Shown here: positions 1 to 64,000 of the stretch, piece after piece
How the letters are laid out: the number at the start of each line of letters is the position of its first letter
Numbering within the stretch: the stretch's first letter is position 1
From: Aminobacterium sp. MB27-C1
GTDB taxonomy: Bacteria; Synergistota; Synergistia; Synergistales; Aminobacteriaceae
Assembly (NCBI RefSeq): GCF_030908405.1
Contig: NZ_CP133089.1
Coordinates: forward strand, 620,001-684,000
Direction: 5' to 3'
DNA length: 64,000 nucleotides
Translations under genes and position numbers: made by a program
The notes under the pieces: generated by a model
Database searches by the model: none
Seen by the model: the letters and a program-made list of their open reading frames with translations, nothing else
What the model was told of the DNA's origin: nothing

Positions 1-1
1 G

Positions 2-385
2 GCTGGCGGGCTCTCTTCACTGGCCGATCACGAAGCTATCAATCTCGCGACGCCGTTACAGGATGGGATGCACATTCACGTGCCGGCTCGTGGCGAGGTT
101 CCCAAAGAGGATGTTCAGACGAAGGGGACGTCTTCCGTTTCTTTGAATGGGGCTGTCGCGTCTCGTGCAGAAGAAAGGGATATAAATAGGAAGATTGATA
201 TTAACAGTGCTTCAGAGGAACAATTACAGGCATTACCAGGAGTTGGTCCCAAGACAGCAGCGTCTATAGTGAGTTACAGAGAGTCTCAAGGGGACTTTGA
301 GGTCGTTGAGGATCTGTTGAGGGTGAGAGGTATTGGCCCTGCAAAATTCAAGAAGATACGTCAACTGGTTACGATAGGTTCATGA
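2..385 (+). CDS. comEA: ComEA-like DNA-uptake receptor, 5' end outside window
   Basis: The reading frame is open from base 2, so the N-terminus lies outside the window. The visible part begins with the end of an SLBB-type beta domain (INLATPLQDGMHIHVP), then a linker, then a helix-hairpin-helix pair (INSASEEQLQALPGVGPKTA and VRGIGPAKFKKIRQL) typical of ComEA. ComEA binds incoming double-stranded DNA at the cell envelope and passes it to the ComEC channel. The stop overlaps the comEC start (ATGA at 382-385), so the two are translationally coupled. Family assignment is firm; the missing membrane anchor cannot be checked. Confidence 0.9.
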   Translation, partial: AGGLSSLADHEAINLATPLQDGMHIHVPARGEVPKEDVQTKGTSSVSLNGAVASRAEERDINRKIDINSASEEQLQALPGVGPKTAASIVSYRESQGDFEVVEDLLRVRGIGPAKFKKIRQLVTIGS

Positions 386-1803
386 CAGCTCTCGGCAGAA
401 TGCCGGCCCTCTTTCCCTTTGCCGGCATATGTCTGGCCCTTCTTGTTCAGCAACGTGGCGTGTCATTGATATGGGATTCTTTACTGGCCATGCTTGGCAC
501 TCTGGCGTTGCTTTTCCTTTTTACTGACAGAGATGCTCCCGATTATTGGAAGGCCGCTATAGGACTTCTTCTTATTGCGGGAATTGGCAGCATGGGAGTT
601 TGCCTGAGAGTGTCTGAGCCTTTTGACCATGCCGGAGAGAGATACAAAGGGCAGGGCGTTGTTCTTTACGAGCGTTCCTGGGGAGGAAGAAGGGCTCTTT
701 TGCTTCGAACCTCAGTAGGTCGGGTTATGGTAAAAGTAGGGCCCCAGTATGAACTTCTTCCTGGAGATAAAATAAAATTATCGGGGATACTGCTCGAACT
801 TCCGTCAGATAAGGATAATTCCTTTCGAGAGGACCGATATTGGAAAGCCCGCGGAGCCGTTGGCGAGATTATTCCAGAAGATGTTTCGTTGCTTGGCTCA
901 TCACGCTGGATGTCGCCCATTGGGTGGAGAAATGCCCTCGTACAGCGTATTCTTTTGACATTGCCTCCCCGTACGCGAGGGTACATACTGGCCTGTTGGA
1001 CCGGTCTGAAATCTCCAGTGTTGAGCTTTAAGCATCAGCAATGGGGGACGAGCCACCTATTGGCTGTTTCCGGTTTTCACGTTGCTCTTTTTGTTTCAGG
1101 CCTGTGGCTTCTTATTCCCGCAGGAAAGAAAAGGGAGCTCGTGGTTTCTGGTGCTTTGTGGGGCTATATTTTCCTGACTGGAGCGGCTCCAAGTGCGATA
1201 CGAGCTGCAATTATGATGCAGATAGCTCTTTTAGGGCGCTTATTTGGCCGACCTCCGTCACCTGTTAATTCCGTTTCACTGGCGGGACTCTTGCTTCTTT
1301 TATGGCGTCCCTTCTGGTTTTGGGATTTGGGATGGCGTCTTTCTATAATAGCGGCTTTGATTATTGCCGCAGCCCTTGAGAGAAGACTTTCTCCTCTGTG
1401 GTGGTGTAGTGTGAGTCCTGCAATTTGGGTGTCTACTCTTCCGCTGGTTTCCGCGGTCTGGGGGAGTGTCCCCTTGGCGGGAGTTGTTATGAACACTTTT
1501 GCCGGTGCTGTTTTTGGCGTTTTATATCCTCTGAGCTCTCTTTTGGTCTTGCCGTCGTTACTGGCTATCCCTGGCGGATATTGGCTTTCCCGCTCCGCTG
1601 ATGGGCTCTTTTATCTTTGGGAACTTTGTGCTGATACGATTGTTCGTTTTGTTCCCTGTCACGTCTCGTGGAACCCCTTCTGGGGAGCTTTTGCCGCTGG
1701 AATTTTACCCTTGTTTCTTGCTCGATCCATTCGGCTTTCGTGGAAGCGTTCTCTATCGACGGCATTACTGTTACAATGTGTTGTGATATTGATTTTGATG
1801 TAG
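382..1803 (+). CDS. comEC: ComEC/Rec2-type competence channel, short form
   Basis: A 473-residue polytopic membrane protein. Residues about 1-75 hold membrane segments, about 85-160 an OB-like soluble part (DUF4131 type), and about 200-473 the Competence domain with the conserved stretch HLLAVSGFHVALF. ComEC forms the inner-membrane channel that brings single-stranded DNA into the cytoplasm during transformation. Well-known homologues are about 700-800 residues and carry a C-terminal metallo-beta-lactamase-like domain; that domain is absent here, and the next gene starts 48 bases after the stop. The gene follows comEA with a 4-base overlap. The frame is intact, so this looks like a genuinely short family member. 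Confidence 0.88.
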   Translation: MTALGRMPALFPFAGICLALLVQQRGVSLIWDSLLAMLGTLALLFLFTDRDAPDYWKAAIGLLLIAGIGSMGVCLRVSEPFDHAGERYKGQGVVLYERSWGGRRALLLRTSVGRVMVKVGPQYELLPGDKIKLSGILLELPSDKDNSFREDRYWKARGAVGEIIPEDVSLLGSSRWMSPIGWRNALVQRILLTLPPRTRGYILACWTGLKSPVLSFKHQQWGTSHLLAVSGFHVALFVSGLWLLIPAGKKRELVVSGALWGYIFLTGAAPSAIRAAIMMQIALLGRLFGRPPSPVNSVSLAGLLLLLWRPFWFWDLGWRLSIIAALIIAAALERRLSPLWWCSVSPAIWVSTLPLVSAVWGSVPLAGVVMNTFAGAVFGVLYPLSSLLVLPSLLAIPGGYWLSRSADGLFYLWELCADTIVRFVPCHVSWNPFWGAFAAGILPLFLARSIRLSWKRSLSTALLLQCVVILILM

Positions 1804-1850
1804 TATTTAAGATTAAGAGTTGAGACTGAGAGTTATGGAGGTTGAGAGGC

Positions 1851-2618
1851 ATGTTACTTGTTTTAGATGTAGGAAACACGACGACAGTTGTGGGTGTCTA
1901 CGATAATGATAGTCTTGTAGCTCACTGGCGGCTTGTTTCTGAACGACATACATCTGATGAACTTGGAATCTACTTACGCAACTTATTGCAGTTTGCGTCT
2001 ATACCATATAGAGAGATACACGGAGCTATTCTATCGAGTGTCGTTCCTTCTTTAGACAGTGTAATTCAGGAAGGCGTATCCCGTTACTTTAACGACGTTC
2101 ACTGTTTGCGCGTTTCGTATAAATTGGATTTAGGCATGGACATCCTTTATGGTGCTCCGCACGAAGTTGGGGCGGATCGTCTGGTCAATGCTGTGGCAGG
2201 GCGTGAACGTTATGGCGCTCCGCTGATCGTCATCGATTTCGGAACGGCCATTACTCTCGATATTATTTCGAAGGAAGGGGCCTATCTGGGCGGCACCATT
2301 TCACCAGGCCTTGTTTCAGGAATGGAAGCTCTCTTTGGCCGCACGGCGAAGCTGCCTCAAGTCTCTTTGGAGGCTCCGATGAGTGTTATAGGAAGCAATA
2401 CCATGGAATCCATTCAGGCTGGGCTTATGTTTGGAAATGCCGGTTTGGTGGATTTTCTTGTTCGAAAAACAAGGGAGACTCTGGGATGCCGTTGTGGTGT
2501 TATCGCTACAGGCGGTCATGCAGAGGCTATCGCTAAAATATCTGAGACCATTGAAACTGTAGATCAATGGCTTACCTTGGAAGGACTGCGGATAATATAT
2601 GAAAGAAACGTTTCCTAA
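1851..2618 (+). CDS. coaX: Type III pantothenate kinase
   Basis: CoaX phosphorylates pantothenate in the first step of coenzyme A synthesis. The N-terminal phosphate-binding motif LVLDVGNTTTVVGVY, the central GADRLVNAVAGRERYG and the IDFGTAITLDIIS motif are all present, typical of the ASKHA-fold type III enzyme. I chose ATG 1851 because GGAGG at 1837-1841 sits 9 bases upstream; a TTG at 1842 would leave no spacing. The resulting 255 residues is the usual length. The end overlaps the downstream dus gene by 20 bases, so both belong to one transcript. Confidence 0.95.
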   Translation: MLLVLDVGNTTTVVGVYDNDSLVAHWRLVSERHTSDELGIYLRNLLQFASIPYREIHGAILSSVVPSLDSVIQEGVSRYFNDVHCLRVSYKLDLGMDILYGAPHEVGADRLVNAVAGRERYGAPLIVIDFGTAITLDIISKEGAYLGGTISPGLVSGMEALFGRTAKLPQVSLEAPMSVIGSNTMESIQAGLMFGNAGLVDFLVRKTRETLGCRCGVIATGGHAEAIAKISETIETVDQWLTLEGLRIIYERNVS

Positions 2619-3618
2619 GGTTGTTGGAGGAGTTCCCCTCGAATCACCTCTTATCTTAGCTCCCATGGCCGGTATAACCATTCCTCCGATGAGAGCCTTT
2701 TTCCGCAAACTTGGAGCCGCTGCCGTTCATACGGAGATGATCAGTGGTGCCGGTTTGATCCGCAGTAGTGTGAAGACGAAGAACATGCTTGCCGTCTGTG
2801 AGAAAGAGGATCCGGTGATTTTGCAATTTTTTGCCGGCGATACAGACACTCTCTATGCAGCGGCCTGTAAGGCTGAGCAGGAGGCGCATGGGCGATTTGC
2901 TGCCGTTGGAATCAATATGGCTTGTCCCATGCCTAAAGTTCTTAAAAAGGGAGCCGGGTCTCGTTTACTTCAATATCCCGATAGAGCGGTTTCCATGGTG
3001 AGGGCATTGAAGGAATTCAATCTCCCCGTCTGGGCCAAAGTACGAATTTGCTCAGATCGTGCCCCGCTCTCAACAGAAATGTTTTGTGAGAAACTATTAG
3101 AGGCTGGTGCAGATAATATTTGTGTGCATGGCAGAACTCCGGCCCAGCGATATTCAGGAACGGCCGATAAAGAGTCTGTTATGAAACTAGCCCAACTTTT
3201 TCCCGGAAAAATAAGCGCCAGTGGCGACGTTTTTGAACCTGAAGATGCCCTCCAATATCTGAATGCGGGGTGTGTTTCAGTGTTTATGGCCCGGGGGGCG
3301 TTGAAAGATCCTTTTATTTTTCCCCAAACACTGGCGACTTTAGGCTTTTCGGTGGATAATAGATTGTTATGTCCTTCCATAGAGTTGCAAATATCCTTGC
3401 TTATTGAATTGGGGGACCACATTGCAGAAATGGCCAGTCCCAGACTGGCTGAAATATTGATAAAGCGGCTTCTCTCCGGTATGTTTAAAGGCATTCCAGG
3501 AATAGCAGAACTTCGAAGGGATTGCGCCAGCTTCCATGGCTGGAACGACCTTCGAAGACTCATGAGCGGCTGCGAGCACTATTTTGAAAGGAGAGACGTG
3601 TTGTGTCGGCCAATGTAG
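2599..3618 (+). CDS. dusB: tRNA-dihydrouridine synthase
   Basis: An FMN-dependent TIM-barrel enzyme that reduces uridine to dihydrouridine in tRNA D-loops. Visible family marks are LILAPMAGITIPPMRAFFR at the N-terminus, NMACPMPKVLKKGAGS with the catalytic Cys (about residue 109), VCVHGRT-like NICVHGRTPAQRYSGTADKE, and SASGDVFEPEDA near the phosphate site. Length is 339 residues. It overlaps coaX by 20 bases and lysS by 16 bases, so it is embedded in the same operon. Assignment to the Dus family is firm; the B subtype is by general resemblance only. Confidence 0.9.
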   Translation: MKETFPKVVGGVPLESPLILAPMAGITIPPMRAFFRKLGAAAVHTEMISGAGLIRSSVKTKNMLAVCEKEDPVILQFFAGDTDTLYAAACKAEQEAHGRFAAVGINMACPMPKVLKKGAGSRLLQYPDRAVSMVRALKEFNLPVWAKVRICSDRAPLSTEMFCEKLLEAGADNICVHGRTPAQRYSGTADKESVMKLAQLFPGKISASGDVFEPEDALQYLNAGCVSVFMARGALKDPFIFPQTLATLGFSVDNRLLCPSIELQISLLIELGDHIAEMASPRLAEILIKRLLSGMFKGIPGIAELRRDCASFHGWNDLRRLMSGCEHYFERRDVLCRPM

Positions 3619-5123
3619 AAAACAAGACAGATGAGATTGCTCTGCCAGAGGAAGAAATATTCCGCCAGAGAAAAGATAAGCTTCAAAGATTAGTAGAGGA
3701 AGAGGGGTACAATCCGTACCTCATAGAGCGCTGGGAACGCGCTGATTTCCTTAAAGATATTAGGGAACGTTTCGATCATCTCGGTGTTGACGAAGCTGAT
3801 GAGAACGCAAACCTTACTATTGCCGGTCGTATGATGACCCTTCGTAAGCATGGTAAGGCCATGTTTGCAAATCTTCAGGACGAAACTGATACTATGCAGC
3901 TTTACTTCCAGCTTAACGCCATGGGAGAAGAAGCCTATAATTTCGCCAAAAAATGGATAGATGGTGGAGATTTTGTGGGTATCGTCGGTATTCCCTTCAG
4001 AACGAGACGGGGAGAACTTACCCTGTTGGTGAAGGAGTGCACCCTTCTTTCGAAGGCTCTCCGTCCCCTCCCTGAGAAGTGGCATGGATTGAAGGATACT
4101 GAAATTCGTTATCGTCAGCGTTATCTTGACCTGATGGTAAATCCCGATGTGAAAGATACCTTTAGAAAGAGATCTGCCATCATCGCATCTATACGAAAGA
4201 CTCTTGTAGATCATGGAACTCTCGAAGTGGAGACGCCCATTCTTTCTCTTCTTGCAGGAGGAGCTAATGCGCGCCCCTTCGTTACCTATCATAATGCCCT
4301 TGATTCCAATATGTATCTTCGTATTGCTACGGAGCTCTACCTCAAACGCCTTGTCGTAGGAATGTTCGGGCGGGTATTTGAAATTGGTAAGAACTTTAGA
4401 AATGAAGGCATAGATACAATGCACAACCCTGAATTTACAGCCATGGAAGTGTATTGGGCCTATGCTGACTATAACGATATGATGGATCTTACCGAAGAGA
4501 TTATACGCAACGCGGCAAAGGTCGTAGGCGAGCAGACTGTTACATACCAGGGCGTTGAACTTGACTTCAGCAAGCCTTTCCGCAGAGTATCCATGCTGGA
4601 TCTCGTGAAAGAATATGCAGACATTGATTTCAACACCATAAAGACAGACGAAGATGCACGCAAGATTGCCAGAGAAAAGGGCGTTGAGCTTAAGGGTACA
4701 GAGAGCCGTTTTGGCGTTCTTAACGAGGTCTTTGAGGCCTTTGTCGAAGAGAAGCTTGTGCAGCCTACCTTTGTTTTGGGACATCCGACGGAGATTTCTC
4801 CTCTTGCGAAGAGAGATCCCGAGAATCCTGATTACACCCACCGTTTCGAGCTCTTTATCTATGGCTCCGAGGTGGCTAATGCCTTTAGTGAATTGAACGA
4901 TCCTCTCGATCAGAGAGAGCGGTTCCTCGATCAGCTTCGCAAGAAAGAAGAGGGAGACGAAGAGGCTCATGCCTTTGACGAAGACTTTATTAATGCTATC
5001 GAGTGCGGACTGCCTCCAACTGGCGGTCTTGGCATTGGAATAGATCGTTTAGTTATGTTCCTTACTGACTCTCGCTCCATACGGGACGTTATTTTGTTCC
5101 CGACAATGCGTCCAAAAGCGTAA
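3603..5123 (+). CDS. lysS: Lysyl-tRNA synthetase, class II
   Basis: Charges tRNA-Lys with lysine. An N-terminal OB-fold anticodon-binding domain (about residues 60-170, beginning ENANLTIAGRMMTLRKHGKA) is followed by a class II catalytic core with motif 2 (GRVFEIGKNFRNEGID, then HNPEFTAMEVYWAYADY) and motif 3 (PPTGGLGIGIDRLVMFLT). The GTG start at 3603 is preceded by AAGGAG at 3588-3593. The 506-residue length is normal. ligA follows after 15 bases. Confidence 0.97.
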   Translation: MSANVENKTDEIALPEEEIFRQRKDKLQRLVEEEGYNPYLIERWERADFLKDIRERFDHLGVDEADENANLTIAGRMMTLRKHGKAMFANLQDETDTMQLYFQLNAMGEEAYNFAKKWIDGGDFVGIVGIPFRTRRGELTLLVKECTLLSKALRPLPEKWHGLKDTEIRYRQRYLDLMVNPDVKDTFRKRSAIIASIRKTLVDHGTLEVETPILSLLAGGANARPFVTYHNALDSNMYLRIATELYLKRLVVGMFGRVFEIGKNFRNEGIDTMHNPEFTAMEVYWAYADYNDMMDLTEEIIRNAAKVVGEQTVTYQGVELDFSKPFRRVSMLDLVKEYADIDFNTIKTDEDARKIAREKGVELKGTESRFGVLNEVFEAFVEEKLVQPTFVLGHPTEISPLAKRDPENPDYTHRFELFIYGSEVANAFSELNDPLDQRERFLDQLRKKEEGDEEAHAFDEDFINAIECGLPPTGGLGIGIDRLVMFLTDSRSIRDVILFPTMRPKA

Positions 5124-7193
<2,070 letters not shown>

Positions 7194-7195
7194 TC

Positions 7196-7489
7196 ATGGC
7201 AGTCTCAGCAGATGATATTAGACATGTTGCAGCCTTGGCTCGTCTTGAGATCACAGACGATGAGGTTCAGGCTATGCACCAGCATTTCGAAGAAATATTA
7301 GGATATTTTAACAGGCTGAACGAACTTGATCTCGAAGGGATAGATGCGTTTGCATTGAAAGTTGACGAAGAAATCCCCTGGAGAGAGGATAAAGCGGTGC
7401 AGAGTTCTGTGCGGGAAGATGCTTTAGATGAAGCTCCTTATCGGCATGGAGATTTCTTCAGAGTGCCTCGTATAGTGGAGGAGGATTAG
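7196..7489 (+). CDS. gatC: Asp-tRNA(Asn)/Glu-tRNA(Gln) amidotransferase subunit C
   Basis: Small subunit that belts GatA and GatB together in the transamidation complex making Gln-tRNA(Gln) and/or Asn-tRNA(Asn). The sequence MAVSADDIRHVAALARLE is a typical GatC N-terminus and the protein is 97 residues. I chose ATG 7196, seven bases after GGAGG (7184-7188), over a GTG at 7190 that lies inside the ribosome binding site. It is followed by gatA after one base. Confidence 0.95.
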   Translation: MAVSADDIRHVAALARLEITDDEVQAMHQHFEEILGYFNRLNELDLEGIDAFALKVDEEIPWREDKAVQSSVREDALDEAPYRHGDFFRVPRIVEED

Positions 7490-7490
7490 C

Positions 7491-8960
7491 ATGGAACTTT
7501 TTGAGCTTTCAGTAGCGCAAATCATAGAAGGCCTTCAGAACCGCACCTTTTCGGCAAGTGAAGTTTTTAAAGCATGCCTGAATAGGGCTAAGATGCTGGA
7601 ACCTCGCATATCCGCGTTACTTTCATTTACTGAAGAGAGCGGAATGGCTCAGGCGGAAGCAGTGGATAAGGCTTTGGCATCAGGAGAAAAACTTGGTCCT
7701 CTTGCCGGGGTCCCATTTATTGTGAAAGACAATATGTGCACCAAAGGCATTCCAACTACGTGTGCGAGCAAAATTCTTGCACAGTGGAAGCCTCCCTATA
7801 ATGCTGCAGTAGTCGATTTTCTCGATGAAGCGGGCGCCATCCTCATGGGGAAGGCGAATCTTGACGAGTTTGCCATGGGCGGCTCAACTGAGCATTCGGC
7901 CTACGGCGTAACCTCGAACCCGTGGAAACTGGATTGCGTTCCAGGCGGTAGTTCTGGCGGAAGTGCGGCCTCTGTTGCTGCCGGATATGTTCCTTTCAGC
8001 CTTGGCAGCGATACAGGCGGCTCTATTCGTCAGCCAGCCGCTTTCTGCGGTATATACGGTCTGAAACCGACCTACGGCCTTGTAAGCCGTCGTGGTCTTG
8101 TCGCCTTCGCTTCATCTCTTGATCAGATCGGACCTTTTACACGAACTGCCGAAGATATGGCACTCGTGCTTGATGTTATTTCACAGAAAGATGATCATGA
8201 TTCCACATGTAGCCGTCGTTCCCGTCCCGATTACAAAAAGGCTCTGCGCGCGGATTCCTTGAAGGGACGGAAGATTGGTCTTATTAAAGAGACTCTGGGA
8301 TACAAATTGGATCCGGAAATCAAAGAAGCTTTCGACAAAACAGTGAAGTTTTGTAAGGAGCAGGGGGCTGAAATTGTCGAGATTTCTCTTCCCACAATGA
8401 TCGAGTACGGACTTCCTTGCTATTACATTCTTGCTCCAGCGGAAGCTAGCTCCAATTTGGCCCGTTTTGACGGCGTACGCTACGGTTTAAGTGAAGATGC
8501 GGCGTCTTTGATCGATCTCTATATGAAGACACGTGCCGAGGGCTTCGGAGTGGAAGTCAAACGTCGTATTATGGTTGGAACCTATGTGTTGAGTTCCGGC
8601 TATTATGATGCCTATTATCTTGTTGCCCAGAAAGTGCGGCAGCTTATTAAGCGAGAGTTTGTAAACGCCTTTAAGTCTGTAGATACAATACTTCTTCCCA
8701 CAGCGCCCACACCGGCTTTCCGTAAGGGAGAACTAGTGAACGATCCTATTCAGATGTACATGGCAGATGTCTTTACGTTGCCTGTAAACCTGGCGGGGCT
8801 TCCCGGTCTCTCTCTCAACGCTGGCTTCTCAAAAGATGGCCGGCCTCTTGGTGTTCAGTTTATCGGATCATGGTGGGGTGAGGAGGATCTGCTTTCCATA
8901 GCTGCCCTTCACGAAAAAGCCTATGGAACCGCTCCTATTGCCCAAGGGGGTGTTTGCTAA
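7491..8960 (+). CDS. gatA: Amidotransferase subunit A (amidase)
   Basis: Glutaminase/amidase subunit that releases ammonia for GatB. The amidase-signature Ser-cisSer-Lys triad is visible: Lys in FIVKDNMCTKG (about residue 78), and the serines in GGSSGGSAASVAAG and GSDTGGSIRQPAA (about 153-180). It has 489 residues, the usual size. The stop TAA shares one base with the ATG of gatB, consistent with tight coupling of the three subunits. Confidence 0.97.
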   Translation: MELFELSVAQIIEGLQNRTFSASEVFKACLNRAKMLEPRISALLSFTEESGMAQAEAVDKALASGEKLGPLAGVPFIVKDNMCTKGIPTTCASKILAQWKPPYNAAVVDFLDEAGAILMGKANLDEFAMGGSTEHSAYGVTSNPWKLDCVPGGSSGGSAASVAAGYVPFSLGSDTGGSIRQPAAFCGIYGLKPTYGLVSRRGLVAFASSLDQIGPFTRTAEDMALVLDVISQKDDHDSTCSRRSRPDYKKALRADSLKGRKIGLIKETLGYKLDPEIKEAFDKTVKFCKEQGAEIVEISLPTMIEYGLPCYYILAPAEASSNLARFDGVRYGLSEDAASLIDLYMKTRAEGFGVEVKRRIMVGTYVLSSGYYDAYYLVAQKVRQLIKREFVNAFKSVDTILLPTAPTPAFRKGELVNDPIQMYMADVFTLPVNLAGLPGLSLNAGFSKDGRPLGVQFIGSWWGEEDLLSIAALHEKAYGTAPIAQGGVC

Positions 8961-10432
8961 TGTCTGAATTGACCTTTACACCTGTTATCGGTCTTGAAAT
9001 TCACGTGCAGTTGGCAACGAAGAGTAAAATTTTCTGTTCGTGCTCCACTGACTACATCGGTGCCGTGCCGAACACGAATGTTTGCCCTGTCTGTCTGGGG
9101 TTGCCGGGAAGCCTTCCCGTACTCAATGCCAAAGTTGTTGAATATGGCGTTAAGGCAGCATTGGCCCTGAACTGCGCAGTAAATACAGCGACGAGATTTC
9201 ACCGAAAAAATTACTTCTATGCAGATCTGCCCAAGGCGTATCAGATCAGCCAGTACGATCTTCCTTTAGCTGAAAAGGGCTATGTGGAGATTCCAACAGA
9301 GGATGGCGGACGATATCACGTTCGTATTACACGACTTCACCTTGAAGAAGATGCCGGTAAACTTGTTCATGAAGCAAGTGACGGCCGTCTTGTAGGTGCG
9401 GACCAGTCTTTTGTCGATTACAACAGAGGCGGTGTTCCTCTGGCAGAGATTGTTTCAGAGCCGGATATCCGCTCTGCTGCAGAGGCGAAAGAGTATGTGG
9501 CCCGTCTTCGCCAGCTTGTTCGTTATCTTGGTGTTTCTGACGGCGATATGGAAAAAGGTTCTCTTCGTGTCGATGCCAACATTTCGGTGAAATGTTCTGA
9601 CGGACGATGGGGAGACCGTGCCGAGGTAAAGAACCTGAACTCGCTACGCGCTCTTGAGCGAGCACTTGAATACGAGTTCAAACGTCAGAGCCAGCTTTTG
9701 GCCGAGGGTAAAACTGTCACTCAGGAGACACGGCACTGGAATGACGTAGAGGGTGTGACTATGGCTACGCGAAGCAAGGAAGAGGCTCACGATTACAGAT
9801 ACTTCCCGGAGCCGGATTTGCCTCCGCTGCTTCTTCCTGACGGGTATGTAGACAAAATAAAAGAGACTATGCCTGAACTGCCTTGGCAGAAAGTGGATCG
9901 TTTCGAAAAATCCTATAAATTGAACGAAACTGACGCTATGATTCTGACAGAGCATATTCCTCTTGCCGACTTCTATGAAGCGTGTGTCAAGGCGGGAGCA
10001 AGCCCTCAGAGAGCTTCAAACTGGGTGCGGACAGAGGTTCTTCGCATCATGAACGAACAGAAGATCGAAATTGAGGACTTCCCCATCAAGCCTGCGGTTT
10101 TGGCCCAGCTCGTTTCTAAAGTTGACGATAATAAGATATCGACAACAGCGGCGCGAGAGGTTTTCGACATGATGGCAGCTCGTCGAATTTCTCTTGAAGA
10201 AGCTATGTCGGAGTGTGGAGTGGAGGAAGGCGGCATTTCCGGATCGAACCTTGAAAATATGGTTCGCGGTATTTTGAAAAATAATGCCGATGTCGTTGAA
10301 ATCATCAAGACGGGACAAGATAAGAAGGGGAAAAAGCAAAAGTTCCTCCAAGGCTTGATTATGAAGGAAGCACGGGGACAAGCTGACCCCAAAGAGGCGG
10401 CATCTGTGTTGGCTCAACTTTTGGAAGAATAA
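8960..10432 (+). CDS. gatB: Amidotransferase subunit B
   Basis: Kinase/transamidase subunit that activates the mischarged aminoacyl-tRNA and transfers ammonia to it. N-terminus FTPVIGLEIHVQL, the Cys-rich CSCSTDYIGAVPNTNVCPVC zinc site, and the C-terminal YqeY-like tail domain (about 345-490) are present. ATG 8960 overlaps the gatA stop; an upstream TTG at 8954 is less likely. It is the last gene of the operon and is followed by a strong terminator. Confidence 0.97.
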   Translation: MSELTFTPVIGLEIHVQLATKSKIFCSCSTDYIGAVPNTNVCPVCLGLPGSLPVLNAKVVEYGVKAALALNCAVNTATRFHRKNYFYADLPKAYQISQYDLPLAEKGYVEIPTEDGGRYHVRITRLHLEEDAGKLVHEASDGRLVGADQSFVDYNRGGVPLAEIVSEPDIRSAAEAKEYVARLRQLVRYLGVSDGDMEKGSLRVDANISVKCSDGRWGDRAEVKNLNSLRALERALEYEFKRQSQLLAEGKTVTQETRHWNDVEGVTMATRSKEEAHDYRYFPEPDLPPLLLPDGYVDKIKETMPELPWQKVDRFEKSYKLNETDAMILTEHIPLADFYEACVKAGASPQRASNWVRTEVLRIMNEQKIEIEDFPIKPAVLAQLVSKVDDNKISTTAAREVFDMMAARRISLEEAMSECGVEEGGISGSNLENMVRGILKNNADVVEIIKTGQDKKGKKQKFLQGLIMKEARGQADPKEAASVLAQLLEE

Positions 10433-10437
10433 TGATT

Positions 10438-10472
10438 GAGGGCAGGGAATGTATTCCCTGCCCTCTTCTTTA
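10438..10472 (+). terminator. Terminator after gatB
   Basis: A perfect 13-bp inverted repeat (arm GAGGGCAGGGAAT at 10438-10450, partner at 10453-10465) is followed by a T-rich run. It closes the long comEA-gatB series. Confidence 0.92.
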
Positions 10473-10501
10473 TTGACTATCGTAACAGCAATGCGTAAGA
10501 T
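10473..10501 (+). promoter_or_regulatory. Sigma70-type promoter for EF-G-like gene
   Basis: TTGACT at 10473-10478, a 17-base spacer and TAAGAT at 10496-10501. Transcription would begin near 10508, leaving a leader of about 88 bases before the ATG at 10596. A small hairpin (CCGG...CCGG) lies in the leader; I see no known riboswitch. Confidence 0.7.
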
Positions 10502-10595
10502 AAAGCAATGTAAAGAAGATATAAATCTGCCGGCTTGCTGACCGGAAGAGAATAGAGAGGGAGGCAGTCGGACGTCTTAGAGGAGGTAGTAGGGT

Positions 10596-12677
10596 ATGGG
10601 AACGCGCAAACCTGAAGACATTAGAAGTGTTGCCATTGTGGCTCACGGTGGGGCCGGAAAGACATCCCTTGTTGAAGCGATGCTCTTTGCTAATGGTGAC
10701 ATTAGTCGTATGGGGAATGTCGTAGATGGCAACACCGTTGCAGACTTCGGAGCCGAAGAACAGAAGCGACAGATTTCCATCAATACTGCACTTGTTACAC
10801 TTGAGCGTAGCGGGAAAAGATTCTATCTTCTTGACACGCCGGGGTTTGCTGACTTCATAGGTGATATGCGTTCAGCAATGAGAGTTTCAGACTCGGCATT
10901 AGCAGTAGTAAGCGGTCTTCATGGTGTTGAGGTTCAAACAGGCAAAGCATTTGAATTTGCAGAAGATTTTGGTATTCCTGTAGCATTTGCAATCAGTAAG
11001 CTTGATCGCGAACATTCGGATTTTGCCAGAACAGTAGAAGATATTCAGAAACAGCTTACAGAAAAGGCTGTTCCATTTTTCCTTCCCATAGGCAAAGAGG
11101 CTTCCTTCAAGGGAGTTATCGACATTTTGAATCAGAAAGCCTATATGTATGAAGGAGACGCGACAGGTTCTTTCAAAGAATGCGATATTCCTGCTGATAT
11201 GGCAGACGACGTAGCAGCTGCACGAGAGTCTTTGGTTGAGACGATTGTTGAAGCTGACGATGAAGTAATGATGATGTATCTTGACGGCGAAGAGCTTTCT
11301 CCAGAACAGATTCTTTCTGTTGCGAGAAAAGCAATTCGGGAACGTCAGATTTATCCGGTACTCCCCGTTTCGGGAACATCTAATGTAGGAACGCAGCATC
11401 TTCTTGATTTTATTGGAACGATGCTTCCTTCTCCTCTGGAATCACATTCACGCCAGGCTAAAAAGGGTGAAGAAACCTTAACTATCGAACCAGATCCTGA
11501 AGCTCCATTTTCGGCACTCTGCTTTAAGATTATGGTTGACCCCTATGTAGGAAAACTTTCATATATTCGTGTGAACTCAGGACATCTGTCTAGTGAGAAC
11601 ACTATTTACAATGTCAGCCAACAAGAGGAAGAACGCATAAGTTCCTTCAAAATTATGAAAGGAAAAGACGGCGCTGACGAAAAGGAAATTATTCTTGGAG
11701 ATATTATTGCCATTCCGAAACTTCACAGCACTCAAGTGGGAGACACATTGGGAACGAAGAACACCGAATACATCTTCCCGCCGATTAAATTCCCCAAACC
11801 TGTTTACAGCGTAGCTGTTATGGCGAAGAGCCGGGCAGACGAAGATAAGCTCTCCAATGCTCTTCATAAGATTCTGGAAGAGGACCCTGTTCTCACCTTT
11901 GCAAAGAATCCCGAGACAGGCGACAACGTTCTTTCCGGAATGGGCGATATGCATATAGAGATTCTTCTCTCTCGTATCCGTGAGCGGTATGGAGTAGAGC
12001 TTGAAACAAAGACACCTCAGGTTCCCTATCGGGAGACAATTCGTAAAACCGCCGAAGCCCAGGGAAAATATAAGAAACAGACTGGTGGGCGCGGACAGTA
12101 CGGAGACGTTCACATTCGTTTTATTCCTCTCGACCGCGGGTCAGGATTTGTTTTTGAAGATAAGATCGTGGGAGGAGCCATTCCCAAGGGCTTCATTCCC
12201 GCCGTTGAAAAAGGTTTACGTGAAGCATTGACTAAAGGGCCTTTGGCAGGATTTCCCACAGTTGATTTTAAATCCGAACTTTTCTTCGGGTCATATCATG
12301 ATGTAGATAGCTCTGAAATGGCCTTTAAAATCGCAGCATCCATGTCGTTTAAGAAAGGTATTCTTGACGCCAACCCAGTGTTGCTTGAGCCTATTATGCA
12401 GATTGAGGTTATCGTTCCAGAAGATTATCTGGGCGATGTAATGGGCGACTTGAACAGCCGACGTGGACGCATTCTTGGAATTGACAGCCGCGGCCGTTTA
12501 CAGGTTGTACGTGCTCAGGTTCCTTTGGCAGAGATGTTTAAATACGCTATCGTGCTTCGTTCTATGACATCAGGACGTGGAACGTTCTCTATGGAATTCG
12601 ACCACTACGAGGATGTGCCTGGAGATGTGGCCAAGAAGGTTATAGCCGAGCACAAGAAAGAAGAGGAAGAGGAATAG
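10596..12677 (+). CDS. EF-G-like translational GTPase (paralogue type)
   Basis: A 693-residue protein with the full EF-G domain layout: GTPase domain, domain II, and C-terminal domains III-V ending in an EF-G C-terminal fold. The G1 loop reads AHGGAGKTS instead of AHIDAGKTT, G3 is DTPGFADF, and G4 is ISKLD instead of NKMD, which marks the EF-G-like/EF-G2 branch rather than the main elongation factor. Its role could be a specialised translocase or recycling factor; the sequence does not decide. It stands alone between its own promoter and terminator, away from any str operon. RBS GAGGAGG lies before ATG 10596. Confidence 0.85.
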   Translation: MGTRKPEDIRSVAIVAHGGAGKTSLVEAMLFANGDISRMGNVVDGNTVADFGAEEQKRQISINTALVTLERSGKRFYLLDTPGFADFIGDMRSAMRVSDSALAVVSGLHGVEVQTGKAFEFAEDFGIPVAFAISKLDREHSDFARTVEDIQKQLTEKAVPFFLPIGKEASFKGVIDILNQKAYMYEGDATGSFKECDIPADMADDVAAARESLVETIVEADDEVMMMYLDGEELSPEQILSVARKAIRERQIYPVLPVSGTSNVGTQHLLDFIGTMLPSPLESHSRQAKKGEETLTIEPDPEAPFSALCFKIMVDPYVGKLSYIRVNSGHLSSENTIYNVSQQEEERISSFKIMKGKDGADEKEIILGDIIAIPKLHSTQVGDTLGTKNTEYIFPPIKFPKPVYSVAVMAKSRADEDKLSNALHKILEEDPVLTFAKNPETGDNVLSGMGDMHIEILLSRIRERYGVELETKTPQVPYRETIRKTAEAQGKYKKQTGGRGQYGDVHIRFIPLDRGSGFVFEDKIVGGAIPKGFIPAVEKGLREALTKGPLAGFPTVDFKSELFFGSYHDVDSSEMAFKIAASMSFKKGILDANPVLLEPIMQIEVIVPEDYLGDVMGDLNSRRGRILGIDSRGRLQVVRAQVPLAEMFKYAIVLRSMTSGRGTFSMEFDHYEDVPGDVAKKVIAEHKKEEEEE

Positions 12678-12715
12678 CGAATAGCGTCTGAAATGCTGTT
12701 CACTATGTATATTAA

Positions 12716-12754
12716 AAAGAGAGGGACTGATTTTTCAGTCCCTCTCTTACTTTT
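12716..12754 (+). terminator. Terminator after EF-G-like gene
   Basis: Inverted repeat AAGAGAGGGACTGA (12717-12730) with its complement at 12735-12748, followed by a T-rich stretch. It may work in both directions, since the next gene is on the minus strand. Confidence 0.85.
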
Positions 12755-12796
12755 CTTTGAAACGTAAGATGTGTGGAGGTTTGCTAAAACGTTGAG

Positions 12797-13012
12797 CTAG
12801 CGATTTTTTTGGTCTTCACAAAAGAATTTCCACATGGTAGCTTCCGCATTCTGAGAATTAAGTTTTCCCTCAGAAATGACATGTTTCCATGCTCGTTCAG
12901 TTAAAGAACCAATATACGCGTCAAACTCCGGACTGTTGCGCCGAGCTGCTATTTCTAACGTTTGCTCTCTGAATTCTTCCCAACGGGCAGCTTTTTTCTC
13001 ATCAATAGACAT
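12797..13012 (-). CDS. Small hypothetical protein downstream of nfnB
   Basis: A 71-residue charged helical protein rich in Glu, Lys and Trp, with no membrane segment and no family I recognise. AAGGAGG lies just upstream of the start on the minus strand, so translation is credible. It is 43 bases downstream of the NfnB-like gene in the same direction and likely shares its transcript. A role linked to the transhydrogenase is only a guess from position. Confidence 0.6.
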   Translation of the reverse strand: MSIDEKKAARWEEFREQTLEIAARRNSPEFDAYIGSLTERAWKHVISEGKLNSQNAEATMWKFFCEDQKNR

Positions 13013-13055
13013 CTCAGCATTCCTCCTTATGTTTTAATTTAGAAGCACGTTTCCC

Positions 13056-14471
13056 TTACTTGCCGGCAGCTTTTTTCTCTGTGATGTACTTGTCGATAGC
13101 GACGGCAGCCTTTTTGCCTGCACCCATGGCAAGGATGACTGTTGCTGCTCCGGTGACGATGTCTCCACCAGCGAAGACCCAGTCAGGATCAGCCTGACCA
13201 GTTTCAGGATCAGCTTCGATGTAGCCACGTTTGTTCAGCTTAAGTTCGGGGAAGGCGCTCAGCAACACCTTGTTGGGGCCCTGTCCAATGGCCTCGATAA
13301 CGGTGTCTGCTTCGATTGTGAATTCACTGCCTTCTATTTCAACGGGGCGGCGGCGGCCAGATGCGTCAGGCTCACCGAGCTCCATACGTACACATTTTAC
13401 ACCTACAAGATTTCCACTCTCGCCAGCAACATACTCAACAGGGTTGGTGAGCCAGTTGAAGACAACACCCTCTTCAACTGCGTGATGGTACTCTTCAATA
13501 CGGGCAGGAAGTTCTTCAAGAGAACGACGATAGACAACCTGAACACTCTTGGCTCCAAGTCGAAGAGCGGAGCGTGCTGCGTCCATGGCAACGTTTCCGC
13601 CGCCAACAACGACAACCTTCTCAGACTGTTTTGTAGGAGTATCGTATTTGGGGAACTCGTAGCCGTGCATGAGGTTGATACGTGTGAGATATTCACTTGC
13701 AGAATATACACCGTTCAAGCTTGTTCCGGGAACGCCCATGAAGTGAGGGGTACCGGCACCAGTTGCAATATAGACGGCATCATAGTTATCTTTAAGCTCT
13801 TCAATAGTTACGCTGCGTCCTACAGCAACGTTGGTCTGAAATTCGACGCCAAGAGCCTTGATGTTCTCGATCTCTCTGCGAACAATGGCTTTGGGAAGAC
13901 GGAACTCGGGAATTCCATACATAAGAACTCCGCCAGCGGCGTGGAGAGCTTCATAGACTGTGACCTTGTAGCCCATTTTGGCAAGATCACCAGCAACTGT
14001 AAGGCTTGAAGGGCCAGAACCGACAATAGCAACTTTACCCTTGTTCTGTTCAGGAACCTTAGGGGCAACTTTGCTGCCGTGCTCACCCTTCCAGTCGGCG
14101 ATGAAACGCTCCATCTTACCGATGGAAACAGGCTCATAGCCTTTGATTCTTCCTACGGTGCAGACGCCTTCACACTGCTTCTCCTGAGGGCAAACACGTC
14201 CACATACGGCTGGAAGGTTGGTGTATTTTGTAAGAGCTTCCCAAGATCCTTCAAGGTCTCTCTCTTTGATAGCTTTCAAAAATTCAGGAATATTGATACC
14301 TACAGGGCAGCCCTTCACGCATGGAGGGTTTTTGCACTGAAGGCAGCGGGAACTCTCAGCTACAGCCTCTTCAATGTTATAGCCTATAACGACGTCATTA
14401 AAATTATGAACACGTTCCTCGGCACTCTGCTCAGGAACGGGAAGTCTTTTCGGGGTTATGTCTAAAGCCAT
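13056..14471 (-). CDS. nfnB: NfnB/GltD-like NADPH oxidoreductase subunit
   Basis: A 471-residue flavoprotein of the glutamate-synthase small-subunit family. The N-terminus has two clustered Cys sets (CLQCKNPPCVKGCPVG at about 43-58 and CGRVCPQEKQCEGVC at about 90-105) for two [4Fe-4S] clusters, then an FAD site (VGSGPSSLTVAG, about 150) and an NADPH site (VVVGGGNVAMDAAR, about 288). With the adjacent NfnA-like gene it matches NADH-dependent ferredoxin:NADP oxidoreductase, which couples NADH, NADPH and ferredoxin pools by electron bifurcation. GltA or sulfide dehydrogenase SudA are other names for this family; no glutamate synthase large subunit is nearby, which favours Nfn. Confidence 0.85.
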   Translation of the reverse strand: MALDITPKRLPVPEQSAEERVHNFNDVVIGYNIEEAVAESSRCLQCKNPPCVKGCPVGINIPEFLKAIKERDLEGSWEALTKYTNLPAVCGRVCPQEKQCEGVCTVGRIKGYEPVSIGKMERFIADWKGEHGSKVAPKVPEQNKGKVAIVGSGPSSLTVAGDLAKMGYKVTVYEALHAAGGVLMYGIPEFRLPKAIVRREIENIKALGVEFQTNVAVGRSVTIEELKDNYDAVYIATGAGTPHFMGVPGTSLNGVYSASEYLTRINLMHGYEFPKYDTPTKQSEKVVVVGGGNVAMDAARSALRLGAKSVQVVYRRSLEELPARIEEYHHAVEEGVVFNWLTNPVEYVAGESGNLVGVKCVRMELGEPDASGRRRPVEIEGSEFTIEADTVIEAIGQGPNKVLLSAFPELKLNKRGYIEADPETGQADPDWVFAGGDIVTGAATVILAMGAGKKAAVAIDKYITEKKAAGK

Positions 14472-15307
14472 TACTCTTCACCCATTTCAGCTTTATATTT
14501 TTCCAGAGACATTTTTTCTTCGTCTTTGTACTGACGCATACGGTTCATAAACTCATTCCAGTTTACGCCCCATCCGTCAAACTCTGGTCCGTCAACACAC
14601 GCGAATCTGATCTGGTCATGAATGGTTACTCGGCAGCCGCCGCACATTCCTGTTCCATCGATCATAATTGGGTTTAAGGAAACAAAAATGGGAATATTCA
14701 ACTCTTTGGCTTTCAAAGAGGAGAATTTCATCATAATGGAAGGACCGATGGCCCATGACTGATCGAATTTGATTCCGCGATTATGAAGCTCCACCATAGC
14801 ATCGGTAACAACGCCCTTCATGCCGGCAGATCCGTCATCAGTGGTGATGAGAAGCTCATCAGAGTACTTCTCGCATTCTTCCTTCATAATGACAAGATCC
14901 TTTGTTCGTCCGCCAAGAATGGTGTAAACTTTGTTCCCGGCCTCTTTCAAAGCTCTGATAATTGGGAAAAGGGCGGCTATACCAACGCCACCACCGATCA
15001 TTAATACTGTTCCGTAATTTTTAATCTCGCTGGGCATTCCCAGGGGACCAAGAATATCGGTTAAACAGTCTCCCTCTTTCATGTCGGCAAACTCGGCAGT
15101 TGTCTTTCCAACGATCTGGAAAATCATGCGGATAAGACCTTTTTCACGGTCAAAGTCGGCCACAGTGAGAGGAATACGCTCTCCTTGGGGGTTCGTACGG
15201 ATGATGACGAACTGCCCCGGCTGAACATGTCGTGCCACTCTAGGAGCTTCTACCCAAATGTCGAATTCCTTGGGGACGACAAGCTTTTTGGAAATAATTT
15301 TGTACAC
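14471..15307 (-). CDS. nfnA: NfnA-like ferredoxin-NADP reductase subunit
   Basis: A 278-residue protein of the ferredoxin-NADP reductase/dihydroorotate dehydrogenase electron-transfer family: FAD-binding barrel with RIPLTVADFD, NAD-binding fold with MIGGGVGIAALFPI (about 105-118), and a C-terminal Cys cluster (MCGGCRVTIHDQIRFACVDG, about 220-240) for a [2Fe-2S] centre. The start is GTG at 15305-15307, seven bases after GGAGG. Its stop shares one base with the nfnB start. The pair forms the NfnAB (SudBA) complex, important for redox balance in fermenting anaerobes. Confidence 0.85.
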   Translation of the reverse strand: MYKIISKKLVVPKEFDIWVEAPRVARHVQPGQFVIIRTNPQGERIPLTVADFDREKGLIRMIFQIVGKTTAEFADMKEGDCLTDILGPLGMPSEIKNYGTVLMIGGGVGIAALFPIIRALKEAGNKVYTILGGRTKDLVIMKEECEKYSDELLITTDDGSAGMKGVVTDAMVELHNRGIKFDQSWAIGPSIMMKFSSLKAKELNIPIFVSLNPIMIDGTGMCGGCRVTIHDQIRFACVDGPEFDGWGVNWNEFMNRMRQYKDEEKMSLEKYKAEMGEE

Positions 15308-15495
15308 TTTGTTTCCTCCTCGTTTATCGAAGATATACTGGGGGTTATGTTATTAGGGGTCGTGTTATCTACTCTCAACTTGATACCTTATATGTTATAT
15401 TTATTTTGTCAATACAAATTATGCCATATATTTACATTCAGTACCTCATCTTTTTTACTATTTTTAACCACGAAAAATGTGATTTATTCTCAGGG
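15308..15495. promoter_or_regulatory. AT-rich divergent intergenic region, nfnA side
   Basis: Between the nfnA start and the grx promoter. On the minus strand a TTGACA (complement at 15407-15412) is a candidate -35 for nfnAB, with a weak TAAGGT 16 bases on. No gene is seen. Confidence 0.4.
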
Positions 15496-15540
15496 TTGAC
15501 GAATGAAGGGGAACTATGTAATATACCCATAGAGGGTATA
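15496..15540 (+). promoter_or_regulatory. Promoter with dyad operator upstream of glutaredoxin
   Basis: TTGACG at 15496-15501, 17 bases, TAATAT at 15519-15524. A perfect dyad TATACCC-N5-GGGTATA (15522-15540) begins within the -10 and covers the expected start site, an ideal place for a repressor. The ATACCC/GGGTAT halves resemble sites known for CsoR/CstR-family repressors (copper or reactive sulfur sensing). The regulator itself is not in the window. Confidence 0.65.
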
Positions 15541-15570
15541 AATAGTCCTATTCAAACGGAGGGATAAATA

Positions 15571-15807
15571 ATGATAAAAGTTTATTCAACACCCACGTGC
15601 CCCTGGTGCACCAAAGCCAAAGAATATCTTACTTCAAAAGGCGTGGAATTTGAAGTCGTTGATGTTTCCCAAGATAGAGAAGCAGCTATGGATATGGTTA
15701 AAAAGACGAAACAGATGGGCGTTCCTGTTGTTCAGTTCGATGATGTATATATAGTAGGATTTGACCGACCTGCCATAGATGCTGAACTTGAAAAAATAGG
15801 GAAGTAA
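15571..15807 (+). CDS. Glutaredoxin-like thioredoxin-fold protein
   Basis: A 78-residue glutaredoxin/NrdH-type protein with the active-site motif TCPWCTKAKEYL (about residues 9-20), the cis-Pro segment GVPVVQFDD and VGFDRPAIDAEL near the C-terminus. It probably reduces protein or small-molecule disulfides in the cytoplasm. It has its own promoter with an operator-like dyad and is followed by pgi after 66 bases. Confidence 0.9.
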   Translation: MIKVYSTPTCPWCTKAKEYLTSKGVEFEVVDVSQDREAAMDMVKKTKQMGVPVVQFDDVYIVGFDRPAIDAELEKIGK

Positions 15808-15873
15808 CCAGGAATAAGGGGAACGTAATATAATAGTGGCCTAACCTTAGCTTCCATGTAGGGAGGTCATTGT

Positions 15874-17271
15874 ATGAAAGGTTGTCTTGAATTCCATTAT
15901 GGTGCAGCGCTGGGAGAGCCTTCGGCCCCGGAAGCTGTGACATTTAAAAATGTAAGAAATTTACTGCCTCATTTACAGAAGGCGGATTCTTTGTTGAGGA
16001 GTCACCAGGAAAATGGCATGGAAGGTGCAGGGTGGCTCCTTCTTCCTTATGAATCCCCTTCTCGGATTTTGGAAATTGCCTCTCATTTAGCTTCTATGAG
16101 TGACGTTATTCAAATTGGCATTGGAGGATCCGCTTTAGGAAACCTCATGCTTCATAATGCGCTTTTGCCCCCCTATTGGAACGATTCTGCTCATAATCTA
16201 TCCAGACCTCGTTTTTATATGGCAGATAACGTAGATCCTGAAGAGAACAAGTCTATATGGGATAACGTAGACCCTCAGAATACAGCTCTGATTGTTGTAA
16301 GCAAATCAGGAACTACGGCAGAGACCATGGCCAACTTTCTTTTCTTCTGGAACAAGTTAAAAGAAAGACTAGGGGCGGAAGAGGCTGCAAAACGAACAGT
16401 AGTCATTACAGATCCCGAAAAGGGTGTTTTACGGGCCTTTGCCCAGGAGACAGGATGCTTTGTTCTCCCCATTCCCAAGGGAGTGGGCGGTCGTTATTCT
16501 GTCTTGTCTTCTGTGGGCCTTCTTTCTGCTGCGTCTCTTGGTATTGATATAGAAAGTCTTCTTGCGGGGGCGCGCGAGATGTCTGACTTTTTGGCTGCTG
16601 CCCAAAATATTGAAGAAAATCCTGCGTGGATTATATCTGCTCTGGCATGGCTTCACGCGAAACGTGAGCGAAATATGCTCGTCTTCATGCCCTATATCGA
16701 CCGTCTCTCCATGTTGAGCGAATGGTTTGCCCAGCTGTGGGGTGAGAGTCTCGGCAAGGAAGGGCGCGGTTCCACTCCCATAAAAGCTTTGGGAACCATA
16801 GACCAGCATTCTCAACTGCAACTTTATACAGAGGGTCCTGATGATAAATTATTTATGTTTCTGAACGTTCAAGATGTGAAAGATGATTTTGAGATTCCTA
16901 AGGGGGATGAAAAAAGTCTTCTTCCCCTCTCATACCTTTTTGGTCAATCCATGCATAAGCTTCGCTCGGCAGAAGAGCTTTCTACGGCGTCGGCTCTGGT
17001 CAAGGCAGGTTGTCCAGTTCTCTGGTTGCAGATTCCTACTCTTGACCCATTCTATCTTGGAGCAGTTCTTTTCCTTTTGGAATATGTGACGGCCCTTACC
17101 GGTTTGATTATGGAGATCAATCCCTTCAATCAGCCGGGAGTGGAGCAGGGAAAGCGATATACCTATGGACTAATGGGAAGAGAGGGATTCGACGAAGAGA
17201 AACAGGAAGTGAACTCCTTTTCAAAAGTTCTTTCTTCCCGAATCATTACCGTGCCATTTTGCGAAAAGTGA
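15874..17271 (+). CDS. pgi: Glucose-6-phosphate isomerase
   Basis: Interconverts glucose-6-phosphate and fructose-6-phosphate. The SIS fold is visible with QIGIGGSALGNLML (about 84-98), VVSKSGTTAETMANFLFF (about 141-158), GGRYSVLSSVGLLSAA, and the C-terminal INPFNQPGVEQGKRY with conserved Gln and Lys. Length 465 residues, as in the shorter bacterial/archaeal-type PGIs. RBS GGGAGG lies ahead of ATG 15874. Confidence 0.95.
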   Translation: MKGCLEFHYGAALGEPSAPEAVTFKNVRNLLPHLQKADSLLRSHQENGMEGAGWLLLPYESPSRILEIASHLASMSDVIQIGIGGSALGNLMLHNALLPPYWNDSAHNLSRPRFYMADNVDPEENKSIWDNVDPQNTALIVVSKSGTTAETMANFLFFWNKLKERLGAEEAAKRTVVITDPEKGVLRAFAQETGCFVLPIPKGVGGRYSVLSSVGLLSAASLGIDIESLLAGAREMSDFLAAAQNIEENPAWIISALAWLHAKRERNMLVFMPYIDRLSMLSEWFAQLWGESLGKEGRGSTPIKALGTIDQHSQLQLYTEGPDDKLFMFLNVQDVKDDFEIPKGDEKSLLPLSYLFGQSMHKLRSAEELSTASALVKAGCPVLWLQIPTLDPFYLGAVLFLLEYVTALTGLIMEINPFNQPGVEQGKRYTYGLMGREGFDEEKQEVNSFSKVLSSRIITVPFCEK

Positions 17272-17313
17272 TACAATACACGTGAATTTGAAAAAGAAGG
17301 AGTTGGGGAAAGC

Positions 17314-18051
17314 GTGGGGACGACTCTTCTCAGTGTTGACTCTATAACAGTTCGTAGAGAAAACACGACTATATTGAAAGATATGAGCTTAAAAGTTGAA
17401 AGCGGGGAAGTAACCGGCGTTCTCGGACGGAACGGAGCGGGAAAGTCGAGTCTTGCCTATGCCCTTATGGGATTGCCCGATTATATTCCCGTAAAAGGTT
17501 CTATCACCTTTCTTGGAAAAGATATTACAAGATGGTCGATTACCGATCGTGCGAAGGCCGGATTAACACTTGCGTGGCAGCTTCCGGCACGGTATGAGGG
17601 TATTAGTATCAGAGACTATCTGCGGACAGGAACAAAAGGGTGCTCTGAACGAGATTTAGAAGAATCCATGGACTTTATTCAGATGAATACGACATTCCTT
17701 GACCGGGCAATCGACAAAAGCCTCTCTGGTGGTGAGCGTAAAAGAATAGAGTTGGCCTCTATCTATCTCATGAAGCCTCGCCTTGCCATTCTTGACGAGC
17801 CTGATTCCGGAGTTGACCTCCTGGCCCTTCGTGAGGTTCTGGGGCTGTTGCGTCTGCTTGCCGATCAAGGGAGCGGCGTCATGGTTATTACTCACCGCGA
17901 AGATGTGGCGGCTGGATGTGATCGTTCGTATCTTATGTGCGATGGCCGCATTATTCTTGAGGGGAGTGCCGGAGCGGTAAAGAGATACTTTATGTCTCAA
18001 TGCCGTCCCTGTGATGGTTGTGAAGTGGGAGAGGTGATGCGCCGTGGCTAA
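17314..18051 (+). CDS. sufC: SufC-type ABC ATPase for Fe-S cluster assembly
   Basis: A 245-residue ABC ATPase: Walker A GRNGAGKSS (about 36-44), signature LSGGERKRIELAS (about 145-157), Walker B LAILDEPDSGVD and the H-loop histidine in VITHRED. SufC drives the SufBD/SufB scaffold. The GTG start at 17314 has GGAGTTGGGG before it. It overlaps the next gene by 8 bases. No sufD, sufS, sufU or sufE follows, so this is the two-gene minimal form. Confidence 0.92.
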   Translation: MGTTLLSVDSITVRRENTTILKDMSLKVESGEVTGVLGRNGAGKSSLAYALMGLPDYIPVKGSITFLGKDITRWSITDRAKAGLTLAWQLPARYEGISIRDYLRTGTKGCSERDLEESMDFIQMNTTFLDRAIDKSLSGGERKRIELASIYLMKPRLAILDEPDSGVDLLALREVLGLLRLLADQGSGVMVITHREDVAAGCDRSYLMCDGRIILEGSAGAVKRYFMSQCRPCDGCEVGEVMRRG

Positions 18052-18991
18052 GATCAGTGAAGAGTTTCAGGAAATATTGAAAATTGCTGCCAGCACGCCA
18101 GGATACGACCATTTTGACCATAAAAAAGGTGCCTACGCCCTTATCAACGCCAATAAAGTTGTAGATTATCATGAAATTGAGGGAGTTCATATTGAAGCCT
18201 ACGAGACAGACGATGGCGTAAAGGCTCTCATCGATATTGAGGAAGGTGTGCAGCTCGTAGAGCCTGTCCATCTTTGTTTCGGAGATGTTCGCAAGAACGG
18301 CCGTCAAGTTATCGAGAGCCACGTTACTGTGGGACGGGGAGCGAAAGTTGATTTTCTCGCTCATTGTGTCTTTCCTCATGCGGAGAAATTTCTCCACGCC
18401 ATGGAAGGAACGGTAGAAGTGGGCGAGGGAGCGAATGTCTCTTACAAAGAACTTCACTATCATGGCCCTGAAAGTCAGATGGAAGTTCGTCCTGTAACGA
18501 AGGTAAAGGTTAATAAGGGAGGCCGTTACGTTAATGATTTTACTCTTGTCGAAGGCAAGGTCGGCTCTCTCGACATAGATATAGATATAGATGCTGTCGG
18601 TGAAGGAAGCCGCGTCGAGCTGACATCGAAGGTCTACGGCAAGGCCGATGATTCTGTAAAAATTCAGGATGTCGTGAAGCTTTCAGGGAAGAATAGCTCC
18701 GCTCTCATAAAGACGAGAACCGTATTGAAAGATCATAGCGTAGGCAGTTTCATGGGCATGATCGACGGAGCTGCTCCTGGTGCGAAGGGGCACGTCGATT
18801 GTACTGAAGTTGTTCAGGGACATGCCATAGCCGATGCCTCGCCTGTGGTGAGGGCATCTCATCCGGAAGCGGAAGTGACTCACGAAGCGGCTATTGGCCG
18901 TATTGCTGATGATAAAATTGCCGGGCTCATGGCGAAGGGACTTACTTCCGACGAAGCTATAGACATGATTGTTTCGGGCCTTTTGAAATAG
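18044..18991 (+). CDS. sufB: SufB/SufD-family scaffold, minimal SUF type
   Basis: A 315-residue beta-helix scaffold of the SufBD family, shorter than the ~450-500 residue SufB of full suf operons. Family marks include TRTVLKDHSVGSFMGMIDGA and GHVDCTEVVQGHAIADASP, HEAAIGRI and the C-terminal LTSDEAIDMIVSGLL. With SufC alone it corresponds to the SMS (SUF-like minimal system, SmsCB) organisation described for anaerobes and archaea. Start GTG at 18044 lies inside sufC. A terminator follows. Confidence 0.9.
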   Translation: MAKISEEFQEILKIAASTPGYDHFDHKKGAYALINANKVVDYHEIEGVHIEAYETDDGVKALIDIEEGVQLVEPVHLCFGDVRKNGRQVIESHVTVGRGAKVDFLAHCVFPHAEKFLHAMEGTVEVGEGANVSYKELHYHGPESQMEVRPVTKVKVNKGGRYVNDFTLVEGKVGSLDIDIDIDAVGEGSRVELTSKVYGKADDSVKIQDVVKLSGKNSSALIKTRTVLKDHSVGSFMGMIDGAAPGAKGHVDCTEVVQGHAIADASPVVRASHPEAEVTHEAAIGRIADDKIAGLMAKGLTSDEAIDMIVSGLLK

Positions 18992-19035
18992 CTTTTTGCC
19001 GGCAGAGAACGGGAACATATTGAAACTAAAATTAA

Positions 19036-19068
19036 GAAGCCTTTCCTCGACGGGAAAGGCCTCTTTTT
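19036..19068. terminator. Bidirectional terminator between sufB and PPDK-N gene
   Basis: Stem GCCTTTCC (19039-19046) / GGAAAGGC (19053-19060), then CTCTTTTT. It lies at the convergent junction and can serve both strands. Confidence 0.85.
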
Positions 19069-20824
19069 ATACTGGCTTCGTTACAGAATTGACGATGACA
19101 ATTCCTCTGTTGTGGTCTCCATCTGTATAGACGGAGAAAGATCCCGTATAGATGCGGATGGCAGGGTGAGGCCCCAATGCATATGGAGCTGTCTCAAAGA
19201 ATTCCTCATCGTAAATATTATTTCTGTCTCCTTTATAGACTGGCATGTAGAGAATGCCATCAATTTCAAGGTCAGTAAAGAAGTGGGTTCCGAAAGAGAG
19301 TTCGGGCATATAGCCTTCTTTGGGAATACCGACTTCCACAATGCAGCAACACTTCGTTATTTCATCGTACTGTACAGGCACACCTAGAAGGGGGTTGCTC
19401 GATCCCACACGTCCTGGAGCTACGAGAATGAAGTTCTTATCCCCCATGCTCTGATTAACCTCTCCAATGCCTCTGGCAATATCTGAGAAACGACGTTCCC
19501 TGGAGTAGAGGTGATGGTCTATAAGCACAATATGAGGTATGTTTTCCCGAGCGCCATTTGTTACCATCCGGTCAGCTTGCAGAATAACCTTCTTGTCTGA
19601 AAGATCGGGAATCCTCTTCTCAAAGGTATCGCTTAGCCACAGTGGCCTGGCCTGGACTATCTCTACAATATCTTCTCTTGGGTGGTAGGCAAATTCCACA
19701 TCTGCCGGAACGCCCATGGCATGGTCGAGAAGTTGAAGAATCTTCTTCATCCTTTCAAAAAAGTGCTTTGAGCGACATGCAAACTCTTCAAAAGTGAAAC
19801 AGATCTTGTCTCCTTTTTCTACGATGGATCCTATTCGTGATGCCATAGGGGAGAAGTAGCCTCCCTCGTCGTCGGAACGGTATATCTGCGCATAGTCGGG
19901 GAAACACTCGTGATAGGGAGCTATGTCTTTCCATATCTGCTTTATATCAACGGTGACAAGCTCTCCTTTCTCTTTATCTACGACCTGAAAATGCTCCTGT
20001 GAGTGCCGCATAACGTTAAATGGATTTTGTCCCTCCGGGCGGAGACAGGGCATTGTCAGTGAAAAGGTTCTGGCGTACCCTCGCTTAGTGCTTGTTGTTC
20101 CCATACCGAAGACGAGGCGAATAATGCCATCTTCCGACTTAATACGGGTTGTCCACCGTCTGTAGTACCGAGAGAATCCGACGCCGGCCATGGTGGGATA
20201 GTAGTAGTTTCCGCGCCACTTTCCGGCAACGCGCATTATAATGATTCCCATTTCATCATTTCCGAGTTTATGCTTGTTTCTGTACGCTGTGGCGATGGGG
20301 AAAAAGGTTCGTGCGTAAATTTTCTTAATATCCTCTTCGACACGGGCAAGACGTTCTTCCAACGGGGCATCCCCATTTATTTCAAAGAGAGAGAGGTATT
20401 TTCCCGCAAAGGAATATTTGAGGGAATCCTCGAGTATGCTGCTGCTTCTGACAATAATGGGGTCTGTCATTTTGCTCAGAAAAGCAGCCAGATGGCCTCG
20501 TACCTCTTCAGGCAGCGTGGTGCGCAAAAAGGCTTCTTCCAATTGGGCAGGATCCCCATTTTGAAGTTCTTCAAGGTTGGGAATCTGGCGAATAACATCA
20601 CGAAAAGAGCTTACAGCTATAAAGAGTGAGACAGGAATAGTTACATGTTCTTGTAGATCGGGATCAACGTTGTCTCGAATCTTGCGAAAGCCAAAGAGGA
20701 GGGAACGACCTTTTCCTCCGATACTTCCTTCCCCTACAATAAGAGAAGAAAAGTCGGGGTCGTTTTGTGGATCCCACGCAAAATACTCACTAATTGTCTT
20801 TTCGTTTGCTGTCTTATCGTTCAC
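19067..20824 (-). CDS. PEP synthase/PPDK N-domain-like protein
   Basis: A 585-residue protein with an ATP-grasp domain like the N-terminal nucleotide-binding part of pyruvate phosphate dikinase / PEP synthase: VGEGSIGGKGRSLLFG (about 30-45), PIIVRSSSILEDSLKYSFAGKY (about 121-142; cited in part) and DVEFAYHP..DIVEIVQARPL (about 395-415). The phospho-histidine and PEP-binding domains of the full enzymes are absent, so it cannot be assigned a pyruvate reaction; a dedicated phosphotransfer role is possible. It starts 5 bases after a TtcA-like gene on the same strand and is likely co-transcribed with it. Confidence 0.75.
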   Translation of the reverse strand: MNDKTANEKTISEYFAWDPQNDPDFSSLIVGEGSIGGKGRSLLFGFRKIRDNVDPDLQEHVTIPVSLFIAVSSFRDVIRQIPNLEELQNGDPAQLEEAFLRTTLPEEVRGHLAAFLSKMTDPIIVRSSSILEDSLKYSFAGKYLSLFEINGDAPLEERLARVEEDIKKIYARTFFPIATAYRNKHKLGNDEMGIIIMRVAGKWRGNYYYPTMAGVGFSRYYRRWTTRIKSEDGIIRLVFGMGTTSTKRGYARTFSLTMPCLRPEGQNPFNVMRHSQEHFQVVDKEKGELVTVDIKQIWKDIAPYHECFPDYAQIYRSDDEGGYFSPMASRIGSIVEKGDKICFTFEEFACRSKHFFERMKKILQLLDHAMGVPADVEFAYHPREDIVEIVQARPLWLSDTFEKRIPDLSDKKVILQADRMVTNGARENIPHIVLIDHHLYSRERRFSDIARGIGEVNQSMGDKNFILVAPGRVGSSNPLLGVPVQYDEITKCCCIVEVGIPKEGYMPELSFGTHFFTDLEIDGILYMPVYKGDRNNIYDEEFFETAPYALGPHPAIRIYTGSFSVYTDGDHNRGIVIVNSVTKPV

Positions 20825-20828
20825 GGCT

Positions 20829-21608
20829 TTATCGTCTCTCCTTCTCGCAATCTTCTTGCTCTATGCCCCATACATCCGATGACCGCACTGACGAAAGAGC
20901 GTGAATAATATTCATTTTTATGCTCGGATTCTCTTGCTCTAACTGTTCTATAAGCAAACGTGTCTTACTTCGTTGCGTATGGAGCGAAAAGGGACAAATT
21001 TCAGGTGTGATAGGTAATTTCAAACGCAACGCTTCTTTTTTAAGTTCCTTTTCCCCAATATATATGAGTGGCCTGATAACCCACAACCCTGTGCGACTTT
21101 GCCAAAACTTGGGTCTGAAACTTTTAAAGCGACCTGTCTGAAAGAGGTTCATAAGAACTGTTTCCGATACATCGTCGAGATTGTGTCCCAAGGCAAGTAC
21201 ATTATATCCGTGTTCCACAGCTACGGAACTCAGAATGCCTCGTCTGAGATTGGAACAAAAACTGCAGGGCGATTTCTCATTTCGTCTCTTTATTATCTCC
21301 GAAATAGGGTAAATCGTCACGAAATGTTCGACATGAAGTTTATCGCAAAGATCGGAAAGAGGTTGTGTATCCATCTCTCCCCCTGAAATATCGACGGTAC
21401 AGGCTCCAAGTTCGAAGTGGCGGGGAGATCTTTTGCGGAAAGCGGACAGGGCTGTTAAAAGAACAAGGCTGTCTTTGCCCCCTGAGAGTCCGATGAGGAT
21501 CTTGTCTCCATCTTTAATCATAGAAAAATTGCCGAGAGCTTTTCCAAAGCGTTTACGGAGCATTGGTTGAAGCTGAAGGTTGACTATTTCTTTTGAATTA
21601 TCCGTCAT
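20829..21608 (-). CDS. TtcA-like tRNA thiolation / PP-loop ATPase
   Basis: A 259-residue PP-loop ATPase. The PP-loop IGLSGGKDSLVLLTAL (about 53-68), the CxxC in KSPCSFCSNLRRGIL (about 113-127) and a third Cys in TPEICPFS (about 207) fit the three-Cys [4Fe-4S] arrangement of TtcA, which makes 2-thiocytidine-32 in tRNA. TilS- or CTU1-like thiolation enzymes are the alternatives. It lies in an operon with the PPDK-N-like gene; the functional link is not obvious. Confidence 0.82.
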   Translation of the reverse strand: MTDNSKEIVNLQLQPMLRKRFGKALGNFSMIKDGDKILIGLSGGKDSLVLLTALSAFRKRSPRHFELGACTVDISGGEMDTQPLSDLCDKLHVEHFVTIYPISEIIKRRNEKSPCSFCSNLRRGILSSVAVEHGYNVLALGHNLDDVSETVLMNLFQTGRFKSFRPKFWQSRTGLWVIRPLIYIGEKELKKEALRLKLPITPEICPFSLHTQRSKTRLLIEQLEQENPSIKMNIIHALSSVRSSDVWGIEQEDCEKERR

Positions 21609-21648
21609 GTTCTTTCTTTAAGTGCTCCTTTGATCATTATGGTATATA

Positions 21649-21736
21649 ATTAGGTCTATAGACCTAATCAACCCGAAGATGTAAGTACGGTTCCTTTTTT
21701 GTAAAAGTACCTAAACTATATCATAGGTCTATATAT
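21649..21736. promoter_or_regulatory. 20-bp palindrome and repeated half-site in divergent region
   Basis: ATTAGGTCTATAGACCTAAT at 21649-21668 is a perfect 20-bp palindrome. A further half, TAGGTCTATA, occurs at 21724-21733. The region lies between ttcA-like (minus) and the NarL-type regulator (plus), so a dimeric DNA-binding protein, possibly the regulator itself, could control both. Confidence 0.6.
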
Positions 21737-21796
21737 CATAGAGACATTTGTCATGGATATGTAAAGACTCGCAGAGTATTTTATGGGGGTGGAGCC

Positions 21797-22489
21797 ATGG
21801 ATTCCATACGCCTTGTTATAGCTGACGATCATAGGCTTTTTCGAGATGGCGTAAAGAAACTTCTGGAACTTGAGTCTGATATTGATGTAATTGGTGAAGC
21901 TGGAGATGGTGAAGAAGCTTTAAAAGTCGTGCGAGAGAAAGAGCCGGATGTTCTTCTTTTTGATATCAATATGCCTAAAATAGACGGAATTCAGCTTGTA
22001 CGGGAATTGAACAGCTATACACATGCTATTAAATATGTTGCCGTGAGTGCTTACGATGATGAAGATAGTCTTTCAGCTCTTTCTTCAGCGGGTGTTTTAG
22101 GATTTGTGCTTAAAGCTTCGGGCAGAGTGGAATTGTTGTCGGCAATTCGTTCTGCCAATCGTAATCAACCGTATGTGGACCCGCGAGTTGCGGGAAAACT
22201 ATTGACTTCATTTTCAAGACGCAAAGAGGAAAATGATCAGCTTTATGAATTGACGCCCCGGGAAAAGGAAATATTATACTGGCTTGCACAGGGGCTGAGC
22301 AATTCCGAAGTGGCAGCTAAGATGGTTCTCTCTGAGAAAACAGTTAAGAATCATGTAAGTCACGTTTTAAAGAAGCTTGATTTGCGTGATAGAACTCAGG
22401 CAGCGATTTTGGCGTGGCGCATTGGTTTTGCACAACTGCAACCAGATTCTTTGCGACAGGTTATTAGCGGTTCTTTATCATCGAAGTAA
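21797..22489 (+). CDS. NarL/FixJ-type response regulator (orphan)
   Basis: A 230-residue two-domain regulator. The receiver domain has the acidic pair (VIADDHRLFRDG), the phospho-acceptor Asp in LLFDINMPKIDG (about residue 55) and the conserved Lys in GFVLKASG. The C-terminal LuxR-type HTH (LTPREKEILYWLAQGLSNSE, then EKTVKNHVSHVLKKL) binds DNA. No histidine kinase gene is adjacent, so the partner is unknown. GGGGGTGGAG precedes ATG 21797. A palindrome in its upstream region suggests autoregulation. Confidence 0.92.
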   Translation: MDSIRLVIADDHRLFRDGVKKLLELESDIDVIGEAGDGEEALKVVREKEPDVLLFDINMPKIDGIQLVRELNSYTHAIKYVAVSAYDDEDSLSALSSAGVLGFVLKASGRVELLSAIRSANRNQPYVDPRVAGKLLTSFSRRKEENDQLYELTPREKEILYWLAQGLSNSEVAAKMVLSEKTVKNHVSHVLKKLDLRDRTQAAILAWRIGFAQLQPDSLRQVISGSLSSK

Positions 22490-22540
22490 GATTCTGACTG
22501 AATCAGTAAACTGAATGATTGGAATGCGTAAACGAAAGGT

Positions 22541-22590
22541 ACAAACACAGAAAAGAGGGCTGAACAACAAGCCCTCTTTTCTGTGTTTGT
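22541..22590. terminator. Strong bidirectional terminator
   Basis: A perfect 20-bp stem (22541-22560 with 22571-22590; arm ACAAACACAGAAAAGAGGGC) with a 10-base loop, at the convergent end of the response regulator and fliD genes. The 3' arm carries a T-run in either direction. Confidence 0.9.
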
Positions 22591-22629
22591 TATATTGTCC
22601 GTTTTATGCGACGCATAACTCCTGTTGAA

Positions 22630-24669
22630 TTACTGGCTTTGTGACGCGAGTTGCGTTGATACGCTGGAAAGCCAGCTTATCTGCTGTTGTAGTTTGGCTA
22701 ATTGCTGCTCTGCTGCCGTATATTGCTTATAAATTCGTTTCCGTTTTTCAGAAAGCTGATCTTCGAATTTGCTGATTCGCTTATCTATCGATTTTACTTC
22801 TGTTTCCCATGAGTGTATCTGACTGGAAATACGTCCCTTAGGTTGAGATGTTCCGCCAGTGGCGATAGTGGAAGAACTGGTAAGTCCGTCCATGGCTTCG
22901 TCGAGTTTTTTCATAACATTCGTCATGAATTGTTCCACAGCCTTAGGATCCTTTTTCATGCCAGTCATGAACTTATCTGTATCGAATTCCAGTTTCCCGC
23001 TCTTTCCGAAGTCGGCCTTTTCAGTAGTAATGCCGAGCTGAGAAAGCTGTGTGTAGGGATCGTTGAGACCTAAAAGTCCCAATACTCCGCTTGAGTCGGA
23101 AACTGTCGCCTGTTTATTACTTGCAGCAGTAATAACAAGGCGGCCTTCTGTAACTCTTGCTGTGGCAAGAGGCGGGGAGAGAAGCTCTCCATTCGAATCG
23201 TAGCGAAGCTCACTGGAGCTATTGATACGATCGGCTATATTTTGTACGGTGTCGCCAGGTTTCACGACTATGGAAGTGCTCTTGTTATCTATGGTAATAG
23301 AGAAGGCCGTATCGTTTGTAAGACCTTCGTCGGCCATTGTTCCAAGAATAGCTTCTGTGCCGGTTCTCTGGTTGAACGGGATAGGAGCGGAACTTCCCAA
23401 TATTTGGCGTAACTGGCTTTTGATTTGCCAAAGTGTTGAATCTCCATGAAGCTTGCCCCATTTTCGTTCGAAGTCTGAAACTGGGTCTTTGACGAGTTCC
23501 TCGGAAAGACGGATATTGATCCAGTCCATAATGTCATTGTAGGCCGTTACAAACTCCTCTGTAGATGTAACAGCTTTCTCGGCGTCAAGGGTTACATCCA
23601 TCATGACTGTGCCTGGTCCCGCCACATCAAGGGTTACACCGTCAATGAGGCCCTCTATGGTGTTGCTCGATCGGGTTATGCTCATTCCATCGATGACAAG
23701 CTCTGCATCTTGAGCGGGGATGTAATTTCTGGCATCAGCGCTATCCAGTCCGAGAATGTTGATAATGCTTCCGTCTGCCTCTCCTTCAGTATCAAAGGTG
23801 TAAACATTGGCGTTTACTTTATAGGAAACGTTATATTTTATGCCCTCTGCCGGTTTGTTTCCGCCAGCGAGCCATGTAATCTCATTGCCGCCCTGAGAAA
23901 CTTCGAAGTCAACACCTTCAATATAGGTTATGCCAGCCTGGGTGACAGTCAACGCTCCATTGGCAGGAGCCTGCTTGTCTATGGAAAAGTCTAATAGATC
24001 TGGCTCGCCGTCGGCGCCCCGTGTAATAGTTGATTCGAAAGTTTTTTCTCCAAGTCCTGTTTCGGTGCTTTCGAGAACAAGCCTGTTGTCAAGAATTTTT
24101 GCGACGATGGGCAGTGGCTCTCCCTTTGCTTCACCGTCTGCATTAAGGGTTATATCTGTGGCTCCGTTGATTTTATCTACAACTTTCTGAAGCGTGTCGC
24201 TTGGGGTAATCTCTATCTTTGCCCGTTTTCCACCTGCTGAAATGTAGAAAATGCGGTTTTCCGTAAGACCAAGGTCTTCCATCTTGTCTTCGATACGAGC
24301 ACCGAAGCGAGTTTCTTTCGTGGCCTTCTGAATAACCTCTATTTCATGACGACAAATGGCTGCTGTTGATTTCACTGTAGCTTTTACAATGGCATCGCTT
24401 GACGATCCCCCGCTGAGAACGACCATTTCTGCCTGTTTATTAAGATAAGTAGACTCGAGTTTTAGAGGAGTCAAAGCCGTTCGAGCTTGTTTAATAGAAG
24501 CGGAAAGTTCTTTATAGAGATCTATTTTCAACTCAAGGGTATCTTTCTGCTCAAGCCAGACTTCTTCAGGCTTCCGTGCCTTTTCCATCACTTTATCGAG
24601 CATACTTCCCCAATCCATACCACTAGCAACACCAGGCATAGTAAAGAGAGGCTCACTAGAATCTGCCAT
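22630..24669 (-). CDS. fliD: Flagellar hook-associated protein 2 (filament cap)
   Basis: FliD caps the growing flagellar filament and assists flagellin folding outside the cell. The 679-residue protein has a FliD N-terminal domain (MPGVASGMDWGSMLDKVM, helical up to about 100), a long variable beta-rich centre, and a C-terminal FliD domain from about 365 (TEEFVTAYNDIMDWINIRL) ending in coiled coil (KFEDQLSEKRKRIYKQY). AGGAGG lies before the minus-strand ATG. It is a single flagellar gene with no other fla/fli gene in the window. Confidence 0.9.
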   Translation of the reverse strand: MADSSEPLFTMPGVASGMDWGSMLDKVMEKARKPEEVWLEQKDTLELKIDLYKELSASIKQARTALTPLKLESTYLNKQAEMVVLSGGSSSDAIVKATVKSTAAICRHEIEVIQKATKETRFGARIEDKMEDLGLTENRIFYISAGGKRAKIEITPSDTLQKVVDKINGATDITLNADGEAKGEPLPIVAKILDNRLVLESTETGLGEKTFESTITRGADGEPDLLDFSIDKQAPANGALTVTQAGITYIEGVDFEVSQGGNEITWLAGGNKPAEGIKYNVSYKVNANVYTFDTEGEADGSIINILGLDSADARNYIPAQDAELVIDGMSITRSSNTIEGLIDGVTLDVAGPGTVMMDVTLDAEKAVTSTEEFVTAYNDIMDWINIRLSEELVKDPVSDFERKWGKLHGDSTLWQIKSQLRQILGSSAPIPFNQRTGTEAILGTMADEGLTNDTAFSITIDNKSTSIVVKPGDTVQNIADRINSSSELRYDSNGELLSPPLATARVTEGRLVITAASNKQATVSDSSGVLGLLGLNDPYTQLSQLGITTEKADFGKSGKLEFDTDKFMTGMKKDPKAVEQFMTNVMKKLDEAMDGLTSSSTIATGGTSQPKGRISSQIHSWETEVKSIDKRISKFEDQLSEKRKRIYKQYTAAEQQLAKLQQQISWLSSVSTQLASQSQ

Positions 24670-24821
24670 GGCTATTCCTCCTTGAATATATTGGTTTCAT
24701 AATATGTATCGGGTAGCGCGCTATATTTCTTAATATATGTATATCTTTATAGGAGGAAAAGTTTTTTGTTTCTCTACGTGGTAGAATATCTTGTTGAGAA
24801 GATCGTGAAGGGATTGGTTTC

Positions 24822-25397
24822 ATGATTGGTAAAATACAAGACGAACTCAGAGAATCTATAGACGTCAAGAGGGCAGCCTTGCCTTTAGCTGAAAAAGTGG
24901 CGTTAGCCTCCCAGTATATAATTCAAACCATATCTCAAGGTGGAACGGTGTTTTTTTGTGGGAACGGCGGGTCTGCTGCCGATGCGCAACATATGGCGGC
25001 AGAGCTTCTCGGTCGTTTTGAACGGAACAGAAAGGCGCTGCCTGCAATGGCTTTGACGACGAACTCGAGTACGATAACGGCCCTTGCCAACGATTTCGGG
25101 TATGAGAATATTTTTATCAGACAGTTGCAGGGATTGGCCGATTCAAAAGATACAGTTGTAGGAATATCTACGAGTGGAACAAGTGCCAACGTGGTGAAGG
25201 CGCTGGAATGGGCCAGAGAAAATGGACTTAAGACAATCGGCATGACGGGCCAGGGTGGCGGAAAATTAGCTGACATTGTCTCTGTTCTTCTTGCGGCTCC
25301 TTCCCTTCACACTCCGCGAATACAGGAATTGCATATTACATGGGGACATATAATATGTGGTCTCGTAGAGGAGGCTCTCTGTTCCCATGAAGAGTGA
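24822..25397 (+). CDS. gmhA: Phosphoheptose isomerase
   Basis: A 191-residue SIS-fold isomerase that converts sedoheptulose-7-phosphate to D-glycero-D-manno-heptose-7-phosphate. Key segments are FFCGNGGSAADAQHMAAELLGRF (about 45-67; Ser, His and Glu of the family), TVVGISTSGTSANVVKAL and the C-terminal HITWGHIICGLVEE with the catalytic His. It starts a tight operon of surface-sugar genes; its end overlaps the next gene by 11 bases. Confidence 0.92.
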   Translation: MIGKIQDELRESIDVKRAALPLAEKVALASQYIIQTISQGGTVFFCGNGGSAADAQHMAAELLGRFERNRKALPAMALTTNSSTITALANDFGYENIFIRQLQGLADSKDTVVGISTSGTSANVVKALEWARENGLKTIGMTGQGGGKLADIVSVLLAAPSLHTPRIQELHITWGHIICGLVEEALCSHEE

Positions 25398-26121
25398 ACT
25401 TGCCGTTATTCTTGCGGGAGGCCTTGGAACCCGCCTGCGGTCGGTTGTCTCCGACCGTCCAAAAGCGCTTGCGCTTATAGGTGGCAAGCCTTTCTTACAT
25501 TGGCTTTTTCTCTTCCTTCGTCAAAGAGGCATAGGGAAATGTCTTCTGCTTCTTGGCTATAAGGCCGACCAGATCCGGGAATATTGCCAAAACGGAGAGC
25601 CATGGGGATTATCGATAGAATATAGTGTGGAACCTGAGCCTCTCGATAAGGCGGGAGCTCTGCGTTATGCCCTGCCTTCCATTCAGGAAGACGATTTTTT
25701 GTTTCTTAACGGCGACACCCTTCTCGATGTGGATATAGAGAGCATGTTTAAAGAGAGCCGGCATCTCGATGCCGACGTGGTCATTGCACTTCGCAAATGG
25801 CCTTCAATAGAAAGAACAGATCCTGTTGAGATAGACGAAGATAAAAGAGTCTTGCGATTTGGGGATTCCTCCATAGCAGCTGGGGACGATGGCCAGTGGC
25901 TTATCAATGGAGGACTCTATGTTGTTAAACGAAAAGTGGTTGAGGATTTGCCAGAAGGGCGGCTTTCCTGGGAAAAAGATGTATTGCCCGCATTGCTTGA
26001 AAGAAATGCCCCCGTGTACGCTCACGAAGCGGAAGGTTTTTTTGTTGACATTGGCGTTCCAGACGATTATCAAAAAAGCCAAAAAAATATTCCTGAATTT
26101 ATAGTTTCCCTTGATCAATAA
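25387..26121 (+). CDS. Sugar-1-phosphate nucleotidyltransferase (HddC-like)
   Basis: A 244-residue NTP-transferase: ILAGGLGTRLRSVVSDRPKA (about 8-27) is the nucleotide-binding signature, LFLNGDTLLDVD the metal-binding Asp and VDIGVPDDYQKSQKN the C-terminal consensus. Between gmhA and gmhB it fits a heptose-1-phosphate nucleotidyltransferase such as HddC (GDP-forming). A general mannose/glucose-1-P transferase is possible by fold alone. Confidence 0.82.
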   Translation: MKSELAVILAGGLGTRLRSVVSDRPKALALIGGKPFLHWLFLFLRQRGIGKCLLLLGYKADQIREYCQNGEPWGLSIEYSVEPEPLDKAGALRYALPSIQEDDFLFLNGDTLLDVDIESMFKESRHLDADVVIALRKWPSIERTDPVEIDEDKRVLRFGDSSIAAGDDGQWLINGGLYVVKRKVVEDLPEGRLSWEKDVLPALLERNAPVYAHEAEGFFVDIGVPDDYQKSQKNIPEFIVSLDQ

Positions 26122-26137
26122 AGAAGGTGTTTGTAGA

Positions 26138-27124
26138 ATGTCATTGAAAGTTTTTATTACGGGAATTGGCGGATTTATAGGAAGTCACCTCTCAGAGTTT
26201 CTGGCCCGCAAGGGATGCGAAGTGTGGGGGTCGTATTTCCGTCCGACAAACGATATGAGTGTTCCGACACGATATGCCAAAGGTCTTTTTAATATTGACG
26301 TTCGTCAGAGATCACATCTTGAAGAAGCTCTTCAACAAGTTCGTCCTCACGTTATTTACCACTTGGCGGCTCAGAGCTACCCTATGGTTTCGTATAAAGA
26401 ACCTGAATTCACAGTAGAATCGAACGTTATGGGAACGCTCAACGTCTTTGAATCAATGCTTCATCTGGGATTGAAAGATACGAGAGTCTTGCTGGCATCA
26501 TCTACAGCTGCCTACGGATTTATAGATCCCTCCGAGGCTCCTGTAACAGAAGATCAGCCATTTCGGCCAGCTCACGTCTACGGTATGTCGAAAGCGGCTC
26601 AGGATTTGCTTGCCGTGACGTATGGCAACGCTCACTCACTTGATATTATTCGCCTGCGAATAGGCAATTGCGTAGGACGTCGCCGCAGGGGGGAAGTTGT
26701 TTCCGACTTTACCCGACGTCGCGCTCAGATAGATTTAGATATTATTCCGCCGGAATTTCATGTGGGAAATTTGCACACGAAGCGGGCCTTCCTTGATGTG
26801 CGAGACGCTGTAGAGGGCTTTTGGGCTCTTCAGGAGAAGGGACGTGGCGGAGAAGCTTATAATATTTCTGGATCAGATGTCGTTTCGATGCAGCAGCTTC
26901 TCGACATTGTTCTTGAAGGTTGCGAAAAAGATGTAAACGTAGTGCGGGATCCGGCTCTTGTGCGTGCTGTTGATGAATTGATCTACTGGAATGACTTATC
27001 AAAGATCAAGAAGGATACTGGCTGGAAACCTTGCCACGTTTTGAGTGACACTGTAAATGATATGGTAGAGTGGTGGAGAGAGGAATTGAAAAAATCAGAG
27101 AAAGAAGGAGGAAATCAAATTTGA
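26138..27124 (+). CDS. NAD-dependent sugar epimerase/dehydratase (GMD-like SDR)
   Basis: An extended SDR of 328 residues: GIGGFIGSHLSE (NAD-binding glycine motif near the N-terminus), YHLAAQSYP, an active-site YGMSK (Tyr-Lys) with upstream SSTAAYG (Ser). It most resembles GDP-mannose 4,6-dehydratase-type enzymes, so it may act on the nucleotide-heptose or on GDP-mannose. I prefer ATG 26138 over an upstream TTG (26111), since AAGAAGG at 26121-26127 gives sensible spacing. The last codons overlap the next gene (TTGA). Confidence 0.82.
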   Translation: MSLKVFITGIGGFIGSHLSEFLARKGCEVWGSYFRPTNDMSVPTRYAKGLFNIDVRQRSHLEEALQQVRPHVIYHLAAQSYPMVSYKEPEFTVESNVMGTLNVFESMLHLGLKDTRVLLASSTAAYGFIDPSEAPVTEDQPFRPAHVYGMSKAAQDLLAVTYGNAHSLDIIRLRIGNCVGRRRRGEVVSDFTRRRAQIDLDIIPPEFHVGNLHTKRAFLDVRDAVEGFWALQEKGRGGEAYNISGSDVVSMQQLLDIVLEGCEKDVNVVRDPALVRAVDELIYWNDLSKIKKDTGWKPCHVLSDTVNDMVEWWREELKKSEKEGGNQI

Positions 27125-27723
27125 TCATATCTATTGATGGGAAAAAAGTTGAGTTGAATTCGGCAGAAACGGAAGATAAGAAAATTTTGCTTCAAGAGGT
27201 GAAACAGATACTTTCCCAAAAGGGGCGAGTGCTGAGGGCAGTAGAAGTAGATGGAGCTGCGTTAGATGAAGAAGCCTTTGAAAAGCTTCAAAGTGTCGGT
27301 GCCGTTGATTTTCAGAGCACGTCCATTAGAGAACTTGTTATGGAGTCTTTGGAAAGCTCGGAAACCTATTTGCCTACGCTGATCAACGGTATGAAGCGCG
27401 TTGCCACCTTTTTGGAGAATCACCAGATGGACGAAGCTATGGCGACTCTCAAAGATGGAGTGGAAGGTATTAGCTGGCTGTTGCAGGTCATGTTGCACTC
27501 TCAATTTCTCCTCTCAGTGCAGGATGGCGACATGGGAGACGGAAAGATTGAATCTCATCGCAACGCTTTGACAAAAGCTCTTGAGAAGACATCGGAATAT
27601 ATGGAGAACAATCAGACCGAGGAGATGGCTGCCAGTATCCGAGATGACATCGTACCTCTTCTCGAAGGATTGTACCCTTATATTGAAGAACTTAGTTCAG
27701 TTGCGAGTGGTTATATTCAGTAA
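27121..27723 (+). CDS. Hypothetical helical protein within the heptose operon
   Basis: About 200 residues, with an N-terminal beta-like stretch (IISIDGKKVELNS) followed by helical segments rich in Glu, Leu and Met. No family recognised and no membrane segment. A TTG start at 27121 is supported by GGAGG at 27107-27111 and the TTGA overlap with the preceding stop. It abuts gmhB without a gap, so it is cotranscribed with the surface-sugar genes, but a direct role is not shown. Confidence 0.65.
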   Translation: MIISIDGKKVELNSAETEDKKILLQEVKQILSQKGRVLRAVEVDGAALDEEAFEKLQSVGAVDFQSTSIRELVMESLESSETYLPTLINGMKRVATFLENHQMDEAMATLKDGVEGISWLLQVMLHSQFLLSVQDGDMGDGKIESHRNALTKALEKTSEYMENNQTEEMAASIRDDIVPLLEGLYPYIEELSSVASGYIQ

Positions 27724-28290
27724 ATGGTTCCTGCGGTTTTTCTCGATAGAGATGGAACATTAATAGAACACGTTCCTTATTTAGACGATATCTGCAAGAT
27801 CAGACTTGTGCCTTTTGCCGCGCAAGCTCTCAAAAAGTTAAAAAGCCTGGGATATCTTCTCGTGGTGGTTTCCAACCAAAGCGGCGTTGCTCGTGGGTAT
27901 TTTGATGAAGCCTTTGTTCAAAAGAGCCATCGCTTTATACAGAAAGAATTGGAAAGGGAAGGAACCGGTATTGATGCTTTCTATTACTGTCCTCATCATC
28001 CTGAGGCTGTGATAGAGCAATACAAACAAGAATGTACGTGTCGGAAACCTGCTCCTGGAATGGTATTGGGAGCGGTTAAAGATCTTTCAATAGATATACG
28101 GAGAAGCTGGGTCGTAGGAGACAATGAACCAGATCTGCTTCTGGCCGAGAATGTGAATTGTCCATTCATTCTTGTTCGAAGCGGATATGGGGCAGAGTTG
28201 GAAGAGAAGAAAAGCATGTTGTCGCTACATGTCGTCGATGGGTTGTACGAGGCAGCATGTCTTATAGAAGAAACCCATAGGAGAAAGTAA
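27724..28290 (+). CDS. gmhB: Heptose bisphosphate phosphatase
   Basis: A 188-residue HAD phosphatase: nucleophile motif VFLDRDGTLIEH (about 5-16), SNQSGVARGYF (about 53-63), zinc ligands in YCPHHPE and CTCRKPAPGM (about 93-112), and VGDNEPDLLLAENV as motif IV. It removes the 7-phosphate from heptose-1,7-bisphosphate. It completes the isomerase-phosphatase part of a heptose pathway; the heptose kinase (HddA or HldE type) is not in the window. Confidence 0.92.
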   Translation: MVPAVFLDRDGTLIEHVPYLDDICKIRLVPFAAQALKKLKSLGYLLVVVSNQSGVARGYFDEAFVQKSHRFIQKELEREGTGIDAFYYCPHHPEAVIEQYKQECTCRKPAPGMVLGAVKDLSIDIRRSWVVGDNEPDLLLAENVNCPFILVRSGYGAELEEKKSMLSLHVVDGLYEAACLIEETHRRK

Positions 28291-28304
28291 GGGGTGCATT
28301 ACCC

Positions 28305-29357
28305 TTGTCATTACGAAAAGGACTCGTTGTATTCTTAACTTTGACATTCGGAGTAAGTGCTCTGGTTCTTATTTCAAGTGTGGACGAGAGTACTGTTGAA
28401 ATGCTTTTTACCGCAAGGAAATCTGCATTAGTAGTTGCTTTACTGCTTGTTTTTGGGGCGTGGTGCTGTGACGCCATGCGTTTTTGTGCCATAGCCAGAG
28501 CAGCTTCAGAGCGCGTAACTTTCCGCCTTGGATTGGTTTTAACGTGGCTCCATTACTTTGGATGCGCTGTAACTCCTATGCAAAGTGGCGGCGGACCCTT
28601 TCAGGTCTTTGTCTTATATAAACACGATATGCCTATAGGGAAAGGTGTGGCAATTACCTTAACGCGCACCCTTCTCACCCTTTTGCTGCTGGGCGTTGTG
28701 GTTCCTATGGCTATTCTTTTTGAACCAGAGCTTTTGGGAACAAGCCTCTTTGTAAAAAGCGTATTTACATATGTTGCAATTTTTGTGGGTATTTCATGGG
28801 TTCTTGTCGTTTTGAGTCTCACGAAACCTCAGCTGATGAAAAGATGGGGCCAGATATTGACCCTTATGCTGAAACGTTTCGGGATTGTAAAGCATATAAA
28901 GGTGCTCTCTGTAATACGCAGGGTCAATAGGGAAATAGACAATTATAGCGAGAATTTCAGACTCTTCTTCACGTCTGGATTTCCTCACTTTGTAGGCGCC
29001 ATAATTCTTTCTGGCCTTCATTTGCTCTGTCTTTTCTCGGTTCTTCCCTGCCTTATCTGGGCAGTTGGCCTTCCTGTTCACTACCTTCAGGCTTTTATGG
29101 CACAAGCTGTATTCATGTTTGTGCTCTATTTTGTTCCCACTCCTGGCGCAAGTGGCGTTGCAGAAGGGGGAGGAGCCGCCCTTTTCGGACTTCTCGTTCC
29201 CTGGCATGTTGCAGGAGTAATGGCCATTCTATGGCGTTTCTTTACGGAATACTTAGCTATAGGAATGGGTGCAGCTGTAGCCATCCGACTCTTGGGATGG
29301 GGAACCAGCGAAGAAATTTTTATGAATGAAAGAGAGAAATTAGACCATGACGCATGA
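28305..29357 (+). CDS. Flippase-like membrane protein (UPF0104/MprF-TM type)
   Basis: A 350-residue integral membrane protein with about eight hydrophobic segments. The segments TPMQSGGGPFQVFVLYKHD and TPGASGVAEGGGAALFG are typical of the lysylphosphatidylglycerol-synthase transmembrane / flippase-like family (TIGR00374). No aminoacyl-transfer domain is present, so it may move a lipid or lipid-linked sugar. TTG start at 28305 has AAGGGGTG at 28288-28295. The 3' end overlaps the next gene by 11 bases. Confidence 0.82.
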   Translation: MSLRKGLVVFLTLTFGVSALVLISSVDESTVEMLFTARKSALVVALLLVFGAWCCDAMRFCAIARAASERVTFRLGLVLTWLHYFGCAVTPMQSGGGPFQVFVLYKHDMPIGKGVAITLTRTLLTLLLLGVVVPMAILFEPELLGTSLFVKSVFTYVAIFVGISWVLVVLSLTKPQLMKRWGQILTLMLKRFGIVKHIKVLSVIRRVNREIDNYSENFRLFFTSGFPHFVGAIILSGLHLLCLFSVLPCLIWAVGLPVHYLQAFMAQAVFMFVLYFVPTPGASGVAEGGGAALFGLLVPWHVAGVMAILWRFFTEYLAIGMGAAVAIRLLGWGTSEEIFMNEREKLDHDA

Positions 29358-29910
29358 CACATTTCAAGCCAAGGTATTTAAATTGCGTGGAGGGCTGTGG
29401 ACAGCTCTTTACCTCCTTATCCTCTTTTTGGCCAGACCTGAATTGAGTCGGGTTGTTCCCTCTTTGCTCATTGTGGCTTTGGGCCAGTTCATACGTTTCT
29501 GGGCCTCGGGCTGCATAGTGAAATACAGAGGCGAAAAGGTTGGAGCAGAGCAGCTGGTTACATGGGGACCCTATTCCTTTGTACGGAATCCTCTCTACGT
29601 TGGAAATGGACTTATCGGTTTGGGATGGTCTATATTGGCAGGCCCCTGGGTTGTCGCCCTCTTTCTTTTCTCCTTTTTCCTCATTTACGGCATATGGATC
29701 GTTCCCTATGAGGAATCTTTTCTGGAAGAAAAATTTGGTGCGGCATACACAGATTATAAGAAAACGACGGGACGTTTTATTCCTCTCTCATGGCCTGGAA
29801 AGCGCATTAACGGTCATTACGAATGGTCTATAGTCTGGAAGAGCGAGAGGCATTCGTTGTGGGTGACTCTTGCAGGAACAGCACTACTTCTCTCTCGCTT
29901 TAAATGGTAG
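29347..29910 (+). CDS. ICMT/PEMT-family membrane methyltransferase
   Basis: A 187-residue protein with four or five membrane segments and the C-terminal signature of isoprenylcysteine carboxyl methyltransferase-like enzymes: TWGPYSFVRNPLYVGN (about 71-86) and YEESFLEEKFGAAYTDYKK (about 119-138). In bacteria such proteins methylate lipids or other small substrates; the target cannot be named. It ends the gmh operon and may modify the same envelope product. Confidence 0.8.
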   Translation: MTHDTFQAKVFKLRGGLWTALYLLILFLARPELSRVVPSLLIVALGQFIRFWASGCIVKYRGEKVGAEQLVTWGPYSFVRNPLYVGNGLIGLGWSILAGPWVVALFLFSFFLIYGIWIVPYEESFLEEKFGAAYTDYKKTTGRFIPLSWPGKRINGHYEWSIVWKSERHSLWVTLAGTALLLSRFKW

Positions 29911-29967
29911 TAGTGCGGTAATTAATGTACGCTGCATAAAAAGTTTTTACGTGATAACCATATATTT

Positions 29968-30003
29968 GAAGCCCCCTGAATTTGATTTCAGGGGGCTTCT
30001 TGC
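29968..30003. terminator. Terminator after the heptose operon
   Basis: Arm GAAGCCCCCTGAA (29968-29980) with its complement at 29987-29999, then a T-rich segment. Convergent with the SDR gene. Confidence 0.88.
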
Positions 30004-30043
30004 CTTACGGATAGTAATTTTTTAGGGATGTGTCTTTGTCGTG

Positions 30044-30829
30044 TTATTCTTCAATTGGTACTTCCATGGCGTCAGACGATTCAGGAAGAATCTGACCACC
30101 ATCCACTACGATTGTCTGACCTGTAATAAATTTAGCAAGATCTGAAGCTAAGAATGCCATAGCGTTTCCTATATCTTCAGGTTCTCCCAACGTGCCGAGA
30201 GGAATAGACTTCTTCATTGTGTTGGCGTAGTCTTCCCCCATGCTGAGAAGCCCTTCAGTTGCAATATTGCCTGGCTGAACGGCGTTAATTCTGATACCGT
30301 AGCGAGCTAATTCAATGGCAGCAGATCTCATGAAACCCAGCTGTGCCGCCTTCGTGGCTCCATAGTGGCTCCAGCCGGTGAAACCTGTAATGGGACCAGT
30401 AATGGAGGAGGTAATGACAATATTGCCGCCTCCCTGTTTTTTCATGAGAGGAATACATTCTTTTACGGCTAAGAACATACCTTTTACGTTAACCGTATTG
30501 ATATAGTCCCACTCTTCTTCTGACATATTTTCGATGAGAGACATGGGAAAAATGCCGGCGTTGCTGCAAAGTATGTCTAATCGTCCGTGTCTTTCAATGA
30601 AAGTGCTGATCATGGTCTTGATTTCGTCAGCCTTACTGACGTCAGCGACAATATAAGAGATAGGTCCGTGGGCAGAGAGTTCTTCCACAGCGGCCTTGAG
30701 GTCTTTTTCTGTTCGACCTGTTATAACGACAGTTGCTCCATGATCTAAGAAAGTTTTTGCGATCCCTTTTCCAATTCCTTTGCTAGCTCCGGTGACAATG
30801 GCGTATTTTTCTTCGAGAAGGCGCTTCAC
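30044..30829 (-). CDS. Short-chain dehydrogenase/reductase
   Basis: A 261-residue classical SDR: TGASKGIGKGIAK (NAD(P)-binding), CSNAGIFP, catalytic Ser in ITSSITGPITG, and YGATK (Tyr-Lys). The C-terminal half contains VQPGNIATEG and TGQTIVVDGGQ. It resembles FabG-like oxidoreductases; the substrate is unknown. It is transcribed away from the secondary alcohol dehydrogenase gene and may share a redox theme with it. Confidence 0.85.
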   Translation of the reverse strand: MKRLLEEKYAIVTGASKGIGKGIAKTFLDHGATVVITGRTEKDLKAAVEELSAHGPISYIVADVSKADEIKTMISTFIERHGRLDILCSNAGIFPMSLIENMSEEEWDYINTVNVKGMFLAVKECIPLMKKQGGGNIVITSSITGPITGFTGWSHYGATKAAQLGFMRSAAIELARYGIRINAVQPGNIATEGLLSMGEDYANTMKKSIPLGTLGEPEDIGNAMAFLASDLAKFITGQTIVVDGGQILPESSDAMEVPIEE

Positions 30830-31155
30830 AAAAATCTCTCCCTTTCTGTGATTTTGATAATTTATTCACAAAAGTATAACACAGTTTCGACTGTAAATAG
30901 CAGGAAAAAACAAAACAAAAAACTAAGATTATATTTTTCAGGAAAAGAGAGAAAAACAGCCGTTTTCCCAAAAAGCAGATAGTCTGGCCATATTGATTCG
31001 GAATATTGCGTATAGTAGAATATGTTTTTTTATCAAATTTTATACATTTTTATTATATAATAACTACAAGGCAATAAAGCTAAAAAAATCACAAAGCAAA
31101 AAGCGGATTAGTGTTTCTTTTACGACAGACCTTATCTGTAGAGGAGGAGTGTATC
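30830..31155. other. AT-rich divergent intergenic region
   Basis: 326 bases between the SDR and the alcohol dehydrogenase gene, very rich in A and T. It must hold the promoters of both, but I cannot single out a convincing -35/-10 pair. No gene is seen; small open frames here lack initiation signals. Confidence 0.6.
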
Positions 31156-32214
31156 ATGAAGGGATTTGCAATGTTAGGAATCGGGAAAACAGGTTGGATC
31201 GAGAAGGCAAAACCTGTGGCAGGACCTTGCGATGCAATAGTTTCTCCACTGGCTGTTTCACCTTGTACTTCAGATATCCATACAGTATTTGAGGGAGCCA
31301 TCGGCGACAGAAAAGATATGATCCTTGGTCATGAAGCTGTCGGAGTAGTTGAAGAAGTAGGGTCAGAAGTTAAAGATTTTAAACCTGGAGACAGAGTTAT
31401 TGTTCCCGCTATTACCCCCGACTGGGCGTCACTTGCTGTGCAGCGCGGTTTTCCTCAGCATTCCAATGGTCTTTTAGCCGGATGGAAGTTTTCAAACTTT
31501 AAAGATGGAGTTTTCGCTGAGTATTTTCACGTTAACGATGCTGATATGAATTTGGCTCTTATACCAGATGGAGTGTCGACGAAATCAGCAGTCATGCTCA
31601 CCGATATGGTTACTACAGGGTTTCACGGCGTAGAGTTGGCTGAAGTTGGTTTCGGTATGAGTGTGGCCGTTATTGGTATTGGACCTGTGGGACTCATGGC
31701 TGTAGCCGGTTCTGCTTTGGCTGGCGCTGGGCGTCTCTTTGCTGTTGGAAGCCGCCCCAAGTGCGTTGAAGTTGCCAAAGCTTACGGTGCTACTGACATT
31801 ATTAATTACAAAGATGGAGAAATTGTAGATCAGGTTATGGAACTTACCGGCGGTGAGGGTGTAGACAGAGTTATTATCGCTGCACCTGGCATTGATATGA
31901 TCAAAAAGGGTGTGAAGATGGCCAAACCCGGGTCGGTTATCTCTAATGTCAACTATTATGGCGAAGGTGAAGATTTGCTAATTCCCCGTCTTGAATGGGG
32001 GTGCGGCATGGCTCACAAGACTATTCGCGGCGGACTTTGCCCTGGCGGTAGAGTACGTATGGAGCGTTTAGCGAGCCTTGTGAAGTATGGTCGCCTGGAT
32101 CCGTCAAAATTGGTTACTCATGAATTTAAGACCTTTGACAAGATGGAAGAAGCCTTATTGCTTATGAAAGATAAGCCAAGAGATCTGATTAAACCTGTAG
32201 TGATTCTCGAATAG
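31156..32214 (+). CDS. adh: NADP-dependent secondary alcohol dehydrogenase
   Basis: A 352-residue zinc alcohol dehydrogenase that closely resembles, from memory, the Thermoanaerobacter brockii secondary ADH: MKGFAMLGIGKTGWIEK at the start, the zinc ligand region VSPCTSDIHTVFEGA (Cys about 37) and LGHEAVGVVEEVG (His about 59), and Asp about 150 in VMLTDMVTTGFHG. The cofactor loop GIGPVGLMAVAG and AVGSRPKCVEVAKAYGA fit NADP. It would reduce acetone/2-butanone-type ketones or oxidise 2-propanol. ATG 31156 has GAGGAGG upstream; an in-frame ATG 45 bases earlier is not needed. Confidence 0.93.
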   Translation: MKGFAMLGIGKTGWIEKAKPVAGPCDAIVSPLAVSPCTSDIHTVFEGAIGDRKDMILGHEAVGVVEEVGSEVKDFKPGDRVIVPAITPDWASLAVQRGFPQHSNGLLAGWKFSNFKDGVFAEYFHVNDADMNLALIPDGVSTKSAVMLTDMVTTGFHGVELAEVGFGMSVAVIGIGPVGLMAVAGSALAGAGRLFAVGSRPKCVEVAKAYGATDIINYKDGEIVDQVMELTGGEGVDRVIIAAPGIDMIKKGVKMAKPGSVISNVNYYGEGEDLLIPRLEWGCGMAHKTIRGGLCPGGRVRMERLASLVKYGRLDPSKLVTHEFKTFDKMEEALLLMKDKPRDLIKPVVILE

Positions 32215-32263
32215 CACAATATCTATCTTATTGTTATGTAACATCTATATGCAACGCTTCATG

Positions 32264-32322
32264 AAGAAGGGCCTTTCTCGCGACTGCTTTCAGAAAATGC
32301 ATCCGGGAAAGGCCCTTTTTGT
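32264..32322. terminator. Terminator between adh and malic enzyme
   Basis: AAGGGCCTTTC at 32268-32278 pairs with GGGAAAGGCCCTT near 32305-32317, followed by TTTTT. The loop is long (about 26 bases). Convergent genes on both sides. Confidence 0.75.
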
Positions 32323-32336
32323 GTTCACTATGCTCA

Positions 32337-33578
32337 CTAGGTGCGGAGCAAATATCCTCCGAAGAGTCGCTGCCACGTATCGTCGTAAATCTTCTTCGGC
32401 GGTACTGAGCGTCTTGCCAGACCTTCAACGATGGCGGCCTGAGCTACGGCTTCTGCTACAGATGGTGCCGTTTCGTCAGAGAAAAGGTCGGGCATAATGT
32501 GGTGCTCATTCATTCTCCGCTTATCGACCACTCCCGCTACGGCATTGGCGGCTGCAATAATAACGTTTTTGTTCAGACCTGTGGCTCGTACATCGAGAAG
32601 TCCTCGTACAAGTCCCGGATATATGTGAAGGTTGGGGATGGGGTTTTTCCCGGTGCTAAGGCCCATGGCTACAATTCGTGCGCCTGCGGCCTGAGCTTCC
32701 TCGGCTGAAATTTCTGGTGTGGGCATTGAAAGTGCGAAAATGATGGGAGAGTCATTCATTCTCTTTATGTATTCCGAAGGCAGGGTTCCTCTCGACGAAA
32801 GGCCGATATAGACGTCTGCCCCGTCGATGGCTTCTTTCAGGTTCCCTTTGAGGTTTTCTGGATTCACCCGTTCAGACATGCTTTGCTGCACGTGGTTCAT
32901 AGAAGGGTTGTCTGGGCCGAGAATGCCCTTGCTATTGAGCAGGACGATATTCTTTACACCTAAGTGGAGGAAAAGGTCTGCAACGGCGATTCCTGCGGCT
33001 CCTGCGCCATGAATAACAATCTTTGTCTCGGTCAGTTTCTTGTCTACGACGGTAAGGGCATTTTTGAGAGCGGCGAGAACGACGGCTGCGCTTCCTTGCT
33101 GGTCATCTGAAAAAACGGGAACCTCTATGGCTTGTAATGCTTTGACAATGTCGAAGGTGTTGGGACTCGATATGTCTTCAATATTGATAGCTCCGAATGA
33201 GGGGGCCAGGTGTTTCGCTGTCTCAATGATTTCCTGAGCGTTTTGAGCTTCCAGGCATACTGGAATGGCGCTTACATCGCCGAAATTTTTGAAGAGAAGG
33301 CATTTCCCCTCCATAACGGGAAGGGCTGCGCGGGGTCCTATATTTCCCATGCCGAGAACGGCTGTTCCGTCACTGATAACGGCCAGACGATTTGCTCGTC
33401 CGGTGTACTCATAACTTCTGTCTGGATCTTCTTGAATCTCTTCGGCGGCGAAGGCGCTTCCCTGAACGTAAGCCATGGCCAGATCTTCTTCGTTTCGTAT
33501 ATTGATTGTAGGATACATTTTTACTTTTCCGCGAGCTCTGCGGTGGAGCTCTAAAGCTTTTTGTCGATCAATAGTCAC
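32337..33578 (-). CDS. Malic enzyme (short bacterial type)
   Basis: A 413-residue malate dehydrogenase (decarboxylating), making pyruvate and CO2 from malate. Visible: RLAVISDGTAVLGMGNIGP, INIEDISSPNTFDIV, VFSDDQQGSAAVVLAALKNA (metal-binding Asp pair and the Lys side), VIHGAGAAGIAVADLFL for NAD(P), and LSMPTPEIS. The family normally reads DDQ[HQ]GT; here the Thr is Ser, a mild change. It lies 35 bases upstream (in transcription terms) of nothing else on the minus strand, so it may be last in a two-gene unit with the isochorismatase-like gene. Confidence 0.92.
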   Translation of the reverse strand: MTIDRQKALELHRRARGKVKMYPTINIRNEEDLAMAYVQGSAFAAEEIQEDPDRSYEYTGRANRLAVISDGTAVLGMGNIGPRAALPVMEGKCLLFKNFGDVSAIPVCLEAQNAQEIIETAKHLAPSFGAINIEDISSPNTFDIVKALQAIEVPVFSDDQQGSAAVVLAALKNALTVVDKKLTETKIVIHGAGAAGIAVADLFLHLGVKNIVLLNSKGILGPDNPSMNHVQQSMSERVNPENLKGNLKEAIDGADVYIGLSSRGTLPSEYIKRMNDSPIIFALSMPTPEISAEEAQAAGARIVAMGLSTGKNPIPNLHIYPGLVRGLLDVRATGLNKNVIIAAANAVAGVVDKRRMNEHHIMPDLFSDETAPSVAEAVAQAAIVEGLARRSVPPKKIYDDTWQRLFGGYLLRT

Positions 33579-33613
33579 AAGAATCCCCCCTTGAAAAGAA
33601 CCCTTTTCGATTT

Positions 33614-34165
33614 TTATTTAAAAAGAGGTAGCAACGTTTTGAATTCAGGCGTTCCCGCTCTCTTCATAAGCTGGTACAGAATTGTTTCTGTGGGAACCAC
33701 GATGACGCCCATCTGTGACATGGCCTGTAGTGCGAGATCATGATTTCGAGTATTGCGGCTTCCACTGGCGTCGGCGGCAAGCCAGACGGTGAAGTCGTGG
33801 CTGAGTATATCCATAATTGTGGCAAGTACACAGATATGAGATTCAATTCCCCACACAACTATATTACTTCGTTTTTTATCTTTCAGAACGTTGATGAACC
33901 CTTCTTCGTCACAACATGAGAAAGTTGTTTTCTGAAAAGAGTCTATTCCTTCAAGTTTTTCTAATAAGAGAGAGTCAGTGGGGCCCAAGCCCTTGGGATA
34001 TTGTTCAGTATATGTTACAGGAATATGGAGAGTGCGCGCTCCTTCCAGAAGTCTAAAGGCGTTTGCTTTCACATTTTCGGAGTGATCTATTGCCGGGAGA
34101 AGGCGTTCCTGAATATCGATCATGAGAAACTGCGTATTCTCACAGGATAATTTTAAAGAACTCAT
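33614..34165 (-). CDS. Isochorismatase-like cysteine hydrolase
   Basis: A 183-residue protein of the isochorismatase/nicotinamidase superfamily: the first catalytic Asp in FLMIDIQERLLPA, the Lys in FQKTTFSCC, and the nucleophile Cys in WGIESHICVLATIMD (about residue 115). YcaC-like proteins are similar. The substrate is unknown. I chose the ATG at 34163-34165 because AAGGAGG lies 6-7 bases upstream; the frame extends 13 codons further without support. The gene is upstream of malic enzyme on the same strand. Confidence 0.82.
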   Translation of the reverse strand: MSSLKLSCENTQFLMIDIQERLLPAIDHSENVKANAFRLLEGARTLHIPVTYTEQYPKGLGPTDSLLLEKLEGIDSFQKTTFSCCDEEGFINVLKDKKRSNIVVWGIESHICVLATIMDILSHDFTVWLAADASGSRNTRNHDLALQAMSQMGVIVVPTETILYQLMKRAGTPEFKTLLPLFK

Positions 34166-34295
34166 ATTTTTCCTCCTTGAAAAAAAGATTCTTTTGATTG
34201 TCAAAGTTTATTGTAATATAACTCGTGTAATCTAACACACTTTATGTTATGCTGTTCCTCAATAACATGCAAAGAGCACTTTTGGAGGTACATGA

Positions 34296-34940
34296 ATGAC
34301 TATGCCTAACGGCGAAGATGAAAAAAATCTTAATCAATGGACTGTGCGAGATGTTCTTGTTGCAATGTCGGGCAAGGGGTATCCGAACTATATATTAAAA
34401 TTTATTACCGATGTGCAGACCTGGATGGAAGATATTCTATCTGGGGAAGAAATGACAGAAAACGAAAAAGATATACTCATGCCATATCTGGAAGAACCCT
34501 TTGAAGTGGATATGGATAATTTGTTTTCGCGAATCGAGTGGGCGGAGCAGTGTGCGGATGTAATTCCTTCGCTTCACAAACCGACGGGTCATGATGATGC
34601 CATTGTTTTGGCTCTTGGCCCAGCGCAGTTTGAGGATGGCGTTCGTATGGCTATAGATTACGCCTCTCTCTTCGGAAGAGACGTATGTCAGCGGGTCTGG
34701 CTCATGAGCGACAGTTACATGATTTCGGATCTTTTGCGGTATTCGGCTCATATTCGAACACTCTTTAATCAGGGAATTGTTTTCCGGTTCATAATGATAA
34801 CTCCTTGGGGCTGGACAGAGATTCCTGTAGGAGATGCGACGCGTCCCGGTGGACGACTGAATTGGCGGAATTTGCGTAAAGGGTCTCAGGAAACGTCGAA
34901 CGGAAATAGTTCTTCGGGAGATGACGACAGAGCTCATTAG
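34296..34940 (+). CDS. Hypothetical soluble protein
   Basis: A 214-residue acidic protein with no family I recognise and no membrane segment. The centre (about 95-175) looks alpha/beta (AIVLALGPAQFEDGVRMAID, then VWLMSDSYMISDLLRY); the tail is low-complexity (Ser, Gly, Asp). TTTGGAGG lies ahead of the start. It ends just before the tRNA-Pro promoter. Confidence 0.65.
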   Translation: MTMPNGEDEKNLNQWTVRDVLVAMSGKGYPNYILKFITDVQTWMEDILSGEEMTENEKDILMPYLEEPFEVDMDNLFSRIEWAEQCADVIPSLHKPTGHDDAIVLALGPAQFEDGVRMAIDYASLFGRDVCQRVWLMSDSYMISDLLRYSAHIRTLFNQGIVFRFIMITPWGWTEIPVGDATRPGGRLNWRNLRKGSQETSNGNSSSGDDDRAH

Positions 34941-34944
34941 GGGT

Positions 34945-34973
34945 TTGACGACCTTTTACGGGCGTGATACAAT
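34945..34973 (+). promoter_or_regulatory. Promoter of tRNA-Pro
   Basis: TTGACG at 34945-34950, 17-base spacer, TACAAT at 34968-34973, placing the start site just before the tRNA at 34983. Confidence 0.8.
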
Positions 34974-34982
34974 CTCGCCGTT

Positions 34983-35060
<78 letters not shown>

Positions 35061-35069
35061 TATAGAAGA

Positions 35070-35101
35070 ATAATCCTGGCTTTTATAGCCGGGATTTTTT
35101 T
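35070..35101 (+). terminator. Terminator after tRNA-Pro
   Basis: AATCCTGGCT / AGCCGGGATT stem with a short loop followed by a run of T. Confidence 0.85.
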
Positions 35102-35124
35102 GTATGGAGAGGTAAAATTTCAAA

Positions 35125-35163
35125 TTGACTATTATTGACTATTGCTGACTATTTTGCTAGAAT
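35125..35163 (+). promoter_or_regulatory. Promoter of smpB-ssrA with three tandem 10-bp repeats
   Basis: Three adjacent units TGACTATTAT, TGACTATTGC, TGACTATTTT (35126-35155) give -35-like TTGACT boxes in helical phase. The one at 35135-35140 is 17 bases from TAGAAT (35158-35163), preceded by an extended -10 TG. The start site near 35170 leaves only a short leader before the smpB GTG (35184). Confidence 0.7.
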
Positions 35164-35183
35164 CAGCAGTGGAGGGAAGTAGA

Positions 35184-35645
35184 GTGGCCATAGATCGAGT
35201 TGCGGTAAATAGAAAAGCAAAACACGATTACTTTATTCTTGAGACTTTTGAGTGCGGCATTGTTCTCACTGGAACCGAAATAAAGTCTGTACGTGACGGC
35301 AGAGTTAACTTGAAAGATAGCTTTGCACTTATCCGTGATAGAGAACTTTGGTTGATAGGTATGCACATTTCCCCCTATGAAAAAGGTAGCTATTATAATC
35401 ATGAACCCGAACGAGACAGAAAACTGTTAATTCATAAAATTGAGTTGTTGCGTTTAAATAGTAAGATTCGAGAAAAAGGCTTAACACTTGTGCCCCTTTC
35501 TATCTACATTAAAAACGGCAAACATGCAAAAATTGAGTTAGCGTTGGCTAAAGGTAAGGCCGAACATGATAAGCGAGATGCTATAGCTGAACGAGATGCG
35601 AAAAGATCTATGGCCAGAGCCTTACGACGTGACGATAGAGATTAA
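35184..35645 (+). CDS. smpB: SsrA-binding protein
   Basis: SmpB binds tmRNA and brings it to stalled ribosomes. The 153-residue protein shows NRKAKHDYFILETFECGI, the conserved GTEIKSVRDGRVNLKDSFA, HISPYEKGSYYNHEPERDRK and a basic C-terminal tail (KRSMARALRR) that enters the mRNA channel. GTG 35184 is chosen because GGAGG at 35171-35175 is correctly spaced and the predicted transcript begins near 35170, which rules out the earlier in-frame TTG. tmRNA follows with no gap. Confidence 0.95.
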   Translation: MAIDRVAVNRKAKHDYFILETFECGIVLTGTEIKSVRDGRVNLKDSFALIRDRELWLIGMHISPYEKGSYYNHEPERDRKLLIHKIELLRLNSKIREKGLTLVPLSIYIKNGKHAKIELALAKGKAEHDKRDAIAERDAKRSMARALRRDDRD

Positions 35646-35997
35646 GGGGGCGACAGGTTTCGACGGCAAGATGGAGGGTCTGGAAGAGCGGGTCGAGGAC
35701 TCCGCAACCTCGCTAAACGGCGGAACAACAATAAACGTCAATAATAATAATTACGCATTGGCTGCTTAGTTCAGCCACGTCTTCAGTAGATCAGTCACCG
35801 GTCTGCTGAATGACGTCATAATAAGGTGAATGCCTCGTAGAGAGTGCCTCTGGTTCTGCGAGAAAGATAAAGGGGCTTGGGAGCGCAGAATCCTGTTCCT
35901 GGGAGTCTGCATCCGAGATTAAATCAGGAACTACACTCGTAGAGCTTCCACGGCTGGCCCTTGTCGGACGGGGGTTCAATTCCCCCCGCCTCCACCA
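35646..35997 (+). ncRNA. ssrA: Transfer-messenger RNA (tmRNA)
   Basis: The 5' end GGGGGCGACAGGTTTCGACG and the 3' end GTTCAATTCCCCCCGCCTCC-ACCA form the tRNA-like domain (GGGGGCG pairs with CGCCTCC). The tag frame ends at TAG 35767-35769 and encodes NNNNYALAA, with the resume codon inferred at AAT 35740 after GTC. smpB stops at 35645, so the two genes abut. The 3' end is the apparent insertion site of the island. Confidence 0.96.
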
Positions 35998-36004
35998 GAT
36001 AGAG

Positions 36005-36056
36005 ATCCGCTGTTGTTCAAGGTAGTACGAAAAACCTTGCAACAGCGGATTTTTTG
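36005..36056 (+). terminator. Terminator of ssrA
   Basis: ATCCGCTGTTG (36005-36015) pairs with CAACAGCGGAT (36040-36050), with an inner CAAGGT/ACCTTG stem, then TTTTT. Confidence 0.9.
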
Positions 36057-36097
36057 TTGTTTGAAAACGGACAGAAATTTGAACATTTCCAGTAGAG

Positions 36098-36373
36098 TTC
36101 CAGAAAATGATAGGCATCAGTATCCAAAACCTAAATGTAAAATCGTTGAATTTATCTAAAATCGCCTTCGGCAACTTGATCGTAGGTGATATCTCTTTTC
36201 ACAATTACCTTATATTAACTATGATATCCGTAGGAATAATTTCAAGTTTTTTCTTAATAATATGCTTTTATGGTATATTTAATTGTGTACGATGGAATTG
36301 TTTGGTAGAGAAAGGTTATGATCAGTGACATCGTAAATGAGACATAAAGGAACGAACTAATAACTTGTTGGAT
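36098..36373. repeat. R1 left repeat, copy a (module 1)
   Basis: About 230 bases nearly identical to 43031-43268, with only about five differences in the core. Similarity fades through AACTAATAACTTGTTGGAT at the right end, where the second copy has AATAAATAACTTGTTATGC. Both ends look like integron-type insertion points (GTTGGAT, GTTATGC). The repeat holds an open frame from 36107 for a 73-residue protein with one membrane segment but no clear ribosome binding site. Of the five core differences three are silent, so coding is possible but unproven. It lies about 100 bases after the ssrA 3' end. Confidence 0.85.
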
Positions 36374-36389
36374 GAAAGGAGCGTTGTTG

Positions 36390-37184
36390 GTGACAACAAA
36401 CATTGAAAAATATAAAACTGACCTCAAGAAGCTTGTAAGCCGTGCTGATCTCCTTTTCTTGGCCATTCAGTATGAATCGTATCCCGATCAGTTTACTGAA
36501 CAGGCTGGGGATATGGCAGATAAAATCATAGAAAAACTACCTTCTTTCAAAGAAGAATATCAATCTTGGTACTCTGAAGCTACGGCCTTGATACGGCAAT
36601 TGCTTCCAGATCGACTAGATGATTTCCGTCGTCATTACGAGAAACCAAAAAGCCGGAAGGATATTTCCTTTGAAAATTATCGGATTGAGGATTGCCTACA
36701 GGGATTGGTAATAAGAACCGGATTTGGCGAAAAGAAGTGCGGTCCTGAGTCAGCCATTCCTCATCTGCGACAGCAAATCGCCATCCTCAAGTCCGTAGAA
36801 TCAAGATTCCACAGCTCTCTATTTGACATTCGCCAATTGGTACAGGCAGATCTGTTCGATTCCGAGCTTGCTGCTGCGACAGAACTATCTAAGAAAGGAT
36901 TTCATCGTGGTGCTGGCGCTGTTGCAGGTGTTGTGCTCGAAAAGCATCTTGGGCAAGTCTTTGCGAATCATGCACTCAAAACACGCAAGAAAAACCCAAC
37001 CATAAGTGATTTCAATGATGGCTTGAAGAACGGTGGAGTCATTGATACGCCAGAGTGGAGGAATATTCAAAGGCTTGGTGATATACGAAATCTCTGTGAT
37101 CATAGCAAAGACAGAGATCCTACAGATGACGAAGTTGAGGAGTTGATTCATGGGGTCGGAAAAATGACGAAAACACTTTTTTAA
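36390..37184 (+). CDS. HEPN-like protein, probable defence/toxin function
   Basis: About 264 residues. The N-terminal half is helical and unrecognised. The C-terminal part (about 175-262: HRGAGAVAGVVLEKHLGQVF, then IRNLCDHSKDRDPTDDEVEE) has the layout of HEPN proteins, including the Rx4H motif RNLCDH that serves as a ribonuclease centre in many toxins. I chose GTG 36390, nine bases after AAAGGAG (36374-36380); an ATG at 36372 lies within that signal. It is the first cargo gene after R1 copy a. Confidence 0.65.
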   Translation: MTTNIEKYKTDLKKLVSRADLLFLAIQYESYPDQFTEQAGDMADKIIEKLPSFKEEYQSWYSEATALIRQLLPDRLDDFRRHYEKPKSRKDISFENYRIEDCLQGLVIRTGFGEKKCGPESAIPHLRQQIAILKSVESRFHSSLFDIRQLVQADLFDSELAAATELSKKGFHRGAGAVAGVVLEKHLGQVFANHALKTRKKNPTISDFNDGLKNGGVIDTPEWRNIQRLGDIRNLCDHSKDRDPTDDEVEELIHGVGKMTKTLF

Positions 37185-37263
37185 TGCAGCTAATAAGGAG
37201 GTGAACTGGACGCTTTGGCAGGCACCAGTTATCTTGAATGTTAAGTTTCAGAAGGTGAATAAA

Positions 37264-38103
37264 ATGAAATCTTTGGTTCTAGAGCTTCAACGAGAAGCAA
37301 TGAATACTAACAGCCTTCTTTCAGATATTTTAAGAAAGGCTTTGGTTGTTGCGACGAAACTCAAAATTGATGATTTTAAAAGATGGATTGAGTCTGAGAT
37401 GAAAGGTTATGCTGAAAACCAAATACCATCGTACCGGAAAGTGAAAGGCTCAGTGAAAGCTTGGAATCCTTATAACGGTTGGATACCAGTTATTATAGAA
37501 GATTCAGAAGTTAGTGAATTAATTTCAAAAAGAGATATTGGTCAACCCATTTCAGAACTTGAGTCGTTGTTAACTGAAAAAGACAAAGGTGGAGTTTTAC
37601 AGGTTCCTCTACCTCATGAATGGATAATGAAACTCTTTTCACATAGCGAACAATTCCAATTGGGTATGGTGCCAACTTTGATCGTTGACGGGTCACAACT
37701 TGCAGGGATATTGGATGCTGTAAGGAATGAAATATTGGAATGGAGTTTAGAACTTGAAAATCAAGGAATTATTGGTGATGGTATGTCCTTTTCAAGCGAA
37801 GAAATTAGCAAGGCAGGATCAGTGACTTATAATATTCAAAGCTTTAAAGGCATATTGGGGGATGTATCATCTTCAAATGTGCAAATCGGTGATTATTCAA
37901 GCATCCATGGTGCTTTAAAAGAAAAAGGTGTTCCTCAAGAAGAAAGAAATGAAATAGAGAATATATTAGACGAACTAAAATGTGCAGATCCTTCTAAACG
38001 TAAGACGTTAATCCAAAGAGGGTTTAGTTGGATAAAACGAAATGCAGCTACCATAGGCACCCTTTCAACAACTATTCAAAGTTGGTTTGACATGCTTAGA
38101 TGA
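37264..38103 (+). CDS. AbiTii-domain protein (phage abortive infection type)
   Basis: A 279-residue protein whose N-terminus (LVLELQREAMNTNSLLSDIL, ALVVATKLKIDDFKRWIESE, then GYAENQIPSYRKVKG) matches what I know of the AbiTii domain found in abortive-infection proteins. The middle has a VQIGDYSSIHG segment, and the C-terminus a basic helix. ATG 37264 has AGAAGG upstream; the frame extends further without support. Just upstream, GTTAAGT (37240) and an AACTGG/CCAGTT stem could mark a cassette boundary. Confidence 0.6.
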   Translation: MKSLVLELQREAMNTNSLLSDILRKALVVATKLKIDDFKRWIESEMKGYAENQIPSYRKVKGSVKAWNPYNGWIPVIIEDSEVSELISKRDIGQPISELESLLTEKDKGGVLQVPLPHEWIMKLFSHSEQFQLGMVPTLIVDGSQLAGILDAVRNEILEWSLELENQGIIGDGMSFSSEEISKAGSVTYNIQSFKGILGDVSSSNVQIGDYSSIHGALKEKGVPQEERNEIENILDELKCADPSKRKTLIQRGFSWIKRNAATIGTLSTTIQSWFDMLR

Positions 38104-38640
38104 CGATCTGCCACCTAAAAAATGCTTAACCATTTGCTGATAAGGACGCATCTGAGGATATGAAGGCTAATGACACAGCCGAGCTTATGTATGCTGAGAT
38201 CAGAAAGAACAATGGAAAGATTATAGATGAGCCAGACCTTGACGATTTGCTCGAAATATGAAGGTTGAAACAACAATATTCCAATCTACCGAACAATGCT
38301 TGGGAAGAGAATGTAATGCTGGGATATTCGTACCGTCAATGCTTCTTTTCATCGCTCCATTGTTTCTTTTTGCCAAAAAGTGGTAAAAATTATAGTAGTT
38401 AATTACAGCGCTTACAAATAGCGAGTCTTGATTATTAGGAAGTTATTCATCTCAAAAATTATTTTCCAAACTAATTTCCATTTATGGCCGGTTCTTAGTA
38501 TATTAAATATATTGATTTTTGCTATAAAAGACTGATATAAATTTAAAGTTGCGGCAAGTAGGGGATCCAGTGTTTGTAAGGGATTGCAGGTTTTACGGTA
38601 GAGGTGTAGCTTTTATCCGCGCTTACACTAGCATTGGGTT
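38104..38640. other. Gene-poor stretch with a coding remnant
   Basis: An open fragment at about 38138-38261 reads ADKDASEDMKANDTAELMYA and ends LDDLLEI; it looks like the tail of a lost gene with no start. The rest (38262-38640) is AT-rich with no credible frame. Confidence 0.5.
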
Positions 38641-38678
38641 AAAGTAGTCAGATAGCAAGCATGTCTGGCTACTTTTTT
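38641..38678 (+). terminator. Terminator-like hairpin
   Basis: AAAGTAGTCAGA (38641-38652) pairs with TCTGGCTACTTT with one wobble, followed by a T-run. It ends no intact gene now visible. Confidence 0.6.
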
Positions 38679-38844
38679 GTAGCTACGAAAAAATCTATAG
38701 CTGACTTTTATTCCTGAGTTCTCAAAATGATTTGGATGAGTATCCATTTTCAAGAAAGGTTGCCTAAGATTAGAGTTCATAATTATGATAATATCTTAAT
38801 GAAATATTACACACTATGTTTTACTAATCTATTGGAGATAATTA

Positions 38845-40366
38845 ATGTGTGTATTTAAATTCTTTTCTGGAATTGACTACCTTCTTGTCCAACTTTATGG
38901 AGTAGCGAAAGACATATTTCATATTCTCAATCGGTATGTTTTGATAAAAGAGTTATCTCAGATTTATCAAATAGGTTCATTGCATGAGCTTTACATATCG
39001 CGGCACCGTAGAGATAAGTTATTTTCTCTTTCACGACATCTCGTGCTGAAATCATTCAATCCTTGGTCCTTTTGCATAACATAGGTCATGTCTCTGGTAC
39101 TTTTGCATGTGTAAGATAAAGCTATTGACCATTCGAAGAATTTTGCCAACACCGCAATCTAAAATGGTATTTTGATCAGGTATTAAAAAACTTTGATGTT
39201 ATGAGCTTTCACAAAATTATTTCTTATATAAAAATATCGGGACTGTGTTTTGATCAACAGTTAAAACAAAAATGTTATCAAATTTTTGATTGGCATCTTG
39301 ATCCTTTTAGGCCAAGAGATATCGAGGACGAGGTATTCAAAAGTGCAGGTTACTTAGTTTTAAGTAGTTAGATTTAAGACATTCTTCTGTGCCTTTCAAT
39401 CTTTCTTTGGATTAAGTTATCAAAAGCTGGGAGAAGAATCTTTCAGTTTGGTTTTCACGTGAATTAAGTATTTCTAAGTTTATTTCTTCTATGCATGTTG
39501 AATTTTTGAGACGCCTATATCATCGAAATGAAACGGCACCTTTTAAAAATACTGCCTTTAAGTATTTTTATTTGTATTTTTATTTGTATTTTTCGGGGTT
39601 AGATACTTCTCTTTCCGAACTCCGAAAGGGCATTAAGAATTATTATTCTGAAAATCCAAGAGAAGAACATATTTGTTTAGCTTTCGAAACAAAGAACTTA
39701 CAAACTGCAATAAGGGCAAAAAATTTTTTCTTGCCGTCCCCAAATGCAGGAATATTCATAGAACGGACTAATTCATTGGAAAACACAAATATGTTAGTTT
39801 CATTTTATGCTAAAAAAATTATGAAAATATAAGTCATCCTTTTCGTTCAATTGCTCTTTTACTAAATAGTTTTATTGAAGATAAGGAAGTCCAGCAAGCA
39901 GCTGGAGCGATTATTACAAGATATTTTGTTGAAAGTGTTGCACGAGTTATTCGATTGTTTTATCGAAGGTTATATCAAGAAGTATGATTCTGCCGAAGCT
40001 TTTTTAATTAATAAAGGTGCTAAGAGGAGTGCAAAAATATTACGAAATAAAATTAAGGTTTTTAAATCACTTGATGAAGATAGGAAACACCAATTAAAGA
40101 TATTAGCTGATGCAATTGAAGCTCAACACTTTAGAGGGTATATCATTACTTTATTAGGGAAAATAGATGTAATTAATTGGACTGCGGCAAATATCGATGG
40201 GATTGCTCTATTGGTGAATAGACGCCAATTATCAGTATTAATAATCGAAGCAAAGAATAAAAATCAGAATGCTCAAGCTCAGGCAGTTAGAGATCTCCAA
40301 CGGATGTTTCAAGATCTTAGAATTAAAACTACTTCCCATATTGTACAGTTGCCAAGAGGAGCGTGA
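38845..40366 (+). pseudogene. Decayed gene with PD-(D/E)xK-like C-terminus
   Basis: Coding-like stretches lie in different frames in one direction: 38845-39084; about 39158-39371 (HRNLKWYFDQVLKNFDVM to DEVFKSAGYLVLSS); about 39415-39832 (SVWFSRELSISKFISSMHV to YAKKIMKI); about 39836-39988 (FVESVARVIRLFYRRLYQEV); and about 39985-40366 (YDSAEAFLINKGAKRS to IVQLPRGA). Together they suggest one or two large genes broken by frameshifts and stops. The last piece has DGIALLV..........IIEAKNK, the spacing of a PD-(D/E)xK nuclease core. The product is unrecognised; it is probably a lost defence nuclease. Confidence 0.6.
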
Positions 40367-40516
40367 ACTTTAATCCGTTAACAATAACAAAATGAAGCCA
40401 TTCGCTAAATTATTTCGGATAATGTGCTGATTTTATTTTGATATCATTGCTTTCCAGCCCCAAAAGAGAATTGGATCTGCAAAGAATCAGTTGAATAGAG
40501 AAAGAAGGTTTATATA

Positions 40517-41638
40517 TTGAACGACTTGAAGATGGTTAAAGCTACTCTTTCGAAGATTCAGGATGACATGGAATTTTTGAGCAGGTTGAATCAGCCTTCC
40601 TATACCAACTTAGTTGAGCAAATGAGAAATGTGATGGAGCCAATTTGTATTCAAGAAGAAGCTATTCGAGTCTTGACATCATCTCCCTCTTTTGCGTTTA
40701 TAAATGAGATTATCGGAATTGGACAGCAAAAGCAAGAATTTATCAATCAGGTAAGAACAAAAGATATAATTTTCGATAACTTAGTAAAGGTGCATCACTC
40801 TTGGCTTAAAGATATCATGCCCCATCATTGCAGCATTGCTACTCAACTTGAAGCCACTGCAAAACTTTCGTTATGCAATGTCTCATATCAGTTAGCTGCT
40901 GCAGAGAGGATTTTTTCTGGTATAGATTTAGAATCATTACAGATGCGATTTCACAAAGAAGTTGTAGATATTGGGCATGATGTGTCCAATTTGATGACTT
41001 CCTATGGTAGTTTAGCTGATTCTATGAAAAGCCTTCCTAAAATTATTCAGCAACCATCATTTATCATTCCTGGAGCGACGCGAGAACTACTCACAACAGG
41101 CTACGTGTTGGAGTCACTAAATCCTTTGAAGAAGTCAAATGATAGAGACGATGATTCTGATATCTCAATAATTTCAGAAATTGAACAGGAAACTTCTAAC
41201 TGTATTGACCTCTTGCAGCAAGTGAATCTATCTCTTGTTTTACCGTACGAAGGGGCACGTGACGCTTTGTACGGAAATAATCCAGATCGGTCAAGACATA
41301 TTTTGAGTTCACTAAGAGAGCTTTGGAATCATCTCCTTAGACAATTAGCACCGGATGATCGAGTTATTCAATGGATCCAGGAACACGGCTATCAAGGATA
41401 CTTGGAAAATGGGCGTCCAACAAGACGTTCCAAAGTCTTGTATATCTGCAGGAATCTGAATAATGATCCATTGACCAAGTTTATCGATGTAGACACTCGA
41501 GCGCTTGTGAAGTTGATGGAATTTTTCAACCAAGTCCACAATTTGAATATTGAACTCACCGATAAGCAGCTTCGTGCCATTATCCTTAAAAGTGACTCTT
41601 GGTTGATGTATATCCTTCAGATTTGGATGGTGTCTTGA
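40517..41638 (+). CDS. Hypothetical protein with HEPN-like C-terminal domain
   Basis: A 373-residue intact protein, helical throughout. The C-terminal part (about 245-373) contains YEGARDALYGNNPDRSRHIL, then SLRELWNHLLRQLAPDD with an Rx4H motif (RELWNH), and GRPTRRSKVLYICRNLN. This part resembles, from memory and with low certainty, the predicted pPIWI-associated nuclease domain found in defence loci. The start context is TTG after GAAAGAAGG, so the exact start is uncertain. No partner gene is intact beside it. Confidence 0.6.
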   Translation: MNDLKMVKATLSKIQDDMEFLSRLNQPSYTNLVEQMRNVMEPICIQEEAIRVLTSSPSFAFINEIIGIGQQKQEFINQVRTKDIIFDNLVKVHHSWLKDIMPHHCSIATQLEATAKLSLCNVSYQLAAAERIFSGIDLESLQMRFHKEVVDIGHDVSNLMTSYGSLADSMKSLPKIIQQPSFIIPGATRELLTTGYVLESLNPLKKSNDRDDDSDISIISEIEQETSNCIDLLQQVNLSLVLPYEGARDALYGNNPDRSRHILSSLRELWNHLLRQLAPDDRVIQWIQEHGYQGYLENGRPTRRSKVLYICRNLNNDPLTKFIDVDTRALVKLMEFFNQVHNLNIELTDKQLRAIILKSDSWLMYILQIWMVS

Positions 41639-41816
41639 TAGAGTATTAATTCAACTCTTGCGTAGCTATTCAATTCGGAGTGCGGCTTTTTAATTAAGAA
41701 AACTTAAGCATCGTTTTTTTGCGAGGAAGGTTGTTTTAAAATGGGACAGAATTTGACCTCATCATTTTGGGCAGGGTATAAGTTGCTTCACAGGTAATTA
41801 CAAGTGGAATGAATAA

Positions 41817-42292
41817 AAACTTTCTTTAAAAGGTGGGAGTATCTCAGGAAAAGAAAGTATTCCAATTCTGGAAGATGTTGCAAGTGAAATAATATTCTTG
41901 TCAGATAAAACTTGTTGTATATGTAGGGAGAAAGGTAAGGTAGTGCAAATCCATCATCTGGATGGAAATCCACCAAACAATAGAAAAGACAACCTTGCAG
42001 TCCTTTGTCTGGAATGTTATAACGAAACGCAAGTTAGAGGAGGTTTTGGACGAAAACTTAACAAGCCAACAATTGAAAGGTATCGAGATGATTGTACTAG
42101 AAGGTTAAAGAGAGCAGGGAAGTGTTTCCAAGGCATTACTATGAAGCAACGGGTGAAAAATACCGTCGTCTGTTTCATGTCGGGCTCAGACTTCCATTGA
42201 GAGATATCTTACATTACAAAGAGATGAAAAACAGAGAGCAATTGATTTTTAAAACTTCAAGGCCAAAATCAATGTTATTAAAGCTAAAGTAA
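41817..42292 (+). pseudogene. HNH endonuclease gene, frameshifted
   Basis: The frame is open from 41817 after a TAA and reads GGSISGKESIPILEDVASEI, then CCICREKGKVVQIHHLDGN and NNRKDNLAVLCLECYNETQ: a treble-clef HNH nuclease with CxxC, HH and CxxC. Near 42135 the sense continues in another frame (HYYEATGEKYRRLFHVGLRL to the TAA at 42290-42292), so a frameshift has occurred. No proper start codon is seen upstream. It was likely a cargo nuclease. Confidence 0.65.
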
Positions 42293-42720
42293 TGATAGAT
42301 TTTGATAACGGTGTTGGCAGCGGTGTTACCTCTGAACAGATGCAAGCTGGTTATGATTATATTAATGTACTTGAGGGTATCTTAATCTATCTTGGTTACT
42401 TCTTTGAAAGATGTCCAAATGATTTTAGCAGTTGGGAAGAATATTTATTTGATGGAGTTTAAAGACTCTTTTCTTTTTATAGAGTTTTAAAAGAAGCTAT
42501 GGTACCTGGTGGAATCATAGTTGCTCTACTTGTTTGCACCGATGTTATGTCTAGTCTTGAGGACAAAATAGTTGAGATGATGCATGTTATGTCTTAAATT
42601 CGAATCCAATAACAAGGATTCTTTTAAAGATTGGGCTTGTGTATAACGTTCTATTGGATAGGAGAAATTCTATTGTTCATGAATCTTCTCATAAATATCA
42701 GCCATATCCGCTGCTAGAAG
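42293..42720. other. Remnant-bearing gap between HNH pseudogene and R2 copy a
   Basis: An open fragment reads MIDFDNGVGSGVTSEQMQAG and ends WEEYLFDGV at about 42462; it has no recognised family. The following 260 bases carry short broken frames only. Confidence 0.45.
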
Positions 42721-42926
42721 TCTTAAAATCGAAAAAACACCTACCTATCTATTTTACAAAGGCAAGATCTACTATTTTCGAATCGCATACCTATCGAGGT
42801 ACGCCAAGTTACCGGACGAACAGAACTAAACTATTCGTTGTAGACACAAAGTTTGCAATATGTCCGCGCAAAAGCCATTGTTCTTGCAGGTTTTATGCGA
42901 GACCTTTTCATAAATATACGCAGAAG
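42721..42926 (+). pseudogene. R2 copy a: N-terminal remnant of a tyrosine recombinase
   Basis: In one frame it reads KTPTYLFYKGKIYYFRIAYL and then RYAKLPDEQN followed by a stop, the style of the DUF6538-type N-terminus of phage/island integrases (YLFRRG..YYFRxRIP). The stretch is a diverged duplicate of 48762-48963. The catalytic domain is absent. It lies at the right end of module 1, just before the 9-bp copy of the ssrA end. Confidence 0.65.
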
Positions 42927-42940
42927 TGATTACCCTTGCA

Positions 42941-42949
42941 CCTCCACCA
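42941..42949. repeat. Copy of the ssrA 3' terminus (candidate attachment site)
   Basis: CCTCCACCA is identical to the last nine bases of ssrA (35989-35997). It lies about 85 bases before R1 copy b, while the true ssrA end lies about 100 bases before R1 copy a. Nine bases alone could be chance; the repeated arrangement is what supports it. Confidence 0.45.
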
Positions 42950-43030
42950 TGATTACAAACAATCTAAAGAAAAGAAGCTGTAGGCTGCTTTTTTGTACCA
43001 AACCTGCTCAGTAATATTTACTTTTCCATG

Positions 43031-43310
43031 TCAATTCCAGGAAATGATTGGCATCAGTATCCAAAACCTAAATGTGAAATCGTTGAATTTATCTAAAAAC
43101 GCCTTCGGTAACTTGATCGTAGGTGATATCTCTTTTCACAATTACCCTATATTAACTATGATATCCGTAGGAATAATTTCAAGTTTTTTCTTAATAATAT
43201 GCTTTTATGGTATATTTAATTGTGTACGATGGAATTGTTTGGTAGAGAAAGGTTATGATCAGTGACATTTCAGATGAGGTATAAAGAAACGAATAAATAA
43301 CTTGTTATGC
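43031..43310. repeat. R1 left repeat, copy b (module 2)
   Basis: About 98% identical over about 230 bases to 36098-36328. The right end carries a short dyad ATAAC-TT-GTTAT followed by GTTATGC (43304-43310), the form of an integron recombination core. The 73-residue open frame is kept with an Ile-to-Asn and a Leu-to-Pro change. Module 2 cargo starts 15 bases later. Confidence 0.85.
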
Positions 43311-43324
43311 AAGGAGAAGGATAG

Positions 43325-43786
43325 ATGAAAATACTTGCCATCCGATGCAGCAATTGCGATTTCGCGTATGCAATAGTCGAGGGTAGTAAAGGGTCTCCAA
43401 CCGTGATTGATTCTGAAGTTGTCGGTTACCCAAAGGGATACGATGAGCATGTTCTCTTTCACTGGTTTCATCAGGAAATCATGGAGCTGATCAACCATTA
43501 CAGCCCCGACGGAGTGGCCGTCAAAGCTGCCGAGCCTATGGTAAAGCGATCGGGGATATTGGAAACCCGAATAAGAATTGAGGGCATCGCCCTAATGTCG
43601 GGGGCAGAAGCCGGTTGTTCCATCGCTTGCCGCAAAGTCAAGTCAACCATTGCGAAGGACCTTGGCATGAAAGGAAAGGGCAAGTATCTCGAAACGAAAC
43701 TTATTACAAGCCCGATTGCGGGGTTCGATTCATACAACACAAAGCGGCAGGAAGCCATCCTTGTGGGATGGAGCTGTTTGAAGTAG
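43325..43786 (+). CDS. RNase H-fold-like protein paired with kinase
   Basis: A 153-residue protein that starts MKILAIRCSNCDFAYAIVEG, the first strand pattern of the RNase H/RuvC-like fold (DUF3010-like), and has VAVKAAEPMVKRSG and ARRKVKS-type basic segments. Catalytic acidic residues are not obvious, so it may be a binding protein. AAGGAGAAGG precedes the start. Its last 19 bases overlap the kinase gene, so the pair is coupled and may form a two-component module. Confidence 0.6.
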   Translation: MKILAIRCSNCDFAYAIVEGSKGSPTVIDSEVVGYPKGYDEHVLFHWFHQEIMELINHYSPDGVAVKAAEPMVKRSGILETRIRIEGIALMSGAEAGCSIACRKVKSTIAKDLGMKGKGKYLETKLITSPIAGFDSYNTKRQEAILVGWSCLK

Positions 43787-44823
43787 ACATGGCTGCATCG
43801 TTCGACTTCAAGAAGCGGCTTGGATCTGGATGCTTTGGGGAAGTCTGGTATGCCATCGACAATGGTCTCGGCTGCGAAATAGCCCTCAAGTGTATTCCTC
43901 CAGAAAAGATCATCAACTCTTCGAACCTTCACCAAGAAGCTCAGACCCTCAAAGCGTCCGAGCACGCCAACATCGTGCGTGTTACGGAGACGGGTATTTT
44001 GTCAGATGGACGTGTGTACATTTCCATGGAGTACTTGCCCCGCGGCAGCGTTGAGGACGAGGCGAGCGGAGCCTTTCTCCCGCTGCCAAGAGCGAAACAG
44101 TTGATGGTGGATGTTCTTAGGGGGTTGGCTCACGCACATTCTCAAGGCATTGTCCATCGCGACATCAAACCCGCCAACATCATGATAGGGAACTCTGGAG
44201 AGGGTAAGCTATCTGACTTCGGGCTGGCGGTTCCCGATATCGCTTCAGTCGATGCGAGTCAGTTCAAGCAGTATCAGTACAGACTTCATCTGGCGCCCGA
44301 AGTTCGCAGAATGAAGGATTACACGACTGTATCCGATATCTACGCTTGCGGCGTAACCTTGTACCGACTGGTCAACGGCGACATCTATCTGCCGCCGATT
44401 GATATCACCGAGGCAACCCGGCGTGCACGGAGGGGCGAGTTCCCTCCTCGCGACCAATACCGCGACTTTATTCCCACATCCCTACGTCGGTTGATAAACA
44501 GAGCGATGAACATTGATCCAACTAAACGATTCCAGTCGGCCGACGATATGCGTCACGCGCTTGAGCAGCAGAGTATTGTTGTCGGATGGACTGAGAAGAG
44601 AATTCACGGTGGAAAGTTGTGGGAAGGAGAATCCATACATGGGAGGAAGTACTCTCTGTCGCTAACCCAGGGTGCCAACTTGAGATGGAGCATTGAGTAC
44701 AAGACGGCCTTTGGAGGTGCTCTACGCCGACGATCCGTAGACTGTCATACTGATCTTACCAATTCCAAATCTCTTCAGTTAGCAAGACGAATATTGCAAA
44801 GAGTGACAAAGACGGAAACATAA
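43768..44823 (+). CDS. Serine/threonine protein kinase
   Basis: A Hanks-type kinase of about 351 residues: glycine loop RLGSGCFGEVWY, Lys in IALKCI, catalytic IVHRDIKPANIMI, SDFGLAVPD and LAPEVRRMKDY. All catalytic residues are present. No membrane segment follows, so it is cytosolic; a C-terminal ~70-residue part (GGKLWEGESIHGRKY) is unrecognised. ATG 43768 is my choice; ATG 43789 is an alternative. The stop lies inside an attC-like structure, as in compact gene cassettes. Cytosolic kinases of this kind occur in phage-defence loci (for example Stk2). Confidence 0.85.
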   Translation: MELFEVDMAASFDFKKRLGSGCFGEVWYAIDNGLGCEIALKCIPPEKIINSSNLHQEAQTLKASEHANIVRVTETGILSDGRVYISMEYLPRGSVEDEASGAFLPLPRAKQLMVDVLRGLAHAHSQGIVHRDIKPANIMIGNSGEGKLSDFGLAVPDIASVDASQFKQYQYRLHLAPEVRRMKDYTTVSDIYACGVTLYRLVNGDIYLPPIDITEATRRARRGEFPPRDQYRDFIPTSLRRLINRAMNIDPTKRFQSADDMRHALEQQSIVVGWTEKRIHGGKLWEGESIHGRKYSLSLTQGANLRWSIEYKTAFGGALRRRSVDCHTDLTNSKSLQLARRILQRVTKTET

Positions 44824-44878
44824 CAACAGCGTCCAAGATACGTTCCCAAATTCGAGATCCTGACGCAGGATGTTATAC
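44817..44878 (+). repeat. attC-like recombination site 1
   Basis: Outer TAAC (44821) pairs with GTTA (44872-44875); inner GCGTC pairs with GACGC, separated by unpaired bases, and the core reads GTTATAC. This imperfect paired-arm layout (about 62 bases) is that of integron attC sites, and it lies exactly at the 3' end of the kinase gene. Confidence 0.6.
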
Positions 44879-44891
44879 GTGAATAATTACC

Positions 44892-45048
44892 ATGAAAAAT
44901 TGGCAAACTTTGAATGGTTGGATTTTGTTACCTCTACGGGGCTATTTACATTCATGAAAATTCTGAAGCCAGCGCGTGAAAGTTGATATGATCATTAACA
45001 AAGTGGTCTTGCGATTTGAAGATGTCAGATTTGTGGAGGACGACGATT
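44892..45048 (+). other. Truncated gene start and remnants
   Basis: ATG 44892 opens a 21-codon frame reading MKNWQTLNGWILLPLRGYLH and then a stop, like the N-terminus of a small membrane protein. A following fragment ends RFEDVRFVEDDD at 45050. Both look like debris of lost cassette genes. Confidence 0.45.
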
Positions 45049-45454
45049 AGTTAATGCAAATGGCCTTGTTCCTCAACGTGTTGTCAGTGGTATAAGTTGT
45101 CCTAGCGGAAATGCTTTCCCTCTGGAGAAAGGTGTGACGTTTGCCGAGTCCTACCTCGAGAATATGAAAGATCATCTTAGCAAACTTTCAGGTAGTGAAA
45201 AAGGATCAGCCACTCGAATAATTAATAATCTTGAAAAGTGAATAGAAAAGTATCGGTACTACAATGAACCATTGGGAGAATGGCAATTCAAGATTGCTTT
45301 TTACACGGAGTGTGCTGAACAGGTTGAATTACTTTCACATAAGATTCTTGAAGATTGTCTAGATAAGCAGGCACCATTTGGTGAAGTGTTTTGTTGCTCA
45401 GTGTCTGAAGCTGTAAAAGTAATTGAAACAGTCCTAGGTCAACTGGGATTGTAA
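45047..45454 (+). pseudogene. Gene remnant with in-frame stop
   Basis: One frame reads NANGLVPQRVVSGISCPSGN to INNLEK, then TGA at 45239-45241, then IEKYRYYNEPLGEWQFKIAF to VIETVLGQLGL ending with TAA 45454. The second half, with LLSHKILEDCLDKQAPFGEV, resembles the C-terminal part of T5orf172/GIY-YIG proteins. No start codon is visible upstream, so the gene is broken. Selenocysteine at this TGA is unlikely because the 5' end is missing too. Confidence 0.5.
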
Positions 45455-45495
45455 GAAAGAAATTAATTTGTGAAGTTTTAATATAAAAAAACGTG

Positions 45496-45530
45496 TAACA
45501 CTTGAGCGCCGGTGAGCTCAAGTGTTAAAT
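45496..45530 (+). repeat. attC-like or terminator-like hairpin 2
   Basis: TAACACTTGAGC (45496-45507) is a perfect 12-bp complement of GCTCAAGTGTTA (45516-45527), ending in the core GTTAAAT. It is shorter and more perfect than classical attC sites, so a simple hairpin is possible. It lies just before the next intact gene. Confidence 0.45.
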
Positions 45531-45541
45531 GCAAAAGGAGC

Positions 45542-46867
45542 ATGGTGGATATTTTTAATAGTCGAGAAATTGCAATTGGCTTGTGGCTGTTAGCATTTTC
45601 AGTTTATATCTATTTGTCTCCCAAAGTGGCCGAGGTCAGAAAATCATTTAGACATTTATTATCTGTGTTTTTTGTAAAACAGATTTTATTGGTGCTCGGT
45701 TTGATGGTTGCGTACATGGTTACTATGGTTTACTTCCTATCTGAATTAGATTTATGGAATGTTGAGCAGATCAAAAACACCATATTTTGGTTTGTGTCAG
45801 TGGGCTTTATGTCTCTGTTCAAGATTGAAACTATAAAAAAGGATAGAAGCTTCTTCAAACACTCAGTCATAGACAATTTGAAGTTATTGGCAATCTTTCA
45901 ATTCATAGTTGGCTTTTACACGTTTACACTTTGGATTGAAGTTCTACTCGCACTTGTTTTGGCATTGATAGGGGCTATGTTGGCTATTACTGAAAGTGAC
46001 AAAAAATATCATCAAGTAAAATCGCTACTTGAATATTTTTTATCGTCCGTTGGCATTATCTTGATTGTTTATTCTTTATATATGCTGGCTACCAATTTTG
46101 GTGAATTTGGTAATGAAAGGACTGTATATGATTTCTTTGTTCCTCCATTGTTAACTCTTTGCTATTTGCCATTTATATTCGCCATGCTCGTTTATTCTAC
46201 ATATGAGCAAGTATTTATCCGCCTACAGTTTTCCATTAAAAATAAAACTTATAGAAATTTGGCAAAACTATACGCCATCATATTCTTCAATATAAGGATG
46301 AGCTTGCTTGATCGCTGGTCATTTCATATCGCTAGGGAAAATATCGAGTCACACGCAGATTTGATAGATTCTTTTCGGCACATTCATAAAGTGAGGAAAG
46401 CGGAACGAAATCCGAAGGATGTACCAATAGACCTTGGATGGAGTCCATATCATGCCAAGGAATTTATTTCAAGCAAAGGGCTGAGTACTGGTTTCTATAA
46501 TCGCGTATTCGAAGATGAATGGTTTGCATCATCTCCAATGGAAGCGTTTGGCGATGTCATTATCCCAGATAATGTTGCTTACTACGTTGAAGGGTCTGAG
46601 GAATTAGCAAATACTTTAAAACTGATAGTCAGTGTGAATGACGCGACCAGATCTCAACAGGCACGACGAAAATTGTTGGAACTCGCTGAAGTATTGAGTT
46701 TGTCTAGCTTAAATAAGCCTCTGTCCGAAGATATGGAGGACGCTATTGTTGAAGGGAAGCCATATTCTGAAAACACTGAGGGTAAGATTATTTCGTTGGC
46801 TGTAGAAGAATGGCCAAACCATAGATTCAATGGATATGATCTTAAATTTGTCATATCAAGCATTTAA
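45542..46867 (+). CDS. Hypothetical polytopic membrane protein
   Basis: A 441-residue protein with about six membrane segments in the first 240 residues (for example WLLAFSVYIYLS, ILLVLGLMVAYMVTMVYFL, VLLALVLALIGAMLA) and a soluble C-terminal half (about 250-441). No family is recognised. The start is ATG 45542 or GTG 45545 directly after AAAAGGAG. It is the only intact long gene between two attC-like sites, so it has the form of a complete gene cassette. A membrane-effector role in defence is only a guess. Confidence 0.65.
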   Translation: MVDIFNSREIAIGLWLLAFSVYIYLSPKVAEVRKSFRHLLSVFFVKQILLVLGLMVAYMVTMVYFLSELDLWNVEQIKNTIFWFVSVGFMSLFKIETIKKDRSFFKHSVIDNLKLLAIFQFIVGFYTFTLWIEVLLALVLALIGAMLAITESDKKYHQVKSLLEYFLSSVGIILIVYSLYMLATNFGEFGNERTVYDFFVPPLLTLCYLPFIFAMLVYSTYEQVFIRLQFSIKNKTYRNLAKLYAIIFFNIRMSLLDRWSFHIARENIESHADLIDSFRHIHKVRKAERNPKDVPIDLGWSPYHAKEFISSKGLSTGFYNRVFEDEWFASSPMEAFGDVIIPDNVAYYVEGSEELANTLKLIVSVNDATRSQQARRKLLELAEVLSLSSLNKPLSEDMEDAIVEGKPYSENTEGKIISLAVEEWPNHRFNGYDLKFVISSI

Positions 46868-46931
46868 CAGGTGCTGCCTCCGGATGCCAACATCGCTACG
46901 TTTCATTGCACCGGTGAGAGCGGTGTTATGT
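46862..46931 (+). repeat. attC-like recombination site 3
   Basis: Outer TAAC (46865-46868) with GTTA (46925-46928), inner CCGG pairs, and a GTTATGT core; about 70 bases, with mismatched bases between the paired boxes. It overlaps the stop of the membrane protein gene. Confidence 0.55.
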
Positions 46932-46967
46932 GGTTAATGAATCATTGTTATTGATCCTAGCTTACAA

Positions 46968-47760
46968 ATGAAATCAGGTTATCTTTATGTTTTAGTTCAC
47001 CCGTCCGATTCAGACCTTTATAAGATCGGACAAACTGCTTGTTACCCAGAGGAACGATTGGCTGAGCATAATTGTAACGACGAAACATACACGGGACAGG
47101 TAGTCAAAGAGACTGTCAGAAATAGAATATTAAAACGTACATTGCCGTTCCTGATCCATATTGAGCCGAAAAGGTTTTTGGGGTAGCAACGCCTTTGGCA
47201 GATATCCCGTTCCGACGAGAATTTAATTATGTTAGAAGTATGGTGTTTGGGAAAGCTAGCTTTCGATGCATGAATGGCCATGAATGGCGGACAAGATGTG
47301 CTCTTGTAGCAGATGGTGAAGGTTGTCCGCTGTGTTGTGGTATCGGCGGCAGAAAACAAGAAGAAGTTTGGCAAGCGGCAAAACTAGGTTATATTTGTCT
47401 GTTGACACACCCTGATAAACCCGGGGTTATAAAAATTGAACTGACATATAACACGTAAGAACAATGATATGAAGAAAATTTCTGGGGAGACGAGGAGGTA
47501 CATCGCTGGCGATTTTCTGAGGAACTCGTTTTAGCTGAAACAATAATTTGGAAGTTGCTAGGCCAGTCTCTGTCCAATGATCGCGAACCAATTAAAAAAT
47601 TTAAACGTAGCAGAACAGACATTCCGTGACTTAATTCTACAAATGCATCGCGTGAATACTTGGCTGGAAAGAGCCAAAGAATACGTTCGCAAGACTGACC
47701 GAACTAAAAAGAAAAAGGTTAGTACACATAACAAATCATTCCACCGGACAATACATGCGT
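46968..47760 (+). pseudogene. GIY-YIG nuclease-type gene, frameshifted
   Basis: The start MKSGYLYVLVHPSDSDLYKI-GQTACYPEERLAEHN is a clear GIY-YIG (T5orf172-like) beginning. The sense then passes through other frames: a zinc-ribbon-like stretch with CMNGHEWRTRCALV and GCPLCCG, then KLGYICLLTHPDKPGVIKIEL, then EENFWGDEEVHRWRF, and finally FRDLILQMHRVNTWLERAKE. At least three frame changes show it is inactive. It forms one cassette between attC-like sites 3 and 4. Confidence 0.7.
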
Positions 47761-47788
47761 TTTTGCCGTTGAATTCAAATGTTAGAGC
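47727..47788 (+). repeat. attC-like recombination site 4
   Basis: Outer TAACA (47729-47733) with TGTTA (47780-47784), inner CCGG/CCGTTG-type pairing, about 62 bases. This is the most attC-like of the set. Confidence 0.65.
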
Positions 47789-47825
47789 TTGAGGAAACGA
47801 TTGTGGAAAAAACAGGAGTAAAGCT

Positions 47826-48492
47826 GTGGTTGAGCGTTACGACGATGTAGTTCGTGAATATATCGATTTTGTAAACGAGCAAGTGGGTACCTACATGGAT
47901 GCTTTGGCGGGATTTGCTGGACACTACACTAGAGTGCAGAGACAAGTTCACCGCATATCGCGACCGGGTTGGAAAGCGTCAAGAAAAGGGCAAAACTGTC
48001 GTTGTTTACGCAAGTTACGAAGATCCAAGCAAACCAGGCATCGTTCACAACCGAATCGTCCGCGCTGATACCTATCTTGAAGCCAACTCTCCAGGCGGTT
48101 CGAATGAGCAACGCCTTTCCCGAGCAATTGTGATTTTTTTGTTTACTTACTGGGAAGATGAAATACGGCCTCGCCTAGCTGCCGCAAAAAGCATCCCGAT
48201 CAATGAAATTAAACCTGATATCATGGGTGATCTCAGAATATTGAGACATGCAATCTTGCATGCCAAGAGTAATATTCGTCCCGATGAGCACAGGCGTTTG
48301 AAAGTTGTCGGCTCAAGGTTCCCGCCGAGCACTTTAATTCACATTTCTTATGACGACATGCATCAATTGTTTGTACTTATCAAACAGGACTGTGCTCGAC
48401 TAATATTTTCGTGGCTTGGTGTCAAGGATGGGGCCATATCGCCTGGTCAGCTTGTAGATATTCATATTCAAAGGGTAACAAATGATCTCTAA
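47826..48492 (+). pseudogene. Hypothetical gene with HEPN-like motif, frameshifted
   Basis: GTG 47826 opens MVERYDDVVREYIDFVNEQV to about 47935, where the sense moves to the frame of 47899-48492 (ECRDKFTAYRDRVGKRQEKG to QRVTNDL). Joined, it would be about 220 residues, with a C-terminal segment LRILRHAILHAKSN containing an Rx4H motif (RHAILH). One frameshift separates it from an intact gene. Its stop lies inside attC-like site 5. Confidence 0.6.
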
Positions 48493-48542
48493 CCAGCCAT
48501 TGGTGCGGACGTAAAAACGCGCCCCACAGTTAATGGTTAGCG
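48487..48542 (+). repeat. attC-like recombination site 5
   Basis: CTAACCA (48489-48495) pairs with TGGTTAG (48534-48540); inner GGTGCGG/CGCGCCCC partial pairing, about 56 bases. It closes the last recognisable cassette. Confidence 0.6.
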
Positions 48543-48556
48543 AGGAACAGGAATAA

Positions 48557-48646
48557 ATGGGTCTTAAAATAATTACAGGATTAATTACTGCTGCACCAGC
48601 ATTGATTAGGGCGATTATTGTAGCAGCAGTAAAGTTACTACAATGA
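48557..48646 (+). CDS. 29-residue amphipathic peptide
   Basis: ATG 48557 follows GAGGAACAGG and encodes MGLKIITGLITAAPALIRAI then a short Val/Ala/Leu tail with a Lys. The peptide would form one membrane-active helix, like type I toxin or phenol-soluble-modulin-like peptides. It lies right after attC-like site 5 and before a strong terminator. No antisense antitoxin RNA can be shown. Existence as a gene is plausible but unproven. Confidence 0.45.
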   Translation: MGLKIITGLITAAPALIRAIIVAAVKLLQ

Positions 48647-48691
48647 GACTTGGGAAATGGTAACTTTAATTAAATCTGAATATCTGTTAAT

Positions 48692-48724
48692 GCCAAGTCT
48701 ATTTCCGGGCTTGGCTTTTTTTGT
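48692..48724 (+). terminator. Terminator after the small peptide
   Basis: GCCAAG (48692-48697) pairs with CTTGGC (48710-48715), followed by nine T-rich bases. Confidence 0.85.
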
Positions 48725-48743
48725 TTTTTGAAAGGAGGTTACC

Positions 48744-49218
48744 ATGTCCACTACCACAAGTGTTAAAATCAAAAAGATACCTACCTATCTATTTCGCAAA
48801 ATCAAAATCTACTATTTTCGAATCGCCATACCTTCGATGTATGCCAAGCTATCGAACGGACAGAACTAAACTATTCGTTGCAGACACAAAATTTGTAATA
48901 TGTCCGCGCAAAAGCCATTGTTTTGAAGGTTTTATACAATACCCTATCACAAATATACGCAGAGGCGAGTGGTTCACAATGGCTGAAGTAACTGCAGAAG
49001 AAGTCCAAGAGCAAATAAGGGGAAATTACATCAAGTGATTCTCGGCTTGGGCAAATGGAATACCTCTCATAAAAAAGGAACTGAAGCAAAGACTTACAGA
49101 GATTGAAGATGTGTTGAAAGAGACTCTTAAAAATTGGTTGTCTTTGGTTACCACAAATGTAGTTTCAATAGAGCTCGAAAACATGTCCATGATTCAGAAC
49201 TTCAAAAATATGGAATAA
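48744..49218 (+). pseudogene. R2 copy b: decayed tyrosine recombinase (integrase) gene
   Basis: ATG 48744 after AAAGGAGG opens MSTTTSVKIKKIPTYLFRKI then IYYFRIAIPS; after a frameshift the sense goes on as QAIERTELNYSLQTQNL, then YVRAKAIVLKVLYNTLSQIY, then MAEVTAEEVQEQIR, and a helical tail (LIKKELKQRLTEIEDVLKET). This is the DUF6538-type N-terminal half of a phage/island integrase with several stops. The catalytic domain is missing. A diverged copy lies at 42721-42926. It marks the right end of module 2. Confidence 0.7.
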
Positions 49219-49297
49219 GCGCATGTACAAACGTGGAAAACCGCGACGACAGATTCCCTATCAGTAGCGCATGCTACGTACAAATAAGAAGGCTTTC

Positions 49298-50035
49298 ATG
49301 ATTATTCGGGAGATACACGCCAAGAGTATTCTTACAGCCTCAAAAATTTTCCCCTATGTCATCAACCCATATGTCGGTTGCCAGCATGCCTGCACGTATT
49401 GCTATGCCCGATATATGAAGAGGTTCACCGGCCATAAGGAACCGTGGGGTACGTTCGTTGATGTGAAGATCAATGCGGCAGAGTTGCTTCGGAAAGAAAT
49501 ATGTAAGAAAAAGAAGGCGACAGTTTGGATTAGCGGTGTCTGTGATCCGTATCAGCCCTTAGAGAGAAGATATGAACTCACCAGGCAATGTTTGCAGATA
49601 TTAATTAGCGAAGATTGGCCTGTGGTGATTCAGACCCGCTCTCCCCTGGTTCTCAGAGATATAGACATACTCAGGGGAGCAAAAAATATAGAAGTAGGGT
49701 TCTCCATAACGACCGCAGATGAGAGCATAAGAAAATTGTTTGAACCAGCTGCGCCGTCTATACCTGAGCGAATAAACGCTCTTGCGGAATTACATCGGCA
49801 GGGAATTCGGACCTATGCGATGATTGCTCCGATTCTTCCAGGTGCGGAAAAATTGATTAATCTGCTGGAAGGGGCTGTTGACTACATCTTGGTAGATCGC
49901 ATGAACTATCACTATGCAGACTTTGTCTATAAAAAATATGGTTTGGAAGAGTACATGACAGAAGAATATTTCACTCAAGTAAGCCAGCAGATCAGGTCTG
50001 ATTGCTTTCGTTTGGGTATTGAGTGCTCGGAGTAA
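49298..50035 (+). CDS. SPL-family radical SAM protein
   Basis: A 245-residue protein of the spore-photoproduct-lyase-like radical SAM family: INPYVGCQHACTYCYARYM holds the CxxxCxxC cluster motif (about residues 28-35), and WISGVCDPYQPLE and IQTRSPLVLRDID are family marks. Such proteins occur widely outside spore formers with unknown DNA-repair or modification roles. I prefer ATG 49298 (AGAAGG upstream), though ATG 49271 is in frame. It is intact and lies just outside the decayed island. Confidence 0.85.
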   Translation: MIIREIHAKSILTASKIFPYVINPYVGCQHACTYCYARYMKRFTGHKEPWGTFVDVKINAAELLRKEICKKKKATVWISGVCDPYQPLERRYELTRQCLQILISEDWPVVIQTRSPLVLRDIDILRGAKNIEVGFSITTADESIRKLFEPAAPSIPERINALAELHRQGIRTYAMIAPILPGAEKLINLLEGAVDYILVDRMNYHYADFVYKKYGLEEYMTEEYFTQVSQQIRSDCFRLGIECSE

Positions 50036-50102
50036 CCTGTGAGGCCAACGGCAAGGTTACGGCGCACGGTTTTTGGATATGATCTATCCTCAGAAAAAAT
50101 TA

Positions 50103-50145
50103 TAAAAGTCAGGCCAGTTGCGTAAATCCGGGCCTGACTTTTAGT
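50103..50145. terminator. Bidirectional terminator
   Basis: AAAAGTCAGGCC (50104-50115) pairs with GGCCTGACTTTT (50131-50142), followed by an A/T-rich stretch; convergent genes lie on both sides. Confidence 0.85.
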
Positions 50146-50180
50146 AAACGCAATAAGTGTATTCGTGTAAAGAGCTTCGC

Positions 50181-50516
50181 TTACAGTGTTGTGTCAAGTT
50201 CAAGTTCAAATAATGCTTCTTTAGGAACTACAATTTGAATAATGTCTTTAAAACTTTTCTTTGATTTTTTGGGGAAATTTGGAATTATCAGGGGGGTGAC
50301 CTCTAATAGTTCTTTATCTGCCGAATATATATTCAGATTAAACATTACTATCTCATAAGATTTATTTGTGTTGTTTTGAATTTGTCCCATGATCTCTGTA
50401 AAATCATCTATTCCAGACTTACGAGTCTTCACCGTTAACAACTCAAAATCAGCAGCAAATACAACTTGGCAAAACGTAAGAAGCATTAGTGCAATAAAAA
50501 TGATTCTCTTTTTCAT
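50181..50516 (-). CDS. Small exported protein (FxLYD-like)
   Basis: A 111-residue protein with a signal peptide (KKRIIFIALMLLTFCQVVFA, cleavage after about residue 21) and a beta-rich mature part with GQIQNNTNKSYEIVMFNLNI, the pattern of FxLYD-type domains. It is probably periplasmic or surface-exposed with no known role. AAGGAGG precedes the minus-strand ATG. It sits between the SPL gene and the tailocin repressor. Confidence 0.7.
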   Translation of the reverse strand: MKKRIIFIALMLLTFCQVVFAADFELLTVKTRKSGIDDFTEIMGQIQNNTNKSYEIVMFNLNIYSADKELLEVTPLIIPNFPKKSKKSFKDIIQIVVPKEALFELELDTTL

Positions 50517-50681
50517 AATAAAGTCCTCCTTATATATTATTAGAGATCTTTTATGTGTGTATAAAGATGTATAGGGCTAAGTTCATAAGAAGCTGTACAA
50601 ATATTTGTAGGGAGTAGCGTTGACTATGTTTGAAGTGTGCGCAAGCATGGAACTATTCTTAGGTTTAAGTACAGCGAAAGA

Positions 50682-51398
50682 TCAAATTCCTTTTCTTGGA
50701 GTTCCTGTATAAAGCGTTACTTTCCCCACAATATTGAAAAGTCCCAGTTCTATTTCTTCTTTTGTGAAGAGCATAGGTTTATATTGAGGAGCAGCAGAAC
50801 GAATTTCAATAGATTCATCCTTTTTGTTGAAATAGACCCACTTTATAGCCCATTCGTTTTGTAAACCAAAGCATACCAGAGCAACATCTCCGTCGTAGAC
50901 TGACTCGGCTGGATTTACTACCACCGTGCTACGATCTGGAATTCCGGCTCCCTCCATGCTGTCTCCCTCTACTAAGATAGCAAAGGGTTTTTTATCGACA
51001 TCTACGGAAATTGTTCCTACGAGATTGGAAGGTAGGAATACCGTTTTTTGTGCGTTTATATATATACCTGTCATGCCTCCATTTCCGACACCTGCGCAAG
51101 CGATTGCCGTTGGATCAAGTACAGGAATTTCTATCAAGTTATCAAAGCTTCTTATGGAATCTTTACGGACATTCGCTTCGCTAAGTGGGTTAGGATCGCT
51201 GGTTTCTCCCATAAGGTAGGCCACAGTAGTGTTTAAGACAGCTGCAAGCTTGATTTTGATTTCATCAGAAGCTTCATTTATGCCTTTTTCCCAGCGATAA
51301 ATCGTGGTGGGGGTCGTATTAAGTTGCTTGGCGAGTTCTACCTTAGTCATGCCAGAACGCTCTATTGCAGAGCGCAGATTGTCTCCAAAAACACTCAT
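50682..51398 (-). CDS. LexA/CI-type S24 repressor of the tail cluster
   Basis: A 238-residue repressor: N-terminal XRE HTH (MTKVELAKQLNTTPTTIYRW, about 17-36), a cleavage-type Ala-Gly in ACAGVGNG, and an S24 peptidase fold with catalytic Ser in EGDSMEGAG and Lys in WAIKWVYF. Such proteins cleave themselves when RecA is activated, so the system would be SOS-inducible like PrtR of R-pyocins or phage CI. It is divergent from the tail genes, with operator-like repeats between them. Confidence 0.88.
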   Translation of the reverse strand: MSVFGDNLRSAIERSGMTKVELAKQLNTTPTTIYRWEKGINEASDEIKIKLAAVLNTTVAYLMGETSDPNPLSEANVRKDSIRSFDNLIEIPVLDPTAIACAGVGNGGMTGIYINAQKTVFLPSNLVGTISVDVDKKPFAILVEGDSMEGAGIPDRSTVVVNPAESVYDGDVALVCFGLQNEWAIKWVYFNKKDESIEIRSAAPQYKPMLFTKEEIELGLFNIVGKVTLYTGTPRKGI

Positions 51399-51430
51399 AA
51401 GATCACCACCTAATTTAATAATACATGAAG

Positions 51431-51522
51431 CATACGAAAAGTGTTATAACGGTTTGCGTATATATAATAATACATAAAGCGTATTTTTACCATTGACCAT
51501 ACGAAATTAGTATGATAATCTT
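51431..51522. promoter_or_regulatory. Operator array and rightward promoter
   Basis: CATAC-N7-GTATG at 51498-51514 is a clear dyad; related half-sites are CATACG 51431-51436, GCGTAT 51456-51461 and 51479-51484. TTGACC (51494-51499), 17 bases and TAATCT (51517-51522) form a promoter whose spacer is exactly the dyad, so the repressor would block it. Confidence 0.7.
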
Positions 51523-51691
51523 CGGTCACGTTCAATTCTCTGAAAAACTTTTAATAACTGAGCTTATTAAGGGTATTAACGTCAGTAAGTATATTATTTA
51601 TAAATACGAAAATGGTATGGTCAGAATGAATGGAGATGTTTCCAAAAAGCGAAGAGCGTACTTTATGTGTATTTCTAATAGGTCTTTTTGA
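51512..51691 (+). CDS. Doubtful 59-codon frame with HTH-like look
   Basis: A frame from ATG 51512 reads FSEKLLITELIKGINVSKYI then YKYENGMVRMNGDVSKKRRA, similar in style to a small HTH protein. The ATG lies inside the predicted promoter, so only a later start (for instance ATG 51617) could be used and would give a very short product. Kept with low confidence. Confidence 0.25.
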   Translation: MIIFGHVQFSEKLLITELIKGINVSKYIIYKYENGMVRMNGDVSKKRRAYFMCISNRSF

Positions 51692-51706
51692 AAAGGAGGG
51701 TGTTAT

Positions 51707-52201
51707 ATGAATGATATGAAGCGTCTAGCGGCTATTATAGATTTACTTGTTACTTACCATCCGTCGGGCATAATGATTTTGTTGGGAGAGCGTCCGTCTC
51801 TTTCAGATGTAGAGTGGTTTGAACTGACTCAATATCTTCATGAGAAAGGAACCACCAATACGCGTGTAGATACCTCTCTTAACCCAGATGGTTTTTTCTC
51901 AAATATTTCGAAGGGCAATCTTATTACGTCGTTTCTTGAAAGTATAGGTGGTTGGGAAAATGTTGTTTCAGCTGCTTGTAGTTTTAGAAAGGTTTTTCCT
52001 ACAGATTGGGATATGTTTATAGATCACGTCAGATATATAGAAAATCCTTTCTCTTCAAGACTCTACAGGGGGAGCATGTTAGCACGTATCGCAACAAAAT
52101 ACTCAGTTGATCCCAAAACCATAACGAGACGGCGTAAGACAGTGCCAATGGCTATAGCTCGTGAAGCAGTAGGATGTTTTCAGTTAGCTATTTCAGGGTA
52201 A
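51707..52201 (+). CDS. Candidate Mor-like transcriptional activator
   Basis: A 164-residue soluble protein. The C-terminal half (SIGGWENVVSAA to about 150) ends in a helix-turn-helix-like LYRGSMLARIATKYSVDPKTITRRRK, and its spacing recalls the Mor/C activator domain of Mu-like phages. This match is from memory and weak. It follows the repressor-controlled promoter with a strong RBS (AAGGAGG), the right place for an activator of the tail operon. Confidence 0.5.
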   Translation: MNDMKRLAAIIDLLVTYHPSGIMILLGERPSLSDVEWFELTQYLHEKGTTNTRVDTSLNPDGFFSNISKGNLITSFLESIGGWENVVSAACSFRKVFPTDWDMFIDHVRYIENPFSSRLYRGSMLARIATKYSVDPKTITRRRKTVPMAIAREAVGCFQLAISG

Positions 52202-52250
52202 TAGAAGGAGTTATTGAAATTCAAAGTCTCTGATAATCCGACAATGATCC

Positions 52251-52290
52251 GTTAATATTCCACTGTTAATCCTATAAAAGCTGTTAAAAT
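52251..52290 (+). promoter_or_regulatory. Possible activator-dependent promoter of the tail operon
   Basis: GTTAAT at 52251-52256 and 52265-52270 and GTTAAA at 52283-52288 form direct repeats; TAAAAT (52285-52290) could be a -10 but there is no good -35. That would fit activation by the upstream gene. Confidence 0.35.
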
Positions 52291-52327
52291 ACTAGCATAG
52301 AAAAAATATGAAAAACCCAGACAGGCT

Positions 52328-52672
52328 TTGAAAGGCCCCCCAGATGTTGGAAAAGAATCCAACTTTTGGGGGGCTGAACATTTTCCTGTAAGGATAAAAG
52401 TAAAGGGGACGGGCGAGCATTATTCGTTCGTTCCCTTTTCTTTTGGGAAGGAGGAAGCAGCTACGGCTAGACGTTATGTTCTCTGGGGAATACCCGAGGG
52501 AAAAGGTATGCGTATAGGCATGTCGGATGTACGATGCTCTCCTCTCCCAATTGGCGCTGAAATTATTACGTGCGTGGATTTTTGCGATCTTCGCATTATG
52601 CGACGTTGGTGTGAGAAGAGAGCAAGGAGAGGATGGTCTATAGATCGGTTGAGGCAAGCATGCGATGGATAA
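52328..52672 (+). CDS. Hypothetical phage-type protein
   Basis: The frame from TTG 52328 gives 114 residues; the true start is unclear because a strong hairpin (52335-52374, arms GCCCCCCA-GTTGGA) overlaps the first codons. The body (YSFVPFSFGKEEAATARRYV to RARRGWSIDRLRQACDG) is well formed, but I do not recognise it. It lies 54 bases before the tail genes and could be a regulator or tail accessory. The hairpin lacks a T-run. Confidence 0.5.
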   Translation: MKGPPDVGKESNFWGAEHFPVRIKVKGTGEHYSFVPFSFGKEEAATARRYVLWGIPEGKGMRIGMSDVRCSPLPIGAEIITCVDFCDLRIMRRWCEKRARRGWSIDRLRQACDG

Positions 52673-52726
52673 GCAAGAGACAACCAGTATTAAATAATCT
52701 TATTAAAGAAAGGAGGCTTTCAGAAA

Positions 52727-53197
52727 ATGAATGGTCTTGTTGATTCGATTTGTGCATTTCTAAAAACTGTTGTTTGCGACTACTCTCTTGAAACAAAAGA
52801 AAAGACCGCAAGAGCTCCTCAGGTAGTTGCAGGAGGATTTTCGATAGACCCAACAAATATTCCTCAACTTCCGTATGTGATTGTGCGTGGGTCGGAAGGT
52901 AAAGATACGGAGGGGCGTGCGACCGCTGTTGTGAAAATACTGGTTGGTACATATACAGAAGATTCAGCCGGATTCCGCGATGTGCTGAACATTATAGAGA
53001 GAATACGTATTGCTTTCGGAAAACAGCGTGTTTTAAACGGGAGATATAGGATTGAATATCCTTTCTCGTGGCGAATGATCGACGAACAACCCTACCCGGA
53101 GTGGAAGGGGGAGATTACGACAACTTGGGAAGTTCCACTTCCCAGGGAGACACTTTCAATAAAAGAGGAGGCCACGATTTATGGCGAAGGGTTCTAA
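52727..53197 (+). CDS. Tail terminator/completion-like protein
   Basis: A 156-residue protein with LPYVIVRGSEGKDTEGRATA, KILVGTYTEDSAGFRDVLNI and ERIRIAF, the style of phage tail terminator proteins that sit at the top of a tail. AAAGGAGG precedes ATG. A terminator is needed also by headless tails. It overlaps the next gene by 17 bases. Confidence 0.55.
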   Translation: MNGLVDSICAFLKTVVCDYSLETKEKTARAPQVVAGGFSIDPTNIPQLPYVIVRGSEGKDTEGRATAVVKILVGTYTEDSAGFRDVLNIIERIRIAFGKQRVLNGRYRIEYPFSWRMIDEQPYPEWKGEITTTWEVPLPRETLSIKEEATIYGEGF

Positions 53198-53432
53198 AAA
53201 AATAGTCAAAGTAACATATTGCGGCCCCAGCATCCCAATGCTGGGGCTTTTGCATGGCTCCACATTCATAGGGGGAGTGCCGGAACAAATAAAAATATTG
53301 GCATCAGATAACCCCTTTCTCAAAAAACTCTTTGTTAAACCGGAAGAGGTCGGAGCCGCTTTGGTGTCTATTTCTACGCATGGAACCGTTCTGTATTCCC
53401 TTTCAGAGCGGGCAAAAAAATTATCTATATAA
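53181..53432 (+). CDS. Small tail-cluster protein, function unknown
   Basis: An 83-residue protein (KIVKVTYCGPSIPMLGLLHG, then ALVSISTHGTVLYSL). No family recognised. It is translationally coupled to the gene before it and directly precedes the sheath gene. Confidence 0.6.
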   Translation: MAKGSKKIVKVTYCGPSIPMLGLLHGSTFIGGVPEQIKILASDNPFLKKLFVKPEEVGAALVSISTHGTVLYSLSERAKKLSI

Positions 53433-53447
53433 ATGAGGTGAAAAAGT

Positions 53448-54914
53448 ATGAGTTATTTCCATGGAGTAAGAGTTTCTGAAATTCCTACAGCGATTGTGCC
53501 GCCCGTGAGACTCGATAGTCCCGCTGTAGTCATAGGAACTGCACCTGTGCATATGAGTCTTGATGGAGTTGGGAAGACGAATGTTCCAATTCTTTGTTAC
53601 TCATATAAAGAAGCTGTTGAGGCTCTCGGCTATTCTGCCGATTGGGAAAATTATTCTTTGTGCGAAGCCATGTACACGTTCTTCGCTCTTTTCGGTGTAG
53701 CACCAGTCGTTTTTGTAAACGTTCTTGATCCTTCTATCCATAAGGTATCTGTTTCTGCCGAAGCTGTCAGTTTGGGTGAGAATGATAAGGCTACTTTGAA
53801 GGAGTCAGGTGCTTTGCCCAAATCTGTTGTGGTGAAGAGTCAGGCTGGAGATACGACATATGAGCCTAACAAAGACTACATCCTTTCTTTTGATGACGAT
53901 GAGAAGCTGGTAATTACTCGCGTTGCTACAGGGACGATAGAGGCTTCGGCAACACTGACAGTTTCTTACGACAAACTTGATCCAACAGCTGTTAAAAACA
54001 CAGATATTGTAGGTGGTTACGATGTGTCTACCGGTCAATACACAGGTCTTGAACTTGTGGAACAGGTATTCCCGAAGTTTAGGCTTGTTCCGGGCATGCT
54101 ATTGGCTCCTGGCTGGAGCGATGATACTTCCGTAGCATCGGTTATGGCGGCTAAAACAAAGAATATCAATAGCGTTTTTAAGTCTATTACTCTTGTCGAT
54201 ATTCCCGTCGATGCAAACTCAAAATATTCCGATGCACCAGGTTGGAAGACAACAAATAACTTTGTTCATGAAAATATGATCACATGTTGGCCGAAGATCA
54301 AGCTGGGTAACGCTGTCTATCATCTGAGTACTCAGGTGGCTGCTTTGATGATGCAGGTTGATGCTGGAAATGAGGGGATTCCTTATATAAGCCCTTCAAA
54401 CCATCTTCTACAGATGGATGGAGCGACGATTGGCGATGCCAGTGAGGGCAACGAGGTAAACCTGACCCTTGATCAGGCAAACTATCTGAATAGCCAGGGT
54501 ATTGTTACCGCTTTGAATTTTGTCGGCGGTTGGAAATGCTGGGGAAACCGCACTGCGACATATCCAGGCGTTACCGATGCAAAAGATTCTTTCATTCCTG
54601 TAAAACGCATGTTCTACTGGAAGGCCAATCAGCTGATCATGACATATTGGCAGAAAGTTGATGCCCCTACAAATCGTCGATTGATCGAGACTATCGTCGA
54701 TAGTGAGAATATCAATCTTAACGCCCTTGCAGCACGAGGAATTCTGGTAGGCAACCAGAACAGAGTAGAGTTCAGATCAGATGAAAATCCGTTGACCGAT
54801 TTGATCGATGGAATCGTTCGTTTCCACTTGTTTATGACTCCACCTATTCCTGCTCGGGATATTGAGTGGTTAATAGAGTACGACGTAAGCAATTTGAACT
54901 CTCTTTTTGATTAG
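53448..54914 (+). CDS. Contractile tail sheath protein (P2 FI-like)
   Basis: A 488-residue sheath protein. The N-terminus MSYFHGVRVSEIPTA and the C-terminal part with NRTATYPGVTDAKDSFIPVK, RMFYWKANQLIMTYWQKVDA and RLIETIVDSENINLNALAARG are typical of P2-type sheaths. The sheath contracts to drive the inner tube through the target envelope. Its presence shows a contractile (myovirus or R-type) tail. Confidence 0.93.
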   Translation: MSYFHGVRVSEIPTAIVPPVRLDSPAVVIGTAPVHMSLDGVGKTNVPILCYSYKEAVEALGYSADWENYSLCEAMYTFFALFGVAPVVFVNVLDPSIHKVSVSAEAVSLGENDKATLKESGALPKSVVVKSQAGDTTYEPNKDYILSFDDDEKLVITRVATGTIEASATLTVSYDKLDPTAVKNTDIVGGYDVSTGQYTGLELVEQVFPKFRLVPGMLLAPGWSDDTSVASVMAAKTKNINSVFKSITLVDIPVDANSKYSDAPGWKTTNNFVHENMITCWPKIKLGNAVYHLSTQVAALMMQVDAGNEGIPYISPSNHLLQMDGATIGDASEGNEVNLTLDQANYLNSQGIVTALNFVGGWKCWGNRTATYPGVTDAKDSFIPVKRMFYWKANQLIMTYWQKVDAPTNRRLIETIVDSENINLNALAARGILVGNQNRVEFRSDENPLTDLIDGIVRFHLFMTPPIPARDIEWLIEYDVSNLNSLFD

Positions 54915-54927
54915 GAGGTGACCTTGG

Positions 54928-55449
54928 ATGAATATAATTCCAGAAAAGCTGATTAACTTTAGAGTTTTTAATGAAAGCAACGATTTGATTGGTGTAGCCG
55001 ATGTGGACTTGCCTTCCCTTGATTCAATGACGGAAACAATTAAGGGGGCGGGAATTCTCGGAGAAATAGACTCTCCGATTCTCGGCCATTATGGAAGTAT
55101 GAGTCTGACTATTAATTGGAGAACTGTTACAAGCCATTCAGCTGCATTGTCTGTTCCTCAGGCCCATCAGCTTGATATGCGCGGTTCGATTCAGGTTCAT
55201 GACGCTGCTACAGGAAAATATACTTCTGAAGCGTTAAAGGTTGTTTGTGGTGCGGTTCCTAAAAAGACAGGACTTGGAAAACTTAACGTTGGAGCTTCTG
55301 GAGAGGTAGCCAATGAGTTTGAAGTTTTGCATATCAGGGTATGGCTTGAAGGGGAAGAGCTTATTCAGATAGATAAGCTTAATGGCGTATGTAAAATCAA
55401 CGGTAAAGACGTTCTCGCCAAGGTAAAAGCAGACCTCGGCCTTGCATAA
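54928..55449 (+). CDS. Tail tube protein (P2 FII-like)
   Basis: A 173-residue major tail tube protein: MNIIPEKLINFRVFNESNDL, LPSLDSMTETIKGAGILGEI, GHYGSMSLTINWRT and the end YKNGKDVL-like CKINGKDVLAKVKADLGL. It forms the inner tube below the sheath. GGAGGTGA precedes ATG 54928. Confidence 0.92.
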   Translation: MNIIPEKLINFRVFNESNDLIGVADVDLPSLDSMTETIKGAGILGEIDSPILGHYGSMSLTINWRTVTSHSAALSVPQAHQLDMRGSIQVHDAATGKYTSEALKVVCGAVPKKTGLGKLNVGASGEVANEFEVLHIRVWLEGEELIQIDKLNGVCKINGKDVLAKVKADLGLA

Positions 55450-55461
55450 GGGGTGAATTAT

Positions 55462-55776
55462 ATGGAGACAATAAAGTTAACGAAACCTGTGTCTTACGCG
55501 GGAAAAGAGTATAAGGAGTTAGAACTTGACCTTGAAGGTTTGAGTGGTGCTGACATGATTGCCGCAGAGCAGGAATGTCTGGTTCTTCAGCAGGTTGTTT
55601 CGCCAGTGGCGGAGTTTTCCAAAACCTATTTGAGTAGTTTGGCCGCCAGAGCTGCAAAGGTTGATTACGAGATGATCAAGCAGCTTCCGGTAAGAGATTT
55701 TACCTACGTTACTCTCGTGGTGCAAAATTTTTTGCTGGATACGGGAGGCCCTCGGGAAGAACTATTAGGCGCTTAA
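55462..55776 (+). CDS. Tail assembly chaperone, E-like
   Basis: A 104-residue protein (LTKPVSYAGKEYKELELDLE, ending LLDTGGPREELLGA) in the position of P2 gpE between tube and tape measure. ATG 55462 is chosen over a GTG at 55453 because AAGGGGTG (55448-55455) is its RBS. Near its end lies the T6G slippery site that allows fusion to the E' frame. Confidence 0.82.
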   Translation: METIKLTKPVSYAGKEYKELELDLEGLSGADMIAAEQECLVLQQVVSPVAEFSKTYLSSLAARAAKVDYEMIKQLPVRDFTYVTLVVQNFLLDTGGPREELLGA

Positions 55777-55913
55777 TATTGCGAGTAGCTCAATACACCC
55801 GAACAGGTGTTGATTTCTGGCTACGAATGCCTCTCGAAGAGTTGATGTTATGGCTAGACGACATATCTCAAATGGTTCAGGAAGGTGGTGGCAGATATGG
55901 GGAAAGTTTATGA
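55462..55913 (+). CDS. E-E' fusion by programmed -1 frameshift
   Basis: TTTTTTG at 55728-55734 is in the phase T-TTT-TTG, the same heptamer used by P2 for its E/E' shift. The -1 frame is open from there to TGA 55911-55913 and includes FWLRMPLEELMLWLDDISQM, similar to the P2 GpE' family (..M.LEELM.W...). Such fusions, together with the unshifted form, act as chaperones on the tape measure. Coordinates span both frames. Confidence 0.75.
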
Positions 55914-57723
55914 GCTTGCAGTTCATTTGGATTCGAAGATATCTAGCAGCTTGGGGAAATCTTTCATTTCTACCGCTGCCAATATCGAAAGGCTCGATAA
56001 AAGGTTACAGGGGCTGAATGACAGACTCGGTAAAATCAATGCTTTTAGAAAATTAAAGAAAGATACTCATGACACACGTTTGCAGTTTATTCTGGCTCGT
56101 TCTGATGCAAAGCTTTTATCTAGAGAGATGGTGAAATCTGAAAAACCGGCGAGGACCCTTCAAAATAGATTCGGTTCAGCGCAAAAAAAAGTGGAAAGCT
56201 TGCAAGTAAAACTTATTGATCAGCGCAAAGAACTTGTTCAGCTTGAAGGAGCTCTCTTAACTGCCGGAATTTCGACGAAAAGCTTTAAAAGTGAGCAGGA
56301 ACAAATTACAAAGCAGATAGACAAGACAACGAAGATTCAAAAGAAGCTACAGGCGATACAAGGAAAGAAGCAAGCCAATCAGCAAAAGAGGTCTCAGTTA
56401 CGAGAGCGAGTGGCGGATATTGAAGTTTTGGATTCATTGATAGCGGCTCCTGTCAATGCTGCAAAGAAAGCTCAAAATGCAGAGATAAAACTTCCAACTG
56501 CTGTTAATGAGAAGCATAACGATTCAGCTATGAATGAAGCGCTCTCAGTCATGTCGAAGTACAACGTCAGTCCTGAAGAAAGAGGGGGCGGAGAAGGGGG
56601 TAATGCCTCTCAAAACTCGGCCTCTCTGTCTGCTTCTATTGGAAAAATGTTGTTGCCAGGAGTAAATAATGTGGCATCTTTGGAAGCAAAAAGTGCAGAG
56701 TTTCTTACTGAGATGACAGAGAAATTTCCCTTCCTCACGAATGCTCTTTCGACAACAGCTGTTGCTTGGGTCAAGCTGAACAAAGCTGCGACTATTGGAA
56801 GTTATGTATGGACATTTGTACAGGATGGAGCTCTTGGCATTTCAGCAGTCTTCACTAACGTTCGTGCATCTATCTTGCTGTTAAGAGGTGGTCATGAGGC
56901 ACTTATGGCTTCTCAGCTGAAAGGAACTGCAGTTGCTAAGGCTGTTACTTTTGCACAGAAAGGCTGGCAAAAGGCTCTCAATATAGGGAGAACAACGAAG
57001 CATATAGCCATGTTGGGAATAATGAAGGTAAAAACAGTAGCCCTTGCAATGGCTCAGAAGGCAGCGGCGGCGGCACAGTGGCTTTTTAACGCGGCCTTAT
57101 CGGCTAGCCCGATTGCTATTGCTGTTATAGCAGTGTCAGGACTTATAGCTGCAGGAATAGCCCTATATAAAAATTGGGATAAAGTCTCAAGCTGGTTTTC
57201 TGGCTTTTGGAACACGATGAAGGCTGGGTTTGGAGCGTTGGCGAGTTGCATGGTTGAACCTTTCAGATCGGTTTTTGAATGGCTTGCCGAGAAAATAGAG
57301 TGGTTCAAAGAAAAATGGAACGGTCTCAAAAAGTTTATAGGCTTTGGGGGCGATGAAGAGAGCCAGAAAGAAGAAGCGGATCTGGCCTGGGATGTGTATT
57401 CTTCAGTTCCTGGATATGCTTCTGGCGCTATTGCGAGGTCTCCACATTTGGCGGTGGTTGCAGAAGAGGGCGGCGAGTCTATTATCCCTCATGCTCCACA
57501 CAGAAGAAAAAGAGCCATAAATTTGTGGGAAAAGACAGGAGACATACTTGGAGTAAATAATTCAGAGGGTTCTATCGATTTGACTTTTGCTCCGAATATT
57601 ACAGTTTCGGGTAACGGAAACGCTACTGGCGATCTTGAAATGGTCATGAAAAAAGCTTGTGATGATCTTATGCGACGAATTGAAAGTATGCGTCGTGATG
57701 AACGGAGGTTGAATTTTTCATGA
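55897..57723 (+). CDS. Tail tape measure protein
   Basis: About 608 residues, short for the family, suggesting a short tail. The N-terminal half is coiled coil rich in Lys, Gln and Arg (RLDKRLQGLNDRLGKINAFR, QKKVESLQVKLIDQRKEL). Hydrophobic segments lie near 395-430 (ALSASPIAIAVIAVSGLIAA), and the C-terminal part carries SPHLAVVAEEGGESIIPH. ATG 55897 is preferred over GTG 55885. The stop overlaps the next ATG (ATGA). Confidence 0.9.
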   Translation: MGKVYELAVHLDSKISSSLGKSFISTAANIERLDKRLQGLNDRLGKINAFRKLKKDTHDTRLQFILARSDAKLLSREMVKSEKPARTLQNRFGSAQKKVESLQVKLIDQRKELVQLEGALLTAGISTKSFKSEQEQITKQIDKTTKIQKKLQAIQGKKQANQQKRSQLRERVADIEVLDSLIAAPVNAAKKAQNAEIKLPTAVNEKHNDSAMNEALSVMSKYNVSPEERGGGEGGNASQNSASLSASIGKMLLPGVNNVASLEAKSAEFLTEMTEKFPFLTNALSTTAVAWVKLNKAATIGSYVWTFVQDGALGISAVFTNVRASILLLRGGHEALMASQLKGTAVAKAVTFAQKGWQKALNIGRTTKHIAMLGIMKVKTVALAMAQKAAAAAQWLFNAALSASPIAIAVIAVSGLIAAGIALYKNWDKVSSWFSGFWNTMKAGFGALASCMVEPFRSVFEWLAEKIEWFKEKWNGLKKFIGFGGDEESQKEEADLAWDVYSSVPGYASGAIARSPHLAVVAEEGGESIIPHAPHRRKRAINLWEKTGDILGVNNSEGSIDLTFAPNITVSGNGNATGDLEMVMKKACDDLMRRIESMRRDERRLNFS

Positions 57724-57920
57724 CGACATACACAACTATTCAAGGTGACACATGGGATTGGATTGCAAAAAAAGTATATGGGAACGAACGTTTCATGCAT
57801 CATTTGATAGAGGCGAACCCCAAACATCATGACAGAGTCTTTTTCCCTGCGAATATAACTATTCGTGTACCAGATGTGGATGTAACCCGATTTGCTATCT
57901 TGCCGCCATGGAAGAGGTGA
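57720..57920 (+). CDS. Tail protein X (LysM-like)
   Basis: A 66-residue protein with TTIQGDTWDWIAKKVYGNER and NPKHHDRVFFPANITIRVPD, the P2 gpX-type LysM fold. It joins the tail tube to the D/V hub. Confidence 0.9.
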   Translation: MTTYTTIQGDTWDWIAKKVYGNERFMHHLIEANPKHHDRVFFPANITIRVPDVDVTRFAILPPWKR

Positions 57921-57924
57921 TATC

Positions 57925-58944
57925 GTGGAAGCAAGAAGAGCCTATATATCGTTGATTTATGCAGGAGTGGATATCTCTCGGGATATCCACTCTTTTTTGT
58001 TGGATTTTTCCTTCACTGACAATGGTCATGGTAAGTCGGATGATTTGCAGATAACCCTTGAAGACAAAGACGGTCTATGGCGGGGGCCGTGGTTTCCTTC
58101 AAAAGGGGCAAAAATCAAGGCTGCAATAGTGACTAAAAATTTCAGCGGAGATGGACAGTCCATAACATTGCCCTGCGGAACATTTTCTATAGATGAGATT
58201 GATGTAAGCGGATCTCCGGGCACATGTCAGATCAAAGGAGTCTCAGCCCTTGTCTCATCTGATATCAGGCGTGAAAAGAAAACGCGCGCTTGGGAAAATA
58301 TCAGCTTATCTGCTATTGCCAATGACATAGCCAAACATGGAGGCATGAAATTGTTTTGGGAAGTTGCCTCTGACCCTCTTTATGAAAGACGCGACCAGAA
58401 TGAAGAATCCGATATGGAATTTTTAAAGCGAATGTGCGAAGACGCAGGAGTGTGTCTGAAGATTGCAAATGAGAAGATCATTATCTTCGATGAAGCTGAT
58501 TACGAGTCGAAAGCGGCAGTATGTACGATAGCGTCTGATTCCAGCCTTTTGTCCTGGTCTTTTACCTCTCAGGCGGAGGCCACCTATCGGGCTTGTCGCG
58601 TGAAATGGCACGATGCTGTAACAAAAACGGATATTGACTATACCTACGAACCACCGAATGCGCCTAAAGTTGGGCACACTCTCATGGTTAACGAGAGAGT
58701 TGAAAATATTGCCGAAGCTATCACGCTCGCCAAGAAAAAGTTACGACTACAAAATAAAAATGAAGTGACAGGAGATATATCGGTTCTTGGGAACGTCAAT
58801 CTTTCTGCAGGGCTTAACGTAGAAATTTCAGGTTTTGGAGTATTTGATGCGAAGTATGCCATAGATACAGCTTCACACTCGTATTCGCAAGGAAGTGGGT
58901 ATGTAACCAGACTCTCTTTGCATCGTGTTTTGGAGGGATATTAA
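57925..58944 (+). CDS. Late control D / baseplate hub protein
   Basis: A 339-residue hub protein of the P2 gpD type (phage late control D): YAGVDISRDIHSFLLDFSFT, LEDKDGLWRGPWFPSKGAKI, RRDQNEESDMEFLKRMCEDA. GTG 57925 has GAGGTG at 57914-57919. It joins the spike (V) to the tube. Its stop shares one base with gene V. Confidence 0.88.
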   Translation: MEARRAYISLIYAGVDISRDIHSFLLDFSFTDNGHGKSDDLQITLEDKDGLWRGPWFPSKGAKIKAAIVTKNFSGDGQSITLPCGTFSIDEIDVSGSPGTCQIKGVSALVSSDIRREKKTRAWENISLSAIANDIAKHGGMKLFWEVASDPLYERRDQNEESDMEFLKRMCEDAGVCLKIANEKIIIFDEADYESKAAVCTIASDSSLLSWSFTSQAEATYRACRVKWHDAVTKTDIDYTYEPPNAPKVGHTLMVNERVENIAEAITLAKKKLRLQNKNEVTGDISVLGNVNLSAGLNVEISGFGVFDAKYAIDTASHSYSQGSGYVTRLSLHRVLEGY

Positions 58945-59348
58945 TGATCTGTGTGGGAAAGGTTTGTTCCATTGATCCAGCGCACTGTACGGTAAGGGTA
59001 ATCTTCGAAGATAGAAGCAATCTCGTTAGTTATGACCTGCCTGTTTTAGTTCAACAGACGAAGATAAATAAAGATTTTTACATGCCGGATGTTGGAGAGC
59101 ATGTAGTATGTGTCTTTCTTGACAATGGTTCCGAGCAAGGTTTTGTGTTGGGGGCTTTTTACAGCAAGGAAGATAGAGTTTCTTCCGTGGTTAATAGCGA
59201 AAAGCGCAGAATTGATTTCGGAGATGGGTCCTGGCTTGAATTTGACAGAAGCACTGGAGCTTACATAGTTCATATAACAGGTGATTTTGTAATTGAAAGC
59301 GAGAAGCATGGGGTTATTAAAGCGTCACGGTTGGATCTGAATCCATAA
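58944..59348 (+). CDS. Baseplate spike protein V
   Basis: A 134-residue gpV-like protein with an N-terminal OB fold (GKVCSIDPAHCTVRVIFEDR, PVLVQQTKINKDFYMPDVGE, VVCVFLDNGSEQGFVLGAFY) and a short beta-helix tail. It forms the central spike and carries the PAAR tip. It is about the shortest usual size for the family. Confidence 0.9.
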   Translation: MICVGKVCSIDPAHCTVRVIFEDRSNLVSYDLPVLVQQTKINKDFYMPDVGEHVVCVFLDNGSEQGFVLGAFYSKEDRVSSVVNSEKRRIDFGDGSWLEFDRSTGAYIVHITGDFVIESEKHGVIKASRLDLNP

Positions 59349-59360
59349 GGAGGGATATAT

Positions 59361-59654
59361 ATGCCAGCAGTTACTCGAATAGGAGACATGGGGACTGGTC
59401 ACGGCTGATGGCCTTCTCGGTCCTCAGTGGGGGGCTCGTCTGATGTTTTTGTAAATGGAATTGCCGTTCATCGTCAAGGTGACGGCTGGGCTGCGCATAC
59501 GTGTCCTGACATTCCTGAAACCCATGCGTCTGTATTGGCTTCCGGATCATCGACAGTCTATGTTAATGGAAAGCAGATTGGCCGTGTCGGAGATCCTGTT
59601 GCGTGCGGTTCCAGCGTAGCTACGGGCTCTTCCAATGTTTTTGCGGGGGGATAA
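59361..59654 (+). CDS. PAAR spike-tip protein with in-frame TGA (possible Sec)
   Basis: ATG 59361 follows AAGGAGGG and encodes MPAVTRIGDMGTGHG; codon 16 is TGA (59406-59408), then the frame goes on as WPSRSSVGGSSDVFVNGIAV, HRQGDGW, TVYVNGKQIGRVGDPVACGS to the stop at 59654 (97 codons if read through). Homologues I recall have Cys at this place (GHGCWPxR), near the His/Cys metal site of the PAAR tip. A possible hairpin 3' of the TGA has GGTCCTC/GGGGGCT arms and a GU-bearing loop about 18 bases on, as in bacterial SECIS elements, but three pairs are wobbles. The alternative is a nonsense mutation, with restart at GTG 59427. Confidence 0.65.
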
Positions 59655-59656
59655 AT

Positions 59657-60055
59657 ATGATAGGAAGTTTAGGACCTGTCGTTTTTCAGGTATCGACAGA
59701 GAGTGTCAAAACGATAAACGACCTTGAACGGGGGTGTGAGGCTCGGTTTTCCGAGCATACTGTTGCACAGGGCAAGCCTCTTTTGGAATTTTTGGGGCCA
59801 GGGCTCGATAGTGTCAGTTTTTCAATGCGATTCGATCTTTCTTGGGGAATGAATCCAAGGATAGAAATCGAAACTTTACGTGCTGTTCGCGATAACGGAG
59901 TTGCTCAACTTCTCATAATAGGAGGAATTCCTCTCGGGCTATTTGTAATAACCGGAATAACGGAGTCGTGGAAAACCATAAATCCTGCAGGAGTTTTAAC
60001 TGTAGCCACAGTAGCTATTTCTTTGAAGGAGTATGTTAAAAATGCTGGACTTTAA
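59657..60055 (+). CDS. Tail protein U (P2 GpU-like)
   Basis: A 132-residue GpU family protein: MIGSLGPVVFQVSTESVKTI, EHTVAQGKPLLEFLGPGLDS and AISLKEYVKNAGL fit the P2 GpU pattern. It would cap or complete the tail. In P2 U follows the tape measure; here it comes after the spike genes, a rearranged order. Confidence 0.82.
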   Translation: MIGSLGPVVFQVSTESVKTINDLERGCEARFSEHTVAQGKPLLEFLGPGLDSVSFSMRFDLSWGMNPRIEIETLRAVRDNGVAQLLIIGGIPLGLFVITGITESWKTINPAGVLTVATVAISLKEYVKNAGL

Positions 60056-60362
60056 TATTGCAGCAAGCCTTGATGGGGTAAATTTTTCCCCGAAAAGTGA
60101 AGTCGAGGAGATATTGCAAAACGTTAAAACTATTCTTTTTACTGTGCGCGGGAGTGTGCCTCTCGATAGGGATTTTGGCATTAGTGCTGATTTAGTTGAT
60201 TCTCCAACTCCTGTTGTGAAGGCGCGGTGTATGGCTGAGATCGTGGAGGCTATATCGAAATATGAGCCAAGGGCCAAAGTGGCGGCGGTCTCTTTCTCGG
60301 GAGATAGTGATGGACGTTTAATTCCGAAAGTGAAGGTGAGAATTCGTGCTGACATTACCTAA
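60042..60362 (+). CDS. Baseplate wedge protein W (gp25-like)
   Basis: A 106-residue GPW/gp25 family lysozyme-fold protein: NVKTILFTVRGSVPLDRDFG and VEAISKYEPRAKVAAVSF. I prefer ATG 60042 (11 bases after GAAGGAG) over ATG 60033. It overlaps U by 14 and J by 17 bases. Confidence 0.88.
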   Translation: MLDFNIAASLDGVNFSPKSEVEEILQNVKTILFTVRGSVPLDRDFGISADLVDSPTPVVKARCMAEIVEAISKYEPRAKVAAVSFSGDSDGRLIPKVKVRIRADIT

Positions 60363-61458
60363 TATAGATTTTACGGAAAAATCTGCGGCTGACGTTGAGG
60401 CCGAGATCATAGCGAAATATGAACAAAAGGCAGGCCGGATTCTTGCAAAGGGGGATCCGGTCAGACTTTTTTTAGAGGCTGTAGCGGCTGTTATAGCGCA
60501 ACAGCGTGTATTTATTGATTTTTCTGCGAAGCAAAATTTGCTGGCTTATTCAACGGGAACCTATCTTGATCATCTTGGTGACAGGCAGGGGGTTGCGCGG
60601 CTTCCTGAGCAGTCGGCAATGACCACAGTCCGTTTTTCGTTGCCAATGGCACAACCTTTTCCTGTGTCTATCCCTCAAGGAACTCGTGTTACTCCTGGAG
60701 ATGGGCTCTTTTTTGCTACGCAGAAAGCCCATGAAATCAGTTCTGGAGAGACTTCTATTGAGGTAGTGGTTACGTGCGTTCAAAGTGGTTCTATTGGAAA
60801 CAACTTTGCAATAGGGCAGATTAACAAACTGGTAGACCCTCTTCCATATATTGCGAAAGTAGAGAATGTAACACCTTCTGCAGGTGGTGTTGACGAAGAA
60901 ACAGATGACAATTTCAGACTGCGTATAAGGCAGGCTATGGAAAAGTACTCTGTTGCAGGGCCTCGACTTGCCTATGATTTCTGGGCACGTACTGCACACC
61001 AGGGAATAATTGACGTGTCGGTAAGATCTCCTGCTGCGGGAGAAGTTGAAATAAGGCCGTTGATGGAGGGAGGAGAACTCCCCAGTTCCGAAATTCTTGA
61101 TGCCGTTTTAAAGATTTGTTCAGCTGATGACGTGCGCCCACTGACAGATCGGGTATCGGTTTTAGCCCCGGAACGGGTTGCCTATTCTATTGATATTACA
61201 TATTTCATAGATCGCGTAGAAGCTATCTCTATTTCTGCGATACAGGCTCAGGTGGCAACTGCCGTAGGGGAATATATTGCATGGCAGAAAGCGAAATTGG
61301 GCAGAGATATTAACCCCTCGGCGCTTATCAAGCGTGTGATGGATGCCGGGGCTAAGAGAGTTTCTGTAACATCTCCAGTTTATACGGCATTAGAGTCATG
61401 GCAAATTGCTCAGGAAGATAGTGTGACGGTAAATTATGGAGGACTTGAAGATGGCTAG
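60346..61458 (+). CDS. Baseplate assembly protein J
   Basis: A 370-residue P2 gpJ-like wedge protein: AVAAVIAQQRVFIDFSAKQN, YLDHLGDRQGVARLPEQSA, GGVDEETDDNFRLRIRQAME and RDINPSALIKRVMDAGAKRV. Start GTG 60346. It forms the baseplate arms with W and I. Confidence 0.9.
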   Translation: MLTLPNIDFTEKSAADVEAEIIAKYEQKAGRILAKGDPVRLFLEAVAAVIAQQRVFIDFSAKQNLLAYSTGTYLDHLGDRQGVARLPEQSAMTTVRFSLPMAQPFPVSIPQGTRVTPGDGLFFATQKAHEISSGETSIEVVVTCVQSGSIGNNFAIGQINKLVDPLPYIAKVENVTPSAGGVDEETDDNFRLRIRQAMEKYSVAGPRLAYDFWARTAHQGIIDVSVRSPAAGEVEIRPLMEGGELPSSEILDAVLKICSADDVRPLTDRVSVLAPERVAYSIDITYFIDRVEAISISAIQAQVATAVGEYIAWQKAKLGRDINPSALIKRVMDAGAKRVSVTSPVYTALESWQIAQEDSVTVNYGGLEDG

Positions 61459-62107
61459 CGCCGGGTTGAAAGACCTTATTCCCGCAAGTATTGCAATAGA
61501 TTCGCAGGTGAAATCCGCAACTTTAGCGTTAGATGACCAACTTGCTGATATTAATTCTCATTTGATTCAAACCATTATTTTGCCACGGGTTGATGAACTG
61601 TCTCAAGAAGTATTAGACCTCTTGTTGTGGGAGTTTCATATCACCCTTGATGAGGGTGCGGGGTTGGCCGTTTCGGTTGAAGAAAAAAGAGATCTTGTTA
61701 AAAGGGCTGTTGAGATACATCGTCTGAAAGGAACGAAAGCGGCGCTGCTTCGCATTTTCGAAATGCTCTCCATGCGTGGAGTTATTTCCGAATGGTATGA
61801 ATACGGTGGGGAGCCGTACAAATTCAAGGTAGAGATTCTTGAGCTTAGCGAGCGTGGACTTGATGAGCAGACCTATGTGCTTTTAGAGCGACTAATAGAT
61901 GAGTACAAGAACGTTCGTTCGTGGCTTGACGAATTGAATGTGTATCTTACCGTGCGGGGTGCGGTTCCTAAAGTTGCAATGGTGAGTTTGTGCGGGGAAG
62001 AGATAACAGTCTATCCGTATAACGTTACGGAACTTGAAAACGTTGCTTCTATCCGGTGGGCGCTGGGATATCAAGCAGTTGAAACAGTTACAGTTTATCC
62101 ACTTTAG
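61451..62107 (+). CDS. Tail protein I
   Basis: A 218-residue P2 gpI-like baseplate protein: PRVDELSQEVLDLLLWEFHI, KRAVEIHRLKGTKAALLRIF and KFKVEILELS. ATG 61451 follows GGAGG (61438-61442) by eight bases and overlaps the J stop, so I prefer it over ATG 61436. It links the fibre to the baseplate. Confidence 0.87.
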   Translation: MASAGLKDLIPASIAIDSQVKSATLALDDQLADINSHLIQTIILPRVDELSQEVLDLLLWEFHITLDEGAGLAVSVEEKRDLVKRAVEIHRLKGTKAALLRIFEMLSMRGVISEWYEYGGEPYKFKVEILELSERGLDEQTYVLLERLIDEYKNVRSWLDELNVYLTVRGAVPKVAMVSLCGEEITVYPYNVTELENVASIRWALGYQAVETVTVYPL

Positions 62108-62117
62108 GAGGTGTGAT

Positions 62118-63581
62118 ATGGCTGAAAATTTTTATACTATTTTAACTAATGTGGGGAAAGCAAAACTTGCCAACGCCCAGGCGTTGGGAACGAAAGTGGA
62201 GTTTTCTTCCATAGCTGTTGGAGATGGGGCTGGAAACTACTACGAACCTGCCGAATCGCAAGCAGCTCTTAAAAATGAGGTTTGGCGTGGGCCGATAAAT
62301 CAGATAAAAACGGATGAGGCAAATCCGAATTGGATTGTTGTTGAAGTGGTGATTCCTACCACGACGGGAAGCTTTACAGTTCGGGAAGCTGGAATTATTG
62401 ATTCTGAGGGAGACCTGATAGCTCTGGGCAAATACCCGGCTACATACAAGCCAGCTCTGGCTGAGGGATCTGGAAAAGATCTTTATATCCGGATGATTTT
62501 AGAGGTGTCGAACGCGTCTGCAATTACGTTGAAGATTGACCCTGCTGTTGTGCTGTCAACACGTGGATATGTCGATGAGAGCATTGCAGAGCATAACACA
62601 GACCCCTTGGCGCATGGGAATCTGCCTTATCAGAAAACCTCGCAAAAAGATCAACCGGGTGGGTATGTTGGGTTAGATGCAGAGAGAAAAATAAATAAAG
62701 ATAGGTTGCCTGACGGTACTGGCATTCCAGTTGGTTTTATCGGCATTTTCTTGGCTGAAACACCGCCTGCTGGGTGGCTTGAGTGTAATGGTTCTTTAGT
62801 CAGTAGAGAAACATATCCGGAATTATGGGCATATGCTCAAAGTTCTGGAAACATTCTAGCGGAAGATACAACGGCAAATGAAGGACACTTCACAGTGGGG
62901 AATGGCCTTACCACTTTCAGGTTACCTAACCCACAAGGAACGTTTTTCAGGGTACTCGATAAAACCCGCGGAGTTGACCCCGATTCTGGCAGAGTTGTTG
63001 GTAGTGAGCAGATGGATGCTTTTAAAAGTCATACGCATTTATTAGGGACCACGACAGAAACTCTTGGGAACGCGGTTTATGTACTAAGAACACAAATGGG
63101 AAGCTCCTTATTATCTTCTGAGAGTGGAATTACAAGTACTGGTGATTCTGAAACCCGCCCACGCAACACTGCTATTCTCTGTTGCATTAAGGCTTTTGAC
63201 GGAGCGACCAACCAAGGGCTAATAGATATTACAGCTTTAGCAAATGAACTAAACAATAAAGTTGATAAGGTAGATATCAAAGCTCCGGGAGATGCTCCAA
63301 TGTATGTTTGTCGTGCGTGGGTAAATTTTGATGCCTCATCAGGAACTCCCGTCATAAAAAACAGCGCGAACGTTTCTAGCATTGTGAAAATAGATGTTGG
63401 GAAATTTACAATAAATTTTCAAACACCAATGTCAACTGGAACCCCTTCTGTTAGTGCTATTTGTCGGTTTCTTGGTTCTGCTCTTATATTATCCACAGAA
63501 AATAAAGTTGATATATTTACAACAAATTACAATGCTGTTCCCGTCGATGTTGAAAATAATTGTGTAGCTGTATTTTGCTAG
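62118..63581 (+). CDS. Tail fibre protein with collar domain
   Basis: A 487-residue fibre protein. The N-terminus (FYTILTNVGKAKLANAQALG, then AVGDGAGNYYEPAESQAALK) is a P2 gpH-like/DUF3751 attachment domain. A tail-collar domain follows (GFIGIFLAETPPAGWLECNG, FRLPNPQGTFFRVLD, about 230-330). The C-terminal part is unlike other families and probably binds the target cell surface. It decides host range in phages and killing range in tailocins. GGAGG precedes ATG 62118. Confidence 0.9.
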   Translation: MAENFYTILTNVGKAKLANAQALGTKVEFSSIAVGDGAGNYYEPAESQAALKNEVWRGPINQIKTDEANPNWIVVEVVIPTTTGSFTVREAGIIDSEGDLIALGKYPATYKPALAEGSGKDLYIRMILEVSNASAITLKIDPAVVLSTRGYVDESIAEHNTDPLAHGNLPYQKTSQKDQPGGYVGLDAERKINKDRLPDGTGIPVGFIGIFLAETPPAGWLECNGSLVSRETYPELWAYAQSSGNILAEDTTANEGHFTVGNGLTTFRLPNPQGTFFRVLDKTRGVDPDSGRVVGSEQMDAFKSHTHLLGTTTETLGNAVYVLRTQMGSSLLSSESGITSTGDSETRPRNTAILCCIKAFDGATNQGLIDITALANELNNKVDKVDIKAPGDAPMYVCRAWVNFDASSGTPVIKNSANVSSIVKIDVGKFTINFQTPMSTGTPSVSAICRFLGSALILSTENKVDIFTTNYNAVPVDVENNCVAVFC

Positions 63582-63592
63582 GAGGTTTTAAC

Positions 63593-63790
63593 ATGCAAGT
63601 AATTTTATTTCCTATAGATGAAAAAGTTGCCGTAATGACACCTGTCGGAGATTCTCTCACAACGGCAAAAAAAGATGTACCGGCAGGAGTTCCTTTTATT
63701 ATCATAGATTCAACTGAATTACCTACTGCACCTCAAGAAACATGGGAAGTTGATTTTTCAAATCCCGATGGTTATGGGGGTGAGGCGTAG
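63593..63790 (+). CDS. Small fibre-associated protein
   Basis: A 65-residue protein (MQVILFPIDEKVAVMTPVGD, ending WEVDFSNPDGYGGEA), with GGAGG at 63581-63585 before ATG 63593. No family is recognised firmly; position after the fibre suggests a fibre assembly factor. Confidence 0.65.
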   Translation: MQVILFPIDEKVAVMTPVGDSLTTAKKDVPAGVPFIIIDSTELPTAPQETWEVDFSNPDGYGGEA

Positions 63791-64000
63791 TGGTCAGGAT
63801 AACCGTAAATACAGCAAAATTATTAACTTTAAAAATAACTGAAAAAAAAGAGGAAATAAAACAGGCATGGCTGAATGAGATAGAAAAAGTCGGTATGCCT
63901 ATAGAAGGCCACAATTTTAATGTTGATTTTGGAGTAGAAGATGCTCTTATTTGGCAGGAGGGCGTTCAATATGTGGCTCCAGAAGTAACTGAAGTAGAGG
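63790..64000 (+). CDS. Fibre-associated protein, cut by window end
   Basis: GTG 63790 overlaps the previous stop by one base. The visible 70 residues (VRITVNTAKLLTLKITEKKE, EEIKQAWLNEIEKVG, NFNVDFGVEDALIWQEGVQY) are unrecognised; the frame is open to the right edge. Position suggests a tail fibre chaperone. Confidence 0.55.
   Translation, partial: MVRITVNTAKLLTLKITEKKEEIKQAWLNEIEKVGMPIEGHNFNVDFGVEDALIWQEGVQYVAPEVTEVE

Follow-up and report, generated by a model that had tools for sequence, protein, structure and literature searches.

A contractile-tail PAAR tip encoded by Aminobacterium sp. MB27-C1 is a probable selenoprotein

Within a window of 64,000 nucleotides from Aminobacterium sp. MB27-C1 (the whole stretch of DNA that we analysed, to which coordinates refer unless a locus is named), positions 59361-59654 read as an intact PAAR spike-tip gene with a single in-frame TGA at codon 16. 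Judging from the sequence evidence assembled here, the UGA at 59406-59408 is very probably decoded as selenocysteine (Sec), which would make the tip of a contractile tail a selenoprotein. This reading had been put forward in a preliminary description made from the letters of the window, and it is now supported by the sel genes of the host, by exchange of TGA with Cys codons among relatives, by constraint on the codons beyond the TGA, and by a hairpin that passes published rules. The whole explanation that we favor, in which a selenoprotein PAAR cone sits on the spike and carries an apical Cys/Sec pair, is also likely, and we set out the evidence for each of its parts below.

The gene lies on the forward strand and comprises 97 codons including Sec16, from an ATG at 59361 to a TAA at 59652-59654, behind a directly readable ribosome binding site (AAGGAGG, 59347-59353, same strand). 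Its frame holds 15 codons up to the TGA and 81 beyond it, and the gene 3′ of it begins at 59657, confirming the arrangement first described: ribosome binding site, ATG, interrupted frame, normal stop, and tight spacing. On read-through, the product would have 97 residues (MPAVTRIGDMGTGHG-U-WPSRSSVGG...). The proposed PAAR identity also held up, as the product matched Pfam PF05488 above cut-off (52 bits in a genome search and 51 bits in a second scan) and PHROG 281 (E 1.7e-34), and its AlphaFold model (mean pLDDT 97.6) found T4 gp5.4 as its best PDB match (TM 0.91), with T6SS PAAR proteins matching as well. The codons beyond the TGA are under strong constraint, with a dN/dS of about 0.06 (0.198/3.09, or ~0.064) between the window gene and the same-genus copy, L011.

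The PAAR gene is part of a contractile-tail module at 53448-62107 on the forward strand, which encodes a sheath, a PHROG 55 protein in the tube position, a chaperone, a tape measure, a baseplate hub, and a D-like protein, followed by the spike, PAAR, wedge W, and J and I-like proteins. Directly before PAAR is a gpV-like baseplate spike (58944-59348, forward; PHROG 6142, E 1.6e-13; PF04717 at 19.8 bits, below the cut-off of 23.8), which the PAAR tip would cap by analogy with known spikes. The next tail gene (59657-60055, forward) matches PHROG 76, and a tail fibre gene follows at 62034-63581 (forward). Two small genes precede the sheath (52727-53432, forward; PHROG 2581 “virion structural protein” and PHROG 4089). 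Further upstream are, on the reverse strand, a phage-type repressor whose C-terminal part is UmuD-like (50682-51398) and, on the forward strand, an ORF that may encode a regulator (51707-52201) and that by eye looks similar to the one preceding the terminase genes of the same-genus prophage. The element extends over 50682-63790 and into the right flank (L230:1-3368), and its lysis genes comprise an M15 peptidase (endolysin) and a holin-like gene. A sheath search of the host genome with PF04984 gave no match; because the PHROG model for sheath proteins does find one, PF04984 is uninformative here.

From the repressor at 50682 through the right flank, no terminase, portal, or capsid gene was recognized. 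Tail genes without recognized head genes suggest a headless element, which would be tailocin-like or derived from a prophage by loss of the head genes; a tailocin is more probable here than a complete phage. The original reading of a “phage-tail” tip thus stands as far as the surrounding contractile-tail genes go, but a complete phage is the less likely source. In the related element of the same-genus genome G001, large upstream ORFs were read by eye as terminase, portal, and protease/capsid (L232). Beside the window element, 36372-48492 holds a run of uncharacterized ORFs, including kinase-like and RuvC-like ones by eye; a tmRNA gene lies at 35646-35997 (Rfam, 190 bits), and a tRNA at 34983-35057.

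Checking the host for Sec machinery, as the preliminary description had advised, we found in its genome (2,427,830 bases, one contig) selB at 361.9 bits, above the curated cut-off in a profile search, selD at 330.9 bits with an in-frame TGA of its own, and a tRNA-Sec at 73.2 bits with anticodon TCA. A SelA-like ORF of 466 residues, recognized by eye, directly precedes selB. A genome without sel genes, which would have spoken against Sec, is therefore not what we observed. The host selD (L120) is itself a selenoprotein gene, and in its hairpin, AGGUCC[GGC]GGACCU, the loop is likewise placed at 17 nt.

Published rules for bacterial SECIS elements specify a loop of 3-9 nt, a stem of 4-16 bp, and a distance of 16-37 nt from the UGA, with a G in the first two loop positions and an MFE of at most -7.5 (PMC13188914). 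The hairpin downstream of the window TGA, GGUCCUC[AGUG]GGGGGCU (59419-59436, forward), passes these rules with 7 bp, -8.3 kcal/mol, and a loop (AGUG, 59426-59429) starting 17 nt past the TGA, in good agreement with the GU-containing loop about 18 bases downstream that had been drawn earlier. It was matched by 1.3% of synonymous recodings in a narrow register and by 20% in any register from 16 to 37 nt, and the free 45-mer of the window folded no better than shuffles (z -0.76). The window hairpin therefore lends modest support to Sec as one of a set of evidence, not alone.

Across the family, the loop lay at exactly 17 nt in 7 of the 8 codon-16 genes compared, with loops AGUG, GGUU, GGUC, or GGC. 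At -4.6 kcal/mol, the hairpins of L011 and L124 were too weak for the published energy limit; L125 lacked a hairpin at its first TGA, and L162 had a weak one. Of 18 TGA sites, 13 passed the SECIS rules, compared with 68 of the 243 Cys sites (p 2e-4). The synonymous-shuffle p for all sites combined was 0.0013. Base-pair covariation among 7 sequences was not clearly above shuffles (78/500) and not significant. L174, a Cys48 gene related to L159 and L173, still has a hairpin; its loop is AGGAG at 29 nt, which is also the case in L160 and L175.

Most close relatives of the window gene have TGC or TGT as codon 16, and some have TGA. The TGA is not private to this strain: the PAAR copy in G001 (1,980,592 bases) keeps it at 75% amino-acid identity, other genes share it, and further relatives have TGC or TGT, which is the alternation that the preliminary description had suggested looking for. 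TGA occurs at codon 16 in the window gene, L032, L124, L011, L129, L130/L139, L131, L132, and L125; at column 48 in L024, L156, L157, L159, L160, L162, and L186; and at the Cys before His55 (column 54) in L125, L151, and L156. In total, 19 TGA codons were found in 17 distinct PAAR genes, every one in column 16, 48, or 54, and the genes come from Synergistota, one Bacillota metagenome-assembled genome (MAG), and viral contigs, including some of 200-284 kb. Exchange was seen at close range in one viral pair, with Sec48 in L159 and Cys48 in L174 at 91% identity. L125 (776-1063), a PAAR gene on a viral contig of 275 kb, has two TGA codons, one per Cys pair, and a strong hairpin at the second only.

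How these genes were found affects how they can be read. Seven of the 17 (the window gene, L011, L139, L024, L151, L032, and L186) came from TGA-blind searches, and all have their TGA at Cys columns. The remainder were found by TGA-containing patterns, which are biased in position but not in PAAR identity, so the TGA position in most viral examples is not independent evidence. These patterns also returned loci that are not PAAR and were rejected: 4 of 12 for the codon-16 pattern (L126 and L133-L135), 5 of 10 for the codon-48 pattern, and L224-L226 for the codon-54 pattern. A second codon-54 pattern gave no matches. Isolate phages yielded many listed PAAR relatives of Cys type or other types, and 188 genomes from the order of the Bacillota MAG yielded no further PAAR relative.

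In a TGA-blind protein search of 188 Synergistota genomes, 5 of 52 PAAR-type matches had an in-frame stop (in the host genome, G001, G132, G122, and G074), and in all five this was a TGA at a Cys column, with no TAA and no TAG. The occurrence of in-frame TGA at Cys columns of Synergistota PAAR genes is more than chance. SelB was above the curated cut-off in all 6 cellular genomes with a TGA-PAAR gene, and among 40 PAAR-bearing Synergistota genomes such genes were present in 5 of the 23 with SelB vs. 0 of the 17 lacking it; by our own arithmetic, this association is borderline by itself (one-sided p about 0.05). On the viral contigs, a search for tRNA-Sec gave sub-threshold matches only, probably ordinary tRNAs.

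The positions of these sites relate closely to the predicted metal site. In the alignment, His14, His46, His55, and Cys82 fall where gp5.4 and 4jiv have their counterparts, in columns that are invariant or at least 90% conserved, and together they are consistent with the zinc site of three His and one Cys reported for such tips. Position 16 is two past His14, position 48 is two past His46, and position 54 is directly before His55, and none of these columns has Cys or Sec in gp5.4, 4jiv, or 4jiw. From the alignment, the Sec/Cys columns appear to adjoin the zinc ligands of solved tips and not to be those ligands themselves. The earlier suggestion that the TGA replaces a Cys next to a metal-binding His is thus borne out in that it adjoins the predicted ligand His14, but the canonical metal-ligand Cys aligns to Cys82.

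Cys and Sec at these columns also go together. In 141 sequences, columns 16 and 48 both held Cys or Sec in 94, neither did in 43, and only 4 were discordant, and columns 47 and 54 covaried among 95 representatives (p 2.8e-11). The window gene combines Sec16 with Cys48, and six others (L024, L157, L159, L160, L162, and L186) have Cys16 with Sec48. L151 has Cys47 with Sec54, and L125 has both Sec16/Cys48 and Cys47/Sec54; L156 is a fragment, and column 16 is outside it. These pairings make a Cys/Sec pair the rule wherever it is visible. The tree of this short protein was poorly resolved, with good support for 15 of its 130 inner branches, and few supported events therefore stand behind independent co-losses of Cys.

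We propose the following sequence of events. Host SelB and tRNA-Sec would read the UGA at 59406-59408 as Sec, aided by the hairpin at 59419-59436, a step that is strongly supported. By homology, the 97-residue product would then fold into a PAAR cone that caps the gpV-like spike and has a predicted zinc-type site built from His14, His46, His55, and Cys82. Sec16 would lie near Cys48, forming an apical Cys/Sec pair, most likely as a selenenylsulfide staple that closes the tip. Other lineages would have Sec in the partner position, Cys48, or in the second pair (47/54). An Se-S bond forms at a lower redox potential than a disulfide, and Sec may be favored for this reason in the reducing cytoplasm of strict anaerobes. 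The staple itself, given Sec, is a reasoned guess from the pairing, and we consider it about evenly balanced between right and wrong.

The main alternative accepts Sec but makes it an extra soft ligand of a second or altered apical metal site, with no covalent Se-S staple. The Sec sites are two past His14, two past His46, and beside His55, all aligned to zinc-site columns; zinc in an enteroaggregative E. coli (EAEC) T6SS PAAR protein is bound by two Cys and His (PMC10715212); and paired presence of Cys and Sec would equally fit shared ligands. However, the canonical His14, His46, His55, and Cys82 are kept beside the Sec/Cys pairs, so the known site needs no further ligand, and strictly pairwise covariation is more simply explained by a bond between two residues. 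We therefore regard the metal-ligand role as rather unlikely.

Readings without Sec fared much worse. The TGA could be a nonsense mutation in a decaying element, leaving a pseudogene or only a 75-residue part made from the GTG at 59427, and both the lack of head genes in the element and the GTG ORF beginning past the TGA would fit this. Yet the TGA is retained in the same-genus prophage and in other lineages, the low dN/dS extends past it, and the first 15 codons include the ligand His14 behind a good ribosome binding site. Moreover, the alignment showed just two other in-frame stops: a TGA in the TGA-recoded phage L217, at a Trp-type column, and a TAA close to where a distant match ends. Decay is consequently very improbable.

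It is still more improbable that the element or its host reads TGA generally as Trp or another amino acid (code 4 or similar). The related viral contig L217 does look recoded: ORF coverage there was 0.45 under code 11 vs. 0.92 with TGA as sense, and L217 (PAAR at 3001-3282) is probably a phage reading TGA as Trp, for which reason we set it aside from the Sec set. By contrast, TGA ends long ORFs in the window and at most other TGA-PAAR loci, where a sense reading changes coverage little, and relatives have Cys rather than Trp at the site. For L186, with no TGA-ended ORFs in the stretch examined, this is less certain. Programmed or leaky read-through by a near-cognate tRNA, giving a rare full-length tip without Sec, has a precedent in the UGA read-through known in phages such as Q-beta, but it would leave Cys exchange at three separate columns, the SelB association, and the placed hairpins all unexplained, and we give it hardly any weight.

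In open-licence papers, we found none that links a selenoprotein to PAAR, a tailocin, or a baseplate as a finding, and the words PAAR, phage, and virus are absent from two reviews of prokaryotic selenoproteins. To the extent of this literature, selenoprotein listings include no structural protein of a phage or tailocin, in keeping with the earlier impression that a Sec-containing phage-tail tip would be new. A 2025 deep-Sep screen of the MB27-C1 genome (GCA_030908405.1) gave 13 known and 0 new selenoprotein genes, with no new family, and the PAAR gene could conceivably be among the 13 (PMC12013277).

If our reading is true, tip genes of this kind are missed or cut short by standard annotation, and the element relies on the selenium supply of its host. 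It would also be a rare example of Sec in a mechanical, non-enzymatic part, and exchange of Sec and Cys at paired sites beside the metal site would offer a direct test of the extra cysteines of PAAR tips. Confirmation by protein chemistry would mean a virus-type particle with selenium at its piercing point. More tentatively, and with slightly more doubt than belief, we suggest that phages and tailocins of Sec-decoding anaerobes repeatedly put Sec at the apex of the spike that pierces membranes, always as half of a Cys/Sec pair by the metal site, where an Se-S or Se-metal bond staples the tip, and that this structural, virus-type use of Sec evolved more than once.

Compared with known systems, the candidate resembles bacterial selenoproteins such as formate dehydrogenase and the host selD in having UGA in place of Cys, sel genes, and a rule-passing hairpin, which in both the PAAR gene and the host selD is spaced at 17 nt. 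Unlike known bacterial selenoproteins, PAAR is the structural tip of a phage-type tail and not a recognized redox enzyme. It shares with T4 gp5.4 and T6SS PAAR tips (PDB 4ku0, 4jiw, and 4jiv) the fold (model TM 0.85-0.91), the His/His/His/Cys metal-site columns, and a gene adjoining a gpV/gp5-type spike, but columns 16, 48, and 54, in contrast to those structures, hold covarying Cys/Sec pairs in the Sec-PAAR family. The surrounding element is like R-type (pyocin-like) tailocins in its contractile-tail module, repressor, endolysin, and holin, with terminase, portal, and capsid not found; unlike those, it is a tailocin by prediction and may instead be a prophage whose head genes were lost.
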